Both the position numbers and the translations under genes were made by a program. The notes beneath the pieces are model-generated. The model worked only from the letters and a program-made list of their open reading frames with translations. It did no database searches and was not told where the DNA came from. From NCBI RefSeq assembly GCF_006546825.1, contig NZ_VICC01000006.1, forward strand, positions 248,001 through 312,000: a DNA stretch of 64,000 bases, read 5' to 3'. Shown piece by piece: positions 1 through 64,000 of the stretch (position 1 is the stretch's first letter; each line of letters starts with the position of its first letter). The DNA is from Actinomyces oris. GTDB taxonomy: Bacteria > Actinomycetota > Actinomycetes > Actinomycetales > Actinomycetaceae.

Positions 1-1
1 G

Positions 2-208
2 GCCGCGAGTATCGTGGCGGGACTTCCCACCCTTGCCATACTTCTTACTTGGTTCTGGCAGATCCACCACGGCATCGGGGGCACCGACACCTACGTCCTC
101 TACACAGTGCTCGTCGCCAGCTACCTGGTGCAGGTTCTGATCGCAGTGGGATTCATCGTTCTGCTCCGTAGGAGCAAGGCACTGGACCCATCGGTGAGAG
201 CGTCTTAG
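2..208 (+). CDS. Small membrane protein, 3' part only (paralog of the next gene)
   Basis: Only the C-terminal part is in the window; the frame is open to the left edge, so the true start lies upstream. The product has two hydrophobic stretches around a short polar loop and ends in a basic tail (LLRRSKALDPSVRAS). It closely matches the C-terminal half of the protein at 356-964: both share the stretch ASIVAGLPTLAI, a second membrane segment of the type VLIAxGFIV, and the tail SKALDP-VRAS. This copy stops at TAG where the neighbour reads CAG, so its tail is nine residues shorter. I recognise no family and assign no function. A tandem duplication of an unknown integral membrane protein is the simplest reading. 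Confidence 0.7.
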   Translation, partial: AASIVAGLPTLAILLTWFWQIHHGIGGTDTYVLYTVLVASYLVQVLIAVGFIVLLRRSKALDPSVRAS

Positions 209-355
209 GCGCAGGGAGCTCGAATGCTGAGCGGCTAAGGCATGGACTGAGGGGCTCGCGGCACATGGGGTGGACTCCCTATACCGTGAGCTGTGCCCAT
301 CCGACGCGGTTGACCTAGGCTGAGGCCATCCCCTCTGCCGATCCTGGAGTACCCC

Positions 356-964
356 ATGCCCGTTCCTGACGGCCGCTACAACCCCCTGGTGGGGCAGACG
401 CCTGCTGCTGGCTTCGGCTCGATCGACCCGGTGCTGACGGAGGTTCAGCGCAAGCGCTCCGCGACCCGCAAGGTCTCCGTCGCCGGCAGCATCATCGGGC
501 TCATCACCATGATGATCCAGATCATCTTCACCACCTACGAACTCCTCACTGCCAACCTGCAGGGGGAAGAGTACCTGGAGCTCGCGCTCCTTGCCCTTCT
601 CATGATGATCGTCGCCCCGTTCGTCGTTGGCCTCGGGTGGATCGTGACGTTCATGCTCGGTGTCATCGCCTGTATTCGGGCGAACTCCCGGACACCTCAG
701 GTCCAGCCCGACGGATGGATCGAGGCCAAGTTGCCAACGTTGATGCTGCTGGTGGCGAGTATTGTGGCGGGACTTCCCACCCTCGCCATTTATGTCGCTT
801 GGTTCTCGGAGGGCTCGTCCAAGTCCGCTGTCAAATCTCTGGTTGTCGCCTGCGATCTGGTGGAGGTTCTGATCGCAGCGGGGTTCATCGTTGTGCTCCG
901 TATGAGCAAGGCGCTGGACCCGGTGGTCAGAGCGTCTCAGGCGCCGGGGACGCAGCCAGCATGA
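356..964 (+). CDS. Hypothetical membrane protein with about four TM segments
   Basis: 202 residues. The N-terminal 40 residues are polar (start MPVPDGRYNPLVGQ), followed by four hydrophobic segments at about residues 42-65, 75-110, 130-150 and 165-185, and a short basic C-terminus. This suggests a small polytopic membrane protein. The ATG is supported by GGAG at 345-348, seven nucleotides upstream. A TAGGCT box at 316-321 is a possible -10. The C-terminal 70 residues are near-duplicate with the truncated gene at the window start, so the two form a tandem paralog pair. No motif identifies a function. The ORF in another frame inside this gene is a shadow. Confidence 0.75.
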   Translation: MPVPDGRYNPLVGQTPAAGFGSIDPVLTEVQRKRSATRKVSVAGSIIGLITMMIQIIFTTYELLTANLQGEEYLELALLALLMMIVAPFVVGLGWIVTFMLGVIACIRANSRTPQVQPDGWIEAKLPTLMLLVASIVAGLPTLAIYVAWFSEGSSKSAVKSLVVACDLVEVLIAAGFIVVLRMSKALDPVVRASQAPGTQPA

Positions 965-1005
965 TCTCTTCCCGGGCCCGATGAGAACAACGGGCGCTGC
1001 ATCAG

Positions 1006-1885
1006 CTACTCATCCATCGCCCGTACGACGATGTAGTCAATATCCACCTGGGCCTGCGTGAAGCCCTCATGCTTGAGTCGCCCCCGGTGGATGCTTCCGC
1101 TGTGCGTGGTCAGGCAGATGTGGTAGGCGGCGTCGTCACCGAAGCAGGCATCGAACTCCTTCTGCGATGCTGAACGCAAGACCTCATGGTAGGGCTGACC
1201 GTCGAAGAGGAAGAGAATGCTCTCGGGGGTCTTCTCCATCCCGTAGGTGTGCCACTGGGTGAGATCGGGCCGCGGCGAGACCCCCAGGTTGCTTCCCTTG
1301 CCCCCCGCCTGGCCGTAGTGCACAGTCGACTCGGCGATACCGGTGGCACTGCCGCCGCCGTAGGTCTCCACGACATCGATCTCGCCCCCGTTGTCGTCGT
1401 CGTCCGCCCGCAACCAGATGCCGGCGAAGAGTCCCTCAGCCGACTGAGGGAAACGTGCCCTGGTCTCCAAGGAGCCGTAGACAAAGGAGAACAGCCCCTG
1501 CGTGGTGACAGAGGCCTGGTCTGACAAAGGCCTGGTCGACGTAGCGCAGGGTCGGCTCCTTGTCGAAGCGGTTCTGGAAGCCCTTGAGGGGGGTGGCGCG
1601 CTTGCGCCACAGGACGTGCCCGACACCGTTGCTGACGCTGTGTGTGTCATGGGTGAACACCCCCCAGTCGTAGCTGGCACAGGACTCGGGCTCCGAGCGG
1701 TTGTCCCGCCACCGTGACGGGGAGAAGTCCGATCCGTCAGAGAACTGCTCATTGAAGATGACGCTGCTGAAGTCGTAGGAGGACTCCGCAGCCGCTGCCT
1801 GCGAGGGGGAGGCGAGACTGGCGGCGGCCAGTCCTGCCCCGGCGCTGAGGCCGGTGATGATCGAACGTCGAGTGGGGAGTGTCAT
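1006..1885 (-). pseudogene. GH16-like secreted glycosidase, frameshifted
   Basis: Two minus-strand frames together encode one protein. The N-terminal frame begins at ATG 1885 (AAGGAA eight bases upstream) with a twin-arginine-type signal (RRSIITGLSAGAGLAAAS, cut near SQAAAA) and runs to about 1522. The C-terminal frame continues to the stop at 1006 and carries GEIDVVE, the catalytic signature of GH16 (EIDxxE), preceded by GIWLRAD. The frames are separated by a 16-bp tandem duplication at 1506-1537. Removing one copy restores an open frame reading RYVDQASVTTQGLFSF and a protein of about 287 residues. A functional version would be an exported beta-glucanase-type hydrolase acting on an external polysaccharide. 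The sequence as given should yield a truncated product without the catalytic motif. Confidence 0.75.
1506..1537. repeat. 16-bp tandem duplication causing the frameshift
   Basis: The unit TGACAGAGGCCTGGTC (1506-1521) is followed directly by TGACAAAGGCCTGGTC (1522-1537), 15 of 16 bases identical. Sixteen is not a multiple of three, so the extra unit shifts the reading frame of the GH16-like gene. Reading through with only one unit gives a continuous GH16-like sequence, so the duplication itself is the lesion. The single mismatch argues against a simple assembly duplication. Confidence 0.85.
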
Positions 1886-2237
1886 GAAGGGCATTCCTTG
1901 CTTGAGAAGAAGTCGCTGACGCAGCAGCAACACCGGACCGTACCTGCTCTGCGACATCGTTCAGCTCTCAATCGGGCTCAGATGGATCCGGCACTCACTT
2001 CTCAAGCTCTCGACATGTTGTGACGATCTCGCAGTCAGCGTCTGACGACGCCTGAGCATTGGGCTAAGACTAAACATTGTTACGGATGGTTTGTAGATGC
2101 GAAACACGTCCCACTGACACTGGAGTCAGGCGCTGAGCCGTTCCGCAGCCATTGGCGTGACCTTCGTCTCCGAAGGTCGTGCTGTGTGGGCGAGCACATC
2201 CTGCCGGAGGTGACGTACACTCGATGGCGACCAACAT
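1886..2237. other. Divergent intergenic region between the GH16 pseudogene and pyrR
   Basis: About 350 bp without a gene. It holds a perfect 7-bp hairpin ACCTTCG-TCTC-CGAAGGT at 2160-2177, of unknown role (operator or weak terminator), and a TACACT -10-like box at 2216-2221 that would start the pyr transcript near 2228. The middle (about 2050-2110) is relatively AT-rich and probably holds the leftward promoter. I saw no convincing -35 element and no small ORF with a ribosome-binding site. Confidence 0.5.
2216..2221 (+). promoter_or_regulatory. Candidate -10 box (TACACT) of the pyr operon
   Basis: TACACT fits the actinobacterial TANNNT -10 pattern. Transcription starting about seven bases downstream would give a leader of about 50 nt that begins just before the PyrR-binding hairpin at 2238. 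No clear -35 is visible. Confidence 0.45.
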
Positions 2238-2271
2238 CCTTTAAGTCCGTCCAGAGAGGCGGGGAAGGAGG
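2238..2271 (+). promoter_or_regulatory. PyrR-binding hairpin overlapping the pyrR Shine-Dalgarno
   Basis: The leader contains CCGTCCAGAGAGGCGG at 2247-2262, a match to the PyrR RNA recognition loop (core GUCCAGAGAGGCYG in Bacillus). CCG (2247-2249) can pair with CGG (2260-2262), and CCTT (2238-2241) with AAGG (2265-2268). The lower stem includes the first bases of the Shine-Dalgarno GGAGG at 2267-2271, which lies six bases before the pyrR ATG. I see no separate terminator/antiterminator pair, so the layout fits translational repression by UMP-bound PyrR, as proposed for mycobacteria, rather than Bacillus-style attenuation. Confidence 0.85.
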
Positions 2272-2277
2272 CCTGAA

Positions 2278-2946
2278 ATGGCCGAAAGTTTGTCAGGCGC
2301 CTCTGGCGCACCGATCCAGGGCAAGGAGATCCTCGGACCTCCCGATATATCCCGTTCCCTGTTCCGTATCGCGCACGAGATTCTGGAGCGCAACCACGGG
2401 ACGCAGGACATCGTCGTCCTCGGGATCCCCAGTGGGGGAGCACCACTCGCGCACAGACTCGTCGAGGCGCTTGCTGTCGCCGCGGGAGAAGGGACGCAGT
2501 GGTCCGAGCAGGCCGAGCAGGCACAGGTCGCCGCCAAGGTCCCGGTCGGCACCCTGGACATCACCATGTACCGCGATGACCTGGGACGTCACCCCATCCG
2601 TGTTCCCCGCCCCACGGAGATCCCCCAGGGGGGCATTGACGGCAAGGTCGTCATCCTCGTCGACGACGTCCTCTACTCCGGGCGCACCATCCGGGCCGCC
2701 CTCGACGCCCTGGGCGCCGTCGGCCGCCCCCGGGCCGTGCAACTGGCCACACTCGTGGACCGCGGACACCGGGAGCTGCCCATCCGAGCCGACTACGTGG
2801 GTAAGAACCTGCCGACCTCCCGCTCTGAGAAAGTGGTGGTGTCCCTGACCGAGCTCGGCGCCTCCACCGACGCCGTCACCATCGTCCCCGCAGACGTCCC
2901 CACTGAGCGTTCGAGTGAGCGCAGCAACCAGGAGGCCACCCGATGA
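2278..2946 (+). CDS. pyrR: Bifunctional pyrimidine operon regulator / uracil phosphoribosyltransferase PyrR
   Basis: 222 residues, somewhat longer than the usual 180-195 because of an extra N-terminus and a polar C-terminal tail. It carries the PRPP-binding motif [19 protein letters not shown], as in type I phosphoribosyltransferases, and the PyrR features [11 protein letters not shown] and [12 protein letters not shown]. PyrR binds pyr leader RNA when charged with UMP or UTP and also converts uracil plus PRPP to UMP. The ATG at 2278 is fixed by GGAGG at 2267-2271. It is the first gene of the pyr operon and overlaps pyrB by ATGA. Its own leader contains the PyrR target, so it should be autoregulated together with the operon. 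Confidence 0.95.
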
Positions 2947-3932
2947 AGCACCTGCTCTCCGCCAAGGACCTGACCCACGACGAGGCGGTCATGGTCCTGG
3001 ACACCGCCGAGGCGATGGCCGCCACCCAGCGTCATGCGGTCAAGAAGCTTCCGACGCTGCGCGGCAAGACCGTGGTGAACCTCTTCTTCGAGGACTCCAC
3101 CCGCACCAGGCTCTCCTTCGAGGCCGCCGCGAAGCGCCTGAGCGCCGACGTCATCAACTTCTCGGCCAAGGGCTCCTCAGTGTCCAAGGGCGAGTCCCTC
3201 AAGGACACCGCCCAGACGATCATGGCCATGGGGGCGGACGCCGTCGTCGTGCGCCACTCCGCCTGCGGCGCCGCGCACCTGCTGGCCCACGCCGGCTGGA
3301 TCAACGTGCCGGTCCTCAACGCCGGTGACGGCACCCACCAGCACCCCACTCAGGCCCTTCTGGACGCCATGACGCTGCGACGCTGGTACATCCCCGGAGC
3401 GACCGAGACGGCGGACGGCAGCCCCGCCCCGCAGGGGCGGGACCTGGAGGGCGCCCGCCTCATCATCGTCGGAGACGTCCTGCACTCCCGGGTGGCCCGT
3501 TCCAACGTGGACCTCATGACGGCTCTCGGCGCGAAGGTCACGCTCGTCGCACCTCCCACACTGCTGCCTGTCGGTATGGACGACTGGCCCTGCGAGGTCT
3601 CCTACAACCTCGATGAGGCGATCGAGGAGATTCAGCCCGACGCCGTCATGATGCTGCGCATTCAGCGTGAGCGCATGAGTGCCGCAGGAGGGGGCTTCTT
3701 CCCGAGCCCTGCCGAGTACTCCAGTGTCTACGGCCTCACCTCCGCCCGTCGCCGGGCCATGCCGGAGCACGCGATCGTCATGCACCCCGGCCCCATGAAC
3801 CGTGGCCTCGAGATCACCGCCGAGGCCGCCGACGACCCCCGCTCGCGCATTATCGAGCAGGTCGGCAACGGAGTCTCCGTCCGTATGGCCGCCCTCTACC
3901 TCCTCCTCGCTGACGAAGGGAACCAGCTGTGA
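2943..3932 (+). CDS. pyrB: Aspartate carbamoyltransferase catalytic subunit
   Basis: 329 residues. It makes carbamoyl-aspartate from carbamoyl phosphate and aspartate, the committed pyrimidine step. Visible signatures are the carbamoyl-phosphate loop [15 protein letters not shown], the [11 protein letters not shown] loop, HPTQALLDA, and the aspartate-binding region with HPGPMNRG near the C-terminus. No pyrI regulatory subunit is present, as is usual outside enterobacteria, so control probably comes from PyrR at the leader. It starts in an ATGA overlap with pyrR and ends in a GTGA overlap with pyrC, which suggests translational coupling. Confidence 0.97.
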
Positions 3933-5251
3933 CCTCCCACCTCCTGACCGGTGTCCGCCCCTACGGCGAGGACCCCACTGACATTCTCATCACCGACGGC
4001 ACTATCACCGCCATCGGCCCTGACGCAGCGGCGAAGGCCCCGGCCGATGTCCAGCGCCATGACCTGGACGGGCTCATCGCCCTGCCCGGGCTCGTCGATA
4101 TCCACACTCACCTGCGCGAGCCCGGAGGGGAGTCCGCCGAGACCATCTACTCCGGTACCCGCGCCGCAGCCGTCGGCGGCTACACCGCCGTTTTCGCGAT
4201 GGCCAACACCACGCCCGTCCAGGACAACGCCGGTGTCGTGGAGCAGGTGCTGCGGCTGGGCCGTGAGGCAGGCTGGGTGGATGTCCACCCGGTGGGCGCC
4301 GTCTCGGCGGGACTGGCCGGCGAGCACCTCTCCGACATGGGTGCCATGGCGGCCTCCGCCGCCCGGGTGCGGGTCTTCTCCGACGACGGCAAGTGCGTCT
4401 CCGACCCCGTCCTCATGCGCCGGGCCCTGGAGTACGTCAAGTCCTTCGACGGCGTCATCGCCCAGCATGCTCAGGACCCCCGCCTCACCGAGGGCTCCCA
4501 GATGCACGAGGGCGTCGTCTCCGCCGAGCTGGGACTGCGTGGCTGGCCGGCAGTGGCCGAGGAGTCGATCATCGCCCGCGACGTCCTGCTGGCCGAGCAC
4601 GTCGGCTCGCGTCTGCACGTGTGCCACCTGTCCACCGCCGGCAGCGTCGGGATCATCCGCTGGGCCAAGTCCCGCGGCATCAATGTCACCGCCGAGGTCA
4701 CACCGCACCACCTCCTGCTGACCGATGAGATGGCCCGCACCTACTCCCCGCTGTACAAGGTCAACCCCCCGCTGCGTACGGCCGAGGACGTCGAGGCGGT
4801 TCGCGAGGCCCTGGCCGATGGCACCATCGACGTCGTCGGCACCGACCACGCCCCGCACCCCGTGGAGGACAAGGACTGCGAGTGGCAGGCCGGAGCCTTC
4901 GGCATGACCGGCCTGGAGACCGCACTGAGTGTCCTGATCGAGACGATGGTCGCCACCGGCCGCATGACCTGGCGCGACATCGCCCGGGCCATGTCCTCGA
5001 CCCCGGCCCGCATCGGCCGCCTGAGCGACCAGGGCTGCGAGCTCGAGGTCGGTGCCCCGGCCAACATCACTGTGGTCGACCCCGAGGTGCGCCGCACCGT
5101 CGACGCCTCCGCCCAGTGGACCAGCTCCACCAACACCCCCTACGCCGGGATGGAGCTGCCGGGACAGGTCATGGCCACCTTCCTCCACGGCCGCCCCACC
5201 GTGCTCGACGGCGCTCCCGTTGAGGCTCCCGCCGGCTCGGCTCATGCCTGA
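3929..5251 (+). CDS. pyrC: Dihydroorotase
   Basis: 440 residues, the class I (longer) dihydroorotase type. It cyclises carbamoyl-aspartate to dihydroorotate using a zinc centre. The metal-binding motif [17 protein letters not shown] lies near residue 57, further metal ligands are in FSDDGKCV and VTPHHLLL, and the catalytic aspartate is in VGTDHAPH. It starts at GTG 3929 in a GTGA overlap with pyrB, and its 3' end overlaps the carA start by eight bases. Nothing looks degenerate, so it should be an active enzyme rather than a pseudo-dihydroorotase. Confidence 0.96.
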
Positions 5252-6467
5252 GCTGAGCCACCGCCCAGCCGCCCTCCTCGTGCTGGAGGACGGCTGGGCC
5301 CTGCGGGGCCGCAGCTACGGGGCCCAAGGGCGCACCATTGGAGAGATCGTCTTCTCCACCGGGATGACCGGGTACCAGGAAACACTGACCGATCCCTCCT
5401 ACCACCGCCAGATCGTCGTGCAGACCGCGCCACACATCGGTAACACCGGGGTCAACGACGAGGACGCCGAGTCGGACCGTATCTGGGTGGCCGGCTACGT
5501 CGTACGCGAGCCTGCGCGGCGGGCCTCCAGCTGGCGCTCCCGTCGGGAGCTGGAGGACGATCTGCGTGACGCCGGCATCGTTGGCCTCTGCGAGGTCGAC
5601 ACCCGGGCCCTGACCCGGCATCTGCGCGAGGCGGGCGCGATGCGTGGCGGCATCTTCTCCGGGGACGCCCTGCCTGCCGGAGGCACTGACCCCGGTGGTC
5701 CCAGCCAGGCCTGCATCGACATCTGCCTGGAGGCCGTGCGCAGTGAGCCGCCCATGAGCGGCCGCGCCCTGGCCGCCGAGGTGACTACTCCCTCCGGCTA
5801 CGTCGTCGAGCCCACCGGACCGGCCAAGGGACATGAGCCGGTCGCGGTGCTGGTCGCCATCGACCTGGGCATCAAGTCCCGCACCCCGTGGCAGTTCGCC
5901 GAGCGCGGCGTACGCGTCCACGTCCTGCCCCAGTCCACGACTCTGTCCGAGATCCTTGCCCTCAGACCCGATGGCATCCTGTTCTCCAACGGCCCCGGAG
6001 ACCCGGGGACTGCCGACGCCGAGATCGAGCTCCTGCGTGGCGTCCTCGACGCGCGCATCCCCTTCTTCGGCATCTGCTTGGGCAACCAGCTCCTGGGACG
6101 TGCCCTGGGCTACGGCACCTACAAGCTCACCTACGGGCACCGCGGCGTCAACCAGCCCGTTCTGGACCGTGCCACCGGCAAGGTGGAGATCACGGCCCAC
6201 AACCACGGCTTCGCCGTCGACGCACCCATCGATGAGCCCTCTGTAGCCCCCTTCGACAACGGTCGCTACGGTCGGGTGGAGGTCTCCCACCTGGGACTCA
6301 ATGACGGTGTGGTCGAAGGGCTACGGGCGCTGGACCTGCCGGCCTTCTCCGTCCAGTACCACCCCGAGGCCGCTGCTGGGCCTCATGACGCCGAGCACCT
6401 CTTCGACCGATTCATCCGCCTCATGCGGGAGCACCGCCGGGGCCAGGACCGCGAGGACACAAACTGA
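5244..6467 (+). CDS. carA: Carbamoyl-phosphate synthase small (glutaminase) subunit
   Basis: 407 residues from ATG 5244, where the product begins [18 protein letters not shown], the expected N-terminus. The same frame is open further upstream inside pyrC, but that part has no homology. The N-terminal half is the CarA-specific domain ([14 protein letters not shown]). The C-terminal half is a class I glutamine amidotransferase with nucleophile cysteine in [11 protein letters not shown] and the His/Glu pair in [10 protein letters not shown]. It hydrolyses glutamine and passes ammonia to CarB. The carbamoyl phosphate serves both pyrimidine and arginine synthesis. The start overlaps pyrC and no strong ribosome-binding site is visible, so translation is probably coupled. 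Confidence 0.96.
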
Positions 6468-6468
6468 C

Positions 6469-9400
6469 ATGCCTGTTCGCCCTGATATCAGCTCCGTCCT
6501 GGTCATCGGATCGGGCCCCATCGTCATCGGGCAGGCCTGCGAGTTCGACTACTCCGGCACCCAGGCCTGCCGCGTCCTGCGCGCTGAGGGAATCCGCGTC
6601 ATCCTGGTCAACTCCAACCCGGCCACGATCATGACCGACCCCGACGTCGCCGACGCCACCTATATCGAGCCGATCACCCCAGAGGTGCTGACCACCATCA
6701 TCGCCAAGGAACGGCCCGACGCCCTCCTGCCCACCCTGGGCGGGCAGACCGCCCTCAACGCCGCCATGAGCCTGGTCGAGCGCGGCGTGCTCGATGAGTA
6801 CGACGTCGAGCTCATCGGCGCCTCTGCAGCGGCCATCAACGCCGGGGAGGACCGTGACGAGTTCAAGGACGTCGTCGAGCGTTGTGGCGCCGAGGTCGCC
6901 CGCAGCGTCATCGCCCACACCATGGATGAGTGCCGCGCGGGGGTCGATGCCCTGGGCGGATACCCGGTCGTCGTGCGCCCTTCCTTCACGATGGGCGGTC
7001 TGGGCAGCGGTGTCGCCTTCAATGACTCGGACCTGCATCGCATCGCCGGGGCGGGTCTGGCGGCCTCCCGCACCACCGAGGTTCTCCTGGAGGAGTCGAT
7101 CCTGGGCTGGAAGGAGTACGAGCTCGAGCTCATGCGCGACACCGCCGACAACGTGGTGGTCGTGTGCTCCATCGAGAACGTCGACCCCGTGGGAGTGCAC
7201 ACCGGCGACTCCATCACGGTCGCCCCGGCCCTGACCCTCACCGACCGCGAGCTCCAGAGGCTGCGGGACATCGGCATCGCCGTCATCCGGGAGGTCGGGG
7301 TCGATACCGGTGGCTGCAACATCCAGTTCGCCGTCGACCCGGCCACCGGCAGGATCATCGTCATCGAGATGAACCCCCGCGTCTCCCGGTCCTCAGCCCT
7401 GGCCTCGAAGGCCACCGGCTTCCCGATCGCCAAGATCGCCGCACGCCTGGCCGTGGGGTACACGCTTGACGAGATCCCCAACGACATCACCGGCTCCACC
7501 CCGGCCTCCTTCGAACCGACCCTGGACTACGTGGTCGTCAAGGTGCCGCGCTTCGCCTTCGAGAAGTTCCGGGGCGCTGACCCCCGGCTCACCACCACCA
7601 TGAAATCGGTCGGCGAGGCCATGGCGATCGGTCGCTCCTATACGGAAGCCCTCCAGAAGGCCTTACGCTCTCTGGACAAGAAGGGAACCGCCTTCCACTG
7701 GGACGGACCGGCGCCCAGCCAGCAGCAGACCGCTGAGCTGCTGGAGTCCATCGCCGTGCCCACCGAGCACCGGCTGGTCGACCTCCAGCAGGCCGTGCGC
7801 GGTGGAGCCACCATTGCTCAGCTCCACGAGGCCACCCGCATCGACCCCTGGTTCCTGGACCAGATGCTGCTTCTTGAGGAGGTGGCCCAAGAGGTCAAGG
7901 GCGCATCCGCGCTCACCGCGGACGTCCTGGCCCTGGCCAAGCGCCACGGCTTCTCCGACGTCCAGGTCGCCTCCCTGCGCGGCATCAGCGAGGACACGGT
8001 GCGAGAGGTCCGCCATGCCTTCGGCCTGCGGCCCGTCTACAAGACCGTTGACACCTGCGCCGCCGAGTTCGCCTCACGCACCCCCTACCTCTACTCCAGC
8101 TACGACCTGGAGACCGAGGTGGCATCCCGCGAGCGTGCGGCCGTCATCATCCTGGGCTCGGGTCCTAACCGGATCGGCCAGGGCATTGAGTTCGACTACT
8201 CCTGTGTTCACGCCGCGATGGCCCTGTCCGATCGCTACGAGACCGTCATGGTCAACTGCAACCCTGAGACCGTCTCCACCGACTACGACATCTCCGATCG
8301 GCTCTACTTCGAGCCTCTGACCTTCGAGGACGTCATCGAGATCTACGAGGCCGAGCTGGCAGCCGGACCCGTGACCGGTGTCATCGTCCAGCTCGGTGGT
8401 CAGACACCGCTGTCCTTGGCGGCCAGACTGGCCAAGGCCGGGGTACCGATCCTGGGAACGAGTCCCGAGGCGATCGACGCCGCCGAGGACCGTGAGGCCT
8501 TCGGGGTCGTTCTTCAGCGTGCCGGCCTGCCCGCACCAGCGCACGGCACCGCTCTGAGCGACGAGCAGGCGCGCTCGGTCGCCCAGGGCATCGGCTATCC
8601 GGTCCTGGTGCGCCCCAGCTACGTGCTCGGCGGCCGCGGTATGGAGATCGTCTACGACGCCCAGGGTCTTGACGACTATCTCCAGCGCGCCGGTCTTGAG
8701 CCCGGAGGCGTCTACGGTACCGGGCCACTACTCATCGACCGTTTTCTCGACGACGCCATCGAGATCGATGTCGACGCCCTGTACGACGGCAGTGAGCTGT
8801 TCCTCGGCGGCGTCATGGAGCATATCGAGGAGGCCGGTATCCACTCCGGTGACTCCGCCTGCGTCATGCCGCCCATGACCCTGTCCGACACGGAGATCGC
8901 TCGCATCCGGCGCTCCACTGAGGCGATCGCCAAAGGTGTGGGCGTGCAAGGGTTGCTCAACATCCAGTTCGCCCTGGTCTCCGACGTTCTCTACGTCATC
9001 GAGGCCAACCCCAGGGCCTCGCGCACAGTCCCCTTCGTCTCGAAGGCCTCTGGTGTGCAACTGGCCAAGGCGGCGGCCCTCATCATGACGGGGGAGACGA
9101 TCGCCTCGCTCAGGCGCTCCGGTCACCTTCCCGAGGCCGACGCCGCCGTCACCGATCCCGATGACCCGATCGCCGTCAAGGAGGCGGTCCTGCCCTTCAA
9201 ACGGTTCCGTACCACCGAGGGCCGCGTGGTTGACACGATCCTGGGGCCGGAGATGCGTTCCACCGGCGAGGTCATGGGCTACGACGTCGACTTCCCGCGG
9301 GCCTTCGCCAAGTCCCAGGCCGGTGCCTACGGTGGTCTACCAGGAGAGGGAACGCTGTTCGTCTCGGTGGCCGACCGGGACAAGCGAGCCATCATCCTGC

Positions 9401-9828
9401 CGGTGGCTCGGCTCGCGGAGCTCGGCTTCACGGTCCTGGCCACGACCGGGACCGCACAGGTGCTGCGCCGCAACGGGATCGACGCCTTGGCGGTGCGCAA
9501 GATCAGCCAGGGCGTTGGTGACCACGGCGAGCAGACGATCGCCGAGCTCATCGAGTCCGGAGCCATCGACATGGTGGTCAACACCCCCAAGGGCCAAGGG
9601 GCCCGCGCCGACGGCTACTCCATCCGCGCGGCCACCACCGGTGCCGACCGTCCCATCATCACCACCGTCCAACAGCTCCAGGCAGCGGTCCAGGCCCTCG
9701 AGGCCCAGCTGCGCGGTCCCTTCCGGGTTCGCAGCCTCCAGGAGCACATCGCCGCCCGCCGATCCCGGCGAGGCTCGGTATCCGAGTCCCACCCCGTGGC
9801 CCCCGTTGACGACAAGGAGACCAGATGA
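6469..9828 (+). CDS. carB: Carbamoyl-phosphate synthase large subunit
   Basis: 1119 residues from ATG 6469, one base after the carA stop; the product begins [20 protein letters not shown]. The longer open frame inside carA has no homology. It has the usual duplicated ATP-grasp architecture: first half at about residues 1-550 ([42 protein letters not shown]), second half at about 551-940 ([50 protein letters not shown]), and a C-terminal MGS-like regulatory domain from about 960 ([29 protein letters not shown]). With CarA it makes carbamoyl phosphate from glutamine, bicarbonate and two ATP. It ends in an ATGA overlap with pyrF. Confidence 0.97.
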
Positions 9829-10703
9829 GTTCCACCGCCGCTCACCAGACCAGTCGACGCCCCTTTGGAGCCCGCTTGGCTGACGCCATGGACGACCACG
9901 GGCCCCTGTGCGTCGGCATCGACCCCCACCCGAACCTGCTCGAGGCCTGGGGCCTGGCCGACTCGGCCGCAGGCCTGCGGGACTTCGCCCTGCGGACCAT
10001 CGATGCGGTTGGTGGACACGTGGCCGCCGTCAAGCCCCAGTCCGCTTTCTTCGAGCGTCATGGCAGCGCCGGCATCGCGGTCCTCGAGGAGGCCCTGGCG
10101 GCCCTACGCGACCTCGGCACCTTGTCCGTTCTCGACGTCAAGCGCGGGGACATCGGTTCCACGATGGCCGGCTACGCTCAGGCCTACCTGTCCGACGACG
10201 CTCCTACAGCCGCCGACGCCATCACCGTCTCGCCCTACCTGGGCTACGGGTCCCTCACACCTGCACTCAACCTCGCCGAGGCCAACGGACGCGGCGTTTT
10301 CGTCCTGGCCCTGACCTCCAATCCGGAAGGAGTCGGCGTCCAGCACGCTGTCAACGGGGACCAGGCCGTGGCCGCCGGCATCGTGGAGGGCGTGACCGCC
10401 TCCAACGCCCAGGCCAGTGGCGAAGGCAGGCTCGGCAGCATCGGGCTGGTCATCGGCGCCACCGTCGGTGGGGCCGTGAGTGACCTGGGAATTGACCTGC
10501 AGCGCGCCAATGGTCCGTTGCTGGCGCCGGGCGTGGGCGCCCAAGGCGCTGGGCCGGCCGAGCTGGAGGCGGTTTTCGGGACGGCGCGCCGTCAGGTCCT
10601 GGCCTCCACATCACGCGGGGTTCTCAAGGCGGGACCCTCCATCGACGAGCTGCGAAAGGCAGCGTCGGCATCCGCCTATGAGGCCGCAGCAGCTCTGCGC
10701 TGA
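9825..10703 (+). CDS. pyrF: Orotidine 5'-phosphate decarboxylase (type 2)
   Basis: 292 residues, the longer actinobacterial type 2 form. It decarboxylates OMP to UMP, the last step of de novo synthesis. The signatures are [10 protein letters not shown] near the start, [15 protein letters not shown], and the catalytic [17 protein letters not shown], followed by phosphate-binding [10 protein letters not shown]. It starts in an ATGA overlap with carB and is the last gene of the pyr operon. pyrD and pyrE must lie elsewhere. No clear terminator follows; the next gene has its own promoter-like sequence. Confidence 0.96.
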
Positions 10704-10807
10704 GTCTGAAGGTGCTGCAGCCCGCCTCGGATTGAGGGTGTGTGCGGAAACACGAAGTCGGTGGTGGAATATAGGCCCCTGCGAATGCGAGTACACCTGG
10801 CCCGACT

Positions 10808-10813
10808 TATGCT
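10808..10813 (+). promoter_or_regulatory. Candidate -10 box (TATGCT) for mihF
   Basis: TATGCT lies 42 bases upstream of the mihF ATG in the 152-bp gap after pyrF and fits TANNNT. A strong ribosome-binding site (GGGAGGAG, 10841-10848) follows. No convincing -35 was seen. Confidence 0.35.
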
Positions 10814-10855
10814 CGTGGTGCGGGTCACTGGTATTCGACCGGGAGGAGACACACC

Positions 10856-11167
10856 ATGACGCTTCCGACGCTGACACCCGAGCAACGGGCTCAGGCACTG
10901 GAGAAGGCTGCTGCGGCGCGATCGCATCGCGCCCGTATCAAGTCCGAGCTCAAGAGCGGAGAGCTCAAGCTCTCCGAGTTCTTCACCGCCTCAGAGACGG
11001 ATGATGTCTTGGGCAAGATGAAGGTCAGAGCACTGCTCATCTCCCTGCCACGCGTGGGGACCACAACAGCTGATGCCATCCTCGCTGACGTGCATATCGC
11101 CGAGTCCCGGCGAGTGCGTGGGCTGGGGGCCAACCAGCGGGCGGCACTCGTGGAGCGCTTCGGCTAG
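10856..11167 (+). CDS. mihF: Actinobacterial integration host factor (mIHF)
   Basis: 103 residues. It is a basic DNA-binding nucleoid protein unrelated in sequence to E. coli IHF. The N-terminus is a charged helix (LTPEQRAQALEKAAAARSHRARIKSELKSGELKL), and the C-terminal part is a helix-two-turn-helix-like domain with MKVRALLISLPRVGTTTA and ESRRVRGLGANQRAAL. The family bends DNA, supports phage L5 integration and is essential in mycobacteria. GGGAGGAG lies eight bases before the ATG. Its place between pyrF and gmk is the standard actinobacterial order. Confidence 0.95.
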   Translation: MTLPTLTPEQRAQALEKAAAARSHRARIKSELKSGELKLSEFFTASETDDVLGKMKVRALLISLPRVGTTTADAILADVHIAESRRVRGLGANQRAALVERFG

Positions 11168-11224
11168 GAAGGCCGCTTAGACGCTGGGTCGTGCCGACGG
11201 GTCCCGGTAGGCCATGATGTGGCC

Positions 11225-11818
11225 ATGACCGACGTTGCTGCCTCAGACCCGTCCGTTCCCGCTCTCGCCCGCCTGACCGTTCTGGCCGGCCCCACGGCGG
11301 TGGGTAAGGGCACTGTCGTCACCGAGCTGCGCAGACGTCATCCAGACCTGTTCGTCTCGGTCTCGGCCACCACCCGTCGGCCTCGTCCCGGTGAGGTCGA
11401 CGGCGTGCACTACCACTTCGTCAGCGATGAGGACTTCGACTCGCTCGTCACCAGTGGTCAGATGCTGGAGTGGGCACTGGTCCACGGAGCGCATCGTTAC
11501 GGCACCCCCCGGGGCCCGGTCCAGGACCGGCTCGATGCCGGATGCCCCGCACTGCTGGAGATCGACCTGGACGGTGCCCGGCAGGTGCGTCGGGCGATGC
11601 CTGAGGCTCGCCTCGTCTTCCTCGCGCCGCCGAGCTGGGAGGAGCTCGTCCGCAGGCTCGTCGGTCGCGGTACCGAGGATGCCCATGAGCAGGAGCGGCG
11701 CCTGGCCACGGCCCGCACCGAGCTGGACGCGGCCGGGGAGTTCGACCACGTCGTCATCAATGACACCGTGGCGAGCGCCACCGCGGAGCTGGAGAGACTC
11801 ATGGGATTGGGCAGTTAG
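11225..11818 (+). CDS. gmk: Guanylate kinase
   Basis: 197 residues if started at ATG 11225. A GTG at 11219 in frame is the alternative and would add two residues. It phosphorylates GMP to GDP with ATP. The P-loop is [15 protein letters not shown]-binding residues are in [21 protein letters not shown], and the lid contains [19 protein letters not shown] prefer 11225 because CATGAT at 11213-11218 could act as a -10 six bases before it, the leaderless layout seen at other genes here. The weak GGTAGG at 11206-11211 would instead suit 11219. Confidence 0.94.
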
Positions 11819-11863
11819 AATAACGTGGCTCTGAACTATCGAGATTGAACCGGAGGCATGCAC

Positions 11864-12262
11864 ATGCTCGGAACCTCTCCCCAGCCCGAGGGCATCACCA
11901 ACCCGCCGATCGACGACCTTCTGGAGAAGGTCGACTCCAAGTACGGGCTCGTGGTGGAGGCCGCCAAGCGCGCCCGCCAGATCAACACCTACACCCAGCA
12001 GCTCGAGGACAACCAGTTTGAGTTCTTCGGTCCGCTGGTCGACTCCGAGGTCGGCGAGAAGTCCCTGGGCATCGCTCTGCGTGAGATCGCCGAGGACAAG
12101 CTCGAGGTCATCCCCGGGGACGTGGCCCGAGCCCGCCGCGCCGAGGCCGAGGAGGCCCGTCGAGCCGCGGAGGCTGACATGTTCAGCGACATCTCGCTGG
12201 ATTCCCCGGTGTCCCTCGAGGGCGGCGAGACTCCCACCAGCCTCGACGACATCCAGTTCTGA
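11864..12262 (+). CDS. rpoZ: RNA polymerase omega subunit
   Basis: 132 residues from ATG 11864. The ATG at 11858 is only one base from GGAGG (11852-11856), while 11864 is seven bases away, so the ribosome-binding site picks 11864. Omega assists assembly of the beta-prime subunit. The family pattern is clear: [30 protein letters not shown], then [16 protein letters not shown]. An acidic, low-complexity tail after residue 95 is typical of actinobacterial omega. It lies between gmk and coaBC, the usual order. Confidence 0.95.
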
Positions 12263-12274
12263 GCCCGGCTCGCC

Positions 12275-13639
12275 ATGGACGAGCCGCACACTGCTGTGAC
12301 TGAACGCGCCGTGACCGCCGTCGAGCGGTCACGGCGCGTCGTCGTCGGCGTCGCCGGGTCGATCGCCGCCTACAAGGCCCCTTTCGTCGTTCGACTGCTG
12401 CGTCAGGCCGGGCACGAGGTCAAGGTGGTGGCCACCGAGTCGGCGCTGAGGTTCATCGGTGCTCCGGCTCTGGCGGCGGTCAGTGGCCGGGCCGTATCCA
12501 CCGGGGTCTTCGATGACCCGGCCGCCGTCGAGCACGTGGCCGTGGCCGAGTGGGCCGAGCTCGTCGTGGTCGCTCCGGCCTCGGCGGACCTACTGGCGCG
12601 GGTACGAGTAGGACGGGCCGACGACATGCTTACCGCGACGATACTGACCTGCCAGGCCCCCGTCGTCCTGGCGCCGGCCATGCACACCCAGATGTGGGTC
12701 AACCCCGCCACCCGGGAGAATGTGGCAGTGCTGCGTGAGCGTGGTCTGACGGTCATCGAGCCGGACAGCGGGCGCCTGACCGGCAAGGACTCCGGAGTGG
12801 GCCGGATGCCCGAACCCGAGCAGATCGTGTCGCAGGCCCTGGCCGCCTTGACACATGCCGCCGCCGGGTTCGCGGGAGCGCAGGAGGCCTCGGGGGAGGG
12901 CGACAAGAGTCTGCAAGGACGGCACGTCGTCATCTCGGCCGGCGGTACACGCGAGCCCATCGATCCGGTGAGGTACCTCGGCAACCGCTCCTCAGGACGC
13001 CAGGGCTGCGCACTGGCGGCGGCCGCTGCCGAGCAGGGAGCCCGCGTCACCCTGGTGCAGGCGCACGTGGCCTCCGACCTGCTCAAAGCCCTGCCTGCGC
13101 AGGTGAGCGTTGTCGCGGCCGGTACCGCCGCGGACATGCTCCGTATCGTGCGCGATGCCGCCCGCGACGCCGACGCCGTCATCATGGCTGCCGCCGTCGC
13201 CGACTACCGGCCCGTCACCGTGGCCACCACCAAGCTCAAGAAGCAGGCACCCTCCGGAGTGGAGAACTCCGGAGAAGCGGCCAGGTTCACCAGGTCCACG
13301 ATGTCCGCCATGTCCATTGAGCTCACCACCAACCCGGACATCCTGGCCGGGTTGGTGAGCGACCCGCCTCGGCCCGGACAGATCGTGGTCGGATTCGCCG
13401 CCGAGACCGGGGACGAGAACGGTGACGTGCTCTTCCACGGCAGGGCCAAGGCCCGCCGAAAAGGGGCGCACCTTCTGGCGGTCAACGCGGTGGGGGAGGA
13501 GCTCGGCTTCGGAGACGTCCCCAACGCCGTCGTCGTCCTGGATGCCCACGGCACTGAAGTCGCGCGTGGACAGGGCAGCAAGATGGACGTCGCCCGCCTT
13601 CTCATCTCTTTGACTGCTGACCTGGTGAATGGGGCCTGA
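12275..13639 (+). CDS. coaBC: Phosphopantothenoylcysteine decarboxylase / phosphopantothenate-cysteine ligase
   Basis: 454 residues, bifunctional, two steps of coenzyme A synthesis. The N-terminal flavoprotein decarboxylase (about 1-200) has VVVGVAGSIAAYKAP, the catalytic histidine in EHVAVAEWAE, the PASADLLAR variant of the PASANT motif and PAMHTQMW. The C-terminal CTP-dependent ligase (about 215-454) has VISAGGTREPIDPVRYLGNRS, DAVIMAAAVADYRP, and KLKK. PASAD in place of PASANT is, as far as I know, normal in actinobacteria. The gene starts 12 bases after rpoZ. CoA is needed for the pantetheine arm of the FAS encoded downstream. Confidence 0.95.
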   Translation: MDEPHTAVTERAVTAVERSRRVVVGVAGSIAAYKAPFVVRLLRQAGHEVKVVATESALRFIGAPALAAVSGRAVSTGVFDDPAAVEHVAVAEWAELVVVAPASADLLARVRVGRADDMLTATILTCQAPVVLAPAMHTQMWVNPATRENVAVLRERGLTVIEPDSGRLTGKDSGVGRMPEPEQIVSQALAALTHAAAGFAGAQEASGEGDKSLQGRHVVISAGGTREPIDPVRYLGNRSSGRQGCALAAAAAEQGARVTLVQAHVASDLLKALPAQVSVVAAGTAADMLRIVRDAARDADAVIMAAAVADYRPVTVATTKLKKQAPSGVENSGEAARFTRSTMSAMSIELTTNPDILAGLVSDPPRPGQIVVGFAAETGDENGDVLFHGRAKARRKGAHLLAVNAVGEELGFGDVPNAVVVLDAHGTEVARGQGSKMDVARLLISLTADLVNGA

Positions 13640-13696
13640 GGGCCGGCTTCCGCATTTTCGTGGGTAACGCCACGACGGATCAGTTCCGGCGGTGAC

Positions 13697-13702
13697 TACG
13701 AT
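13697..13702 (+). promoter_or_regulatory. Leaderless-type -10 box (TACGAT) of metK
   Basis: TACGAT ends six bases before the GTG start of metK, so transcription would begin at or next to the start codon. No Shine-Dalgarno sequence is present upstream, which supports a leaderless message. There is no room for a SAM riboswitch. Confidence 0.6.
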
Positions 13703-13708
13703 GGGTGC

Positions 13709-14914
13709 GTGAGTTCCTCCTTACGTCTGTTCACGTCCGAGTCGGTCACTGAAGGTCACCCGGACAAGATCTGCGACCGTGTCTCTGATGCGATTCTCGA
13801 CGCCATTCTCGAGCAGGACCCCACCGCACGCGTCGCGGTGGAGACCATGGTGACGACCGGCCTGGTGCACGTGGCCGGAGAAGTCACGACGGAGAGGGCC
13901 TACGTTGAGATCCCTGAGATCGTTCGCCAGGAGATCTCCGCCATCGGCTACACCTCCTCAGATGTCTGCTTCGACGCTCGCTCCTGTGGTGTGTCGGTAT
14001 CGATCGGGCAGCAGTCCGCGGACATCGCGGCGGGGGTCGACAAGTCCCTTCAGGCCCGTCGGGACGACACGGACATCGATCCTCTCGACCTGCAGGGTGC
14101 CGGAGACCAGGGGCTCATGTTCGGCTACGCCTGCGACGACACCGCGGCTCTCATGCCCCTGCCCATCCATCTGGCTCATCGTCTGGCGGAGCGTCTGGCC
14201 TTCGTGCGCAAGCAGGGCATCCTTCCAGGACTGCGCCCCGACGGCAAGACGCAGGTGACGATCGGCTACGACGGCCAGCGCCCAGTCAGCCTGGACAACC
14301 TGGTCATCTCCACCCAGCACGACGCGGACCGCACTCGTGCCTGGCTGACCGACGCTCTGCGTACGGAGGTCATCGAGCCGGTGCTGGCCGCCCAGGCAGA
14401 GGCCGGTACCGAGCTCGACACCGCCGACACCGACGTCCTCATCAACCCCTCGGGACAGTTCATCATCGGTGGTCCGGCAGGTGACGCCGGCCTGACGGGA
14501 CGCAAGATCATCGTGGACACCTACGGCGGAATGGCCCGTCATGGCGGGGGCGCATTCTCCGGCAAGGATCCCTCGAAGGTGGACCGCTCCGCCAGCTATG
14601 CCATGCGCTGGGTCGCCAAGAACGTCGTCGCAGCCGGACTGGCCAGAAGGTGTGAGATTCAGGTGGCCTACGCCATCGGCTCTGCTCACCCCGTGGGCGT
14701 CTACGTGGAGACATTCGGGACGGCAGCCGTTCCTGAGGAGCGCATCATGAAGGCCGTCAACGAGGTCTTCGACCTTCGTCCGGCCGCGATCGTGCGCGAT
14801 CTCGACCTGCTGCGTCCCATCTACCGCGCCACCAGCTCCTACGGCCACTTCGGGCGTCCCGGCTTCAGCTGGGAGGCCACCGACCGCGTCGAGGCCCTGC
14901 GCCAGGCCGTCTGA
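13709..14914 (+). CDS. metK: S-adenosylmethionine synthetase
   Basis: 401 residues. It makes SAM from methionine and ATP. The ATP-binding start [21 protein letters not shown] is at the N-terminus, and the P-loop-like [20 protein letters not shown] and [12 protein letters not shown] are intact. The start is GTG 13709 with no Shine-Dalgarno but a TACGAT box six bases upstream, pointing to leaderless translation. It lies between coaBC and priA, the conserved actinobacterial order. Nothing about it looks unusual. Confidence 0.97.
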
Positions 14915-14953
14915 GTCCCGCGTACTCGGGGCGGAAGACTTCCGAGGGGTTGT

Positions 14954-17101
14954 ATGGCAACCGGCTACGACGACGCCGCTTCTGCCTCCGGTGAGTCGGA
15001 TGGCCCCGCACGTGGTTACGGCGTCAGCAGGCAGGGTGAGCTGCTGGAGCTGCCAGAGCCCGGTCAGCGCACAGTGACGGTGGCCGGGGTCCGTGACCCC
15101 GTGGCCAGGGTTCTCCTGGACTCCCCGGTGCCGCACCTCGACCGCACCTTCGACTACTTGGTTCCTGCGGTGATGGCGCAGCAGGCCCTGCCTGGCACCC
15201 GGGTCATGGTTCGCTTCGGTGAGCAGGAGATGCGCGGATGGATCTGGGAGCGAGGGTCCACGACCACCCATATCGGCCGGCTCTCGGCTCTGCGGCGAGT
15301 GGTCTCCGACCTCCCGGTCCTGCCGGAGGGCTCGCGTCGCCTCATCGAGGCCGTTGCCTCCCGCAGCTGCGGGACACGCTCCGACGTCATTCGTCTTGCG
15401 GTTCCGGCAAGGCACGCCACCACGGAGAAGGCTGAGAGGGACAAGGCTCCCCTCGCACTTCCCACCTGGGATCCGCCGTCCTCAAGTGAGCTCAGCTGGC
15501 GGCCTTACGACGGTGGTGAGGAGTTCCTGAGACGGCTGGCTCACGGTGAGGCTCCACGCGCGGTCTGGTCCGCCCTGCCGGCCCAGCTGCCGCCGCCCGA
15601 AGCACGTTCGTCGGACGACGACGGCAGGCGCGTCCCGGTGGTGTCGCCGTGGCAGCTGTGCCTGGCCCGAGCCGTCCAGGCCACCTTGGCGAGCTCTCGC
15701 GGCGCCGTCGTCGTGGTGGCAACGACCCATCAGGCTGAGACCCTGGCAGCCCGGATCAGGCGCGACCTGGAGGGGGAACCGGTGGTGGTGCTCTCAGCCG
15801 AGCACGGTCCTGCGCGCCGTTATCGGGCATTCCTGGCTCTCCTGCTGGGGCGAGCCCGGGTGGTCGTCGGCACCAGGGCGGCGGCCTTCGCCCCGGTGCA
15901 CCGGCTTGGGCTGGCGGTCGTCTGGGACGACGGGGACAACCGGTTGGAAGAGCCTCACGCCCCCTACAGTCATACGCGCACAGTCCTGGCCCTGCGCTCG
16001 ACGTTGGATGGAGCCGGCCTGCTCATCGGTGGATTCAGCCGTTCCGTGGAAGCGCAGTCGCTCGTCGAGCAGGGATGGTGCCAGAGTCTGGCGGCGCCAC
16101 GGCATATTGTGCGCGGTGTTGTCCCTCGTGTGGAGGTTCCTGGCCCGGCAGAGCTGGACCGGGAGGGTGCGTCCGGGGCGGCCCGGCTCCCGTCGCTCGC
16201 CCATCAAGCACTGCGGCGGGCCCTGCAGGACGGACCGGTTCTCATCCAGGTGCCGCGCGCCGGCTACGCGCCGTTGGTGGCCTGCGCCCGGTGCCGCGAA
16301 GCCGCTCAGTGCGCTGTCTGTGGCGGCCCGCTGGCGATGGACCAACGGGGGCGCACCTCCTGCCGTTGGTGCGCTCGTACGGTGGGGCGGTGGAACTGCC
16401 CTGAGTGCGGCGGCCATGGACTGAGGATGGCGACGGTCGGTTCCACGCGTACGGGTGAGGAGCTGGGGCGGGCCTTTCCCGGCGTCCCCGTGGTGGTCTC
16501 AGGAGCCAGGGAGGCCCACGGCGTCATCGACGAGGTAGACGACGCGCCACGTCTCGTGGTGGCCACGCCCGGGGCGGAGCCGGTGGCCGAGGGCGGATAC
16601 CGGGCTGTCCTACTTCTCGACGGCGCCGCACTGTCCTCCCGTCCCGATCTTGGTGCTGCCAGCGAGGCATTGCGCCAGTGGTCCAATGCCGTGGTGCTGG
16701 CGGCGCCGTCGGCCCGCGTTGTCCTTCTGGGAGGCCCGGAGCCGGTGGCGGCACAGGCCCTCGTGCGATGGGACCAGGTGGGATTCGCCCGCAGAGACCT
16801 TCTGGAGCGGGCCGACCTGCACCTACCGCCCGCATGGCGAGTGGCCCGCTTGGACGGGCCGGTACGCGGCGTGGAATCCCTCCTGGCTCAGGCCGAAGCC
16901 GATGGCTTTGAGGTGCTCGGCCCGGTGGCGCCACCGCCCGTTCACGGTCAGGTGCTCCCCGACGCGGCCAGAGCCCTGGTACGCGCTCCGCTGTCACGTG
17001 GCAAGGCGCTTGCCACCATGTTCAGGGTACGACTGCGCGACCGATCAGCCCGCCGCGAGGAGCCGGTTCGTGTTGAGCTCGACCCCACCCGTTTGTGGTG
17101 A
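14954..17101 (+). CDS. priA: Primosomal protein N' (PriA), helicase motifs degenerate
   Basis: 715 residues. It is the PriA replication-restart family by its N-terminal DNA-binding domain (LDSPVPHLDRTFDYLVP, PGTRVMVRFG) and a zinc-binding cysteine cluster at about residues 444-490 (CARC, CAVC, CRWC, CPEC). The ATPase core has lost its signatures: no Walker A GxGKT is present where expected, and the DEEH box is replaced by WDDGD at 324-328. Degenerate PriA without ATPase motifs is known in actinobacteria such as mycobacteria, so the protein may load the primosome without unwinding. It follows metK. GAGGGG at 14944-14949 is the ribosome-binding site. Confidence 0.9.
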   Translation: MATGYDDAASASGESDGPARGYGVSRQGELLELPEPGQRTVTVAGVRDPVARVLLDSPVPHLDRTFDYLVPAVMAQQALPGTRVMVRFGEQEMRGWIWERGSTTTHIGRLSALRRVVSDLPVLPEGSRRLIEAVASRSCGTRSDVIRLAVPARHATTEKAERDKAPLALPTWDPPSSSELSWRPYDGGEEFLRRLAHGEAPRAVWSALPAQLPPPEARSSDDDGRRVPVVSPWQLCLARAVQATLASSRGAVVVVATTHQAETLAARIRRDLEGEPVVVLSAEHGPARRYRAFLALLLGRARVVVGTRAAAFAPVHRLGLAVVWDDGDNRLEEPHAPYSHTRTVLALRSTLDGAGLLIGGFSRSVEAQSLVEQGWCQSLAAPRHIVRGVVPRVEVPGPAELDREGASGAARLPSLAHQALRRALQDGPVLIQVPRAGYAPLVACARCREAAQCAVCGGPLAMDQRGRTSCRWCARTVGRWNCPECGGHGLRMATVGSTRTGEELGRAFPGVPVVVSGAREAHGVIDEVDDAPRLVVATPGAEPVAEGGYRAVLLLDGAALSSRPDLGAASEALRQWSNAVVLAAPSARVVLLGGPEPVAAQALVRWDQVGFARRDLLERADLHLPPAWRVARLDGPVRGVESLLAQAEADGFEVLGPVAPPPVHGQVLPDAARALVRAPLSRGKALATMFRVRLRDRSARREEPVRVELDPTRLW

Positions 17102-17151
17102 GGCAACCGTGAAGATGCGAGGGGGAGAGGCAGACCCGCTCGGACGGCTCA

Positions 17152-17907
17152 CTAGTCAGCAGTGCTACCCGTCACCGCTGTGACCGGCGACGTGGCGGGA
17201 GAGCCATGAGGCGACGCAGCGCTCAGCGTGTCACCAGGCGCCTGGAAGGGTGGCATGCCATGGGCCAGGGAGATGAGATCCGTCAGTAGCCCCGCGGCGG
17301 TGGACTTGACGTTCCACCCCTCACTGAGCGCGGTGACCGCAGCACCATCCACGATAGCGATGACCATCTCCGGTTCGAGCGGGCTGTCGAGCTGACGCAG
17401 CACCCGGCGCAGTGCGGCATTGAGACGTTGCCGCCCCTGACGGTAGGCGTGCTTCACCGGAGATGCCTGGCTGGCTGAGATGAGCTGAAGATAGTGCCCG
17501 AAGTAGCCGCCATGGGCGGGAAGAGTCGCTTGGAGGATGAACCGCACCCGTTGGGGGACGTCCGGAACGCCCTTGAAGGCCTCCACCCGGTCGGCGACGT
17601 GCTCCGCCCGAGACGCCCACAGTCCGATGTTGACCAGACCCGCCTGATGGAGGAGATCCTCCAAGCCGTCGAAGTAGTAGGTTGTCGCAGACAAGGAGCA
17701 CCCGGCTCGCTTGGCGACACTGCGGTGGCTGATCGCGGACGGTCCTGACTCACGGATGATGGCCGCCGCGGCTTCGATGATGGTCTGACGACGGTCCTCA
17801 CCTCGCGGGGTCACTCGCGATTCTGTGCGAGAGCCTGCGGGTACGGACACATCACTACTCGCTGCCTCTCCAGCGTCATGTCCATCAGTACGAGCCATAC
17901 CCATCAT
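17152..17907 (-). CDS. TetR/AcrR-family transcriptional regulator
   Basis: About 251 residues from ATG 17907; ATGs at 17904 and 17898 and a TTG at 17940 are alternatives, with no strong ribosome-binding site to decide. An N-terminal tail of about 45 polar residues precedes the TetR helix-turn-helix (RRQTIIEAAAAIIRESG, SAISHRSVAKRAGCSLSATTYYF). The rest is the helical ligand-binding domain. The ligand is unknown. It lies downstream of the MHS transporter on the same strand and next to the arginine catabolic genes, so it may respond to a guanidino or amino-acid ligand. A 10-bp palindrome just upstream (17918-17927) is a candidate operator. Confidence 0.85.
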   Translation of the reverse strand: MMGMARTDGHDAGEAASSDVSVPAGSRTESRVTPRGEDRRQTIIEAAAAIIRESGPSAISHRSVAKRAGCSLSATTYYFDGLEDLLHQAGLVNIGLWASRAEHVADRVEAFKGVPDVPQRVRFILQATLPAHGGYFGHYLQLISASQASPVKHAYRQGRQRLNAALRRVLRQLDSPLEPEMVIAIVDGAAVTALSEGWNVKSTAAGLLTDLISLAHGMPPFQAPGDTLSAASPHGSPATSPVTAVTGSTAD

Positions 17908-17917
17908 CTTACGACGA

Positions 17918-17927
17918 CAACGCGTTG
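17918..17927. promoter_or_regulatory. Palindrome CAACGCGTTG upstream of the TetR gene
   Basis: Perfect 10-bp palindrome 11 bases before the probable ATG of the TetR regulator. A TetR dimer binding here would repress its own gene. It lies inside the ORF if the upstream TTG is used, which is a further reason to prefer the ATG start. No second copy was found at the other promoters of the island. Confidence 0.4.
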
Positions 17928-18010
17928 AAGTCCGTAACAAGACGGTGATAATGACCTCGTGAGCAAGCAGTGTCTATTCAACTCGTCGTCAACTGCTCTC
18001 AGTGAGTGGG

Positions 18011-19375
18011 TCAGACTTCGGGGTGAGCCTGCTCCTCAGTCAGCTCCGACCCATGAATCGCACGAGAACGGAAGATTGCCACCATGGCGATCAGCGCGAT
18101 CACCGTGAGATAGACCGCAGGTGCCAGGGGGGAACCGGTGACCTTGATGAGCCATGTGACAATGAACGGTGTTGTCCCGCCAAGAAGCGCATTGGCTCCA
18201 TTGAAGGATAGGGCAAATCCCGAGTAGCGCACGTTGGTCGGGAAGGACTCAGCCAGGAAGGTGGCCAGAGTTCCATCATTGGCCGTCAACGCTATAGCGA
18301 AGACAATCTGACACAGGATGACCACGGCGAGCATGCCCGCAGCCTTCGTCATCACAACGAACAACGGAATCGTGAGCACAATGAACGCGACGCAGGCGGC
18401 GATGAGCATCCGACGACGCCCAAAGGAGTCCGACAGGTGCCCCATGAGGAAGATCGCCGCAATGTACACGACCAGCATCACTGAGGTAGCCAGAGTGGAA
18501 GTGTCCTGGGAGAATCCGAGCTCTTCGTGAACATACGTCGGCATGTAGGTGAGAAGCATGTAGAAGGCGACGGCGTTGAGGCAGGAGACTCCAAAGGTAA
18601 TGAGGGTCTCATGCAGGTGGTCTCGCAGCAGCAGCCGCAGCGGTTCGGACCAGCTGGCGGCCTTCTGCTCCTGCGGCATCTCCGCGCGCATCTCCTGGTA
18701 TGCGGGGGAGTCCTCCAAGTGGACCCGGATGTAGCGGCCGATGAGCCCCAGCGGCCCTGCCAAAAGGAAGGGAACTCGCCACCCCCAGGTGTTCATGGCA
18801 TCGTCGCTGAGGACCGAGAACATACCGGTCACCATGAGAGAGCCGGCAAGGAGGCCACAGGCAGTAGAAGCCGGAACCAGCGACGTGTAGATACCGCGCC
18901 GAGCCGGAGGTGCGTACTCGGCAAGGAAGGTTCCGGCACCCGCGTACTCGCCGGAGGCGGAGAATCCCTGAATCATTCGCAGGACAAGGAGGCTCATGGC
19001 GCTTGCCATGCCGATAGTCGCGTACGTGGGAAGGAGACCGATGAAGAATGTCGATCCGGACATGATAAGAATCGACCAGGACAGTGCCCAACGGCGTCCC
19101 CAACGGTCTCCCCACGCCCCCCATACAACGGCGCCGATCGGGCGCAGAATGAAGGACATCGCGAATACTGCATATGTCGAGAGCAGCTGGACTGATTTAT
19201 CTGCCTCTGGGAAGAAGGCGTGACCAATGACGGTGACCAGGTATCCGTACGAGGCGTAGTCGAACCACTCAATGAAGTTTCCGATGAAGCTCGCCTTCGC
19301 TGCACGCCTCAGTGCGAGACTTCGTTCTGAGTCCAGATGATGGTCTTTCGTGCTTCCTGAGTGGGAGGTGTTCAT
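18011..19375 (-). CDS. MFS transporter, metabolite:H+ symporter (ProP/ShiA-like) family
   Basis: 454 residues with 12 predicted membrane segments. Typical MHS-family features are the N-terminal AAKASFIGNFIEWFDYASYGYL, the loop FILRPIGAVVWGAWGDRWGRRWAL, RMIQGFSASGEYAGAGTFLAEYAP and the mid-protein WGWRVPFLLAGPLGLIGRYIR. Members take up osmolytes, dicarboxylates, shikimate or related small polar metabolites with protons. The substrate cannot be read from the sequence. A terminator-like hairpin (19452-19500) separates it from the EamA gene upstream. A GATGAC-N6-GTCATC repeat precedes its start, so it seems to be its own transcription unit, perhaps with the TetR gene. Confidence 0.9.
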   Translation of the reverse strand: MNTSHSGSTKDHHLDSERSLALRRAAKASFIGNFIEWFDYASYGYLVTVIGHAFFPEADKSVQLLSTYAVFAMSFILRPIGAVVWGAWGDRWGRRWALSWSILIMSGSTFFIGLLPTYATIGMASAMSLLVLRMIQGFSASGEYAGAGTFLAEYAPPARRGIYTSLVPASTACGLLAGSLMVTGMFSVLSDDAMNTWGWRVPFLLAGPLGLIGRYIRVHLEDSPAYQEMRAEMPQEQKAASWSEPLRLLLRDHLHETLITFGVSCLNAVAFYMLLTYMPTYVHEELGFSQDTSTLATSVMLVVYIAAIFLMGHLSDSFGRRRMLIAACVAFIVLTIPLFVVMTKAAGMLAVVILCQIVFAIALTANDGTLATFLAESFPTNVRYSGFALSFNGANALLGGTTPFIVTWLIKVTGSPLAPAVYLTVIALIAMVAIFRSRAIHGSELTEEQAHPEV

Positions 19376-19406
19376 AGCCTATGGCTCCAGCTCGGTGGAT
19401 GTCGAC

Positions 19407-19424
19407 GATGACGTAATGGTCATC
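19407..19424. promoter_or_regulatory. Inverted repeat GATGAC-N6-GTCATC upstream of the MHS transporter
   Basis: Perfect 6-bp half-sites with a 6-bp spacer, 32 bases before the transporter ATG, in the position of an operator. It does not match the palindrome before the TetR gene nor those before arcA, so the binding regulator is unknown. Confidence 0.4.
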
Positions 19425-19451
19425 CCAAGGTGAGACGTTGATGACTCTACA

Positions 19452-19500
19452 TGTGATCCTGTCTGCCCGCTGGGAGTTGGCGCAGGCAGACAGGATCACA
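19452..19500 (-). terminator. Strong hairpin after the EamA transporter gene
   Basis: A perfect 16-bp inverted repeat (TGTGATCCTGTCTGCC at 19452-19467 with its complement at 19485-19500) and a 17-base loop, beginning six bases after the stop of the EamA gene. There is no U-tract on the minus strand, which is common for actinobacterial terminators. It should end the transcript running leftward through the EamA gene. Confidence 0.75.
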
Positions 19501-19506
19501 GGAGGA

Positions 19507-20520
19507 TCAGGACGTGGAGGCGCGTGATTTCCGGGCGATGGCATCCACGATGATCGGGGCCAACCCACCGCCGACAATGAGCAGTCCGCCGATCATCCCC
19601 ATGGGGGTGAGCTTCTCGCCCCAGACGAGCAGGCCGCACAGAATGGCGACCGGACACTCCCAGTAGGAGATCGTCGAGTACTCAACGGCGGGCAGGTTGC
19701 GCCCTGCAACGACCAGGAATCCCAGCGCGAAGAGGCCGCAGACGAGGAAGAGGGCCACTGCCCACATCCAGTTGGTGGCGGTGAAGGTGGAAATGCCGTG
19801 CCAAGGACGCAAGACGATGGACATGACCAGCGTTGCGCAGGCGGCCCAGAAGAAGTTCCACACACCGCGGACGATCGAATCGACATCCTTGCGGTACCCG
19901 TAGAAGAACAGTGCCAGACCGTAGAATATGCCGGACAACAGACCTAAAAGATCCCCTAGGCTCTTCTGAGGGAACTCTGGAGTTGTGGCCGACAGATCCA
20001 GTCCGAAAGTCAGACTCCCGTTCTTGAAGTCGATGATTCCAATGGTCAGCAGCATTCCTATGAACACGAGCGACAGGAAGATTCCGGAGAGCACGCTGAT
20101 CTTCTCTTTGCGGAAAATGCGTGCGAGCAGTGCGCAGAACAAGGGTCCCGTGTAGATGAGGAAGACGGCATTGGAAATGGTCGTCATCAATGTCGAGGAG
20201 ATGTAGCACCCCAGGGACAGGCCGATGCTGACCCCTCCCAGGATCACAGTGGTGCTCAGGCGGGTGCTCTTGAACAGCCCGGCCTTCCCGGTGAAGATGA
20301 GGATAAGAATGAACCCGAGTAGTCCGACGCTCATGCGGCCGAAGGCCAGGAACGAACCGATGACGGACTTGTCGGCGTGAGCGAGGCCGGCGGTCGTACC
20401 ACGACTGATGGTGCCGACAAGGCCCATCCCGGTGGCGGAGAGAAGCATGGCGATGGCGCCCAGCTTCTTGTTCATGACGTACTCTGTGACAGAGGATTCA
20501 GCGGACGATGTCTGTGACAT
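19507..20520 (-). CDS. EamA/DMT-superfamily transporter
   Basis: About 337 residues from ATG 20520, with AGGAG 11 bases upstream. A start further upstream would add about 22 residues without hydrophobic character. It shows ten hydrophobic segments in the duplicated five-plus-five EamA pattern, with glycine-rich turns such as SATGMGLVGTISRG, the mid-protein IYTGPLFCALLARIF and the C-terminal YWECPVAILCGLLVWGEKLTPMGMIGGLLIVGG. DMT proteins usually export amino acids or small metabolites. It lies downstream of the amidinotransferase gene on the same strand, with a GC-rich hairpin between. A role in exporting an amine or guanidino product, or importing the substrate, is inference. Confidence 0.85.
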   Translation of the reverse strand: MSQTSSAESSVTEYVMNKKLGAIAMLLSATGMGLVGTISRGTTAGLAHADKSVIGSFLAFGRMSVGLLGFILILIFTGKAGLFKSTRLSTTVILGGVSIGLSLGCYISSTLMTTISNAVFLIYTGPLFCALLARIFRKEKISVLSGIFLSLVFIGMLLTIGIIDFKNGSLTFGLDLSATTPEFPQKSLGDLLGLLSGIFYGLALFFYGYRKDVDSIVRGVWNFFWAACATLVMSIVLRPWHGISTFTATNWMWAVALFLVCGLFALGFLVVAGRNLPAVEYSTISYWECPVAILCGLLVWGEKLTPMGMIGGLLIVGGGLAPIIVDAIARKSRASTS

Positions 20521-20656
20521 AGCAGTTGTGTCTCCTGAGTTCTCCCCCGGCGTGCGCGACGGACCGGCATCCTTGCCAGGTCTCACGCGGTCAGGAGGGC
20601 CTTCCCAGTCCTATGGAGCGGCCGCTGACCGCGCTGCGAAGAGCAGAGCCGGGTAA

Positions 20657-20700
20657 GGTGCGGGGCGGCAGCCCGGTCCCATGAGCCGCCGCCCCGCACC
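20657..20700 (-). terminator. GC-rich hairpin after the amidinotransferase gene
   Basis: GGTGCGGGGCGGC (20657-20669) pairs perfectly with GCCGCCCCGCACC (20688-20700), starting eight bases past the amidinotransferase stop. It could terminate or attenuate transcription into the EamA gene. The right arm has a repeated GCC, so the pairing can slip by one unit. Confidence 0.7.
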
Positions 20701-20707
20701 CTTGAGA

Positions 20708-21835
20708 TCAGACCAGAGTCGGGTCAGCGACCTGGTTGGGGAAGTAGTCCTCGCAGCCACCCTCACGGTAGACATCGGCCGTTGCGCAGTGCAGACCACC
20801 GCCGAAGGCGTAGGCGTCACGGAAGGGAACCGGGATGACGTTCATGCCGAGCTTGTCCATCTGCTCCATCTGGTGGACCTCACTGGCCTCGACACACACG
20901 GTCTTGTGGTCGATGACCAGGCAGTTCATGGACAGCCAGACGGAGGAGTAGCACAGCGGCGGCGGAACCTCGTGGGCCGGGGGAGCCGCGTCGACGATCT
21001 GCCAGTCGTTGGCCTCGAAGATCTTGCGCTGCTCCTCGGGCAGGCGGCGGTGCGGGTTGTTGATGATGAGCCCGGGCCGCAGCGGCACGAAGGTGGCGTC
21101 GATGTGGATCGGGTAGGGGTCGCCGGGGAAGTTCACCGCGTGCACCCGCAGGTCCGGGTAGTAGCGCTTGAACCACTCCATCGCCTTGCGGTTGGTGGTC
21201 AGACCGTGCTGGATGAACAGGTCCTTACCCACGCGCATGACGTCGGCGGCGTCCCACATCGGCTCGAACTCGGTAGTCACGAAGTCCTTGGCGGCGGTGC
21301 GCTCAAGGCGCTCCTCCAGGGAGATCCGCTCGTCGTAGTAGTTGTGCTTGTAGGACTTGTCCGTCAGCCGCGGACGAGGGGCCTGAGTCCACTTGAACTC
21401 GGGGTCCTCCTCGAAGTACTGGTTCATGAGGGGCCAGTAGGCGAGGTATTCGAAGTAGCGGCAGCGGAACGAGTTGGCCGACGCCATGATCTCGTCACCG
21501 ATGGTGAGCAGGATGTCACGCGGGGGCATCTGGGTGAAGCCGGACTCCGTGCGGAAGTCAGGCGTCTGGATGGCCTGGTTCCACTGCAGCGGCGTGGGGC
21601 GGTCCACCTGGACGCCCAGACCCTCGAGGATCTTGACGTAGTTGTCGAGCTGCTCGTTGGCGGCCTCAACGGTGGCGGTGGGGCGGGGGCCCCACATTCC
21701 GCGCATCTCGGAGTCGATCGGCACCTTCTCAGAGGTGGCGGGCTCCTCGGGAGGAATAACCGAGAAGTCGGCGCGTCCGACGATGACACGCTTGAGAGGG
21801 TCGAAGTCGTTCCAAGAGTTGACGATCTTCGTCAT
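20708..21835 (-). CDS. Glycine-amidinotransferase-family protein (AGAT/GATM-like)
   Basis: 375 residues from ATG 21835 (AAGGAG ten bases upstream; the longer frame has no homology). It aligns along its length with vertebrate L-arginine:glycine amidinotransferase as I recall it: WNDFDPLKRVIVGRA at the start, TPDFRTESG, MPPRDILLTIGDEI, FVTTEFEPMWDAADVM, YPIHIDATFVPLRPG and AFGGGLHCATADV. The expected catalytic residues are present: Asp195, His244 and Cys350. The family moves the amidino group of arginine to an amine such as glycine, giving ornithine and a guanidino compound, and the reaction is reversible. The acceptor here is unknown. It lies 209 bp downstream of arcC with its own promoter-like region. 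The pairing with an ADI operon is the notable point. Confidence 0.88.
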   Translation of the reverse strand: MTKIVNSWNDFDPLKRVIVGRADFSVIPPEEPATSEKVPIDSEMRGMWGPRPTATVEAANEQLDNYVKILEGLGVQVDRPTPLQWNQAIQTPDFRTESGFTQMPPRDILLTIGDEIMASANSFRCRYFEYLAYWPLMNQYFEEDPEFKWTQAPRPRLTDKSYKHNYYDERISLEERLERTAAKDFVTTEFEPMWDAADVMRVGKDLFIQHGLTTNRKAMEWFKRYYPDLRVHAVNFPGDPYPIHIDATFVPLRPGLIINNPHRRLPEEQRKIFEANDWQIVDAAPPAHEVPPPLCYSSVWLSMNCLVIDHKTVCVEASEVHQMEQMDKLGMNVIPVPFRDAYAFGGGLHCATADVYREGGCEDYFPNQVADPTLV

Positions 21836-21975
21836 GAGTAAGTCACTCCTTTGTGCTCGATGTGTGATGAGTGAATGAAGACAAGTGATGTGTCTATGGC
21901 TCAACATTGTCATTCTACTCTGAACGAACTGCAAATGTAGCCGTAGGAGTATCTGAGTATAAGAATGATTGCTGA

Positions 21976-21988
21976 ACCGTGGCACGGT
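21976..21988. promoter_or_regulatory. Palindrome ACCGTGGCACGGT between arcC and the amidinotransferase gene
   Basis: A 13-bp palindrome (6-bp arms around one base) lies upstream, on the minus strand, of a TATACT -10-like box at about 21957-21962. It could be a regulator site for the amidinotransferase gene or a short hairpin at the end of the arc transcript. The 209-bp gap is clearly more AT-rich than its flanks. Confidence 0.4.
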
Positions 21989-22044
21989 CATTGTGGGTTA
22001 AGGGTGTTCACCACCTCCTTGAAAGACCGATGCCGTTGCGCCGG

Positions 22045-23025
22045 TCAGGCCCTGCGGATGCGCGTGTCGAGCTGCTCGGGAATCGGGGGATGGATATCGT
22101 CCGGCCCCCCGTAGTTTCCCCCGGGAGTCACGATAGTCCCTGCATGGCCCTCAATGATGGAAACGGCGTCCTCGAGGCGCCCGATTGCCGCCATGTCGCC
22201 AGTCAGCTCAACAAATCGGCACACCGCCTCAACCTTTGGTCCCATGGAACCACTGGGAAGTCCCATGGACCGCAGCTCTGCCGGCGTCGCCCTCGGAACC
22301 TGTTTCTGGTTCTCGGTCCCGAAGTCCCGAAACACTCCATCAACGTCCGTGAGGATAAGAAGCGCATCGGCCTCCAGGGCCTCGGCCATGACCGACGCCG
22401 TGAGGTCCTTGTCGATGACGGCTTCAATACCCTTGAGCTTGCCCTCCTCGCTGCGGACGACGGGCACACCGCCGCCCCCGGAGCAGACGACGATCGCGCC
22501 GGCATCCAGCAGTGTGCGCACTAGACGGGTCTCGATGACGCGCTGCGGCATGGGGGAGCCGACGACGCGGCGGTAGTGCTCGCCGTCGGGCTTGACCACC
22601 CAGCCCCGCTCCTCAGCCAGCTTCTCGGCCTCCTCCTTGGTGTACACCTCACCGACGAACTTGGTGGGGTTGGAGAAGGCCGGGTCACCGGCCATCACCA
22701 GGGTCTGATTGACCATGGCGGCCACGTGGCGACCGGGCAGGGCGTTCTGCATGGCCTGCAGCAGCCAGTATCCGATCATGCCCTGCGTCTGGGCACCGAG
22801 GGTATCGAAGGGGTAGGGCTCGGAGAGGCGCTCGTCATTGGCGGACTGCAGGGCCAGGACACCCACCTGGGGGCCGTTCCCGTGAGTCAGGACCAGCTCG
22901 TGCTTCTCCGCCAGCTTGGCCAGCTCGTGGGCCGCGATCTCGACATTGCGGATCTGGGTACTGGCGTCGGGCTTCTCCCCCCGACGCAGCAGGGCGTTTC
23001 CTCCGAGGGCGACGACGATTCTCAC
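22045..23025 (-). CDS. arcC: Carbamate kinase
   Basis: 326 residues. It makes ATP from carbamoyl phosphate and ADP, the energy-yielding end of the arginine deiminase pathway. It has the amino-acid-kinase fold signatures RIVVALGGNALLRRGE at the start, LVLTHGNGPQVGVLALQ, and VVCSGGGGVPVV with ADLLI-type nucleotide-binding residues (ADALLILTDVDGV). It starts at GTG 23025, three bases after the arcB stop, so arcB and arcC are surely cotranscribed. It is the last arc gene before the 209-bp gap that precedes the amidinotransferase gene. Confidence 0.96.
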   Translation of the reverse strand: MRIVVALGGNALLRRGEKPDASTQIRNVEIAAHELAKLAEKHELVLTHGNGPQVGVLALQSANDERLSEPYPFDTLGAQTQGMIGYWLLQAMQNALPGRHVAAMVNQTLVMAGDPAFSNPTKFVGEVYTKEEAEKLAEERGWVVKPDGEHYRRVVGSPMPQRVIETRLVRTLLDAGAIVVCSGGGGVPVVRSEEGKLKGIEAVIDKDLTASVMAEALEADALLILTDVDGVFRDFGTENQKQVPRATPAELRSMGLPSGSMGPKVEAVCRFVELTGDMAAIGRLEDAVSIIEGHAGTIVTPGGNYGGPDDIHPPIPEQLDTRIRRA

Positions 23026-23028
23026 AAG

Positions 23029-24036
23029 TCAGTCCCACTGTCCCAGGGTCGCGACCATCACGGCCTTGATGGTGTGCATACGGTTCTCGGCCTGGTCGAA
23101 GGCGACGTTGCGCTCGGTCTCGAAGACGTCGTCGGTCACCTCCAGGCCCTCCATTCCGGTCTTGGCGAAGATGTCCTCACCGACCGTGGTGTTGCGGTCA
23201 TGGAAGGCCGGCAGGCAGTGGAGGAACTTCACGTCCGGGTTGCCGGTGGCCTCCACCAGCTGGGCGTTGACCTGGTAGGGCGCGAGCAGGGCGATGCGCT
23301 GATCCCAGACCTCCTTGGGCTCACCCATGGAGACCCACACGTCGGTGTAGAGGAAGTCGACGCCCTTGACACCCTGGGCGGTGTCGTCGGTGATGAGGAT
23401 GCGGGCGCCACTGTCCTTGGCCAGCTTCTCGGCCTGAGCCACCACCTCGGGAGAGGTCTGCAGCTCCTTGGGGGCCACCATCCGCACGTCCATTCCCATG
23501 AGGGCCGCCGAGATGAGCAGTGAGTTGGCAACGTTGTTGCGCGCGTCGCCCAGGTAGGCGAAGGAGATCTGCTCGATCGGCTTGTCGGCGTGCTCCAGCA
23601 TGGTCAGCTGGTCGGCGAGCATCTGGGTGGGGTGCCACTCGTCCGTCAGTCCATTCCACACCGGGACGCCGGAGAGCTCAGCCAGAGCCTCGACGTGCTC
23701 CTGCTTCTTGCCGCGGAACTCGATGCCGTCATAGAAGCGGCCCAGCACCCGAGCGGTGTCCGCCACGGACTCCTTGTGACCCATCTGGGATCCGGAGGGG
23801 TCGAGGTAGGTGACTTGTGCGCCCTGGTCGTAGGCGGCGACCTCGAAAGAGCAGCGGGTGCGCGTCGAGGTCTTCTCAAAAATGAGAGCGATGTTCTTAC
23901 CGGTCAGCCGCTTCACCTCGCGGCCGGCCTTCTTGTCCGCCTTGAGCTGGGCGGCCAGCTCGAGCAGGGAGCTCCACTCCTCGGCCGTGAAGTCGAGCTC
24001 TTTGAGGAAACTGCGGTTGTGCAGGGGGTGGGACAT
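23029..24036 (-). CDS. arcB: Ornithine carbamoyltransferase, catabolic context
   Basis: 335 residues. It has the carbamoyl-phosphate motif [31 protein letters not shown], and the ornithine-binding HCLPAFHD near the C-terminus. In the ADI pathway it runs towards phosphorolysis of citrulline, giving ornithine and carbamoyl phosphate. The length and the tail ([11 protein letters not shown]) fit the ArcB/ArgF group, and sequence alone does not separate anabolic from catabolic forms; the position between arcA and arcC does. AAGGA lies a few bases before the ATG. Confidence 0.96.
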
Positions 24037-24101
24037 GAGGATTCCTTCGTCCAGTGTGGTGATGTACTGACAGTTCTTCTTATGTGTCGGCCAGGGCCGA
24101 C

Positions 24102-25325
24102 TCAGGCAAGCGGGTCCCGCAGGGTCGGGCAGCTCATGCAGTGTGGACCACCGCGACCGCGACCGACTTCCGAGCCGGGAATGGTCAGGACCTCGATGCC
24201 ATGGGAAGTAAGGTACTCGTTCGTGTTGACGTTACGTTCATAGGTAACGATGACACCGGGGGCGATGGCCAGGGAGTTGGAGCCGTCGTCCCACTGCTCA
24301 CGGGCGGCGGCCATCGAGTCCTGGGGCGTGATGAGAACGTTGAGCCCGTCGACGCCCAGGGCCTGGGCGATGACGCGGTACATGTCCTCGGGGGCGTTGC
24401 GTGTGACGCTGATCTGCTTGTCGCCGTCCGGGCGCAGCGTAAGCGTCGGCAGCTTCCCCAGGCCGCCGTAGATGGTGAACGTGCCGACGTCGACCATGGT
24501 CATCACCGTGTCCAGGTGCATCTGGGCGCGTGTCCGGTTCATCTCGACGGCGATGATCCGATTCACCGTGCCTCCGGCGAACAGTCGGCTGGCGAGCCTC
24601 TCGATGCCCTGCGAGGTGGTGCGCTCGGAGACTCCGACCAGAACGGCGCCGTTGCCGATGATCTGGACGTCTCCACCCTCCACGGTGGCGGGGCCGGCCT
24701 GCGTGCCCTCGGACCACACGGGGAAGTCGGAGCCGGCGAAGAGAGGGTGCCAACGGTAGATCGCCTCGTAGTTGATGGTCTCGCGCTGCCGGGCCGGCAT
24801 CATCATCGAGTTGATGGAGACGCCGTTGTAGATCCAGCAGGACGTGTCGCGGGTGAAGAGGTGGTTGGGCAACGGCGGCAGAAGCAGGTCGTCGTCGTCC
24901 ATGGAGGCCAGCACGAGCGAGTCCGGGCATGAGGTGCGCTCGAGCAGCTCGGCCTTCGTGATCCCAGCAACGAGCACCTCGGCCAACTCGGCCCCGGACA
25001 GCCCCTGGGCCAGGGCGCGCAGCGGATCGGCGGCGCTGGGGCCGTTGGTGTTCTCGTTGACGACTCGGTCCAGGACGTATTGCCTGGCTTCGGGCACCTC
25101 GAGGGTCTGGGCCAGCAGGTCGCTGAGGTAGAGCACCTCGATGTCGCGGTCAGTCAGAACTCGTGCGAACTGGTCGTGCTCCTCCTGGGCCCGCTCGAGC
25201 CACAGGACATCATCGAACAGGAGGTGGTCCTTGTTCTGCGGAGTGAGTCGGAGCATCTCGTTGCCGGGCCGGTGCAGGATGACCTGGCGAAGCTTCCCGA
25301 TTTCGGAATCTACGGAGAATTCCAT
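24102..25325 (-). CDS. arcA: Arginine deiminase
   Basis: 407 residues. It hydrolyses arginine to citrulline and ammonia and belongs to the same pentein superfamily as the amidinotransferase downstream. The signatures are [65 protein letters not shown] and the C-terminal catalytic cysteine (Cys396) in GPHCMSCP. It is the first gene of arcABC on the minus strand, 65 bases ahead of arcB. The enzyme provides ATP and ammonia (acid protection) in oral bacteria. The two tandem palindromes upstream (25400-25433) are probable control sites. No arcD antiporter gene accompanies it. Confidence 0.97.
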
Positions 25326-25677
25326 GACTCCCTCTCTGACACAGCACTGTGTCGCCGATATGGATCATGACGCGCATCACGCGCTCAGACTGTCAAAGTG
25401 GTACGCCTGTACCGGATTGGTACGAGCGTACCAGAGTTCCTGAGGCTTGGAAACTCCCTGGTAGGAAGAAGTTCTGAGCGCACCGATTGAGCGGTCGCGA
25501 TCGGTACGTGACGTTGCTTTCATCAGGTGTTTTGCCTCTTCGGGCGCTGCTGTGGAGCGCCCCTGAACCGCCGATGCGGCGGACCCGCTTCAGTAGGTGA
25601 CTCACAAACGTCAAGGGTGATCCGTCCCGGGTGGAGCCACCCGAGTCCCGAGGTGACGGAGTGGGAGGATGGCGGAC
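25326..25677. other. Divergent intergenic region between arcA and the HAD gene
   Basis: About 350 bp without a gene. On the minus strand it holds a TTGACA element (25391-25396) that could be the arcA -35, although the best -10-like sequence (CATGAT) is 21 bases away, longer than usual. Immediately upstream are the two GGTAC-N4-GTACC palindromes. The remaining part, 25440-25650, shows no repeat or hairpin that I can support. I searched for ArgR boxes and guanidine riboswitch motifs by eye and saw none. Confidence 0.5.
25400..25433. promoter_or_regulatory. Tandem palindromes GGTAC-N4-GTACC upstream of arcA
   Basis: GGTAC-GCCT-GTACC at 25400-25413 and TGGTAC-GAGC-GTACCA at 25418-25433 are two perfect inverted repeats with the same arms and 4-base spacers. 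Their centres are 19 bp apart, close to two helical turns. They sit just upstream of a TTGACA element on the arcA side. The arrangement suggests two dimers binding side by side on one face of the DNA. Which regulator binds is unknown. Confidence 0.75.
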
Positions 25678-26346
25678 GTGAACGCATCGTCCTCCTTGAC
25701 GACCTCCAGCCCCGCAGGCGCCGTCAGTGCCGTCGTCCTCGACTACGGCAACGTCCTGTACGCGTGGGAGCCCATGGCGGCCGTCGCCGGATACGTCTCG
25801 GCCGACGACTGGGAGGAGTTCGTGGTCGACGGAGGGTTCCTGACCTGGAACGAACGACTCGACCGGGGAGAGCCCTTCGAACAGGTGCTCGCCGACTACA
25901 CCCGGGCCCACCCCGGCCGCCCCGACTGGGCGGAGATCCTCTCCTTGTACCGTCAGCGCTTCGCCGAATCGCTGACGGGTCCCGTTCCCGGCATGGCCGC
26001 TCTGCTCGACGACCTCCTTGGGAGGGGCGTGGCGCTGTACGGGCTGACCAACTTCGACGCCGCGCCCTTCGAGCGGGCCAGGCTCCTGGTTCCCCAGCTC
26101 GAAAGCTTTGTGGGCATCGTGGTCTCCGGGCGCGAGCACCTGGCCAAACCGGATGCCGCCATCTTCGACCTTCTTCTGAGTCGTTACCGTCTCCAGGCCT
26201 CCCGCACCCTGTTCATCGATGACTCGGTGGTCAACATCGAGGCGGCTGGCCACCTGGGAATGCGCACCCACCACTTCACCGGTGTGGGACGGCTGCGCTC
26301 CGAGCTCATCGCACTGGGCCTGCTCCCCACGCCGGACCGGCATTGA
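25678..26346 (+). CDS. HAD-family hydrolase (YihX-like)
   Basis: 222 residues from GTG 25678. The ATG at 25669 abuts GGGAGG (25663-25668), too close to use, whereas the GTG lies nine bases away. It is a HAD subfamily IA phosphatase: motif I is VVLDYGNVL with Asp as nucleophile and Gly in place of the second Asp, as in YihX-type glucose-1-phosphate phosphatases; motif II GLTNFD; motif III Lys in HLAKPDAAIF; motif IV FIDDSVVN. The helical cap is short. The substrate is not predictable. It is encoded divergently from arcA and directly before fmt, so it may be part of the island or of the housekeeping run. Confidence 0.88.
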   Translation: MNASSSLTTSSPAGAVSAVVLDYGNVLYAWEPMAAVAGYVSADDWEEFVVDGGFLTWNERLDRGEPFEQVLADYTRAHPGRPDWAEILSLYRQRFAESLTGPVPGMAALLDDLLGRGVALYGLTNFDAAPFERARLLVPQLESFVGIVVSGREHLAKPDAAIFDLLLSRYRLQASRTLFIDDSVVNIEAAGHLGMRTHHFTGVGRLRSELIALGLLPTPDRH

Positions 26347-26372
26347 ACCCCGCACTGGGTGACGTCGCCCCT

Positions 26373-26378
26373 TAGACT
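26373..26378 (+). promoter_or_regulatory. Leaderless-type -10 box (TAGACT) of fmt
   Basis: TAGACT lies seven bases before ATG 26386, and no Shine-Dalgarno sequence is present, so the fmt message is probably leaderless. This also decides against the GTG at 26359, which lies upstream of the box. Confidence 0.6.
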
Positions 26379-26385
26379 CAGCCGC

Positions 26386-27360
26386 ATGCGTGTGCTTTTC
26401 GCCGGAACCCCCGAGGCGGCCCTGCCCACCCTGGAGGCCCTCATCGCCAGTGAGCACGACGTCGTCGGGGTCCTCACCCGTGCTGACGCTCGCAAAGGGC
26501 GCGGCCGGACGCTGCACCCCTCGCCGGTGGCGGCCGTGGCTCGCGATGCGGGGCTCGATGTACGCACTCCGGCCACCCTCAAGGGGGAGCAGGCCGACGA
26601 CGTGCACGCGTGGGTCGGCGCTCTGAAGGCTGACGTCGCCGTCGTGGTCGCCTACGGTCGCCTGGTGCCGGCCGATCTGCTGGACGTCCCTGAGCACGGC
26701 TGGCTGAATCTGCACTTCTCTCTGCTGCCCGCGTGGCGCGGAGCCGCCCCGGTCCAGCGGGCGGTCATCGCCGGTGACGAGGTCACCGGGGCCTGCGTGT
26801 TCCGCCTCGAGGAGGGGCTCGACACCGGTCCCGTCTATGGCCGACTCACGGAGGCCATCAGCGGTCGGGACACCAGCGGGGATCTGCTCGAGCGGCTGGC
26901 GCGCGCCGGGGCGCCCCTGGTCCTCGATGTGCTGCGCCGGGTTGAGGATGGCAGCGTGCGTCCGGAGCCGCAGGAGGACGCGCTGGCCACGCTGGCCCCC
27001 GTGCTCTCGTCGGCCGACGGCCTGATCCGCTGGGAGGATCCGGCGCTTGCCATTGACCGTCGGATCCGGGGCGTCACTCCGGCGCCGGGTGCCCACACCA
27101 CGTACCAGGGGTCCCGGTTCCGTCTGGGCCCGGTCACCCTGGTCCCGGAGGTCACCGATCTGTTGCCCGGCCAGCTGCGCGCCACCAAGCGCGAGGTCCT
27201 CGTGGGAGCCGGGGGCTGCGCCGTCCGTCTGGGGCAGGTCGCGCCCGCCGGGCGCAGCTGGATGCCTGCCGACGCCTGGGCCAGGGGAGCGCGTCCGGAG
27301 GTGGGGGCCGTCCTGGGGACCTCGTGCGTGACGAACGACGACGGTGAGGCGATGAGCTGA
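26386..27360 (+). CDS. fmt: Methionyl-tRNA formyltransferase
   Basis: 324 residues from ATG 26386, with product start MRVLFAGTPEAALPTLEAL as expected; an in-frame GTG nine codons upstream lacks support. It formylates initiator Met-tRNA with 10-formyl-tetrahydrofolate. The catalytic region LNLHFSLLPAWRGAAPVQRAVIAGD and EEGLDTGPVY are intact, followed by the C-terminal tRNA-binding domain (IRGVTPAPGAHTTY). It overlaps rsmB by one base (TGATG). In many actinobacteria fmt follows priA directly, while here it is separated by the arginine island. Confidence 0.96.
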   Translation: MRVLFAGTPEAALPTLEALIASEHDVVGVLTRADARKGRGRTLHPSPVAAVARDAGLDVRTPATLKGEQADDVHAWVGALKADVAVVVAYGRLVPADLLDVPEHGWLNLHFSLLPAWRGAAPVQRAVIAGDEVTGACVFRLEEGLDTGPVYGRLTEAISGRDTSGDLLERLARAGAPLVLDVLRRVEDGSVRPEPQEDALATLAPVLSSADGLIRWEDPALAIDRRIRGVTPAPGAHTTYQGSRFRLGPVTLVPEVTDLLPGQLRATKREVLVGAGGCAVRLGQVAPAGRSWMPADAWARGARPEVGAVLGTSCVTNDDGEAMS

Positions 27361-28991
27361 TGGGGGAGCGATCGACACGCCGGGGCGCGTCGGGCGGCCA
27401 CGACGAGAACCGGCGAGGCGCAGGCCACGGGCGGGGTGGCGCTCCTGGCAGACGCCGGGAGCAACGCGGCAGGCGAACTGAGCGCGGCGGTCCTCACCAG
27501 GGTCGCCAAGCCCGGGGCCGGCGCTCCTTCAAGCAGGACGGCCCACAGGCGGGTGCGTCGGCGCGCCCGGCGGGAGGTCGATCCGGCTCGGCGCGTCAGG
27601 TGGCCCTGGAGGTGCTCACCCGCGTTCGCCGCGATGACGCCTTCGCCAACCTCCTCCTGCCCGAGCTGCTGGAGACCGCCGACCTGGATCGGCGTGACGC
27701 CGGCTTCGCCACTGCTCTGACCTACGGGACCCTGCGGCTGCTGGGTCGCTACGACGCGATGATCGCCGCTTGCACGGACCGTCCCCTGGAGCGCATCGAT
27801 CCGGCCGTGCTCGACGTCCTGCGCCTGGGGGCCCACCAGCTCATGGGTATGAGGGTGGCCCAGCACGCCGCCGTGAGCACCACCGTGGACCTGGCCACTA
27901 CCTCCTGCGGGCGCGGCGCGGCCACCTTCGTCAACGCCGTCATGCGTCGCCTCAGCGGGCGGGACCTGGACTCCTGGATGGATGAGCTGCGCCGGGACGC
28001 ACCCGATGAGACGAGCGCTCTGGCCCGCACCCAGTCGCACCCGGAGTGGATCGTCAAGGCGCTGCGCCAGGCCCTGGTCACCCACGGCCGCAGCGGCGAG
28101 GAGCTCGAGGCGCTCCTGGCCGCGGATAACGCCGACCCCGAGGTGGCCCTGTGCGCCAGACCCGGCCTCATCGCTCCGGAGGCGCTGGCCAAGGCCGCCC
28201 GCAAGGCCGACCGGGTCCACGACGTCGAGCCTCGCCCCGGCAGGATCAGTCCCCTCGCCGTCGTCATGGTCGGGGGAGACCCTGGCCGGATCGAGGCGAT
28301 CCGCGACTGCCGGGCCGGGGTCGAGGACGAGGGCAGCCAGCTGGTGGCACTCGTTGCGGCACACGCCCCTGTGGAGGGCCGCGACGCGCGCTGGCTCGAC
28401 CTATGCGCCGGACCCGGTGGCAAGGCTGCGCTTCTCGCCGCGAGGGCCGCGCAGACAGGCGCCCAGCTGCTGGCCAACGAGGTCAGCCCCCATCGGGCCG
28501 ACCTGGTGCGCTCGGCCCTGCGAGCCATCGCGCCGGACGTCGCCCGGGTGCGTTGCGGTGATGGACGTGACCTCGGGCGCGATGAGCCCGGCGCCTACGA
28601 CCGGGTTCTTGTCGACGCCCCCTGCACGGGGCTGGGGTCGCTGCGCCGCCGCCCCGAGGCCCGCTGGCGCCGGCAGCCGCAGGACGTCACCGTTCTGGCC
28701 GAGCTTCAGCGCGAGCTGCTGGCCAGTGCCCTGCGCGCCGTGCGACGCGGGGGAGTGGTGACCTACGTGACCTGTTCCCCGCACGCCCTGGAGACGACCC
28801 TCGTGGTGCGCGACGTGACGCGGCTGCTGGAGCGCGAGGGCCTGCGCACCGAGCCCCTGCACGCCGGGGACGTCGCCACCCGCCTGGCCCCTCATCCGCC
28901 GGCCGGATCCGACCGGGAGGCGCTTCAGCTCTGGCCCCACCTCGACGGCACCGACGCCATGTTCTGCGCCCTGCTGCGCCGCACCAGCTGA
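27360..28991 (+). CDS. rsmB: 16S rRNA (cytosine(967)-C5)-methyltransferase
   Basis: 543 residues. The first 75 or so residues are an Arg/Gly-rich, probably disordered extension, longer than in E. coli RsmB. Then come a NusB-like RNA-binding domain ([25 protein letters not shown]) and a Rossmann methyltransferase with SAM motif [17 protein letters not shown], the catalytic pair in [20 protein letters not shown] (the releasing Cys) and [11 protein letters not shown] (the nucleophile Cys). It methylates C967-equivalent residues of 16S rRNA. It overlaps fmt and precedes rpe, a common actinobacterial order. Confidence 0.93.
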
Positions 28992-29029
28992 CTGACCAAC
29001 CACACCAGCGCATCATGAGGAGCATCCCG

Positions 29030-29719
29030 ATGACGGCCATCCACCCCTCGATCCTCAACTGCGACATCGCCCACCTGGCCGACGAGCTCGACCGGGTCAC
29101 GGGCGACGTCGGCGCCCCGGGCGCCGACGGGCTCCACGTCGATGTCATGGACAACCACTTCGTGCCCAACCTGTCATGGGGGCTGCCGGTGGTCGAGGCG
29201 GTGCTCGCCCATTCCTCGCTGCCCGTGGATGCCCACCTCATGATCCGCGACGCCGACCGCTGGGCACCGGCCTACGCCGAGGCCGGCTGCCAGATCGTCA
29301 CCCCCCACGCCGAGGCCACGACGGCACCGGTGCGCCTGGCGCGCGAGCTCCACCGGCTCGGCGCCGGCGCGGGCATCGCCCTGAGGCCCGCCACCCCCCT
29401 GGAGGCCGTCGCCGATGTCCTGGGGGAGTTCGACCTCCTCCTGCTCATGACCGTGGAGCCGGGCTTCGGGGGCCAGTCCTTCATCGAGTCGATGCTGCCC
29501 AAGATCCGCCGGGCGCGCGAGCTGGTCGGTGCCAGAGGGCTCGACCTGCGAGTGCAGGTCGATGGCGGCATCACCGCCCACACGATTGAGCGCGCCGCCG
29601 AGGCCGGGGCGGACGTCTTCGTCGCCGGGTCGGCCGTCTACCGGGCCGACGACGCCCTGGCCGCCATCTGCGAGCTGCGCGAGGCGGCCTCCTCGCACCG
29701 CCATGACGCTCGCGGCTGA
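29030..29719 (+). CDS. rpe: Ribulose-phosphate 3-epimerase
   Basis: 229 residues from ATG 29030. The upstream ATG at 29015 overlaps the ribosome-binding site GAGGAG (29017-29022), which is seven bases from 29030. It is a TIM-barrel enzyme of the pentose phosphate pathway interconverting ribulose-5-phosphate and xylulose-5-phosphate. Signatures: [12 protein letters not shown], the metal-binding [38 protein letters not shown] and the phosphate-binding VDGGITAHT with [11 protein letters not shown]. It follows rsmB by 38 bases and probably belongs to the same transcript. Confidence 0.96.
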
Positions 29720-30102
29720 CACTGACGACGCCGCGGGGTGCTGCCCGCGACCGGCATCGACACCTTGTTGGAGGAGGTGTTCGTGATGCAGGTGTGACAG
29801 CCGATGCGCTGGGTCGCACCACCCCATCGGGCTTGTGGGAAACCTCAAAGGCATTCGAGGGGTGGGAGCCGTCTTTGTCAGGCCCCCGTTATGCCGCCCC
29901 ATTACTGGGGTCTCGATTGTTACACCAACGCAACTCTCAGTCTTTGTGAGGTTTCCACAAATGGAATGTGGTGCCTTGACCACGTAACGTCATAGTCCAG
30001 TGGACCCGCCCCTCGACGATTGTAGGGAAAGCACGGATCCACCCCGCCGGCCCAAGGAGGGCCCGCCGCCAGCCCGGCAGCGTCCAGGTAAGGAGACTCT
30101 TG
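29720..30102. other. Intergenic region between rpe and accA with a diverged inverted repeat
   Basis: About 380 bp without a gene. It contains TTGTGGGAAACCTCAAAG at 29833-29850 and, inverted, CTTTGTGAGGTTTCCACAA at 29942-29960. The arms match apart from one and two inserted bases, which could be the ends of a degraded short mobile element, but no target duplication is seen. The right third should hold the accA promoter. TTGACC at 29976-29981 is -35-like but lacks a convincing -10. The accA ribosome-binding site AAGGAG lies at 30090-30095. Confidence 0.45.
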
Positions 30103-31938
30103 GTGACCCTCTCCCGTATCCTCATCGCCAACCGTGGCGAGATCGCACTGCGTATCGTGCGAACCGCCCGCGACCTTGGGGCGACGTCGATCCTTCCGTA
30201 CACGCCCGAGGACCTCATGAGCCCCGCCGCAGAGCTCGCCGATGAGGCCTACGCACTGCCCGAGGGATCGTCCTACACCGACGCGGCGGCACTGCTCGAG
30301 CTGGCCCGCGCCACCGGCGCGGACGCCATCCACCCCGGATACGGGTTCCTGTCCGAGGACGCAGACTTCGCCCGCTCCATCATCGAGGCGGGGATCACCT
30401 GGGTCGGGCCCTCACCCGAGGCCATGGACGCCCTCGGAGACAAGATGAGCGCCCGAGCCACCGCCGAGCGGGCCCAGGTCGCCCCGGTGCCGGGCATCAC
30501 CGACTCGGTCACCGACGCCGAGACCGTCATCGCCTTCGCCGCCGCCCACGGCTACCCGGTCGCCCTGAAGCGCACCGACGGTGGCGGCGGACGCGGCATC
30601 ACCGTCCTGCACAATGACGACGAGGTCCGGGCCACCCCTGCCTTCGAGTCCGCGGCGCAGGGCGGCGGAACCCTCATCCTGGAGCGGTTCGTCACGGCCG
30701 CACGTCACGTCGAGACCCAGTGCGCCCGCGACAGCCACGGCGGTTTCGCCGTGGTCTCCACCCGCGACTGCTCCCTGCAGCGACGCAATCAGAAGCTCCT
30801 CGAGGAGGCTCCCGCACCCTTCCTGCCCGAGGGCGTCCACGGGCGTCTGGTCGAGGCCTCCCGTCGCCTCCTGGAGACGGTCGACTACGTCGGCGTGGCC
30901 ACCTGCGAGTTCCTCCTGACCCCCGAGGGCGATATCTGGTTCCTTGAGGTCAACCCCCGTCTGCAGGTGGAGCACTGCGTCACCGAGGAGGTCGCCGGCA
31001 CCGATCTGGTCGAAATCCAGCTGTGCATCGCCGAGGGTGGTCACCTCGGACAGGTCAACGAGCCCCGCGGTCACAGCCTCGAGCTGCGCATCACCTGTGA
31101 GGATCCCGCCCGAGGTCTGGCCCCCTCCACCGGTACCATCACCCGCCTGCGCTGGCCGGCCGGTCCCGGTATCCGCATCGAGTCCGGAGTCACTGAGGGC
31201 GACGTCGTCACCCCCTTGTTCGATCCGATGCTCGCCAAGATCATCATCACCGGTGCCAGCCGGGAGCAGGCCATCGCCCGAGCCCGGCGAGCCCTGCGGG
31301 AGACGGTGGTCGAGGGCGTCACCGTGTGCACTGCCCTGCACTCCGAGGTCCTGACCCGCCCCGAGTTCACCGCCTCCGACGAGACCGGGCGGCTGGCTGT
31401 GACCACGCGGTGGATCGAGAACGAGGTGCTGCCCGATCTCGCCGACGCCGCGGCGACGTCGCAGGCCGACGGCTCGGCGGAGACGGTCGCCAACCCGCGT
31501 ACCCGCTCCAGCTACATCATCGAGCTCAACGGCCGCCGCATGCAGCTGACCCTGCCCGACGGGATCCTCGCCCCCTCCAACCCGGCGCGAGGCTTCAGCC
31601 CCCACAGCAACCGGGCCCAGCCGCTGCGCGGCCGTTCGGGCGCCACCCGCTCACCTCGAGGCGCAGCCCCCGGTGAGACCGGGACCGCCGGCGGTGAGCC
31701 CGGTGTCATCGCCGCCCCCATGCAGGCCATCGTCACCCGGATCTGCGTGGAGCCGGGCCAGCCGGTCTGCCAGGGCGATCTGCTCGTGGTCCTGGAGTCC
31801 ATGAAGATGGAGAACTACGTCCACGCACCCAGCGACGGCACCATCTCGGAGATCCCCGTCAGCGCCGGACGCACCGTCTCGGCCGGCGATGTCCTGGTGC
31901 GCATGAGCACCCCCGAGAACAACTCCGAGGAGGCCTGA
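30103..31938 (+). CDS. Acyl-CoA carboxylase alpha subunit: biotin carboxylase-BCCP
   Basis: 611 residues from GTG 30103, seven bases after AAGGAG; the TTG at 30100 is too close. The N-terminal biotin carboxylase (about 1-450) begins RILIANRGEIALRIVRTARDLG and has the ATP-grasp loop KRTDGGGGRGI and EVNPRLQVEHCVTE. After a low-complexity linker, the C-terminal biotinyl domain (about 535-611) carries LESMKMENYV with Lys568 as biotin site. With the next gene it forms an acyl-CoA carboxylase. The location directly before fas suggests malonyl-CoA supply, although such subunits can also act on propionyl-CoA. Symbols accA3 or accC are used in relatives. Confidence 0.94.
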   Translation: MTLSRILIANRGEIALRIVRTARDLGATSILPYTPEDLMSPAAELADEAYALPEGSSYTDAAALLELARATGADAIHPGYGFLSEDADFARSIIEAGITWVGPSPEAMDALGDKMSARATAERAQVAPVPGITDSVTDAETVIAFAAAHGYPVALKRTDGGGGRGITVLHNDDEVRATPAFESAAQGGGTLILERFVTAARHVETQCARDSHGGFAVVSTRDCSLQRRNQKLLEEAPAPFLPEGVHGRLVEASRRLLETVDYVGVATCEFLLTPEGDIWFLEVNPRLQVEHCVTEEVAGTDLVEIQLCIAEGGHLGQVNEPRGHSLELRITCEDPARGLAPSTGTITRLRWPAGPGIRIESGVTEGDVVTPLFDPMLAKIIITGASREQAIARARRALRETVVEGVTVCTALHSEVLTRPEFTASDETGRLAVTTRWIENEVLPDLADAAATSQADGSAETVANPRTRSSYIIELNGRRMQLTLPDGILAPSNPARGFSPHSNRAQPLRGRSGATRSPRGAAPGETGTAGGEPGVIAAPMQAIVTRICVEPGQPVCQGDLLVVLESMKMENYVHAPSDGTISEIPVSAGRTVSAGDVLVRMSTPENNSEEA

Positions 31939-31941
31939 ACC

Positions 31942-33573
31942 GTGACCACCGCCCCCATCACCGGCCCCGGCGCATCTGCCGAGACACCGGCCCAAGGAAC
32001 CACTATGGCCGACTCGGAGGCCACCACCGCCTTCCGCCAGCGCATCGCCCGCATCGACCGGGAGGCCGAGGAGCACGCCGCCGCCCGTCAGCACGCCAAG
32101 GGCAAGCGCACCGCCCGCGAGCGCATCAACGACCTGCTCGACGACTCCACCTTCCTGGAGATCGGCCGCTACTCCGGTTCAGGTGCCGGCGACAAGGCCC
32201 GCCCCTCGGGCGTCGTCACCGGCTTCGGCCAGATCGACGGCCGCCAGGTGGCCGTCTACTCCCAGGACTTCTCCGTCTCCGGCGGCGCCCTGGGCACCAT
32301 CGAGGGGGACAAGATCGTCCGCCTCCTGGACGACGCCCTGCGCCTGCGCATCCCCGTCATCGGACTCATCGACTCCGGCGGCGCCAAGATCCAGGAGGGC
32401 GTGGGAGCTCTGCGCCAGTACGGGCGCATCTTCAACCGCACCTGCGCCGCCTCCGGACTGGTCCCGCAGATCAGCGTCATCCTGGGACCCTGCGCCGGCG
32501 GCGCCGTCTACAGCCCGGCCCTGACCGACTTCGTCATCGCCACCCGCCAGGCCTCCCACATGTTCGTCACCGGCCCCGACGTCGTACGCGCCACAACCGG
32601 TGAGCAGATCAGCGCCGAGGACCTCGGCGGTGCACAGATCCACGGTTCCGTCTCCGGCGTCGTCCACTACGTGGCCGACGACGAGGAGGACGCGTTGGGG
32701 CAGGTCCGCACCTTCCTGGCCTACCTGCCCTCCTCATCCGAGGTCAGCGCCCCCCTCTACGCCTACGACGACGCTGACGCCCAGGCCGACGCTGAGGCCG
32801 CCCGCAGTGTCGGCGAGATCGTCCCGGCCTCCACCCGGCAGGCCTACGACGTCGTCGAGGTGGTCTCGGCCGTCGTCGACCACGGCGAGCTCGTCCAGGT
32901 CCAGGAGGAGTTCGCACCCAACGTCGTGGTCGGCTTCGCCTGCTTCGAGGGCCACCCGGTGGGGATCGTCGCCAACCAGCCGCTGGTGGACGCCGGCACC
33001 CTGGACGTCGACGCCTCTGAGAAGCTCGCCCGCTTCGTGCGCTTCTGCGACGCCTTCGGGCTGCCGGTGGTCACCTTCGTCGACGTCCCCGGCTACCGTC
33101 CCGGAGCCGAGCAGGAGCACGCCGGCATCATCCGCCGCGGAGCCAAGGTCATCAACGCCTACGCCACCGCCACTGTGCCGCTGGTGACGATCGTTTTGCG
33201 CAAGGCCTATGGCGGCGCCTACATCGTCATGGGCTCCAAGGCCATCGGCGCCGACCTCAACTTCTGCTGGCCGGGAGCCGAGATCGCCGTCCTGGGCGCC
33301 GCCGGCGCCGTCGGCATCATCCACCGCCGCGACCTGGCCAAGGTCCGTGACGAGCAGGGGGAGGAGGCCGCCACCGCCGAGCACGAGCGGCTCGTGGCCG
33401 AGTACACCGACGCCGTCATCAACCCGGACAAGGCCGTGGCCATCGGTGAGATCGACGCCGTCATCGCCCCTGAGGACACCCGCAACGTCATCGTCGACTC
33501 ACTGGCCGCGCTGCGCGCCAAGAACGACGCCCGCCCCGAGTCCCCCAAGAAGCATGACAACATCCCCCTCTGA
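31942..33573 (+). CDS. accD: Acyl-CoA carboxylase beta subunit (carboxyltransferase)
   Basis: 543 residues from GTG 31942, with GAGGAGG about eight bases upstream and only three bases after the alpha-subunit stop. It has the crotonase-like fold in two halves: ARERINDLLDDSTFLEIGRY, the CoA-binding oxyanion region DSGGAKIQEGVGALRQYGRIF, GPCAGGAVYSPALTDF, and in the second half FVDVPGYRPGAEQEHAGIIRRGAK and LRKAYGGAYIVMGSKAIGAD. It transfers carboxyl groups from carboxybiotin to acetyl- or propionyl-CoA. Specificity depends on a residue I cannot place without alignment. The context with fas favours malonyl-CoA formation. Confidence 0.94.
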   Translation: MTTAPITGPGASAETPAQGTTMADSEATTAFRQRIARIDREAEEHAAARQHAKGKRTARERINDLLDDSTFLEIGRYSGSGAGDKARPSGVVTGFGQIDGRQVAVYSQDFSVSGGALGTIEGDKIVRLLDDALRLRIPVIGLIDSGGAKIQEGVGALRQYGRIFNRTCAASGLVPQISVILGPCAGGAVYSPALTDFVIATRQASHMFVTGPDVVRATTGEQISAEDLGGAQIHGSVSGVVHYVADDEEDALGQVRTFLAYLPSSSEVSAPLYAYDDADAQADAEAARSVGEIVPASTRQAYDVVEVVSAVVDHGELVQVQEEFAPNVVVGFACFEGHPVGIVANQPLVDAGTLDVDASEKLARFVRFCDAFGLPVVTFVDVPGYRPGAEQEHAGIIRRGAKVINAYATATVPLVTIVLRKAYGGAYIVMGSKAIGADLNFCWPGAEIAVLGAAGAVGIIHRRDLAKVRDEQGEEAATAEHERLVAEYTDAVINPDKAVAIGEIDAVIAPEDTRNVIVDSLAALRAKNDARPESPKKHDNIPL

Positions 33574-33697
33574 CCCCGGCTCCGAGACCCACTCGCCTCC
33601 GCCTCCGCCGTATTCCCCCTCTTCACCCGACCCCAGTTCAGGTAACCGTTCCGAGACCACCGACCACGCCGTCGCAACACCGAAGGACACCACTACC

Positions 33698-36600
33698 GTG
33701 CACACGAACTCGCAAGCCCCCAGCCCCGCGACCACCATCGCTGAGCGCCTGAGCGGAGGCGAGCCCTACATCATCACCTTCGGCGGCCAGGCCACCCCCT
33801 GGCGCCAGACGCTGGCCGACCTGGTCTCCCTGGACCACACCCTGGCCGCTGACGTCGTGGCGGTCGACCAGGCCGTGGCCGAGCGCCTGGCCCCCGTATC
33901 CACCGACCTGCTCACCGTGACCCCGCGCGGCTCGAGGCTCCTGGACGACGAGGCGGCCCCGGTCGCCCCTCAGCACCGCACCACCGCCGACGGCGCCGAC
34001 GTCTCCGTGCCCGGCATCCTCATGGCCCAGCACGCCGCCCTGGCCTCCCTGCCCGGCGCCGGCATCGACCCGGCCGCCCACGCCCCGGTGAGCGCCGTCG
34101 GCCACTCCCAGGGCGTCCTGGGCGTCAGCCTGCTCCAGGCCGTGCAGGCCGGCGAGCGCGAGCGCGTCATCGAGGTTCACGCCATCGCCCGCCTCATCGG
34201 TGCGGCGGCCACCCGCACGACCCGCCGTCTCGACCTGGGCACGGTGGGGGAGTCCACCCCCATGCTCTCGGTGCGCGGCGTCACCCGCAGCGTGCTCGAC
34301 GCCGTCCTGGCCCGAGTCCCCGGCTCGGAGCGGATCTCCGTGGGCGTGACCAACGGCCGTCAGGCGCACATCCTCTCGGGGCGCCCGGCCGACCTCGAGG
34401 CCGTTGTCACCGCGCTGGAGGCGGCCGCCGCCCGCAGCGCCAAGGCCCGCAAGGACCGCCGCCGCGGCGGCGCCGTCCTGGCCCCGGTCACCGAGTTCCT
34501 CACCACCTCGGTGCCCTTCCACACCCCGCTGCTCGCCGGCGCGGTCGACGACGTCGCCGCCTGGGCGGCCGCCTGCGGCCTGAACGAGAAGCTCGCCCGC
34601 GAGCTGGCCACCGCCGTGCTCATCGACCCGGTCGACTGGCCCGGTCTGGTCACCGGGGCCCTCGCAGCCGGATCGGACGCCCCGGTGCGCACCGTCCTGG
34701 ACCTGGGGCCGGGCAACGTCCTGGTCCGTCTCACCGAGGGCGTCGTGGCCGGCACCGGCACCACCGTCGTGCCCGCCGGGACCGCCAAGGCCATTGACGA
34801 CCTCGACCGGGCCGGCGCGGCACCCCGGCCCGGTGTCGACCGCTCCCGCTTCGCCCCGCGCATCACTCGCCTGCCCGACGGCCGCCTCACCCTTGACACC
34901 GCCTTCACCCGACTGACCGGGCGCAGTGCGGTGCTGCTGGCGGGAATGACCCCCACCACCGTGGATCCCGCCATCGTCGCGGCAGCCGCCAACGCCGGTT
35001 ACTGGGCCGAGCTCGCCGGTGGGGGCCAGACCACTCCCGCCGTCCTGACCGAGAACCTTCAGGGCCTGGAGAAGGCCCTCGAGCCCGGGCGCACCGCGGC
35101 CTTCAACGCCATGTTCATGGACCGCTACCTGTGGAACCTGCACCTGGGGACCCAGCGTCTGCTGTCCAAGGCCCGCGCCGGCGGCGCCCCCATCGACGGC
35201 ATCACCATCTCCGCCGGGATCCCCGAGCTCGAGGAGGCCACCGCCCTGCTTGAGCGCCTCCACGCCGAGGGCTTCCCCTACATCGCCTTCAAGCCCGGCA
35301 CCGTGGACCAGATCCGTCAGGTCCTGGCCATCGCCCGCGCCGTGCCCGACAGCCCCGTCATCATCCAGATCGAGGACGGGCACGCCGGTGGCCACCACTC
35401 GTGGGAGGACCTGGACACCATGCTCCTGGCCACCTACGACGCCATCCGCGCCGTGACCAACGTGGTGCTCGTCGTCGGCGGCGGCATCGGTACGCCCACC
35501 CGCGCCGCCGACTACCTCACCGGCCGCTGGGCCGAGGCCTACGGCACGGCTGCCGCCCCCGTCGACGGCGTCATGATCGGCACCGCCGCCATGACCTGCC
35601 TGGAGGCCAAGACCAACGACGACGTCAAGCAGCTCCTCGTCGACACCCCTGGAATCCCCGAGGACTCCGGGGTCGAGGGCGGCTGGGTCGCCTCCGGGGA
35701 GTCCATCGGCGGTATGACCTCCGGACTGTCCCACCTGCGCGCCGACCTCTACGAGATCGACAACTCCTCGGCCCGGGCCTCCCGCCTCATCCAGGAGCTC
35801 GCCGGTGACGAGGCCGCCATGTCCGCACGCCGCCAGGAGATGATCGACGCCCTGGCCAAGACCGCCAAACCCTACTTCGGCGACGTCGAGGAGATGACCT
35901 ACCTGGAGTGGGCCACCCGCTACGCCGAGCTGTGCGTCGCCCCCCACGAGGGGCGCAGCGCCACCCGCGCCGACTGGGCCGACGAGGGCTGGTACGACCG
36001 CTTCATCGACCTGCTGCACCGCATCGAGGCCCGCCTGAGCCGGGCCGACCACGGCGAGATCCCCACGCTCTTCGCCGACTACGACGCCGTCATCGACTCC
36101 GACGCCGCCCTGGCCGCACTGGCCGAGCACTACCCGTCGGCCGCCTCCACCCTCGTGGAGCCCGTCGACGCCGCCTGGTTCGTCGACCTGTGCCGCAAGC
36201 ACCCCAAGCCCGTGCCCTTCGTGCCCGTGGTCGACGCCGACATCCTGCGCTGGTGGGGCACCGACTCCCTGTGGCAGTCCCAGGACCCGCGCTACACCGC
36301 TGACCAGGTGCGCATCATCCCCGGTCCGGTCGCCGTTGCCGGCATCACCACCATCAATGAGCCGGTCGGCGAGCTGCTGGGCCGCTTCGAGACCGCTGCC
36401 GTCGAGGCCCTCCAGGAGGCCGGCACGGACGAGCAGGAGGCCGCCGGTCGTCTGGGCGCCGCCCCCGCCGTGGCCGACGGCGTCCTGGCCGCCCCCGTGG
36501 CCGACGCCAAGGAGCTCGTCCAGGTGGCCCCCCACGTCCTGTGGAACGGCCACCTGACGGTCAACCCGGCCATCGTCCTGGACGACGACGCCTACAACGT

Positions 36601-39600
36601 CGTTGCCCGCCCGGACGTGGCCGAGGACGCCTACGACCTCGACATCCGCCTCGACACCCACTGGGACGGCACTCCCGGCGGAGATGAGATCCACGCCGTG
36701 CGCCGCCTCGTCGTGCCGCTGCGCCTGGCCCGTGCCTGGGACGGTGCCGCTCCGCTGGTCGACCCCGAGCGCATCAGCGAGACGATGAACGACCTGCTGC
36801 GGGCTACCGCCGGCGTGGGGGCCGTGTCCATCACGGGCGACCATGTCGACCACCTGCCCGAGGTCCGCCCCGCGCAGGCCGGGGCCACGGACGTCCTGGG
36901 ACGCCCCACCACCCAGCCCTTCGGCACCATCCACGGTTCCTTCACCCTGGCGAGCACCCTGGGCCACGACCACGCCTCGGTGACCGCCGACGCCCTGCCG
37001 TCGGACCTGTCCGCCGCGCCCTTCGTGCCCGACGCCCTGCTCGGCCCCTGCTGGCCGGTGGTCTACGCCGCCCTGGGCAGCGTCGTCGAGGACGGCATGC
37101 CGCTCATCGAGGGCCTGCTCGGTGCCGTCCACCTGGACCACACCATCGACCTGCACCTCACGCTCCACCAGCTCCAGGAGGCCGCAGCCACGACCAGCCC
37201 CACGATCAACGTCACCGGCTGGGTCGCCGCACTGGAGGAGTCCAGCGCCGGCCGCGTCGTCGACGTGCGCCTGGAGCTGACCGACGCCACCGACGGCACC
37301 GTGGTGGCACTCATGCGTGAGCGCTTCGCCATCCGCGGCCGCGCCTCCGGCAACGCCGTGCCCAGCGCCCCCGAGCTCGCCGGCGGCACCGGACGCGAGA
37401 CGGCCCCGGCCGCACGCCGCATCCTGCGCCGCACCACCGTCACCGCGCCCGCGGACATGACTGCGTTCGCCCGGGTCACCGGTGACTTCAACCCGATCCA
37501 CACCTCCTACAACGCCGCCCACGTGGCCGGCATGGAGGCCCCGCTCGTCCACGGCATGTGGCTGTCGGCCACCGCCCAGCAGGTGGCGGCCTCCACCGCG
37601 GCCGACGGCTCGCGCCACGTCCTGGCCGGCTGGACCTACGTCATGACCGGTCCGGTCGAACTGAGCGACGACGTCGAGATCACCGTGGAGCGCACCGGCC
37701 TGGTGGTCGGCGGCGGCTACGTCCTGGAGGTCGTCTGCCGCATCAACGGCGAGGTCGTCTCCCGCGGCACTGCCGTGACGACGCCCGAGCCCACCGCCTA
37801 CGTCTACCCCGGCCAGGGCATCCAGGCCCCCGGCATGGGCCTGGACGAGATGAACTCCTCCAAGGCCGCCCGGGAGATCTGGGAGCGGGCCGATGCCCAC
37901 ACCCGTGCCGAGCTGGGCTTCTCCGTCATCAACCTGGTGCGCGACAACCCCACCGAGATGACCGCCCGTGGCGTCACCTACCGCCACCCCGAGGGCCTGC
38001 TCAACCTCACCCAGTTCACCCAGGTGGCTCTGGCCACCGTCGCCATGGCGACCACTGCGCGCCTGGCCGAGGCCGGTGCCCTCGTGGACAGCGCCGCCTT
38101 CGCCGGCCACTCCCTGGGCGAGTACACGGCGCTGAGCGCCTACGGGCGCGTCATGCCCGTAGAGACGACCATCTCGATCGTCTTCCAGCGCGGCTCCACC
38201 ATGCACTCGCTGGTGCCCCGTGACGCCGATGGCGCCTCGAACTACCGCATGGGCGCGCTGCGCCCCAACCAGGCGGGCATCAAGGCCGACGAGGTCGAGG
38301 CATACGTGCGCTCGATCTCCGAGGCCACCGGAGAGTTCCTCCAGATCGTCAACCACAACCTGGCCGGCGTGCAGTACGCCGTGGCCGGCACGATCAAGGG
38401 CCTGGACGCCCTGGCCACCGACGCCCGCGCCAAAGCCAAGGCCCGCGGGGGCAAGAACCCCTTCATGTTCGTCCCCGGCATCGACGTGCCCTTCCACTCC
38501 GAGGTGCTGCGCCCCGGTGTGCCGGAGTTCCGTGGCCGTCTGCTCGAGCTCGTCCCCGAGGACCTGGATGTCGCGCGCCTGGTGGGCCACTACGTGCCCA
38601 ACCTCGTGGCGCGGCCCTTCGCGCTGACCCAGGACTTCGCCCGTTCGATCCTTGAGGTCGTGCCCTCCGAGCCCGTTGAGGAGATCCTGGCCGACTGGGA
38701 CTCCTGGGTGAAGCGCCCCACCGAGCTGGCCCGAGTCCTGCTCGTCGAGCTCCTGGCCTGGCAGTTCGCCTCTCCGGTGCGCTGGATCGAGACCCAGGAG
38801 GTCCTGCTGTCCTCCCCGAGCGAGGGCGGCCTGGGGATCGAGCACATCGTTGAGGTGGGCCTGGCCAATTCCCCCACCCTGGCGAACCTGGCCACCAACA
38901 CCCTGCGTCTGCCCCAGCACGCCGGGCGCCACGTCACCGTGCACAACGCTCGTCGCGACGAGGCCCGGGTGCTGGCCACCGACACCGACCCGGCCGTCGA
39001 GCTCACCGAACCGGACTTCGACGTTCCGGCCGCCGAGGAGCCGGCTGCTGAGGCCCAGGCTCCCGCGCAGAGCACTGCTGCCGAGCAGGCTCCCGCCCCC
39101 GCGGCCGAGGCCGCACCCGCTGGTCCGGCTCCAGCCGCAGCCGGACCGGTGGACGACCTGCCCTTCGGTGCGACCGACGCCCTGACGGTGCTCCTGGCCC
39201 ACGCCTCGCGCATCCGCCCCGAGCAGATCGGCGCCACGGACACCACCGAGACACTCACCAACGGAGTCTCCTCGCGTCGTAACCAGCTCCTCATGGACCT
39301 GGGTACCGAGCTCGAACTCGCCTCCATCGACGGTGCCGCTGACGCCGACATGACGGCCCTGGCCGCCACGGTCGCCAAGGGCGCTCCCGGTTACAAGGCC
39401 TTCGGTCCGGTCCTCACCGAGGCCATCCGCGTGGGGCTGGGCCGGCTCCTGGGCCCCTCCGGCGTGCGCGCCTCCCGTATCGCCGACCGCGTCACCGGCA
39501 CCTGGGGACTGGGGCAGGGCTGGGTCTCCCACGTGACCGCCGCCCTGTTCCTGGGCACCCGGGAGGGCGCCTCGATGCGCGGCGAGGACCTGGCCTCCCT

Positions 39601-42600
39601 GGGCTCCTCGGCCCCGCTGACCAGTGCGAGCGCCGTGGACTCCCTCATCGACTCCGCCGTCCAGGCCGTCGCCGCCGACCACGGTGTGAGCGTCGCCAAG
39701 CCGAGTGCCGGAGGTGCCGGGGGCGCGGTGGTCGACTCCGCGGCCCTGGACGCCTTCGCCCAGAGCGTCACCGGCTCCGAGGGTGTCCTGGCCACCACGG
39801 CCCGCACCCTCCTGGACGCCCTGGGGCTGGCCGAGAAGGCCACTGTCGCGGCTGATGCCGATGACGAGGCCTCCCGTACCCGGGCTGCCATGGCCGCCCT
39901 GGACGCCGAGCTCGGTGCCGGATGGGTCAAGTCCGTCACCCCGGGCTTCGCCCCTGAGCGCGCCGTGCTCATCGATGACCGCTGGGCCACGGCCCGTGAG
40001 GACGTCGCCCGACTCGGCTCCGGCGAGACCGACCTGGACGCCTTCCGCCGGCTCCTGGCCCCCGAGCGCTTCGTGGGTCTGGGACAGGCGGTGGCCGATC
40101 ACGCCACCTGGTGGGCCAAGCAGGCCAAGGCCTCCGACCTGGCCGACGGCGCCGAGCGCGCCGCCGTCCTGACCGAGATCGCCCAGGCCGCGCCGAAGAC
40201 CCCGCAGGCCGGTGACGCCACGGTGCGCTGGTCCGAGGACGTCGCCGTCGTCACCGGTGTGGCCCCCGGCTCCATCGCGGCGGCCGTCGTCGGGGAGCTG
40301 CTGGCCGGTGGCGCCACCGTGGTGGCCACCAGCTCGCGCCTGACCCACGAGCGCCTCGAGTTCGCCACCACCCTGTACCGCGAGCACGCCGCGGCCGGCG
40401 CCAAGCTGTGGATGGTTCCCGCGAACCTGTCCTCCTACCGAGACGTCGACGCTCTGGCGGAGTGGATCGGCAACGACCAGGTGGTCACCTCCGGCGGCTC
40501 CACCAAGGTCGTCAAGGAGGCCCTGGTTCCCACCCTCCTGTTCCCCTTCGCTGCGCCGCGAGTCTCGGGCACGCTGGCCGACGCCGGCCCGGCGGCCGAG
40601 TCCCAGACCCGCCTGCTGCTGTGGTCGGTGGAGCGCACCATCGCCGCTCTGAGCGCCATCGGCACCGACACCCACGTCGACCACCGTCTGCACGTGGTCC
40701 TGCCCGGCTCCCCGAACCGGGGCACCTTCGGCGGTGACGGCGCCTACGGCGAGGTCAAGTCCGCCCTGGACGCGATCGTCAACCGCTGGTCCTCGGAGCG
40801 GGCCTGGGCCCAGCGCGTCACCCTGGCCCACCCGCGCATCGGCTGGGTCAAGGGCACCGGCCTCATGGGCGGTAACGACCCGCTCGTCGCCGCTGTCGAG
40901 GCAGCCGGGGTGCGCACCTGGACCACGGAGGAGATCGCCTCCGAACTCACCGGCCTGTGCACCACCGAGGTGCGCACCCAGGCGGCTCAGGCCCCGGTGA
41001 ACGCCGACCTCACGGGGGGACTGGGTGACGACATCGACCTGGTGGCCCTGCGTGAGAACGCCGCCGCGCAAGCCGCTGCGCCCGCCAAGGAGACCGAGGC
41101 CCCGGCCGTCATCAAGGCCCTGCCCACCCCCGTGGTCCCGACCCAGCCCACCGCCCCCCAGTGGGGCGAGGTGAGCGCCGACCTCGATGACCTGGTCGTC
41201 ATCATCTCCACCGGAGAGGTCTCCACCTGGGGATCGGGCCGTACGCGCCGCGAGGCCGAGCTGGGAATGAGCGGCGGCGAGGACGTCGACCTGACCGCCG
41301 CCGGTGTCCTCGAGCTCGCCTGGGGCATGGGTCTGCTCACCTGGCAGGACAGCCCCAAGGCCGGCTGGTACGACACCGACGGGGAGATGGTCGAGGAGTC
41401 CGACATCCTGGAGCGCTACCGCGACGAGGTCGTGGCCCGCTGCGGTATCCGCGAGTTCGTCGACGACGGCGTCATCGCGCCGATCGCCGACGAGGAGGTC
41501 ACCGTCTACCTCGACCGCGACATCACCCTGTCGGTTCCTGACGAGGCCACGGCCCGCACCATCGAGGCCTCCGACCCCGAGCACACGCTCGTGGTTCCCG
41601 ACGCCGAGACCGGCGAGTGGACCGTCACCCGACTGGCCGGCTCACTGGCCCGGGTGCCGCGACGCGCCGCGCTGTCGCGCACGGTCGGCGGCCAGTTCCC
41701 GCGCGACTTCGACCCGGAGCGCTGGGGCATCCCCGCCTCGATGACCCAGGGCATGGACCCCATCGCCTCCTGGAACCTGGTCACCGCCGTCGACGCCTTC
41801 CTGTCGGCCGGCTTCACCCCGGCCGAGCTCCTCAAGGCCGTCCACCCCTCCGACGTGGCCTCCACGCAGGGCACCGGGTTCGGTGGCATGGAGTCGATGC
41901 GCAAGATGTTCGTCGGCCGGTTCCTGGGGGAGGAGCGTCCCAGCGACATCCTCCAGGAGGCCCTGCCCAACGTCGTGGCCGCCCACGTCATGCAGTCCTA
42001 CATCGGCGGCTACGGTGCCATGGTCCAGCCGGTGAGCGCCTGCGCCACCGCGGCCGTCTCCATTGAGGAGGGCTGGGACAAGATCGCCCTGGGCAAGGCC
42101 GACGTCGTCGTGGCCGGCGCCATCGACGACATCTCGATCGAGTCAGTCGTCGGCTTCGGCAACATGAACGCCACCGCGGAGGCCGCGGCCATGCGCGCCA
42201 AGGGCATCTCCGACCGCCACTTCTCACGCGCCAACGACCGCCGTCGCGGCGGATTCGTGGAGGCCGAGGGCGGCGGCACGGTGATCCTGGCCCGTGGCTC
42301 GGTGGCGGCCCGCATGGGGCTGCCGGTGGCCGGTGTGGTTGGTTTCGTCTCCTCCTACGCCGACGGCGCCCACACCTCGATCCCGGCACCCGGCCTGGGC
42401 GCCCTGGGCGCCGGCCGCGGCGGGCGAAGCTCGCGCCTGGCCAAGGCCCTGGCGGCCCTGGGTGTGGAGGCCGACGACATCGCACTGGTCTCCAAGCACG
42501 ACACCTCCACCGGTGCCAACGACCCCAACGAGTCCGAGCTGCACACGCGTCTGGCGCGCGCCCTGGGACGCTCCGAGGGCAACTCGCTGGTGGCGGTCTC

Positions 42601-43150
42601 GCAGAAGACCATCACCGGTCACGCTAAGGGCGGTGCCGCCGTCTTCCAGGTTGCGGGCCTGACCGAAATCCTCGCCTCCGGTGTGGCTCCCGGTAACGCC
42701 TCCCTGGACGTTGTGGACGCCCCGCTGGCCAAGGACGCCTTCTGGGTGTGGCCGCGCAGGCCCATCCGTCTGGCCGGTCGTGGTGGCCAGGACGGGCGTG
42801 TCCCGGGTGCCGGTCCGGTGCGTGCCGGTCTGCTGACCTCGCTGGGCTTCGGACACGTCTCCGGTCTCATCGCGATCGTCCACCCCGGTGCCTTTGAGGC
42901 CGCCCTGCGGCAGGCCGAGGGCCAGGAGGCGGTTGACGCCTGGCTGGCCTCCGCCAACGCCCGCCTGGCCGCCGGGACCAGGCGCCGCCGCGCCGGAATG
43001 ATCGGTCGGGCCCCGCTGTTCGAGCAGGTCCAGGGCCGTCGTCTGGGGGAGGAGTCCAAGCAGCGCGACCCGCACGAGGTCGAGGCCGCCATGCTGCTCG
43101 ACCCCGATGCTCGCCTGGGCTCCGACGGCGTCTACCACGCGGGGGAGTAA
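33698..43150 (+). CDS. fas: Type I multidomain fatty acid synthase
   Basis: About 3150 residues from GTG 33698 (AAGGA ten bases upstream). ATG 33554, overlapping accD, is an alternative that adds a Pro/Ser-rich tail. Domain order matches the mycobacterial/corynebacterial FAS-I: acetyltransferase with GHSQG (Ser137); enoyl reductase from about 410 (AVLLAGMTPTTVDP); hot-dog dehydratase near 1257 (FARVTGDFNPIHTSYN); malonyl/palmitoyl transferase GHSLG (Ser1472); an Ala/Pro linker; acyl carrier domain with phosphopantetheine serine at about 1858 (TNGVSSRRNQ); ketoreductase near 2182 (VTGVAPGSIAAAV); ketosynthase with Cys2782 (VSACATAAVS), His2934 and His2975. All catalytic residues I could check are present. 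It needs AcpS, encoded just downstream, for activation, and malonyl-CoA from the two genes upstream. Confidence 0.97.
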   Translation: MHTNSQAPSPATTIAERLSGGEPYIITFGGQATPWRQTLADLVSLDHTLAADVVAVDQAVAERLAPVSTDLLTVTPRGSRLLDDEAAPVAPQHRTTADGADVSVPGILMAQHAALASLPGAGIDPAAHAPVSAVGHSQGVLGVSLLQAVQAGERERVIEVHAIARLIGAAATRTTRRLDLGTVGESTPMLSVRGVTRSVLDAVLARVPGSERISVGVTNGRQAHILSGRPADLEAVVTALEAAAARSAKARKDRRRGGAVLAPVTEFLTTSVPFHTPLLAGAVDDVAAWAAACGLNEKLARELATAVLIDPVDWPGLVTGALAAGSDAPVRTVLDLGPGNVLVRLTEGVVAGTGTTVVPAGTAKAIDDLDRAGAAPRPGVDRSRFAPRITRLPDGRLTLDTAFTRLTGRSAVLLAGMTPTTVDPAIVAAAANAGYWAELAGGGQTTPAVLTENLQGLEKALEPGRTAAFNAMFMDRYLWNLHLGTQRLLSKARAGGAPIDGITISAGIPELEEATALLERLHAEGFPYIAFKPGTVDQIRQVLAIARAVPDSPVIIQIEDGHAGGHHSWEDLDTMLLATYDAIRAVTNVVLVVGGGIGTPTRAADYLTGRWAEAYGTAAAPVDGVMIGTAAMTCLEAKTNDDVKQLLVDTPGIPEDSGVEGGWVASGESIGGMTSGLSHLRADLYEIDNSSARASRLIQELAGDEAAMSARRQEMIDALAKTAKPYFGDVEEMTYLEWATRYAELCVAPHEGRSATRADWADEGWYDRFIDLLHRIEARLSRADHGEIPTLFADYDAVIDSDAALAALAEHYPSAASTLVEPVDAAWFVDLCRKHPKPVPFVPVVDADILRWWGTDSLWQSQDPRYTADQVRIIPGPVAVAGITTINEPVGELLGRFETAAVEALQEAGTDEQEAAGRLGAAPAVADGVLAAPVADAKELVQVAPHVLWNGHLTVNPAIVLDDDAYNVVARPDVAEDAYDLDIRLDTHWDGTPGGDEIHAVRRLVVPLRLARAWDGAAPLVDPERISETMNDLLRATAGVGAVSITGDHVDHLPEVRPAQAGATDVLGRPTTQPFGTIHGSFTLASTLGHDHASVTADALPSDLSAAPFVPDALLGPCWPVVYAALGSVVEDGMPLIEGLLGAVHLDHTIDLHLTLHQLQEAAATTSPTINVTGWVAALEESSAGRVVDVRLELTDATDGTVVALMRERFAIRGRASGNAVPSAPELAGGTGRETAPAARRILRRTTVTAPADMTAFARVTGDFNPIHTSYNAAHVAGMEAPLVHGMWLSATAQQVAASTAADGSRHVLAGWTYVMTGPVELSDDVEITVERTGLVVGGGYVLEVVCRINGEVVSRGTAVTTPEPTAYVYPGQGIQAPGMGLDEMNSSKAAREIWERADAHTRAELGFSVINLVRDNPTEMTARGVTYRHPEGLLNLTQFTQVALATVAMATTARLAEAGALVDSAAFAGHSLGEYTALSAYGRVMPVETTISIVFQRGSTMHSLVPRDADGASNYRMGALRPNQAGIKADEVEAYVRSISEATGEFLQIVNHNLAGVQYAVAGTIKGLDALATDARAKAKARGGKNPFMFVPGIDVPFHSEVLRPGVPEFRGRLLELVPEDLDVARLVGHYVPNLVARPFALTQDFARSILEVVPSEPVEEILADWDSWVKRPTELARVLLVELLAWQFASPVRWIETQEVLLSSPSEGGLGIEHIVEVGLANSPTLANLATNTLRLPQHAGRHVTVHNARRDEARVLATDTDPAVELTEPDFDVPAAEEPAAEAQAPAQSTAAEQAPAPAAEAAPAGPAPAAAGPVDDLPFGATDALTVLLAHASRIRPEQIGATDTTETLTNGVSSRRNQLLMDLGTELELASIDGAADADMTALAATVAKGAPGYKAFGPVLTEAIRVGLGRLLGPSGVRASRIADRVTGTWGLGQGWVSHVTAALFLGTREGASMRGEDLASLGSSAPLTSASAVDSLIDSAVQAVAADHGVSVAKPSAGGAGGAVVDSAALDAFAQSVTGSEGVLATTARTLLDALGLAEKATVAADADDEASRTRAAMAALDAELGAGWVKSVTPGFAPERAVLIDDRWATAREDVARLGSGETDLDAFRRLLAPERFVGLGQAVADHATWWAKQAKASDLADGAERAAVLTEIAQAAPKTPQAGDATVRWSEDVAVVTGVAPGSIAAAVVGELLAGGATVVATSSRLTHERLEFATTLYREHAAAGAKLWMVPANLSSYRDVDALAEWIGNDQVVTSGGSTKVVKEALVPTLLFPFAAPRVSGTLADAGPAAESQTRLLLWSVERTIAALSAIGTDTHVDHRLHVVLPGSPNRGTFGGDGAYGEVKSALDAIVNRWSSERAWAQRVTLAHPRIGWVKGTGLMGGNDPLVAAVEAAGVRTWTTEEIASELTGLCTTEVRTQAAQAPVNADLTGGLGDDIDLVALRENAAAQAAAPAKETEAPAVIKALPTPVVPTQPTAPQWGEVSADLDDLVVIISTGEVSTWGSGRTRREAELGMSGGEDVDLTAAGVLELAWGMGLLTWQDSPKAGWYDTDGEMVEESDILERYRDEVVARCGIREFVDDGVIAPIADEEVTVYLDRDITLSVPDEATARTIEASDPEHTLVVPDAETGEWTVTRLAGSLARVPRRAALSRTVGGQFPRDFDPERWGIPASMTQGMDPIASWNLVTAVDAFLSAGFTPAELLKAVHPSDVASTQGTGFGGMESMRKMFVGRFLGEERPSDILQEALPNVVAAHVMQSYIGGYGAMVQPVSACATAAVSIEEGWDKIALGKADVVVAGAIDDISIESVVGFGNMNATAEAAAMRAKGISDRHFSRANDRRRGGFVEAEGGGTVILARGSVAARMGLPVAGVVGFVSSYADGAHTSIPAPGLGALGAGRGGRSSRLAKALAALGVEADDIALVSKHDTSTGANDPNESELHTRLARALGRSEGNSLVAVSQKTITGHAKGGAAVFQVAGLTEILASGVAPGNASLDVVDAPLAKDAFWVWPRRPIRLAGRGGQDGRVPGAGPVRAGLLTSLGFGHVSGLIAIVHPGAFEAALRQAEGQEAVDAWLASANARLAAGTRRRRAGMIGRAPLFEQVQGRRLGEESKQRDPHEVEAAMLLDPDARLGSDGVYHAGE

Positions 43151-43168
43151 CCACCTCACCTGAGCGCT

Positions 43169-43222
43169 CACAGGACCGGTTTCACGGCTAATGGGTTCCA
43201 TTTCCGTGGAACCGGTCCTGTG
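43169..43222 (+). promoter_or_regulatory. Two mutually exclusive hairpins between fas and acpS
   Basis: The outer stem pairs CACAGGACCGGTT (43169-43181) perfectly with 43210-43222 over 13 bp. The inner stem pairs GGTTCCA (43194-43200) with TGGAACC (43207-43213) around a 6-base loop. The right arm of the inner stem shares 43210-43213 with the outer stem, so both cannot form fully together. No U-tract follows. It may be a terminator of fas, an attenuator of acpS, or a processing site. Confidence 0.7.
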
Positions 43223-43290
43223 CGTGCACACAGTCTTGTCAAAGGGAATTCCTCAATGATTTGTAAGTCTTTCTTTTCTGGAGTTCGGTG

Positions 43291-43797
43291 ATGGCGGAAC
43301 CACGGCTTCCAGATACTCCGCAGACTCCCCCCGGTTCCGCTGTTCTGTCAGTGGGTACGGACCTGGTGCACATTCCGGGTTTCTCCGCCCAGCTCGAGCA
43401 GCCCGGCAGCGTCTTCGCACAACGCGCCTTCACGGCGCGCGAGCGCCGAGAGGCCCGAAATCGTTCGGAGGAGAGGGGAACCAACCCGGCCCAGCACCTG
43501 GCAGCGCGGTGGGCGGCCAAGGAGTCCTTCATCAAGGCCTGGAGCCAGGCACACGTTCTGTGCGCAAAATGTCGCGGAACGAGTACCTCTCCGGTTATCC
43601 TGGCCGAGGACGTCGACTGGCGTGAGATCGAGGTTGTCACCGATCGGTGGGGCCGGCCTTCTTTGCGCCTGAGCGGCACCGTTGCCCACGCTGTTGAGCG
43701 CAGCCTCGGAGAGGAGGTATCAACCCCAGGGTGTTGGCCGGTTTCCATGAGCCATGACGGTGACTACGCCGCGGCCATCGTCCTTCACGTGCGTTGA
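43291..43797 (+). CDS. acpS: Holo-[acyl-carrier-protein] synthase
   Basis: 168 residues from ATG 43291 (GGAG seven bases upstream; the preceding GTG at 43288 is only four bases away). It transfers 4'-phosphopantetheine from CoA to the carrier serine. The two signature motifs are present: VGTDLVHIPGF (metal-binding Asp24) and RWAAKESFIKAWS (Glu78). It is longer than the usual 120-130 residues, mainly through an insert after the second motif (CAKCRGTSTSP). Its location right after fas points to activation of the FAS carrier domain. Confidence 0.95.
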   Translation: MAEPRLPDTPQTPPGSAVLSVGTDLVHIPGFSAQLEQPGSVFAQRAFTARERREARNRSEERGTNPAQHLAARWAAKESFIKAWSQAHVLCAKCRGTSTSPVILAEDVDWREIEVVTDRWGRPSLRLSGTVAHAVERSLGEEVSTPGCWPVSMSHDGDYAAAIVLHVR

Positions 43798-44058
43798 GTC
43801 GTGCCCACACAGAAGGACCGGTGAGGAAACCTTGACCATGATCCAGTGAGCGGTCACTGCTGCCCGTCATGTCACGTACGGATTTGCACATCATCCGTAG
43901 TGCTTGATCTGTCACTCATGGTCGCGCCATCAGGAACATCAACGACGAGCCGCGATATGCCGCGTGCGCCGATCCGGATCACTCACGAGACTCCAGGAGT
44001 CCTTTCTCCAACGGCTGCAGCGGTATATCTCCCCTCTGACTGACGTGAGGACATATAG
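43798..44058. other. Intergenic region between acpS and putP
   Basis: 260 bp without a gene. It holds CAGTGA-GCGG-TCACTG at 43844-43859, a perfect 6-bp hairpin that may end the acpS transcript, and GACTCCAGGAGTC at 43989-44001, a 13-bp palindrome 57 bases before the putP ATG that may be an operator. A TATATCT sequence near 44024-44030 could be the putP -10, and GTGAGGA at 44045-44051 the ribosome-binding site. Confidence 0.45.
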
Positions 44059-45552
44059 ATGACTGCCACTACCTATCAAGCCATCGCGATGATCGTCTAC
44101 TTCGTGGCCATGCTCGCCATCGGGGGCTGGGCCTATCTGCGAACGGACAACTTCGACGATTACATGCTCGCCGACCGCGACCTCAATCCTTGGGTGGCAG
44201 CACTGTCGGCGGGAGCCTCGGACATGTCGGGGTGGCTGCTGATGGGACTGCCGGGAACCCTGTACGTCAGTGGACTGGTCGAGGGATGGATCGCCGTCGG
44301 ACTGACGGTCGGAGCCCTGGCCAACTGGCTGCTGGTGGCCCCGCGTCTGCGCGCCTACACCGAGGTCGCCAACAACTCGATCACCGTTCCCAGCTTCCTG
44401 GACAACCGACTCCACGACACGCATCGGTTGCTGCGCTGGTCCAGTGGCCTCATCATTCTGGTCTACTTCACCTTCTACGTTTCCTCCGGCATGGTCGCCG
44501 GCGGCCGTTTCTTCGAGTCCTCCTTCGGAATGGACTATCGCCTCGGCATGGTCATCGTCGCCGCCATCACCGTGGTCTACACGCTGATCGGCGGGTTCCT
44601 GGCCGTGTCCTACACCGACTTCGTGCAGGGAGTCATGATGGTGACCGCCCTGGTCATGGTGCCCGTCGCGGGTGTCATTCGGCTCGGGGGACTGTCCAAC
44701 CTGAGGCAGGCCATCGCCGAGGTCGACCCTCACTACTGGGTCATCTGGGGGCCGACGACGACGCTGCTTGGCGTCATCTCGGCACTGGCCTGGGGCCTGG
44801 GCTACTTCGGTCAGCCGCACATCATCGTCCGGTTCATGGCCATCCGCAGCCCCCGGGAGGCCGTGGCCGGAGGCACCATCGGAATCGGCTGGATGCTCTT
44901 CGCCGTGCTCGGTGCAGCCGGCACCGCGATCGTGGGCGTGGCCACCTACCAGCACGACAAGAAGCAGCTGGCCGACCCGGAAACCGTCTTCATCACACTG
45001 GGCAAGTTGCTCTTCCACCCGTTGGTCGCTGGTTTCATGCTGGCTGCCATTCTGGCCGCCATCATGTCGACGATCTCCTCCCAGCTGCTCGTGACCTCCT
45101 CAGCGCTCATCGAGGACCTGTACGGCTCCTTCGCCCGCACCCGGGAGGAGAAGATCAGTGGCAACCGCATGGTGCTCTACTCGCGCATGGCAGTCTTCGC
45201 CATCGCCCTGGTCGCGGCGGTCATGGCCTGGAACCCCAGTAAAACGATCCTCGACCTCGTGGCCTTCGCCTGGGCCGGCTTCGGCGCCTCCTTCGGCCCC
45301 ACCATTCTGCTGTCCCTGTACTGGAAGCGCTTGAGCGCCATGGGAGCCTTCGCCGGAATGATCACCGGGGCCGTCGTCGTCATGATCTGGGGGAACGTCT
45401 CCGGTGGCCCGGGCGGCATCTTCGACCTCTACGAGATCGTGCCCGGATTCCTGAGCAACCTCGCTGTGGCCGTGGCCGTATCTCTCGCAAGTCAGCCCTC
45501 CAAGGAGATCTCCGAGGAGTTCGACGCCGCCGTTGCGGCCTCACGGGCGTAG
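44059..45552 (+). CDS. putP: Sodium/proline symporter
   Basis: 497 residues with about 13 membrane segments, of the SSS (solute:sodium symporter) family. PutP features include YFVAMLAIGGWAYLRTDNFDDYMLADRDLNPWVAALSAGASDMSGWLLMGLPG at the N-terminus (family-typical spacing), the GQPHIIVRFMAIRS region in segment 7, and LAAIMSTISSQLLVTSSALIEDLY, which in PutP contains sodium-site residues. It takes up proline with sodium, for osmoprotection or as nutrient. Specificity for proline rather than another solute is by similarity. It stands alone, ended by a hairpin at 45615-45647. Confidence 0.92.
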   Translation: MTATTYQAIAMIVYFVAMLAIGGWAYLRTDNFDDYMLADRDLNPWVAALSAGASDMSGWLLMGLPGTLYVSGLVEGWIAVGLTVGALANWLLVAPRLRAYTEVANNSITVPSFLDNRLHDTHRLLRWSSGLIILVYFTFYVSSGMVAGGRFFESSFGMDYRLGMVIVAAITVVYTLIGGFLAVSYTDFVQGVMMVTALVMVPVAGVIRLGGLSNLRQAIAEVDPHYWVIWGPTTTLLGVISALAWGLGYFGQPHIIVRFMAIRSPREAVAGGTIGIGWMLFAVLGAAGTAIVGVATYQHDKKQLADPETVFITLGKLLFHPLVAGFMLAAILAAIMSTISSQLLVTSSALIEDLYGSFARTREEKISGNRMVLYSRMAVFAIALVAAVMAWNPSKTILDLVAFAWAGFGASFGPTILLSLYWKRLSAMGAFAGMITGAVVVMIWGNVSGGPGGIFDLYEIVPGFLSNLAVAVAVSLASQPSKEISEEFDAAVAASRA

Positions 45553-45614
45553 CCGGCCCACACCATTGCTCGCGGCGCTGTGGATCATCATGGCGCCTTG
45601 AGCGGTCCACGACT

Positions 45615-45647
45615 GCTGTGGTGACCCAGAACGATGGTCACCGCAGC
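45615..45647 (+). terminator. Terminator-like hairpin after putP
   Basis: GCTGTGGTGACC (45615-45626) pairs with GGTCACCGCAGC (45636-45647) with one G-U wobble and a 9-base loop; the stem can extend outward with a few mismatches. It lies 60 bases past putP and ahead of the riboswitch promoter. There is no U-tract. Confidence 0.65.
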
Positions 45648-45675
45648 GGCAGTGGCCCCGTAGCGATCAACGTTG

Positions 45676-45681
45676 TATCCT
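45676..45681 (+). promoter_or_regulatory. Candidate -10 box (TATCCT) before the FMN riboswitch
   Basis: TATCCT lies 11 bases before the first P1 base of the riboswitch, so transcription would start just ahead of the aptamer. Position and sequence fit, but I saw no clear -35. Confidence 0.5.
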
Positions 45682-45692
45682 TGCGGCCAGCA

Positions 45693-45841
45693 ACGTGCTC
45701 CGGGGTCGGTGAAAGTCCGAACCGGCGGTCACAGTCCGCGACCCGCTCGCACCGCAGCCGCTTGAGGCGGCCATGGATGCAGCGGCTGAGCCGGTGGAAT
45801 CCCGGCACCGACGGTGAAAGTCCGGAGGGGAGGATGCGCGT
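45693..45841 (+). ncRNA. FMN riboswitch (RFN element)
   Basis: The conserved RFN blocks are present in order: CGGGGTCGGTGAAAGTCCG, then ACCGGCGGTCACAGTCCGCGA, and on the 3' side GGTGGAATCCC, ACCGACGGTGAAAGTCCGGA and the closing GGGGAGGATG. P1 can form between ACGTGC (45693-45698) and GCGCGT (45836-45841). The aptamer binds FMN. It precedes the ribX/ribY-like genes rather than biosynthesis genes, so it should shut down riboflavin uptake when FMN is plentiful. The variable arm between the halves is a GC-rich hairpin (CAGCCGC with GCGGCTG). Confidence 0.95.
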
Positions 45842-45882
45842 GGCGCTCAGCGGGGAGACCCGCAGCTCGAGACAACGTCCCA

Positions 45883-45904
45883 AGCTCACGGACAGCCGTG
45901 AGCT
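45883..45904 (+). promoter_or_regulatory. Hairpin in the riboswitch expression platform
   Basis: AGCTCACGG-ACAG-CCGTGAGCT is a perfect 9-bp stem with a 4-base loop, 41 bases after the aptamer and followed by a GGGAGGTG and a GGGCGAGCGCCC hairpin. The true Shine-Dalgarno (GGGAGG, 46009-46014) is about 105 bases further on. The hairpin may be the switching terminator or an anti-sequestor. The mechanism cannot be decided by eye. Confidence 0.55.
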
Positions 45905-46022
45905 CACCGGGAGGTGAACCGGGCGAGCGCCCAGCACGTGTGTGCGCCGACCGACGGCACACAGGCGGACCCCGGTGCAGCCGGGAGCACCCGTTCCCGG
46001 AACGATCCGGGAGGACACCGCC

Positions 46023-46970
46023 GTGTACAGCCCCAGCCCCATCGGCAAGGCCGCACGCTCCTACGCTTCCCCCACCGCAGTATCCCGCGATGCCCACGAG
46101 CCGGTGACGTCCTCAGGCTCGCCAGCGCCCTCGCCGGCGGGGTCCGTCTTAGAGCCGCCGCAGACGCCGCCGCTTCATCGTCAGCCTCCTATCCGTACTG
46201 CAGGCCGCCACGGCCCGTGGCCGGCGTTCCTTCTCGGCGCTACTCTGCTCGTCGCGTGGCAGGCCGCCGCGGCCTCAGGCGCCGTTCCGGCCATCTTCCT
46301 GCCCAGTCCGCTGGCCGTCATCACGCGGATGTGGCTGGGCCTGACCCAGGCAGGACTGGCCGCCTACGCCGGGGTGACGCTCAAGGAGGCGCTCCTGGGC
46401 TGTCTGCTGGCCGCGGCCTTTGCGCTGCCACTGGCCTGGGTACTGCACCACTGGCGGTTCTTCTCCCGGGCGGTGCTGCCCTATGTCGCTGCGAGCCAGG
46501 CGGTTCCCGGTATCGCCTTAGCCCCGCTCCTCGTCCTGTGGATCGGCTACGGCACTCTGCCGGTGGTGATTCTGTGCGCCTTCATGGTGTTCTTCCCCAT
46601 CACGATCACCGTGCTTCTGGGGCTGCGGGGCCTGGACACGGACATCATCGACGCCGCCCGGCTCGACGGCGCGTACGGGCTGAGCATGCTCGTGCACATG
46701 GAGCTGCCCATGACGCTTCCGGCGATCTACACCGGACTGCGCACAGGGTTCACCCTGTCGATCACCGGCGCGGTCGTCGGAGAGATGATCATGGGCGGTG
46801 ACGGCCTGGGAATGCTGTTGTCCACGCAGCGCGACAAGGTGGACACCACGGGCATGTTCTCCACCATTGCCCTCCTGTGCATTCTGGCCACCACCATCCA
46901 CTGGGCGCTCCACGAGCTCGAGCAGCGCAGCCGCACGGTGGACGCCCTGCGTGGCCGGCGTGCCGGCTGA
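46023..46970 (+). CDS. ABC transporter permease, RibX-like (riboflavin uptake)
   Basis: About 315 residues from GTG 46023, eight bases after GGGAGG; the frame is open upstream but without support. A polar N-terminal stretch of about 60 residues is followed by six membrane segments of the SsuC/TauC/ThiX permease type, with the ABC-ATPase contact loop in IIDAARLDGAYGLSMLVHMELPMTLPAI. It follows an FMN riboswitch and precedes an NMT1/THI5-like binding protein, which matches the predicted riboflavin transporter RibXY. No ATPase gene lies nearby, so the energising subunit would have to be shared or encoded elsewhere. Confidence 0.85.
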   Translation: MYSPSPIGKAARSYASPTAVSRDAHEPVTSSGSPAPSPAGSVLEPPQTPPLHRQPPIRTAGRHGPWPAFLLGATLLVAWQAAAASGAVPAIFLPSPLAVITRMWLGLTQAGLAAYAGVTLKEALLGCLLAAAFALPLAWVLHHWRFFSRAVLPYVAASQAVPGIALAPLLVLWIGYGTLPVVILCAFMVFFPITITVLLGLRGLDTDIIDAARLDGAYGLSMLVHMELPMTLPAIYTGLRTGFTLSITGAVVGEMIMGGDGLGMLLSTQRDKVDTTGMFSTIALLCILATTIHWALHELEQRSRTVDALRGRRAG

Positions 46971-47035
46971 GCTGCCCGACCATCGCGCCCTCGCTCCCAT
47001 CGCCCTGCCCTGATCCCCCTGGAAAGGAAACACTC

Positions 47036-48019
47036 ATGCCCCTCTCGCGCCGCCACCTGCTCGCCAGTGGTCTCGTCCTGAGCGGAACCGGCGTGCTCGC
47101 CGCCTGCTCCTCACAGTCAAGCAGCCCACTGACGATCGGCCTGACCTACACGCCCAACATCCAGTTCGCCCCCATCTACATGGCCAAAAAGAACAGCAAG
47201 TACGCCTCCGGGGTGAGCCTGCGTCATCACGGGGCCCAGGAGGGGCTCTTCGATGCTCTTCTGAGCGGAAAGGAGCAGCTTGTCGTGGCGGGAGCCGATG
47301 AGGCCGTCGTCGCCGCCTCCAACGGGTCTGATCTTGTCGTCGTCGGCGGCTACTACCAGTCCTATCCGGCCTGCCTCATCGTGCCGGAGAGCTCGCCAAT
47401 CAAGACACCCGCGGACCTCAAGGGCAAGACCGTCGGCACGCCGGGACGCAAGGGGGAGACCTGGTACGCCCTCCAACTGGCCATGGACACCGCCTCCCTG
47501 AGCGAGTCCGACCTGACGATCCAGGACATCGGCTACACCCAGCAGGCTGCGCTCGTGGGTGGCAAGGTTGACGCCGTCGTCGGCTTCTCCAACAACGACG
47601 CCGTGCAGATCAAGCAGGCCGGCACCGCGGTGCGCACGATCCAGCCGTCCGAGTCGATCCCCCTCATCGGCGTCTCCCTGGTGACGACCCGCAAGCTGTT
47701 GGACTCCAGGCGTGAGGACCTTCAGGCGGCGGTCAAGGCCTCAGTGGAGGGCATGACCGCGTTCGTCAAGGATCCTGACGCCGCGGTCGAGGCGACCAAG
47801 GAGTACGTGCAGGACCTGGTTGACTCCACTCAGGCCGCCAACGCCCGCGAGGTCGCCGTGGCCACGGGCAAGCTGGTCAGCGGGGAGGGCAAGGCGGCCG
47901 TCGGCTCAGTGCGGGTCGACGACTTCACACCGATGATCGAGTTCCTCGCCTCCCACAAGATCCTGGGCGACAAGAAGACACCCAAGGCCGCCGACATCTG
48001 CGAGCCCCTGGGGCAGTAG
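47036..48019 (+). CDS. Substrate-binding lipoprotein, NMT1/THI5-like (RibY-like)
   Basis: 327 residues from ATG 47036 (AGGA seven bases upstream). The upstream open frame lies inside the permease gene. The signal SRRHLLASGLVLSGTGVLAAC ends in a lipobox with Cys at about residue 22, preceded by twin arginines. The mature part is an NMT1-type periplasmic-binding fold: LTIGLTYTPNIQFAPIYMAKK, the loop near GKTVGTPGRKGETWYAL and the hinge region VDAVVGFSNNDAVQIKQAG. Family members bind thiamine precursors, sulfonates or riboflavin. The FMN riboswitch upstream points to riboflavin or a flavin precursor. Confidence 0.87.
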   Translation: MPLSRRHLLASGLVLSGTGVLAACSSQSSSPLTIGLTYTPNIQFAPIYMAKKNSKYASGVSLRHHGAQEGLFDALLSGKEQLVVAGADEAVVAASNGSDLVVVGGYYQSYPACLIVPESSPIKTPADLKGKTVGTPGRKGETWYALQLAMDTASLSESDLTIQDIGYTQQAALVGGKVDAVVGFSNNDAVQIKQAGTAVRTIQPSESIPLIGVSLVTTRKLLDSRREDLQAAVKASVEGMTAFVKDPDAAVEATKEYVQDLVDSTQAANAREVAVATGKLVSGEGKAAVGSVRVDDFTPMIEFLASHKILGDKKTPKAADICEPLGQ

Positions 48020-48075
48020 AGCGCAGGGGAGTGGGCCAGGGCGTCCGCCCCGGAAACGTCACCGGGGTAAGGCGT

Positions 48076-48921
48076 CTACAGCCGACAGGCCAGCAGCGAG
48101 GAGACGAGGATGGCGCGCGCCCCGACCTCGTAGAGCTCGTCCATGACCCGGTTCATGTCGGCTCGCGGGACCATGGCACGCACCGCCACCCAGTCGGGGT
48201 TCTGCAGCGGGGAAACGGTGGGGGACTCGATGCCCGGGGTGAGGGCTGTCGCCAGGTGCAGCTTGTTCATGGGGATGTCGTAGTCGACGAGCACGTAGGC
48301 GCGGGCACGCAGTACCCCTTCCAGCCGCCGCACGAGCGTGGCCAGCCCGGGCTCTGCGCGGAACTGCTCGGTGGTGATGAGCACGGCCTCGCTGACAAGG
48401 ATCGGATCCCCGAAGGTTTCCAGGCCGGCGGCCCGCAGCGTCGTGCCGGTCTCGACGACGTCGGCGATGAGGTCGGCCACGCCCAGCTGGACGGAGGACT
48501 CCACAGCGCCGTCGAGGTGAACGGTCTGGGCATCCACACCTCGAGCAGCCAGGTAGCTGCGCACCAGGACGTCGTAGGAGGTGGCCACCCGGCGCCCGGC
48601 GACGTCGGCCAGGGAGCTCATCGTGCCCTTGGGGGCGGCGAAGCGGAAGGTGGAGCGGGCGAAACCCAGAGGCAGGTGCTCGACGGCATCGACCCCGGAG
48701 TCCAGGAGCAGGTCGCGGCCGGTGATGCCGGCGTGGACGGTGCCCTGGCCGACATAGACGGCGATGTCGCGTGGCCGCAGGAAGAACAGCTCGACGTCGT
48801 TGGCCTCGTCGACGAGCACGAGCTCACGGCCGGTACGGCGGGTGCGGTAGCCCGCCTCGGAGAGCATGGTGATGGCGGGGTCGGACAAGGAGCCCTTGTT
48901 CGGGACAGCGATACGCAGCAC
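48076..48921 (-). CDS. hisG: ATP phosphoribosyltransferase, long form
   Basis: 281 residues. It catalyses the first and feedback-controlled step of histidine synthesis, ATP plus PRPP to phosphoribosyl-ATP. The start [25 protein letters not shown], the substrate region [24 protein letters not shown] and the PRPP-binding [15 protein letters not shown] are all present. The last 75 residues form the regulatory ACT-like domain of long HisG, so no HisZ is needed. It lies 55 bases downstream of hisE on the same strand. The remaining his genes are elsewhere. Confidence 0.96.
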
Positions 48922-48976
48922 GGCGGTTCCTGATCTGTGGTGGGGGAGTCGAGTAGGAGGCGTGAGGGGGCGGGGA

Positions 48977-49240
48977 CTACAGGTAGCGGTAGACGTCCTG
49001 AAGGCTGTAGCCCTTGGCGACCATCATGACCTGGGCGTGGTAGAGCAGCTGGCTGATCTCCTCGCAGGCGGCCTCATCGGACTCGTGCTCGCAGGCCATC
49101 CAGGCCTCGGCGGCCTCCTCCACGAGCTTCTTGCCGATGAAGTGGACTCCGCGGTCCAGTTCCTCCACGGTCCCGGAGCCCTCGGGGCGGGTGGCCGCCT
49201 TGTGCTGCAGCTCGTCGAAAAGGTCCTCAAAGGTCTTCAT
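48977..49240 (-). CDS. hisE: Phosphoribosyl-ATP pyrophosphatase
   Basis: 87 residues. It performs the second histidine step, removing pyrophosphate from phosphoribosyl-ATP. It is an all-alpha NTP pyrophosphohydrolase with the metal-binding EExxE-type pattern in [32 protein letters not shown]. In actinobacteria hisE and hisG are commonly paired, as here. There is no Shine-Dalgarno; TAGCCT lies six bases before the ATG, so the message is probably leaderless. Confidence 0.95.
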
Positions 49241-49246
49241 GGGCCT

Positions 49247-49252
49247 AGGCTA
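49247..49252 (-). promoter_or_regulatory. Leaderless-type -10 box (TAGCCT) of hisE
   Basis: On the minus strand TAGCCT is followed by six bases and the hisE ATG. The same layout is seen at metK, fmt, pafB and the helicase gene. Confidence 0.6.
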
Positions 49253-49697
49253 TCGGAAAGCCGGTGAGACACTGACCGACCGTTGTCCCATGACCTCGGT
49301 AGAACCGGGCCGGCTCGCAGCGCTCGGTGCCGGTGACGCAGGCAGCCATCTCCGAGTGACGTTTTGCCCCGAGGCGACGGCAGGCCTCTATGGCCGCAGA
49401 GACCAGCTGCCGCAGATTGATTCAATCCCGGATGGAGGCGTCTCTGGCTGCCCGGGGCGGCTGACCTCATCGCCACCGGCCAGATGCTCGGGATGAGCCC
49501 GACGATCGGCAACTACGCGAAGTCTGCTGCCCCTTGTGAGGGGCTTGAGGCCGTCCCACCCTGAGGTTTTCCACAGGGTGTCCTTGGGGGCTGGTGTGGG
49601 GGTGTTGGGGCGGGTAGTGTCAATACACCGTCTGGACGGGCAGTGTCGCCCGACCTGGCGGGGTACGAGTTGTTTCGGTGGCGAGGAGGCTTCCGTG
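49253..49697. other. Gene-free region between hisE and the lipoprotein gene
   Basis: About 450 bp. Two hairpins are visible: GCCCCT-TGTG-AGGGGC at 49529-49544 and CACCCTG-N10-CAGGGTG at 49557-49580. In the plus frame around 49459-49520 there is a short open stretch (ADLIATGQMLGMSPTIGNYAK) that reads like the remnant of a coding sequence, though I recognise no family. From 49590 the plus strand is strikingly G/T-rich up to the lipoprotein ribosome-binding site at 49683-49689. No RNA gene was recognised. Confidence 0.4.
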
Positions 49698-50591
49698 ATG
49701 AGTGCGTCCCTACGATCTGCTGCGCCCGTGGGTACGCGGCAGCCAGTTCCCGGTCCGGGCCGGTGGAGAGTGTCGCAGCGGGGCACTGGTACGCATGGCA
49801 ATGGCGGCCACCTGAACTGTCATGGCGTCAGTGAGTCTGCGGAGCGGGCCCGGATGGCGGTCGGGCCGGAGTGGTTGAGCAGGCCGGTGCTGTTGGGGCG
49901 CGGTCGGCGGCCAGGGGCTCGTCTTGGGCGTTGGAGGGGTGTGGCCGGACTGGCGGTGGTGTGTGTGCTGGCGCTGGGGGTGGCGGCCTGCTCGGTGAGG
50001 GACGCCAAGGCTGAGGCCAGCGCGAGCGCCAGTGCCAGCGCGTCGGCGGCTATTGCTCGGGCCGAGAAGGGCATTGCGGATGCCAACGCCAGTGCGACCG
50101 CTTCGCGCGAAGCCGCCCTGACTCCTGAGCTGCGCGCCAAGCGCGACGCGGCCCTGTCCGAGCCCGCACCGGCCAAGCCCCCGCAGCTGAACGAGGAGAG
50201 CGCTGAGGGCGCAGCAGCCAGCGTCGGCTACTTCCTCGACCTCTACCGCTACGCCTTCATGACCGGGAAAACCAAAGAGGTTGACTCCATGAGCGAGAAC
50301 GGATGCGTCTTCTGTAAATCAGTGATCGACCGAGCAAATCAACTACACAAAGATGGAGGATGGGCTGATAAGTGGGACCAAGACATCACGAACGTCAGGT
50401 ACTACGACAAACTCGAAGGATATGATTACAGTCGAATCGAGGCAACCATAAACTACGGAGAAATGACCTCTTATTCTGGGGGAAGTTGGGAAAAGAGTGT
50501 TGCACCTCCCACCGAAGGACAGAAAGTGCGTTTCGCCATTAGGTACGTCAACGGGGGCTGGGCGATCCGGGAAGGTGAAGTACTGCAATGA
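49698..50591 (+). CDS. Lipoprotein with DUF6318-like C-terminal domain
   Basis: 297 residues if started at ATG 49698, eight bases after GAGGAGG. This leaves about 75 residues before the hydrophobic segment, long for a lipoprotein, so ATG 49852 (MAVGPEWL) is an alternative. The signal VAGLAVVCVLALGVAAC ends in a lipobox. An Ala/Ser repeat stalk (ASASASASASAA) and coiled helix follow, then a globular domain with YFLDLYRYAFMTGKTKEVDSM, NGCVFCKS (possible disulfide) and KVRFAIRYVNGGWAIREGEV, which resembles the DUF6318 family of Actinomyces. The function is unknown. It overlaps the next gene by ATGA. Base composition drops sharply from about 50270. Confidence 0.75.
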   Translation: MSASLRSAAPVGTRQPVPGPGRWRVSQRGTGTHGNGGHLNCHGVSESAERARMAVGPEWLSRPVLLGRGRRPGARLGRWRGVAGLAVVCVLALGVAACSVRDAKAEASASASASASAAIARAEKGIADANASATASREAALTPELRAKRDAALSEPAPAKPPQLNEESAEGAAASVGYFLDLYRYAFMTGKTKEVDSMSENGCVFCKSVIDRANQLHKDGGWADKWDQDITNVRYYDKLEGYDYSRIEATINYGEMTSYSGGSWEKSVAPPTEGQKVRFAIRYVNGGWAIREGEVLQ

Positions 50592-51454
50592 ACCATACAC
50601 CTTCCTCTATTGCCGCCTATCTGATCTTATCGTTGACATTATTTGTTTCGGTCGAGGCTGCCGCTCTCGGCATTGGTTGCGACAATGAGGGAAATAGTAA
50701 AGACTCTTCGGGAACTAATATTCAGTTAGGTGCAAACAACTCGGGTGACTCGACTCAGTTTACCGGAGATAAGCAGGTAACCATCGAATCCCCATCGTCA
50801 GGAGAAGGAGACCCTTCATCCAGTTCTCCAACCGTTCAGGCTTCGGATCCGTCGATGTGGGAGGAGCAGTCGCATCGGGAGTGCTCGCCGGAGAAGGACG
50901 CCTACGGGCTGGACAAGTACAAGTGCAACCTGGCCACCCTCAACCGCCCCGGCGGGCCCGACCAACCCACCAACACTGACAGTGGTGGCCGTACGGTCAC
51001 GGTCACCACCCGCCAGGCCGCCACCCTGATCGCCTCGGGCTCGGGCATCACCCGCCAGCCACCAGGCCCCAAGGTCATCATCTCCAAGGCCTTCATCGTC
51101 TACACCAACCCCAGCCCCCAGCACCAGACCACCACCATCCTGGGCACCTCCATCGAGGTGGAGTTCACACCCACCTCCTACACCTGGGGCTGGGGAGACG
51201 GCACCACCACAACCACCACCGACCCCGGCGCCCCCTACCCCCACCAGACCGTCACCCACCACTACCAGCACACCGCCACCGGCGTCACCACCACCCTGAC
51301 CACCACCTGGACCACCAGGTACCGCCCCACCGGCGAGGACCAGTGGCGACCCATCGAAGGCACCATCACCACCACCGAGACCTCCACCCCCTACGACCTG
51401 GTCCGCATTGTCACCTACCTCACCGACGACGCAGAAGAAGCCCAAGGCCACTAA
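50588..51454 (+). CDS. Secreted protein with PKD-like domain
   Basis: 288 residues. The N-terminal hydrophobic segment (AAYLILSLTLFVSVEAAALG) is a signal peptide or anchor, followed by a Ser/Gly/Asn-rich region to about residue 80. The remainder is Thr/Pro-rich with a PKD-type core (YTWGWGDGTTTTTT, PHQTVTHHYQHTATG). PKD domains are beta-sandwiches found in surface proteins that bind glycans or proteins. It overlaps the lipoprotein gene by ATGA, so the two are coexpressed and probably interact at the cell surface. The first 240 bases are AT-rich, the rest GC-rich with very few G on the plus strand, a sharp mosaic boundary at about 50830. No LPXTG motif is present. Confidence 0.75.
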   Translation: MNHTPSSIAAYLILSLTLFVSVEAAALGIGCDNEGNSKDSSGTNIQLGANNSGDSTQFTGDKQVTIESPSSGEGDPSSSSPTVQASDPSMWEEQSHRECSPEKDAYGLDKYKCNLATLNRPGGPDQPTNTDSGGRTVTVTTRQAATLIASGSGITRQPPGPKVIISKAFIVYTNPSPQHQTTTILGTSIEVEFTPTSYTWGWGDGTTTTTTDPGAPYPHQTVTHHYQHTATGVTTTLTTTWTTRYRPTGEDQWRPIEGTITTTETSTPYDLVRIVTYLTDDAEEAQGH

Positions 51455-51508
51455 CCCCCACACCCAGCACACGCGGCCGCACCCCAGACCACCAGCTCGG
51501 CCGGCGAA

Positions 51509-51646
51509 CGGTGTCACGAACGGCGACTTTTAAGAACACGCTTGGTCGATGACCGTCGAGCCCTGACACGTATGCACAGGCCAGAGCCCTACAGGCCCAG
51601 GCACGCCAGCCGACGGACACCCTAAAAGTCGCCATCCGTGACACCG
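51509..51646. mobile_element. 138-bp element with 24-bp inverted ends (MITE-like)
   Basis: The left end 51509-51532 starts CGGTGTCACG and ends GGCGACTTTTA. The right end 51623-51646 is its reverse complement with 2 mismatches in 24. The 90-bp interior has no ORF with a start signal. The ends are long and near-perfect, as in MITEs or the remnants of an insertion sequence, but no target-site duplication is evident. It lies between the convergent PKD gene and ABC permease gene, so a role as a large bidirectional terminator stem is an alternative. Confidence 0.6.
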
Positions 51647-51677
51647 AGGGCGCACGGCACACCGACAACACCCCCAC

Positions 51678-53363
51678 TCAGTCCCGGATGGCGGCGCGCC
51701 GGGCACCTAGGGCCGCTGTCCCCATCGCCACCGATCCGATGAGCAGGCTGAGGACGACGATCATCAGCCAACGCTCGGGAAACTGGTGAGCGATACTCAT
51801 CCAGCCCCAAGGGGCCAGCCGCCACAGCCAGGTGGCCGCCAAGACCTCGTTACCGCCGATGAGCAGCCCCATGATGACAAGGATGATGTTGAGGACGATC
51901 GCCACGACGATCCGGGTGCTCAGAGCCACCGCCAGGCTGACGGCCGCGATCATGAAGGCAACGGCCGGCATCACCATGAACCCGTAGACCGGGCCGGTCA
52001 CCGCCGGCAGGGTCGGGTCGGTGCGGGTCAATGTGTCGCCCAGGACCGTCATGCCCCAGGAGGCGCCCAGGACCGGGATGAGGAAGAACCCACTCAGGAC
52101 CGCAACTGAGGTCAGGATGGCCCCGGCACCTCGGCGGGTGATGAGCGCACGCCAGGCAGGTTGGAGACGTCCCCACACCGTGATGCCGACGAGGGCTGCG
52201 GCAACCGGCACTCCCATGAGCTCGAGGAAGCTCTGCCCGTACCCGGGTGGGTACACGATGTGGAGGATCCCCAGGAAGGCAAGCAGCAGGACCGCCAGGA
52301 CCACCCACACGATCCAGGGCAGAACGCCGGCCATCGCCAGGACGGCACTGCGCGGCCCGGGAACATGGGCCATACGGGTGGTGGGCGTGGCTCGACGAAT
52401 CGGGATGCTTCGGGGTCGCGCGCCTGGGGCCTGCTCCGGTGACTGCACCGAGACGGTCTCCGACTGATCGTCAGCGGCATCCCTTCCGCCAGGAAGCAGC
52501 CGGCTGAGTCGGGAAACCGACGACGCCGAGGACCCGGTACCACCGGAAGCCCCGCAGAGTACGGCCAGTCCGACGCCGGCCAGGGTCAGGCCGATCGTCA
52601 GCAAGAACCCGGGCAGGAGCGGGTAGCCCCACACCGGCGAGTCCGCCTCGAGCAGCACGCTGCTGCCGTGAACGCCCAGCAGGGGCAACGGGACCCTCGC
52701 CGTCCAGGCCCACGGGAGCATCCACCAGTTGCTCCGCTCGGCCTGGACCACGCCCGCCACGGACCAGACGAAGCCGAGGACAGGGGCGACCCCTACGGAA
52801 ACAACTCGCAGCACATGGAAGGCTGCCATGCCCCAGGCGCAGGCGCCAGTGACGACGATCCACATGTAGGTGGCGAACAGCAGGTACCGGTCCCAAGGCC
52901 CCCAGCCGTTGCCGACGATGAGGGCGTGCCCCACCACCGGGGCGACCAGCGCCACCTGGCAGGCAAGCGCGGACAGGCTCAGGACCACGAGGCGGGCACC
53001 CGCCACCCGGCGCGGCGCGACGGCGCGCCATGCCGTCCCACCCTGACGCCACCGCTGCTCACGCCACTGGGCCATCGCCCCGGTCAGCAGCCCCAGAGGC
53101 ACGGCGAAGCCCCCGGCATACATGTGCATCCACGCCAGGGCATTGCCGTTCCACTGGAGCTCCGTGACCACTCCTGAGGAGATTGAGGCGTTCGCCAGGA
53201 TGATGGTGTGAACGGTGAAGATGAGAGTCGCCCCGATCACGCCCCAGGTGAAGGTGCGCCGACTGCGGGTGAACTCAGCGCGCACCAGGTCCCACAGGCC
53301 TACTCTCACCTTTGCCGTCCCCTGTGCCTTCACCCGGGTCTGCGGCTGCACAACGGTGCTCAT
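51678..53363 (-). CDS. ABC-2 type transporter permease
   Basis: 561 residues, long for a single ABC-2 permease. About twelve hydrophobic segments fall into two halves separated by a polar stretch near residues 290-345 (SSASSVSRLSRLLPGGRDAADD and following), so it looks like two six-segment permeases fused. The start LWDLVRAEFTRSRRTFTWGVIGATLIF resembles lantibiotic-immunity and BcrB-type permeases. It overlaps the ATPase gene by ATGA and is encoded with a two-component system, the usual setting of peptide-antibiotic sensing and export modules. The substrate is unknown. Confidence 0.85.
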   Translation of the reverse strand: MSTVVQPQTRVKAQGTAKVRVGLWDLVRAEFTRSRRTFTWGVIGATLIFTVHTIILANASISSGVVTELQWNGNALAWMHMYAGGFAVPLGLLTGAMAQWREQRWRQGGTAWRAVAPRRVAGARLVVLSLSALACQVALVAPVVGHALIVGNGWGPWDRYLLFATYMWIVVTGACAWGMAAFHVLRVVSVGVAPVLGFVWSVAGVVQAERSNWWMLPWAWTARVPLPLLGVHGSSVLLEADSPVWGYPLLPGFLLTIGLTLAGVGLAVLCGASGGTGSSASSVSRLSRLLPGGRDAADDQSETVSVQSPEQAPGARPRSIPIRRATPTTRMAHVPGPRSAVLAMAGVLPWIVWVVLAVLLLAFLGILHIVYPPGYGQSFLELMGVPVAAALVGITVWGRLQPAWRALITRRGAGAILTSVAVLSGFFLIPVLGASWGMTVLGDTLTRTDPTLPAVTGPVYGFMVMPAVAFMIAAVSLAVALSTRIVVAIVLNIILVIMGLLIGGNEVLAATWLWRLAPWGWMSIAHQFPERWLMIVVLSLLIGSVAMGTAALGARRAAIRD

Positions 53364-54151
53364 GCGCGCACCTCCGTCCCGGCGGGGCGTCCGCTTCCGG
53401 TGACTGCCGCTAGGAATGCCGCCTCCATGGCCCGTTCGTCGTCGGCGTCGGCGAAGTCGGCCAGCGGCCCCTCGTAGACGAGGCGCCCGGTCGCCAGGAC
53501 CCCGATGTCGTCACTCATGCGGGCGATCTCCCCGAGCTGGTGGCTGGAGACGACGACGGTGCGTCCCTCGTCGGCCAGGTTCCGTACGAGATCGCGCAGC
53601 TCGATGATGCCCTGAGGATCCAGTCCGTTCTGGGGCTCGTCGAGGATGAGGACCTCCGGGTCGGTCAGAAGTGCCATAGCCAGGGACAGGCGCACCTTCA
53701 TGCCCGTGGAGAAGGAGCCGGCACGCTTTCTGCCGACTCCAGCCAGCCCGACACGCTCCAGGAGCGGGGCGATGGCCTGCGGCGAGGTACCGGTCAGACG
53801 GCAGTGGACGAGCAGGTTGCGTCGCGCGGACAGCTGGGGAAAAAGGGCGGGGCCGTTAATGGAGGCCCCCACCTGGGCCAGGCTGCGACGGGAGAAGGGA
53901 GCCCCCTGGATTTCCACACGCCCGGCGTCGGGTGTGAGCAGCCCCAGGGCGATGTTGAAGGCGGTCGACTTGCCCGCCCCGTTGAGACCGAGCAGCCCGT
54001 AGACACGGCCGGGATAGGCCGACAGGTCCAGATCGGTGAGGACCTTCTGGCGACCAAATGACTTGGAAATCCCGGCGAGCCTGAGACCGGGCGTCAGGCC
54101 GACGGCGTGGGTGGGGGAGGGGGGAAGTGATGATATTGCGGTGGCTGTCAT
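53360..54151 (-). CDS. ABC transporter ATP-binding protein
   Basis: 263 residues. It has Walker A GLNGAGKSTAF, a Q-loop region GAPFSRRSLAQVGASI, signature FSTGMKVRLSLAMALL, Walker B VLILDEPQNGLDPQG and the switch histidine in VVVSSHQLGEIARMSDD. It belongs to the drug/lantibiotic export class (CcmA/BcrA-like). It lies between the response regulator gene and the permease gene, and overlaps the permease by ATGA. Its start is about 98 bases from the response-regulator stop, so it may have its own regulated promoter there. Confidence 0.93.
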   Translation of the reverse strand: MTATAISSLPPSPTHAVGLTPGLRLAGISKSFGRQKVLTDLDLSAYPGRVYGLLGLNGAGKSTAFNIALGLLTPDAGRVEIQGAPFSRRSLAQVGASINGPALFPQLSARRNLLVHCRLTGTSPQAIAPLLERVGLAGVGRKRAGSFSTGMKVRLSLAMALLTDPEVLILDEPQNGLDPQGIIELRDLVRNLADEGRTVVVSSHQLGEIARMSDDIGVLATGRLVYEGPLADFADADDERAMEAAFLAAVTGSGRPAGTEVRA

Positions 54152-54249
54152 GGTTCCATGCTCGTGCGCACCAGTACCTCAACGGATCCCCACCAGGGAT
54201 ACAGTCCGCATCCGCTCCCACACTCCCGTCTCCTCCCTGGGGAGGAGAG

Positions 54250-55005
54250 CTACCGCGGCTGGACGAGTCCCGTGGTCAGGGCGTAAATGACGAGCTCGAC
54301 CCGGTTGTGGCAGCCCGTCTTACCCAGGATCGTCTTGACATGGGACTTGACTGTCGACTCGGCGACATGGAGCCGCTCACCGATACTGGCGTTACTCAAC
54401 CCCTGGCACACCAACGCGAGTACGGCGTCCTCCCGACCGGTGAGCGCCTCGTAGGGACCCGACGGCGCCCCCACAACGGGCACAGCCCCATCGATCGGTG
54501 CCGACGGGGAGGCCAACGACGGCGGGGCACCAGGTCCGGTACCTGCATCAAGATGCGCCAGAACGGTTCCGGTGACGGCCGGATCCAGCCAGGACCCTCC
54601 GCCGGCGACGACGCGGATCGCCTCCAGCAGTGTCGCCGGCTCGGCGTCCTTGAGGAGGAAGCCGTGGGCGCCGGCACCCAGCGAGGCCAGGACGAGCTCC
54701 TCATCATCGAAGGTGGTCAGGACCAGAACCCGCAACGAGGCAGTCGCCGGTGAGGCACGCAGCTCGCGAATGGCACTGACCCCGTCCAGGACCGGCATCC
54801 GCAGATCCATGAGCACAAGGTCGGCCCCTCCGTGGGTACCGGTGGCTCGAGCGGTCAAACCCTCGACGGCCTGACGCCCGTTGACGGCCTCCAGAACCAC
54901 CTCCATGTCGGGCTGTGCGGCCACGAGAGCACTGAAGGCGCTGACCAGCAGCGGCTGATCGTCGACAACAGCCACCCTGATAACACCGGTTGTCCTGGTC
55001 GTCAT
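54250..55005 (-). CDS. NarL/LuxR-family response regulator
   Basis: 251 residues. The receiver domain (about 1-125) starts IRVAVVDDQPLLVSAFSALV with the phosphoacceptor Asp in LVLMDLRMPVLDG and Lys in HGFLLKDAEP. A linker of about 50 residues rich in Pro/Ala (longer than usual) leads to a LuxR-type helix-turn-helix (LTGREDAVLALVCQGLSNASIGERLHVAESTVKSHVKTIL). It overlaps the sensor kinase gene by ATGA. It probably controls the ABC transporter genes that follow. Confidence 0.95.
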   Translation of the reverse strand: MTTRTTGVIRVAVVDDQPLLVSAFSALVAAQPDMEVVLEAVNGRQAVEGLTARATGTHGGADLVLMDLRMPVLDGVSAIRELRASPATASLRVLVLTTFDDEELVLASLGAGAHGFLLKDAEPATLLEAIRVVAGGGSWLDPAVTGTVLAHLDAGTGPGAPPSLASPSAPIDGAVPVVGAPSGPYEALTGREDAVLALVCQGLSNASIGERLHVAESTVKSHVKTILGKTGCHNRVELVIYALTTGLVQPR

Positions 55006-56390
55006 CTGCAGTCTCCTGATTCTGTCTCGCCGGCGGTCATGGCGCTCGCGGGCAGCTCGAGCGGCGCCACCGGGAAGTCGACATCAATGGTGAAGAAGCT
55101 GTGGTCCCCGTTGTTGTGGATGCCGTGGGTCATGGTTCCGCCCACGAGCCTGAGCCGCTCCTCGAGGCCGACGAGTCCGCTGCCACCGAAGGGGGAGTGC
55201 TCTGCGACGTCGGGCACCGGGTTGGCGACGTGAAGGTGGCAGGAGTCCTGCGACAGTGTCAGGCTCAGCTCGATCTGGCCGGTTCCGTGCCTGACGGCGT
55301 TGGTGAGGGTCTCTCCTACCAGACGCACGAGGGTGAGGCGTTGTATCGCAGACCACGCCGAGTTGCACCGCTCCAGGACCTCCGGTTCGGGAAGCACGGC
55401 GCTGATCCGGCTCCCCGAGCTGCGAGTGGTCTCGATGAGGGCCGGGATGGTCCGCAGGTCCGCCAGGGGAGTGATCTCGCCGGCGTCGGAGCGCAGCACG
55501 GAGACGAGCTGGCGTACGGAGGCCAGGGAGGCATCGGCCGTGTCACGCACCGTGGTCAGCGTGCTGCGCAGCCGTTCCTCGCCTCCCAGGGCCAGGCCGG
55601 TGGCGGCCTGCACCTTGATCGTGGTGAGGCTGTGGCCCACCAGGTCGTGGAGTTCTCGGGCCAGGCTCAGGCGCTCGGCCGCAACCGCCTGGGCCGCGGC
55701 GATGCCGACGTCGAGGGCCTGGTTCTCGGCGATTCGGCGCCGGGAGGAGGCCAGCAGGTAGGTGAGTACCACGGCACCGACGAAGACCAGGCTGGAGAGT
55801 GCTCTGACCAGGAGGATGGTTCCGTCCCAGCCGGAGCCTGTCGTCGGGTCGGCGTCTGATTCGTAGGGCGGGGTATAGGAGGCGAGGGTAACGGGGTTGA
55901 CCAGGGCGCCGGCCAGAGCCAGCAGGAGTGCCGCCGTGCCCCAGCGCCGGTCGGGCTCCCAGCGGGTGACGGTGTAGAGACTAGTGATGGCCGTGGCGAT
56001 GATCGGGTTGAGGCCGAGGTTGACGGGGGAGAGGACCACGAGGATCGCGTAGGCCGCCAGCAGGGCGTAGGTCGCGATGAAGGAGACACGCAGGAGACGC
56101 AACCGTCCGAACTGCGTCAGCGCCAACGCCAGACACAGGGCGAAGTCCGAAACATAGATGGCATAGCCGCCGAAGCGCAGGATGAAGGTGACCGACTCCA
56201 GTGCGAAGGCGAGGAAGACGGCCCCCAGGGCGAGATCCACGACCGGGATCGAGTAGTGTGCCCAGCGGCCTCTTCGCCCCGGCACCATGCGGTGACGGGC
56301 CTGCCAGTCGTAGGCCGCTGACAGACTCGCTGTCGTCGGCAGCGCTGCGCCGCGGGCTGCGGCCTCCAGTCGGCCGTCTCGATCAGCCAT
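55002..56390 (-). CDS. Sensor histidine kinase (HisKA_3 type)
   Basis: 462 residues from ATG 56390 (AAGGAA upstream); an upstream ATG at 56468 in frame would add 26 residues overlapping the DUF3866 gene. The N-terminal half has about six hydrophobic segments with short loops and no extracellular sensor domain, typical of intramembrane-sensing kinases. The phosphorylation motif is LARELHDLVGHSLTTIKVQAA. The ATPase domain has NAVRHGTGQIEL and GGSGLVGLEERLRLVGG. It forms a pair with the overlapping response regulator. Intramembrane sensing together with an adjacent ABC exporter suggests response to membrane or antibiotic stress. Confidence 0.92.
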   Translation of the reverse strand: MADRDGRLEAAARGAALPTTASLSAAYDWQARHRMVPGRRGRWAHYSIPVVDLALGAVFLAFALESVTFILRFGGYAIYVSDFALCLALALTQFGRLRLLRVSFIATYALLAAYAILVVLSPVNLGLNPIIATAITSLYTVTRWEPDRRWGTAALLLALAGALVNPVTLASYTPPYESDADPTTGSGWDGTILLVRALSSLVFVGAVVLTYLLASSRRRIAENQALDVGIAAAQAVAAERLSLARELHDLVGHSLTTIKVQAATGLALGGEERLRSTLTTVRDTADASLASVRQLVSVLRSDAGEITPLADLRTIPALIETTRSSGSRISAVLPEPEVLERCNSAWSAIQRLTLVRLVGETLTNAVRHGTGQIELSLTLSQDSCHLHVANPVPDVAEHSPFGGSGLVGLEERLRLVGGTMTHGIHNNGDHSFFTIDVDFPVAPLELPASAMTAGETESGDCR

Positions 56391-57555
56391 GTGCCGTTCC
56401 TTCGTCAAGGATATGGCGCGCGTGGCGACCCGCCGCCGCTGCGGCGATGAAGGCGGCTGCGTCCTCATCCAAACCTCGTCGCATGGTGGACAGCCTGACC
56501 CCGGTCTGCGCCTCTGCAGCCCGCAGCAGCTCCAGGAGCCCGTCGGCGGGAACCTCGACGAGTCGGTGCTGCCCGGCGCCCGGCCGGGGCGCGCACAGAG
56601 CCTCGGCCTCCCGACGCACCTGCACCCCCAGCGGCCCCTCCAGGCCGGGGACGACGACGTCGGCCCCCGCCAGCGCGACTCGCCCGTAAGCCGTCATCGA
56701 GTGGTGGGACACGCCCCGGTGGCGGGCGCGGGCATCGGCGTCAGAGACACGCAGGCAGGCCACCGGGTGTCCGCCCAGCGTGGCGATGGCGTTGATCGCG
56801 TCCCCGCAGGCTACCCCGGAGAAGCCCCAGGGCGTCTCGGTGCCCAGGTTCCCGGGCCCCTGGATGACGATGGCGGCGTCGGCGCGCAGGACGTGACGGG
56901 CCGCCAGGAGCGCGTTGTGAACGCTGACCGCCTCAATGTCACCGCCCCAGGCCTGCCCGGCCGTGATGGTCCCGGTCAGCCACCCGGCCTGGCTCAGGGC
57001 GGCAACGACACGTGAGTAGGCCAGGGGCAAGGCCCCGCCGTCGGTCATGATGTAGGCGACTCGTGGCTGCTCCTGGCTGTCGGGGGAGCGCAGCCCGGCG
57101 AGCACCGCCGGCAGGCTCGAGTGCAGGTCGGCAACCATCACCGGCATCCCCTCCAGATGGAGGCTGCCGATCGGCTGGGACAGCAGGCCGTGGTGGGCCG
57201 TGCCCTGCTCGTCGACACCGGTGACCATCACCTGGTCCGGCATGTAGCGGGCCTTGACGAGATGCCCCTCGCGCGGCGGGTCAGGCGGCAGGACGTCCAG
57301 GCGAGAGCTGACCATGGCGTGCCCGCCCGTGCCCAGGGCGCGGTCGAGGGCTGAGACCTCCAGCCTCACCCGCTCGGCGGCGCCGGGCAGCCCGGTGAGG
57401 GCCTCGTAGGCGACCGCGCGGATCCGCTGGCCGGGCAGCAGGCCGTCCGCACCATTTGGGGCTCCGACGATCTCCACGTCCAGCTCGGCGCAGGATCGCC
57501 CCGCGGGTCCCCATGTCGTCCTGGTCCCGGTCACTACGCCGTCGCGCCACATCAT
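56383..57555 (-). CDS. DUF3866 family protein
   Basis: 390 residues, matching the actinobacterial DUF3866 family by length and by conserved pieces as I know them: RIRAVAYEALTGLP, GHLVKARYMPDQ, VAYIMTDGGALPLAYSR, AGQAWGGDIEAVSVHNALLAARHVL, IQGPGNLGTETPWGFSGVACGDAIN, and HRGVSHHSMTAYGRVAL. The many Gly/Asp/His motifs in its second half look enzymatic, but no function is established. It overlaps the kinase gene by eight bases and diverges from pafB. The family often lies beside pafBC. Confidence 0.88.
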   Translation of the reverse strand: MMWRDGVVTGTRTTWGPAGRSCAELDVEIVGAPNGADGLLPGQRIRAVAYEALTGLPGAAERVRLEVSALDRALGTGGHAMVSSRLDVLPPDPPREGHLVKARYMPDQVMVTGVDEQGTAHHGLLSQPIGSLHLEGMPVMVADLHSSLPAVLAGLRSPDSQEQPRVAYIMTDGGALPLAYSRVVAALSQAGWLTGTITAGQAWGGDIEAVSVHNALLAARHVLRADAAIVIQGPGNLGTETPWGFSGVACGDAINAIATLGGHPVACLRVSDADARARHRGVSHHSMTAYGRVALAGADVVVPGLEGPLGVQVRREAEALCAPRPGAGQHRLVEVPADGLLELLRAAEAQTGVRLSTMRRGLDEDAAAFIAAAAAGRHARHILDEGTAHG

Positions 57556-57609
57556 GGCGGCAGACTATCCGGGCGCGCGCGCCACCAGCCGCAGGCCACC
57601 GGACTCTCC

Positions 57610-57615
57610 TAGGCT
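57610..57615 (+). promoter_or_regulatory. Leaderless-type -10 box (TAGGCT) of pafB
   Basis: TAGGCT ends eight bases before GTG 57624 and there is no Shine-Dalgarno. The 68-bp divergent gap with the DUF3866 gene must hold both promoters. Confidence 0.5.
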
Positions 57616-57623
57616 GGGGCACC

Positions 57624-58670
57624 GTGAGCCAGCCGACCCGTAGCACCGAGGAGCGCCTGGTGAGCCTTCTGCTCACCTTGCGCAACACCACCACCGGTCT
57701 CAGTGCCGAGGAGCTCGTGGCCAGTGTGCCGGGATACGGCTTGGCGGACCCCTCCACCAATCCGCTCTCGGCTCGCCGCAAGTTCGAGCGGGACAAGGAC
57801 ACGCTGCGCGAGCTCGGTATCGAGGTGACCACCACCGGGCGCCCCGAGGAGCCCCGGTACCGGGTCATCGAAGAGGACTACACCCTTCCCCCGCTGCATC
57901 TGAGCGCCGAGCAGGCCGCCTGCCTGGGCCTGGCCGCCTCCGCCTGGCGCGACGGTGACCTTCCCGCCACGGCCCGGCGGGCCCTGACCAAGCTGCGTGC
58001 CGTCAGTGAGGGACCGACCAGGGGCGGCTCTGCCGGCCTGCCGGTCCTCACCGCGGACCTGTCCGGTGAGGAGATCCCCGAGGAGCTCATCACCGCGGTC
58101 GACGAGCTCCGCCTGGTCACCTTCGACTACGTCTCGGCCCGCTCGGGCAGCACCCGGGCCCGCACTGTCGAGCCGCACCACCTGCGCCTGGCCGAGGGGG
58201 CCTGGTACCTCGACGCCGTCGAGCCTGCAGGCGCCCACAGCCCAGACGCCAGCAGACAACCGGAGGAACCGGAAGGAACCGCCGTCGGGCTGCGGACCTT
58301 CCGGCTGGCTCGCATCACCGGCCCAGTCACCGTTCACGGAAACCCCGGAGCCTTCACCCGGCTTCCCGCCAAGGAGCCCAGCCGCCGGCGCGCACTGCTC
58401 GCCGCCCTGCCGGGGCGTGCTCTAGGACTGCGTCTGGCCGGAGCCCACCTCGATCCGGCTCAGCGCCCGCAGGCAGAACTGCCTGCTCTGCCCGCGCACC
58501 TGGAAGGCCGTGATCTCATCGCCGTCGAGTACGAGGATCCCTTCTCCTTCGCCGGAACCGTGGCCGCTCTTGGCGACGCAGTCGTCGTCCTCGCCCCCGA
58601 ATCCTTGCGCCAGGCGGTCCTGTCCCACCTGCAAGGCGCCGCCGGGCTCGCGGCACCGGAGGGGGAGTGA
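57624..58670 (+). CDS. pafB: WYL-domain transcriptional regulator PafB
   Basis: 348 residues from GTG 57624; the open frame further upstream overlaps the divergent gene. A winged-helix N-terminus (TRSTEERLVSLLLTLRNTTTGLSAEEL) is followed by a WYL domain (ELRLVTFDYVSARSGSTRARTVEPHHLRLAEGAWYLDAV) and a WCX C-terminus (LIAVEYEDPFSFAGTVAALGDAVVVLAP). PafB and PafC together activate the SOS-independent DNA-damage response in mycobacteria. No proteasome or pup-ligase genes lie upstream here, although these usually accompany pafBC in proteasome-bearing actinobacteria. A GTGAGGATG junction couples it to pafC. Confidence 0.9.
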   Translation: MSQPTRSTEERLVSLLLTLRNTTTGLSAEELVASVPGYGLADPSTNPLSARRKFERDKDTLRELGIEVTTTGRPEEPRYRVIEEDYTLPPLHLSAEQAACLGLAASAWRDGDLPATARRALTKLRAVSEGPTRGGSAGLPVLTADLSGEEIPEELITAVDELRLVTFDYVSARSGSTRARTVEPHHLRLAEGAWYLDAVEPAGAHSPDASRQPEEPEGTAVGLRTFRLARITGPVTVHGNPGAFTRLPAKEPSRRRALLAALPGRALGLRLAGAHLDPAQRPQAELPALPAHLEGRDLIAVEYEDPFSFAGTVAALGDAVVVLAPESLRQAVLSHLQGAAGLAAPEGE

Positions 58671-58672
58671 GG

Positions 58673-59698
58673 ATGGCGCGCGTGTCCGCCTCCGACCAGC
58701 TCACGCGGCTGCTCGCCCTGCCCGCCTGGGTCGCGGAACACCCCGGCGTGACCGTTGCCGAGGCCGCCAAGCACTTCGGCGTCACCCCGGCCGTCATTGA
58801 GCGCGACGTCAACACGCTGTGGATCTCCGGCTTGCCCGGCGGCATGCACGGGGACCTCGTGGACTTCGACGCTGCGGACTTCGAGGACGGACGCCTGCGC
58901 CTGTCCGAACCGCTGGGGCTGGACCGCCCGGTTCGCCTCACCCGGCAGGAGGCGATCTCTCTGCTCATGGCGCTCAGGGTGCTCGCCGACCTCCTGGCCG
59001 ACGACGAGGCCTCCGCACCCGTCATCGCCTCCACCCAGCAGGCGGTGACCGCCCTGCTCAGCTCTGGCACCCCCACCGAGGACTCCGACACCCGCGTCGA
59101 TCCGGGAACCGTCACCACCCCCGGCCCAGGGCCCGCACACGCCGGACGTTCCAGCCATGCGTCCCGGATTCTGGCCACGGTGCGCTCCGCTCTGCAGGAC
59201 AGGCGCCGCCTCCACCTGGTCTATGTCTCCGCCACCGACACCCCCTCGGAGCGAGACGTCGATCCCATCACCCTGGAAAGTGATGGATCACATATGACCC
59301 TGGTGGGCTGGTGCCTCAGCGCCCAGGCCGAACGCAGCTTCCGCCTGGACCGGATCACTGCGGCAGAGGTGCTCGACACCCCGTCTGTGCGGCATCGCGC
59401 CTCGCGCCGAAGGAACCAGCCCGAGGCCGGTCGTTCCGCGGAGGACAGGCCTCGCGGCACTCTGGTCCTGCATCCGACGGGCCGCTGGCTCGCAGAGCAG
59501 ATCCCGTGCCTCTCACAGGAGGAGACTGCGGACGGCAGCCTCAAGGTCGTTGTGGAAGGACGCGACCGGGCCTGGCTCATCGGACTGGTTCTCTCGGCGG
59601 GCCGTCACCTCATTGCCGTCGAGCCTGCGGATCTTGCCCACGACGCCACCGAGGCCGCTCAACAGGCCCTGAGCTCCTATGACACTGATGTGGAGTGA
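58673..59698 (+). CDS. pafC: WYL-domain transcriptional regulator PafC
   Basis: 341 residues from ATG 58673 (GGGGGAG five bases upstream; GTG 58667 is an alternative). It has an HTH region (ASDQLTRLLALPAWVAEHPGVTVAEAAKHFGVTPAVIERDVNTLW), a Pro/Thr-rich linker near 130-160, and a WYL domain (LQDRRRLHLVYVSATDTPSERDVDPITLESDGSHMTLVGWC, FRLDRITAAEVLD). It pairs with PafB as a heterodimer or, in some actinobacteria, a fusion. It is followed by tatA, the conserved order. Confidence 0.9.
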   Translation: MARVSASDQLTRLLALPAWVAEHPGVTVAEAAKHFGVTPAVIERDVNTLWISGLPGGMHGDLVDFDAADFEDGRLRLSEPLGLDRPVRLTRQEAISLLMALRVLADLLADDEASAPVIASTQQAVTALLSSGTPTEDSDTRVDPGTVTTPGPGPAHAGRSSHASRILATVRSALQDRRRLHLVYVSATDTPSERDVDPITLESDGSHMTLVGWCLSAQAERSFRLDRITAAEVLDTPSVRHRASRRRNQPEAGRSAEDRPRGTLVLHPTGRWLAEQIPCLSQEETADGSLKVVVEGRDRAWLIGLVLSAGRHLIAVEPADLAHDATEAAQQALSSYDTDVE

Positions 59699-59779
59699 GG
59701 GCGCCCCAGGAGCAGCCGACTCCGTCCGCCTTGGGGGGAACCGACGGTGCCGTCGTTCAGAGGTACCTGCCGGGGAGGC

Positions 59780-59785
59780 TACACT
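59780..59785 (+). promoter_or_regulatory. Candidate -10 box (TACACT) of tatA
   Basis: TACACT lies 40 bases before the tatA ATG, and a good ribosome-binding site (AGGAG, 59814-59818) follows, so this would be a normal leadered promoter. Confidence 0.45.
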
Positions 59786-59825
59786 CAGCCCGTATCGATA
59801 GCCTCGACCACCTAGGAGTAGCACC

Positions 59826-60086
59826 ATGCGTTTTCAAGTCTGGCACATGATCGTTCTGCTTGTCCTTGTACTGGTTGTCTTCGGTTCCGGCAGACTTCCC
59901 GATATCGCGAAGAGTGTGGGTCAGTCCATGAAGGTCTTCAAGAAGGAGATCAAGGAGCTGCGCGACGAGGACGACGACAAGAAGCCCGCCGCTCAGATCC
60001 AGCAGCCTCAGGAGGGCACCTACTACACCGAGCCCACCCAGTCCGGTCAGACCGCTCAGAGCACCGAGGGCTCTTCCCAGAAGTGA
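59826..60086 (+). CDS. tatA: Twin-arginine translocase subunit TatA
   Basis: 86 residues. One N-terminal membrane helix (MIVLLVLVLVVFGSGRLPDI) with the FGxGRLP hinge is followed by an amphipathic helix (AKSVGQSMKVFKKEIKEL) and a charged, disordered tail. It forms the translocation pore of the Tat system with TatC. AGGAG at 59814-59818 lies seven bases before the ATG. Export substrates in this window could include the twin-arginine-type signals of the GH16-like pseudogene and the RibY-like lipoprotein. Confidence 0.95.
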   Translation: MRFQVWHMIVLLVLVLVVFGSGRLPDIAKSVGQSMKVFKKEIKELRDEDDDKKPAAQIQQPQEGTYYTEPTQSGQTAQSTEGSSQK

Positions 60087-60131
60087 CGTCATCCGGCCGG
60101 AGCCGGTGACCTGGAGACGAAGGAGGCCGTG

Positions 60132-60941
60132 GTGCCCAAGCTCCCTCGGATCAAGCGATCGAGGCGCAGGGACAACCCCGAGGCGCGTATGTCCATCGGG
60201 GACCACCTGCGCGAGCTGCGCAACCGGCTCTTCATCTCGGCCCTGGGCATTCTGGTCATGTCGGTCGTGGGCTATGTGCTCTACGAACAGGCCTTCTCAC
60301 TCATCACCCGACCGATCGAGGCCGCTAATGCCCGAGGCGCCAACCTCACATTGAACTTCGACACGATCCTGGCCTCCTTCGACATGAGGCTCAAGGTGTC
60401 GATCTGGCTCGGCGTCCTGTTCTCCGCGCCACTGTGGATGTACGAGTTCTGGGCCTTCGTGGGACCGGGCATGACTCGCAAGGAGAAGGCCTACACCTGG
60501 GCCTACGGTGTTGTAGGACTGCTGCTCTTCTCCGCAGGTGCGGCTCTGGGAATGTGGATCATGCCGCATGCGGTCGCCATTCTCACCAGCTTCATCCCCT
60601 CCGGTCCTACAGCGGGACTTATCAACGCAGGCGTCTACCTGGCCTTCGTCATGCGACTGGTCCTCGTCTTCGGGATCGCCTTCCTTCTGCCCGAGCTGCT
60701 CGTCGCCCTCAATATGCTCGGGCTCATGAAGGGCTCGACGATGCTCAAGGGCTGGCGCTGGGCGGTTGTCGCGATCTTCACCTTCATGGCCTTCGCCAAC
60801 CCGCTGCCGGATCCCTGGTCCATGATCTTCATGGCACTGCCCGTCACTGGCCTGTACTTCCTGGCCTGCTTCATCTCCATCACACATGACAAACGGGTGG
60901 AGAAGAAGCGTGCTGAGCTCGAGGCCGCCCTGGCCGAGTAG
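60132..60941 (+). CDS. tatC: Twin-arginine translocase subunit TatC
   Basis: 269 residues from GTG 60132, five bases after AGGAGG; GTG 60129 is too close. It has six membrane segments and the family signatures MSIGDHLRELRNRLF at the N-terminus, the region around FDMRLKVSIWLGVLFSAPLWMYEFWAFVGPGM, the conserved GLxxxE-type turn near YEFW, and FVMRLVLVFGIAFLLPELLVALNMLGL. It recognises twin-arginine signals. It follows tatA by 45 bases. Confidence 0.96.
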   Translation: MPKLPRIKRSRRRDNPEARMSIGDHLRELRNRLFISALGILVMSVVGYVLYEQAFSLITRPIEAANARGANLTLNFDTILASFDMRLKVSIWLGVLFSAPLWMYEFWAFVGPGMTRKEKAYTWAYGVVGLLLFSAGAALGMWIMPHAVAILTSFIPSGPTAGLINAGVYLAFVMRLVLVFGIAFLLPELLVALNMLGLMKGSTMLKGWRWAVVAIFTFMAFANPLPDPWSMIFMALPVTGLYFLACFISITHDKRVEKKRAELEAALAE

Positions 60942-60990
60942 CCGGGTGCTCACCCCCGTCCCTGCCTGACTTGTCCCGCCCTTTCCTTCG

Positions 60991-61974
60991 ATGCGTATCG
61001 CTCTGCTGTCCAACCCCTCTTCGGGAAGAGGCCGTCATGCGGCCGCCGACGACGTCGCCCGCCGGATCCTGACCGGGGCCGGCCACGAGGTCCTTCACGT
61101 CCGTGGCAGCTCCTACGAGCAGGCGCGTGACGCAGGACGGGCCCTCCTGGGGGACGGGCCGCACCGGAACGTTGAGGCACTGGTGGTCGTCGGCGGGGAC
61201 GGCATGGTCCACCTGGGGGTGGACATCGTCGCCACGACGGGTGTGCCCCTGGGCATCGTGGCCACCGGCACCGGTAACGACATCGCCAGGCACTTCGGTC
61301 TGCCCAGCCGGGACGCGGAGGCCTCCGCTCGCCTCATCAACCAGGCGCTGTCCGGGAAGGGCTCCATCACTGCGGTGGACGCCATCTACGCCTCCCGCCC
61401 CGACGGCACCCTGCTCGCCCCGCAGCGTCGCTGGTCCCTGGCCGTGGTCAGTGCCGGGGTGGACGCCGCCGTCAACGCCCGCGCCAACACCCTCTCCTGG
61501 CCGGCCCGTGAGGGACGTTACGTGCGCGCCTTCACCGCCGAGCTCGCGACGCTGGCTCCCTACGGATACCGGGTCACCACCGACGAGGGCACCTGGGAGG
61601 GGCCGGCGCTCCTGCTGGCGGTGGCCAACACCCGTTACGTCGGCGGAGGCATGGACCTGGCGCCCCAGGCGGACCCCGCCGATGGCCTGCTGGAGGTGCT
61701 GCGCCTGGATCCCGTGGGCCGCACCCACCTGCTCGCCCTCTTCCGCCGGCTCTTCCGCGGCACGCACCTGACCGACCCGGCCGTCCACGTGGAGCGCAGC
61801 TGCACCGTCACCATTGAGGCGCTCGCTGAGCGAACCGGCCGTGATCGGGGCCTGCGCCCGCCTCCTCACCCCTTCGCCGACGGTGAGCCGCTGGCCGAGC
61901 TGCCCCTGCGCCTTGAGGCCGTTCCCGACGCCGTCCGGCTGCTCCTACCAGCTCCGGGCCGATCGGGCCCGTAG
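60991..61974 (+). CDS. Diacylglycerol/lipid kinase family protein
   Basis: 327 residues. It has the DAGK catalytic domain: NPSSGRGRHAAADD near the start and the nucleotide loop VVVGGDGMVHLGVDIVATTGVPLGIVATGTGNDIARHFGLP (GGDG motif), then a C-terminal beta-sandwich. Bacterial members phosphorylate diacylglycerol or related lipids and recycle them into phospholipid synthesis. The lipid substrate is not readable. It lies between tatC and the helicase gene. Its stop TAG is also the first three bases of the helicase -10 box. Confidence 0.9.
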   Translation: MRIALLSNPSSGRGRHAAADDVARRILTGAGHEVLHVRGSSYEQARDAGRALLGDGPHRNVEALVVVGGDGMVHLGVDIVATTGVPLGIVATGTGNDIARHFGLPSRDAEASARLINQALSGKGSITAVDAIYASRPDGTLLAPQRRWSLAVVSAGVDAAVNARANTLSWPAREGRYVRAFTAELATLAPYGYRVTTDEGTWEGPALLLAVANTRYVGGGMDLAPQADPADGLLEVLRLDPVGRTHLLALFRRLFRGTHLTDPAVHVERSCTVTIEALAERTGRDRGLRPPPHPFADGEPLAELPLRLEAVPDAVRLLLPAPGRSGP

Positions 61975-61977
61975 GGT
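61972..61977 (+). promoter_or_regulatory. Leaderless-type -10 box (TAGGGT) of the helicase gene
   Basis: TAGGGT is followed by six bases and ATG 61984, with no Shine-Dalgarno. Its first three bases are the stop codon of the lipid kinase gene. Confidence 0.6.
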
Positions 61978-61983
61978 GTTGCC

Positions 61984-64000
61984 ATGAGCTCACCAGCCGA
62001 GCGCTATGCCGCATCTCGTCGTCGACAGGCCGCCTCCAGCAGTGAGCTCGCCCGCTTCGCCCAGGGCTACGACTTCCCCCTCGACCCTTTCCAGGAGGAG
62101 GCCTGCGGAGCCGTCGAGAGGGGAGAGGGTGTCCTGGTCGCCGCCCCGACAGGCGCCGGCAAGACGGTGGTGGGGGAGTTCGCCGTGTACCTGGGCCTGG
62201 TCCGGGGGCTCAAGACCTTCTACACCGCCCCCATCAAGGCGCTGAGCAACCAGAAGTACCTGGACCTCGTGGCCCGGCACGGTCAGGAACGGGTGGGGCT
62301 GCTGACCGGTGACACCTCCGTCAACCCCCACGCGGACGTGGTGGTCATGACCACCGAGGTGCTGCGCAACATGCTCTACTCGGGCTCGCGTGACCTGGAC
62401 CGGCTGGGCTTCGTGGTCATGGACGAGGTCCACTACCTGGCCGACCGCTTCCGCGGGCCGGTGTGGGAGGAGGTCATCATCCACCTGCCCGCCGAGGTCC
62501 AGGTGATCTCCCTGTCTGCCACGGTCTCCAACGCCGAGGAATTCGGCGACTGGCTCGGCCAGGTGCGCGGCAGGACCGCCGTCGTCGTCTCCGAGGAACG
62601 CCCCGTCCCACTGACTCAGCACATGATGGTCGGACGCCGGCTGCTGCCGCTGTACTCCCACCCCGCAGAGATACCTGAGCAGTCCGAGCAGACCGAGCAG
62701 ACCGAGCTGGAGCGGCAGCCGTTGCAGACGGGGCAGCCCCCGCTCAACCCCGAACTGCTTAAGGCCGTCAAGCAGGCCAGGCGTGCCGCCGCCTCCGGTG
62801 GCGCCTCCAAGAACAGCTACCGTGGCCGCGGTGGCGGTTCGGCCAGGGGACCGCAGCCCTGGAAGCGCTCCGCCCGAGGGGGACGGGCGCCTCGCCGTGG
62901 CGAGGGGGGAGCCCGCACGGCAAGGTTGAAGCCGCCCTCACGACTGCAGGTCGTCACGGCCCTGGAGGGGGCGCGCCTGCTGCCCGCGATCGTCTTCGTC
63001 TTCTCTCGGGCGGGCTGTGAGCAGGCCGTCCACCAGGTGGTCAGCGCCGGGGTGGACCTGACCACCGAGGCCGAGGCGGCCCGAATCCGGGAGGTCATCG
63101 AGCGGCGCACGGCTGACATCCCCGCCGGCGACCTGGGGGTCCTCGGCTTCCACTTCTGGGCCCACGCCCTGGAGCGCGGCGTCGCGGCCCACCACGCGGG
63201 ACTGCTGCCGGTGTTCAAGGAGACGGTGGAGGAGCTCTTCAGCGCGGGCCTGGTCAAGGTCGTCTACGCCACCGAGACCCTGGCGCTGGGGATCAACATG
63301 CCCGCCCGCACCGTGGTCCTGGAGTCGCTGCGCAAGTGGAACGGCTCGGCCCACGTCACCCTCAGCCCGGGGGAGTACACCCAGCTGACGGGGCGGGCCG
63401 GGCGACGTGGCATCGACGTGGAGGGCCACGCCGTCGTGCTGGCGGCTGACGACGTCGAGCCGGCCACGGTCTCCTCGCTGGCCTCCCGGCGCACCTACCC
63501 GCTGGTCTCCGCTTTCCGTCCGACCTACAACATGGCCGTCAACCTGCTTGAGCGCATGCCGCGGATGCGGGTGCGTGAGGTGCTCGAGCAGTCCTTCGCC
63601 CAGTTCCAGGCCGACCGCGGGGTCGTGGAGCTGGCCGCTCAGGCTCGCCGCAAGCGCCGCAGCCTGGAGGGCCTGGAGAAGGACATGACGTGCCGTCTGG
63701 GCGACTTCCGCGAGTACGCCTCCTTGCGCCAGGCCATTGCCGACGCCGAGGCGGACCTGTCGCGGGACAAGTCCGCGGCGCGCCGCAGCGAGACGGGACG
63801 GACCATGAGCTCACTGGGACGCGGTGACGTCATCGTCTTCCGCAAGGGGCGACGCCGCCGCCACGGCATCGTCCTTCAAGTCGGTGCCGACCGGACTGGA
63901 ACCCCCACCATCACGGTGCTGGGGGAGGATGCGCGAGTCGTCGCCCTGACCCCGGACACGGCACCGGACGGGGTCATGCGCGTGGGCGCGCTGCGGGTGG
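61984..64000 (+). CDS. helY: HelY-like DEVH-box RNA helicase, 5' part
   Basis: 672 codons are in the window and the frame is open at the right edge. It has Walker A APTGAGKT (54-61), DEVH (147-150), SAT (178-180) and motif VI QLTGRAGRRGID (467-478), the Ski2-like superfamily 2 pattern of actinobacterial HelY, normally about 900 residues. Between the RecA domains lies an insert with acidic repeats (about 232-246, EQSEQTEQTELERQ) and an Arg/Gly-rich patch (about 272-320) likely to bind RNA. The C-terminal part with the helical domain continues past the window. The place after tatA-tatC agrees with the conserved pafBC-tatAC-helY order. Confidence 0.93.
   Translation, partial: MSSPAERYAASRRRQAASSSELARFAQGYDFPLDPFQEEACGAVERGEGVLVAAPTGAGKTVVGEFAVYLGLVRGLKTFYTAPIKALSNQKYLDLVARHGQERVGLLTGDTSVNPHADVVVMTTEVLRNMLYSGSRDLDRLGFVVMDEVHYLADRFRGPVWEEVIIHLPAEVQVISLSATVSNAEEFGDWLGQVRGRTAVVVSEERPVPLTQHMMVGRRLLPLYSHPAEIPEQSEQTEQTELERQPLQTGQPPLNPELLKAVKQARRAAASGGASKNSYRGRGGGSARGPQPWKRSARGGRAPRRGEGGARTARLKPPSRLQVVTALEGARLLPAIVFVFSRAGCEQAVHQVVSAGVDLTTEAEAARIREVIERRTADIPAGDLGVLGFHFWAHALERGVAAHHAGLLPVFKETVEELFSAGLVKVVYATETLALGINMPARTVVLESLRKWNGSAHVTLSPGEYTQLTGRAGRRGIDVEGHAVVLAADDVEPATVSSLASRRTYPLVSAFRPTYNMAVNLLERMPRMRVREVLEQSFAQFQADRGVVELAAQARRKRRSLEGLEKDMTCRLGDFREYASLRQAIADAEADLSRDKSAARRSETGRTMSSLGRGDVIVFRKGRRRRHGIVLQVGADRTGTPTITVLGEDARVVALTPDTAPDGVMRVGALRV

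Follow-up and report, generated by a model that had tools for sequence, protein, structure and literature searches.

Kidney function is monitored clinically through creatinine, and creatine is widely taken as a supplement; the microbial routes described for their breakdown give urea or N-methylhydantoin. Energy can be gained from another guanidino compound, arginine, through the arginine deiminase pathway, whose enzymes, ArcA, ArcB, and ArcC, belong to families of established chemistry. To our knowledge, all characterised members of a further family that handles the amidino group of arginine, the GATM-type amidinotransferases, are biosynthetic, and mammalian GATM is not known to accept sarcosine. 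As for the transport of arginine, a survey of arc clusters listed clusters with arcD and/or arcE (PMC5300872).

In Actinomyces oris, a GATM-type amidinotransferase gene lies beside a complete arcABC set within a 64,000-nucleotide stretch of contig NZ_VICC01000006.1 (hereafter, the window). Judged from gene content and context, the cluster probably encodes a pathway that breaks down creatine-type guanidino acids to gain energy and nitrogen. Its parts are as follows:

24102..25325, minus strand: arcA, arginine deiminase (NF002381 531 bits, cut-off 414; Pfam ADI 412 bits)
23029..24036, minus strand: arcB, ornithine carbamoyltransferase (TIGR00658 422 bits, cut-off 281)
22045..23025, minus strand: arcC, carbamate kinase (TIGR00746 375 bits, cut-off 358)
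21836..22044, minus strand: arcC-amidinotransferase gap of 209 bases, possible second promoter (alignment and one weak promoter-like match)
20708..21835, minus strand: GATM-type amidinotransferase, 375 aa, proposed creatine:ornithine amidinotransferase (human GATM 270 bits)
19507..20586, minus strand: EamA/DMT transporter, putatively exporting or exchanging the amine that is formed (Pfam EamA 69 bits)
18011..19375, minus strand: MHS-family symporter, putatively taking up creatine or a different open-chain guanidino acid (TIGR00883 374 bits, cut-off 443)
17152..17940, minus strand: regulator of the TetR family, suggested to act locally (Pfam TetR_N 24.4 bits, cut-off 24)

All seven genes are on the minus strand, with gaps of 65, 3, 209, 121, 131, and 70 bases in order from arcA to the TetR gene. 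Coordinates and family matches agree with the first-pass annotation of arcA-arcB-arcC and a GATM-type gene on one strand, adjoined by EamA, MHS, and TetR genes; neither ArcD nor ArcE is found in the cluster, as that annotation had also stated for an arginine/ornithine antiporter. In a profile search, the arcA product scores 485 bits against TIGR01078, slightly below the cut-off of 489. The amidinotransferase start was placed at the ATG at 21835, while the open reading frame list begins it further upstream, at 21991. The 209-base gap is alignable in seven rows of the A. oris/naeslundii group, with little alignable in eight other rows, and contains the one weak promoter-like match (21985-21956). 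An Rfam scan of window positions 16500-27000 gave no relevant match, only one viral-leader match far under the cut-off, and no guanidine riboswitch was found there or in six relatives. The relatives yielded two tRNAs and one L31 ribosomal-protein leader match, barely above the cut-off, immediately upstream of the amidinotransferase gene of locus L166; the latter was taken for a chance match (E 0.1).

The amidinotransferase has no match among Pfam and NCBIfam models at E 0.001. It is nevertheless homologous to human GATM over its full length (270 bits, residues 57-417 of the open reading frame), and Asp195, His244, and Cys350, which had been pointed out as in place at first reading, indeed align with the human catalytic residues D254, H303, and C407. 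R263 and S298 are also kept, whose human counterparts bind the amino-acid substrate, while human N300 and M302 are replaced by Y241 and I243. In CyrA, the residues tied to substrate specificity are Phe and Ser (PMC3684758); these positions are Tyr241 and Ile243 here, differing from CyrA-like homologues at 40-43% identity. The glycine-specific AGAT signature (human Asn300/Met302 or CyrA Phe/Ser) is missing, and the predicted acceptor-pocket residues are unlike those of human and CyrA-type enzymes. In 161 proteins, encoded with or without a creatininase nearby, D107, D195, Y241, I243, H244, D246, R263, S297, S298, and C350 are invariant, and by this measure the amidinotransferases with and without a linked creatininase are the same enzyme. 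Predicted structures were unusable both for the amidinotransferase (a shallow alignment of 12 rows, pLDDT 36) and for a 189-aa Eggerthellaceae neighbour (13 rows, pLDDT 51.5).

Full-length family matches to the amidinotransferase are 81-100% identical, and copies inside one locus 97-100%. Outside the A. oris group, the amidinotransferase protein remains 83-97% identical versus 39-66% for arcA, so that on sequence comparison no other gene of the cluster is as well conserved. Recent horizontal transfer was considered as the source of this identity, but purifying selection was preferred: outside the A. oris group, the gene is far less alike at four-fold sites (0.23-0.62 identical) than the protein. 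The amidinotransferase tree does not cleanly follow families, and its support is low, 18 of its 91 inner branches being starred. When creatininase is labelled by tblastn, 18 gains or losses are placed on this tree.

The neighbourhood was compared over 112 distinct loci out of 150 (duplicates being exact DNA matches), of which 85 reach 5 kb to either side of the amidinotransferase gene and 100 reach 5 kb downstream; one set of relatives comprised the best 80 of 126. Pairing with the arc genes in related genomes had been named beforehand as a check, and it is conserved: all three arc genes lie near the amidinotransferase gene on the same strand in 49 of the 85 loci. EamA is nearby in 76 and MHS in 74 of them, and such recurrence indicates that the grouping does not arise by chance. 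The protein cluster to which the TetR regulator belongs is represented in 95 of 154 loci, duplicates counted. As a physical module, arc plus amidinotransferase is not constant, since any arc gene is nearby in just 56 of the 85 loci, but every surveyed carrier of the amidinotransferase has arcA. Among 200 genomes of the family, which are not independent of ancestry, arcA is present in all 66 carriers (G049, at 26.7 bits, is excluded from this set) versus 67 of the 134 others; carbamate kinase exceeds its cut-off in 60/66 versus 13/134, and reaches at least 270 bits in 66/66 versus 39/134. Further carriers outside the family have arcA in 8/8 and 20/20 cases, 14 of the 20 being new. Fisher p values for the family comparisons take no account of ancestry. 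The arcA match in G082 reaches only E 1.8e-6, and that in C. namnetense is split.

These distributions bear on a reading in which the cluster is an ordinary arginine deiminase operon, with EamA or MHS in place of ArcD and an unrelated amidinotransferase gene inserted. ArcABC is complete and canonical here, and DMT proteins can move amino acids. ArcD is also common among carriers, found over cut-off elsewhere in the genome in 24 of 66; in total, 26 genomes have an ArcD above the cut-off, and just two of them are not carriers. EamA, however, stays beside the amidinotransferase gene in 23 of the 29 loci without nearby arc genes, while EamA or MHS occurs at none of 39 arcA loci away from the amidinotransferase. 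The two transporters thus track the amidinotransferase rather than arcABC. What stays constant is the amidinotransferase with its transporters; arc genes adjoin this core in some loci, and the surveyed carriers otherwise have arcA elsewhere in the genome. An inserted, unrelated gene would moreover hardly be the best conserved of the cluster, and we regard this reading as very improbable.

A coregulated arcD gene elsewhere in the genome had been named as grounds for rejecting the original proposal; the window genome has no match to TIGR03810 or TIGR00905 over cut-off, although weak amino-acid-permease matches exist, and no DcuC/ArcE-family match, ArcE having been sought in this one genome. The claim that no antiporter is needed thus agrees with the window genome but is not general, given the ArcD genes of the 24 carriers. 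In five of these, G050, G074, G112, G187, and G195, the sole arcA among the matches listed adjoins ArcD, so arginine exchange is possible there; ArcD and arcA positions were compared by visual inspection of coordinates, with a count of at least 13/30.

The likely nature of the guanidino donor is suggested by creatininase. Using the TIGR04448 cut-off of 235 bits, which all of them exceed, linked creatininase genes were found near the amidinotransferase gene in 28 distinct loci of Actinomycetaceae, other actinobacteria, and Eggerthellaceae, always on the same strand and 2.0-3.6 kb away, middle to middle; one of the products scores 287 bits against Pseudomonas putida creatininase. Creatinase was found in none of the 28 (one query, E 1e-8). 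In the family genomes, creatininase exceeds the cut-off in 22 of 200; the amidinotransferase is present in 19 of these 22, and it is adjoined by 19 of their 24 creatininase genes. When creatininase loci without the amidinotransferase were fetched, three of four had creatinase (567 bits to creatine amidinohydrolase) together with soxB for sarcosine oxidase. Amidinotransferase therefore appears to occupy the place of creatinase. Furthermore, of 27 loci where creatininase is present, 16 also have a BCCT or NCS1 transporter, versus none of the 73 without creatininase; one such BCCT is 51% identical to that of a creatininase-creatinase-sox locus, and the MHS of the window is 48% identical to an MHS adjoining creatininase in L256, a locus without amidinotransferase.

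No creatininase is nearby in 73 of the 100 loci with 5 kb downstream; the window contains no creatinase, and creatininase is absent from its genome, so there an open-chain compound would be the fuel. Since the enzyme is the same as in creatininase-linked loci, creatine may be the donor in these loci as well. The first-pass annotation had proposed an imported guanidino compound, which is retained, but with creatine likelier than guanidinoacetate in view of the creatininase linkage and the absence of creatinase. With guanidinoacetate or another guanidino acid as donor and glycine as product, creatininase would open a cyclic form and the catabolic direction would be unchanged. Such a donor would make the reaction a simple reverse of that known for GATM, consistent with the retained R263 and S298, and the MHS-only architecture of the window suits any zwitterionic guanidino acid. 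We consider it unlikely, because by score the linked genes are genuine creatininases and creatinase is missing from their loci, both pointing to creatine, and because Tyr and Ile replace the Phe and Ser described for CyrA (PMC3684758).

In the preferred route, the MHS symporter, a linked and conserved transporter, would import creatine, and the amidinotransferase, working in the arginine-forming direction suggested by its context, would convert creatine and L-ornithine to sarcosine and L-arginine. ArcA would then release ammonia from arginine to give citrulline, ArcB would produce carbamoyl phosphate and regenerate ornithine, and ArcC would form ATP, CO2, and ammonia. Because ornithine cycles, an arginine/ornithine antiporter would not be required. 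The net reaction would be creatine + ADP + Pi -> sarcosine + 2 NH3 + CO2 + ATP, and in relatives the route would be extended to creatinine by creatininase, frequently accompanied by a BCCT or NCS1 transporter. In favour of this reading, a 2018 proteome study of Actinobaculum massiliense found the same four enzymes (01647-01650) raised on urinary catheters: compared with culture, ArcABC and the amidinotransferase each increased more than 8-fold in catheter biofilm, and of the four the amidinotransferase was the most abundant. According to the authors, these data confound urine with biofilm (PMC6314084). Sarcosine may leave through EamA. For most of the carriers examined, sarcosine oxidase was dismissed as the following step: soxB exceeds the cut-off in just one of 40 (of 66), so sarcosine must be exported or otherwise used.

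The opposite direction, from arginine to a guanidino compound and ornithine, would supply a compound for export, for protection against osmotic stress, or for a natural product. It accords with the biosynthetic roles of the characterised family members and with EamA as a product exporter. The A. massiliense proteome study also assigned the four enzymes to a polyketide pathway (PMC6314084). Nevertheless, synthesis would vie for arginine with ArcA, which none of the 66 carriers lacks, creatininase has no obvious synthetic role, and no polyketide synthase was found among ten neighbour families run against Pfam. Linked creatininase and missing creatinase together point to catabolism, away from synthesis, which we think improbable. 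The catabolic direction, from guanidino compound through ornithine to ArcABC, had been proposed at the outset and is supported by gene context.

We thus lean towards a further microbial route of creatine and creatinine breakdown, in which a creatine:ornithine amidinotransferase and the arginine deiminase pathway, joined by a catalytic ornithine cycle, would give substrate-level ATP without arginine import in mouth, urinary, and gut bacteria (Actinomyces, Actinobaculum, Mobiluncus, Gordonibacter, Slackia, Adlercreutzia, and Rubneribacter). No description of a creatine-amidinotransferase-ArcABC route was found in searches of a library of open-access papers. If true, such bacteria would obtain ATP from a host waste product by a route alongside those already known, with the amidinotransferase gene as a marker to look for. 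It would also explain why some arginine deiminase operons are without an antiporter, and we know of no earlier case in which a GATM-type enzyme serves catabolism.

Compared with the GATM/AGAT family (including CyrA/AoaA, StrB1, SxtG, HsvA, and AmtA), the amidinotransferase shares full-length homology and the catalytic Asp-His-Cys, while it forms its own clade, differs at Tyr241/Ile243, and is linked to catabolic genes. Like the Eggerthella lenta agmatine deiminase pathway, the proposed route would turn a guanidino compound into ATP via carbamate kinase, although E. lenta deiminates agmatine directly instead of by transamidination (PMC10234575); amidino- and guanidino- words are absent from the text of that paper. 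In Corynebacterium glutamicum ATCC 14067, creT-crnA likewise brings together a creatininase and a transporter of the MFS type that the strain requires to grow on creatine, whereas the model in the portion available proceeds through N-methylhydantoin and N-carbamoylsarcosine and has no amidinotransferase step (PMC8864220). The arginine deiminase pathway shares the complete and adjacent arcA, arcB, and arcC; the difference is that here the cluster has neither ArcD nor ArcE, with none over cut-off in the window genome either, and that arginine would come from transamidination. With the classical creatinine pathway of creatininase, creatinase, and sarcosine oxidase, the loci share creatininase (in the 28 related loci), a related BCCT, and sarcosine as a proposed product. 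Its creatinase would be replaced by amidinotransferase plus ArcABC, and whereas the creatinase step makes urea and no ATP, the route proposed here would yield ATP.

The minus strand of the window carries arcA, arcB, arcC and genes for a GATM-type amidinotransferase, an EamA transporter, an MHS transporter and a TetR regulator. None of the Pfam and NCBIfam models matches the amidinotransferase, and human GATM is alignable with it along its whole length; the three catalytic residues named in the first-pass annotation are right. The amidinotransferases of A. oris P6N and S64C are 100% identical to it. Elsewhere in the window, a 3313-aa ORF at 33209-43150 resembles type I fatty acid synthase, and the ORFs before it resemble biotin carboxylase and carboxyltransferase (all named by eye).

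Amidinotransferase matches occur in 67 of the 200 family-group genomes, and 66 of these are counted as carriers, one match of 26.7 bits being left out; full-length family matches are 81-100% identical to the window protein. The same clade is found in Eggerthellaceae (Gordonibacter, Slackia, Adlercreutzia, Rubneribacter and Raoultibacter), as well as in Georgenia, Austwickia and Cutibacterium namnetense. The only carrier found outside Actinomycetota is Craterilacuibacter (Neisseriaceae, a betaproteobacterium), in which amidinotransferase, EamA and MHS genes precede an additional copy of the amidinotransferase gene (L247:9001-14113) and arcA lies elsewhere. Across 394 genomes sampled at class level, matches besides the window's own are 31-43% identical.

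At 85 distinct loci, taken with 5 kb on each side of the amidinotransferase gene, EamA and MHS genes are found in 76 and 74, respectively. All three arc genes are present on the same strand in 49, one or two in 7, and none in 29, of which 23 have EamA. Because the transporters stay at most loci, even without arc genes, the constant core is the amidinotransferase plus transporters. A conserved protein of ~190 aa that no Pfam or NCBIfam model matches, and whose predicted structure is of very poor quality, adjoins EamA in 17 loci, mostly of Eggerthellaceae (L225:11585-12154, L166:7415-7975). In the latter locus, a hit to the L31 ribosomal-protein leader of Coriobacteria (10523-10554, minus strand; 36 bits against a cut-off of 33, E 0.1) lies directly upstream of the amidinotransferase gene.

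The pairing with the arc genes noticed in the window recurs genome-wide, arcA being found in every carrier surveyed: 66/66 in the family (67/134 in non-carriers), 8/8 in the Eggerthellaceae group, and 20/20 of those reached via named loci, 14 of them newly counted. The match in one family genome, G082, is weak (E 1.8e-6), and that in C. namnetense (G952:C1:45394-46607) is divided between two overlapping reading frames, which may mean that this carrier has a broken arginine deiminase. Carbamate kinase is over the cut-off in 60/66 carriers versus 13/134 others, and reaches at least 270 bits in 66/66 versus 39/134. The A. oris genome itself has a second, divergent arcA (G000:C4:315780-317057; L110, from 9281), 44% identical to the window's, with no relatives of the window arcB, arcC, EamA or MHS in the 20 kb covered around it. 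The 39 arcA loci examined away from the amidinotransferase lack relatives of the window EamA and MHS genes.

Neither ArcD nor ArcE is encoded in the cluster, and profile search finds none over cut-off in the A. oris genome; the first-pass annotation likewise noted no antiporter beside these genes. Its further proposal, that no antiporter is needed where arginine made from a guanidino compound and ornithine feeds ArcABC, is limited by the ArcD genes of other carriers. TIGR00905 (ArcD-type) is over cut-off in 26/200 genomes, 24 of them carriers; the other 42 of 66 carriers have none. By coordinate comparison, none of the 30 TIGR00905 genes has an amidinotransferase gene within 100 kb on its contig; no fewer than 13 are within 0.4 kb of an arcA that is away from the amidinotransferase gene. 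This arcA is additional in 8 of those 13 genomes, but in five (G050, G074, G112, G187 and G195) it is the sole arcA among the matches listed, and therefore the pathway there has an antiporter partner. In G187 and G112 (L081 and L087), arcB and arcC lie beside the amidinotransferase gene and arcA is away, next to the ArcD gene.

Furthermore, clustering of neighbor genes in 154 loci, duplicates included, reveals an extra same-strand gene in 30, usually between EamA and MHS, which is a creatininase as judged from profile and homology matches. The TIGR04448 equivalog scores 300-340 bits (cut-off 235) in 28/28 distinct loci, and P. putida creatininase matches the one linked protein compared with 287 bits. 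Both genes are on the same strand, 2.0-3.6 kb apart middle to middle, in 28/28 loci. Over-cut-off creatininase is found in 22/200 family genomes, 19 of which carry the amidinotransferase, and 19/24 family creatininase genes adjoin it. A BCCT or NCS1 transporter accompanies 16/27 loci with creatininase versus 0/73 without; the MHS-only version of the window would import an open-chain compound.

These 28 loci show no match to creatinase or soxB. Of the five creatininase genes located away from an amidinotransferase, four were examined, the fifth (G045, on another contig of a carrier) being left out, and three are accompanied by creatinase and sarcosine oxidase beta. One of these creatinases matches creatine amidinohydrolase with 567 bits, and the other two are 86-89% identical to it. 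The classical and the amidinotransferase-creatininase clusters coexist on separate contigs of one genome (G133; L253 and L067). Since creatinase is absent from the 28 loci that pair creatininase with amidinotransferase, the latter would take the step from creatine to sarcosine. The fourth locus (L256:8374-11807) has creatininase, an amidohydrolase of the cytosine-deaminase family and an MHS protein that shares 48% identity with that of the window, with neither amidinotransferase nor creatinase, perhaps another creatinine route.

Ten catalytic and pocket positions show no variation across 161 amidinotransferases, of which 40 have a creatininase gene in their locus and 121 do not; copies in one locus are 97-100% identical, and a quick tree of 108 rows, with only 18/91 branches well supported, implies no fewer than 18 gains or losses of creatininase. 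These features suggest one substrate type irrespective of linked creatininase. Substrate specificity has been tied to Asn300 and Met302 of the human enzyme and their CyrA counterparts Phe245 and Ser247 (PMC3684758, in the text available); the CyrA pair is kept in homologues 40-43% identical, whereas this clade has Tyr241 and Ile243. Probably, the acceptor is therefore other than, or beyond, glycine alone, and sarcosine would fit.

Going beyond the observed gene content, order, conservation, linkage, exclusion and catalytic residues, we infer a direction, a donor and transporter roles: the catabolic direction as a whole is quite probable, and creatine as the main donor is moderately so. From the known ArcABC reactions, the yield would be 1 ATP per creatine.

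Urine is rich in creatinine and also contains creatine. Gene order in Actinobaculum massiliense (L038/L202) is as in the window. Available parts of a catheter study report its proteins 01647-01650 each >8-fold up in biofilm versus culture, with average abundances of 0.0196 (amidinotransferase), 0.0042 (ArcB), 0.0034 (ArcC) and 0.0021 (ArcA); the authors assign them to a polyketide pathway and regard urine and biofilm effects as inseparable (PMC6314084). In Corynebacterium glutamicum ATCC 14067, growth on creatine needs an MFS gene beside creatininase, according to the portion available (PMC8864220). Searches of an open-access library list no recognised description of an amidinotransferase feeding arginine deiminase, or of the creatininase-amidinotransferase pair, most subscription papers and bioRxiv being outside this scope. 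Three creatinine routes, none via an amidinotransferase, appear in the accessible text of a review (PMC10215027). The component families are known, and the route would be new.
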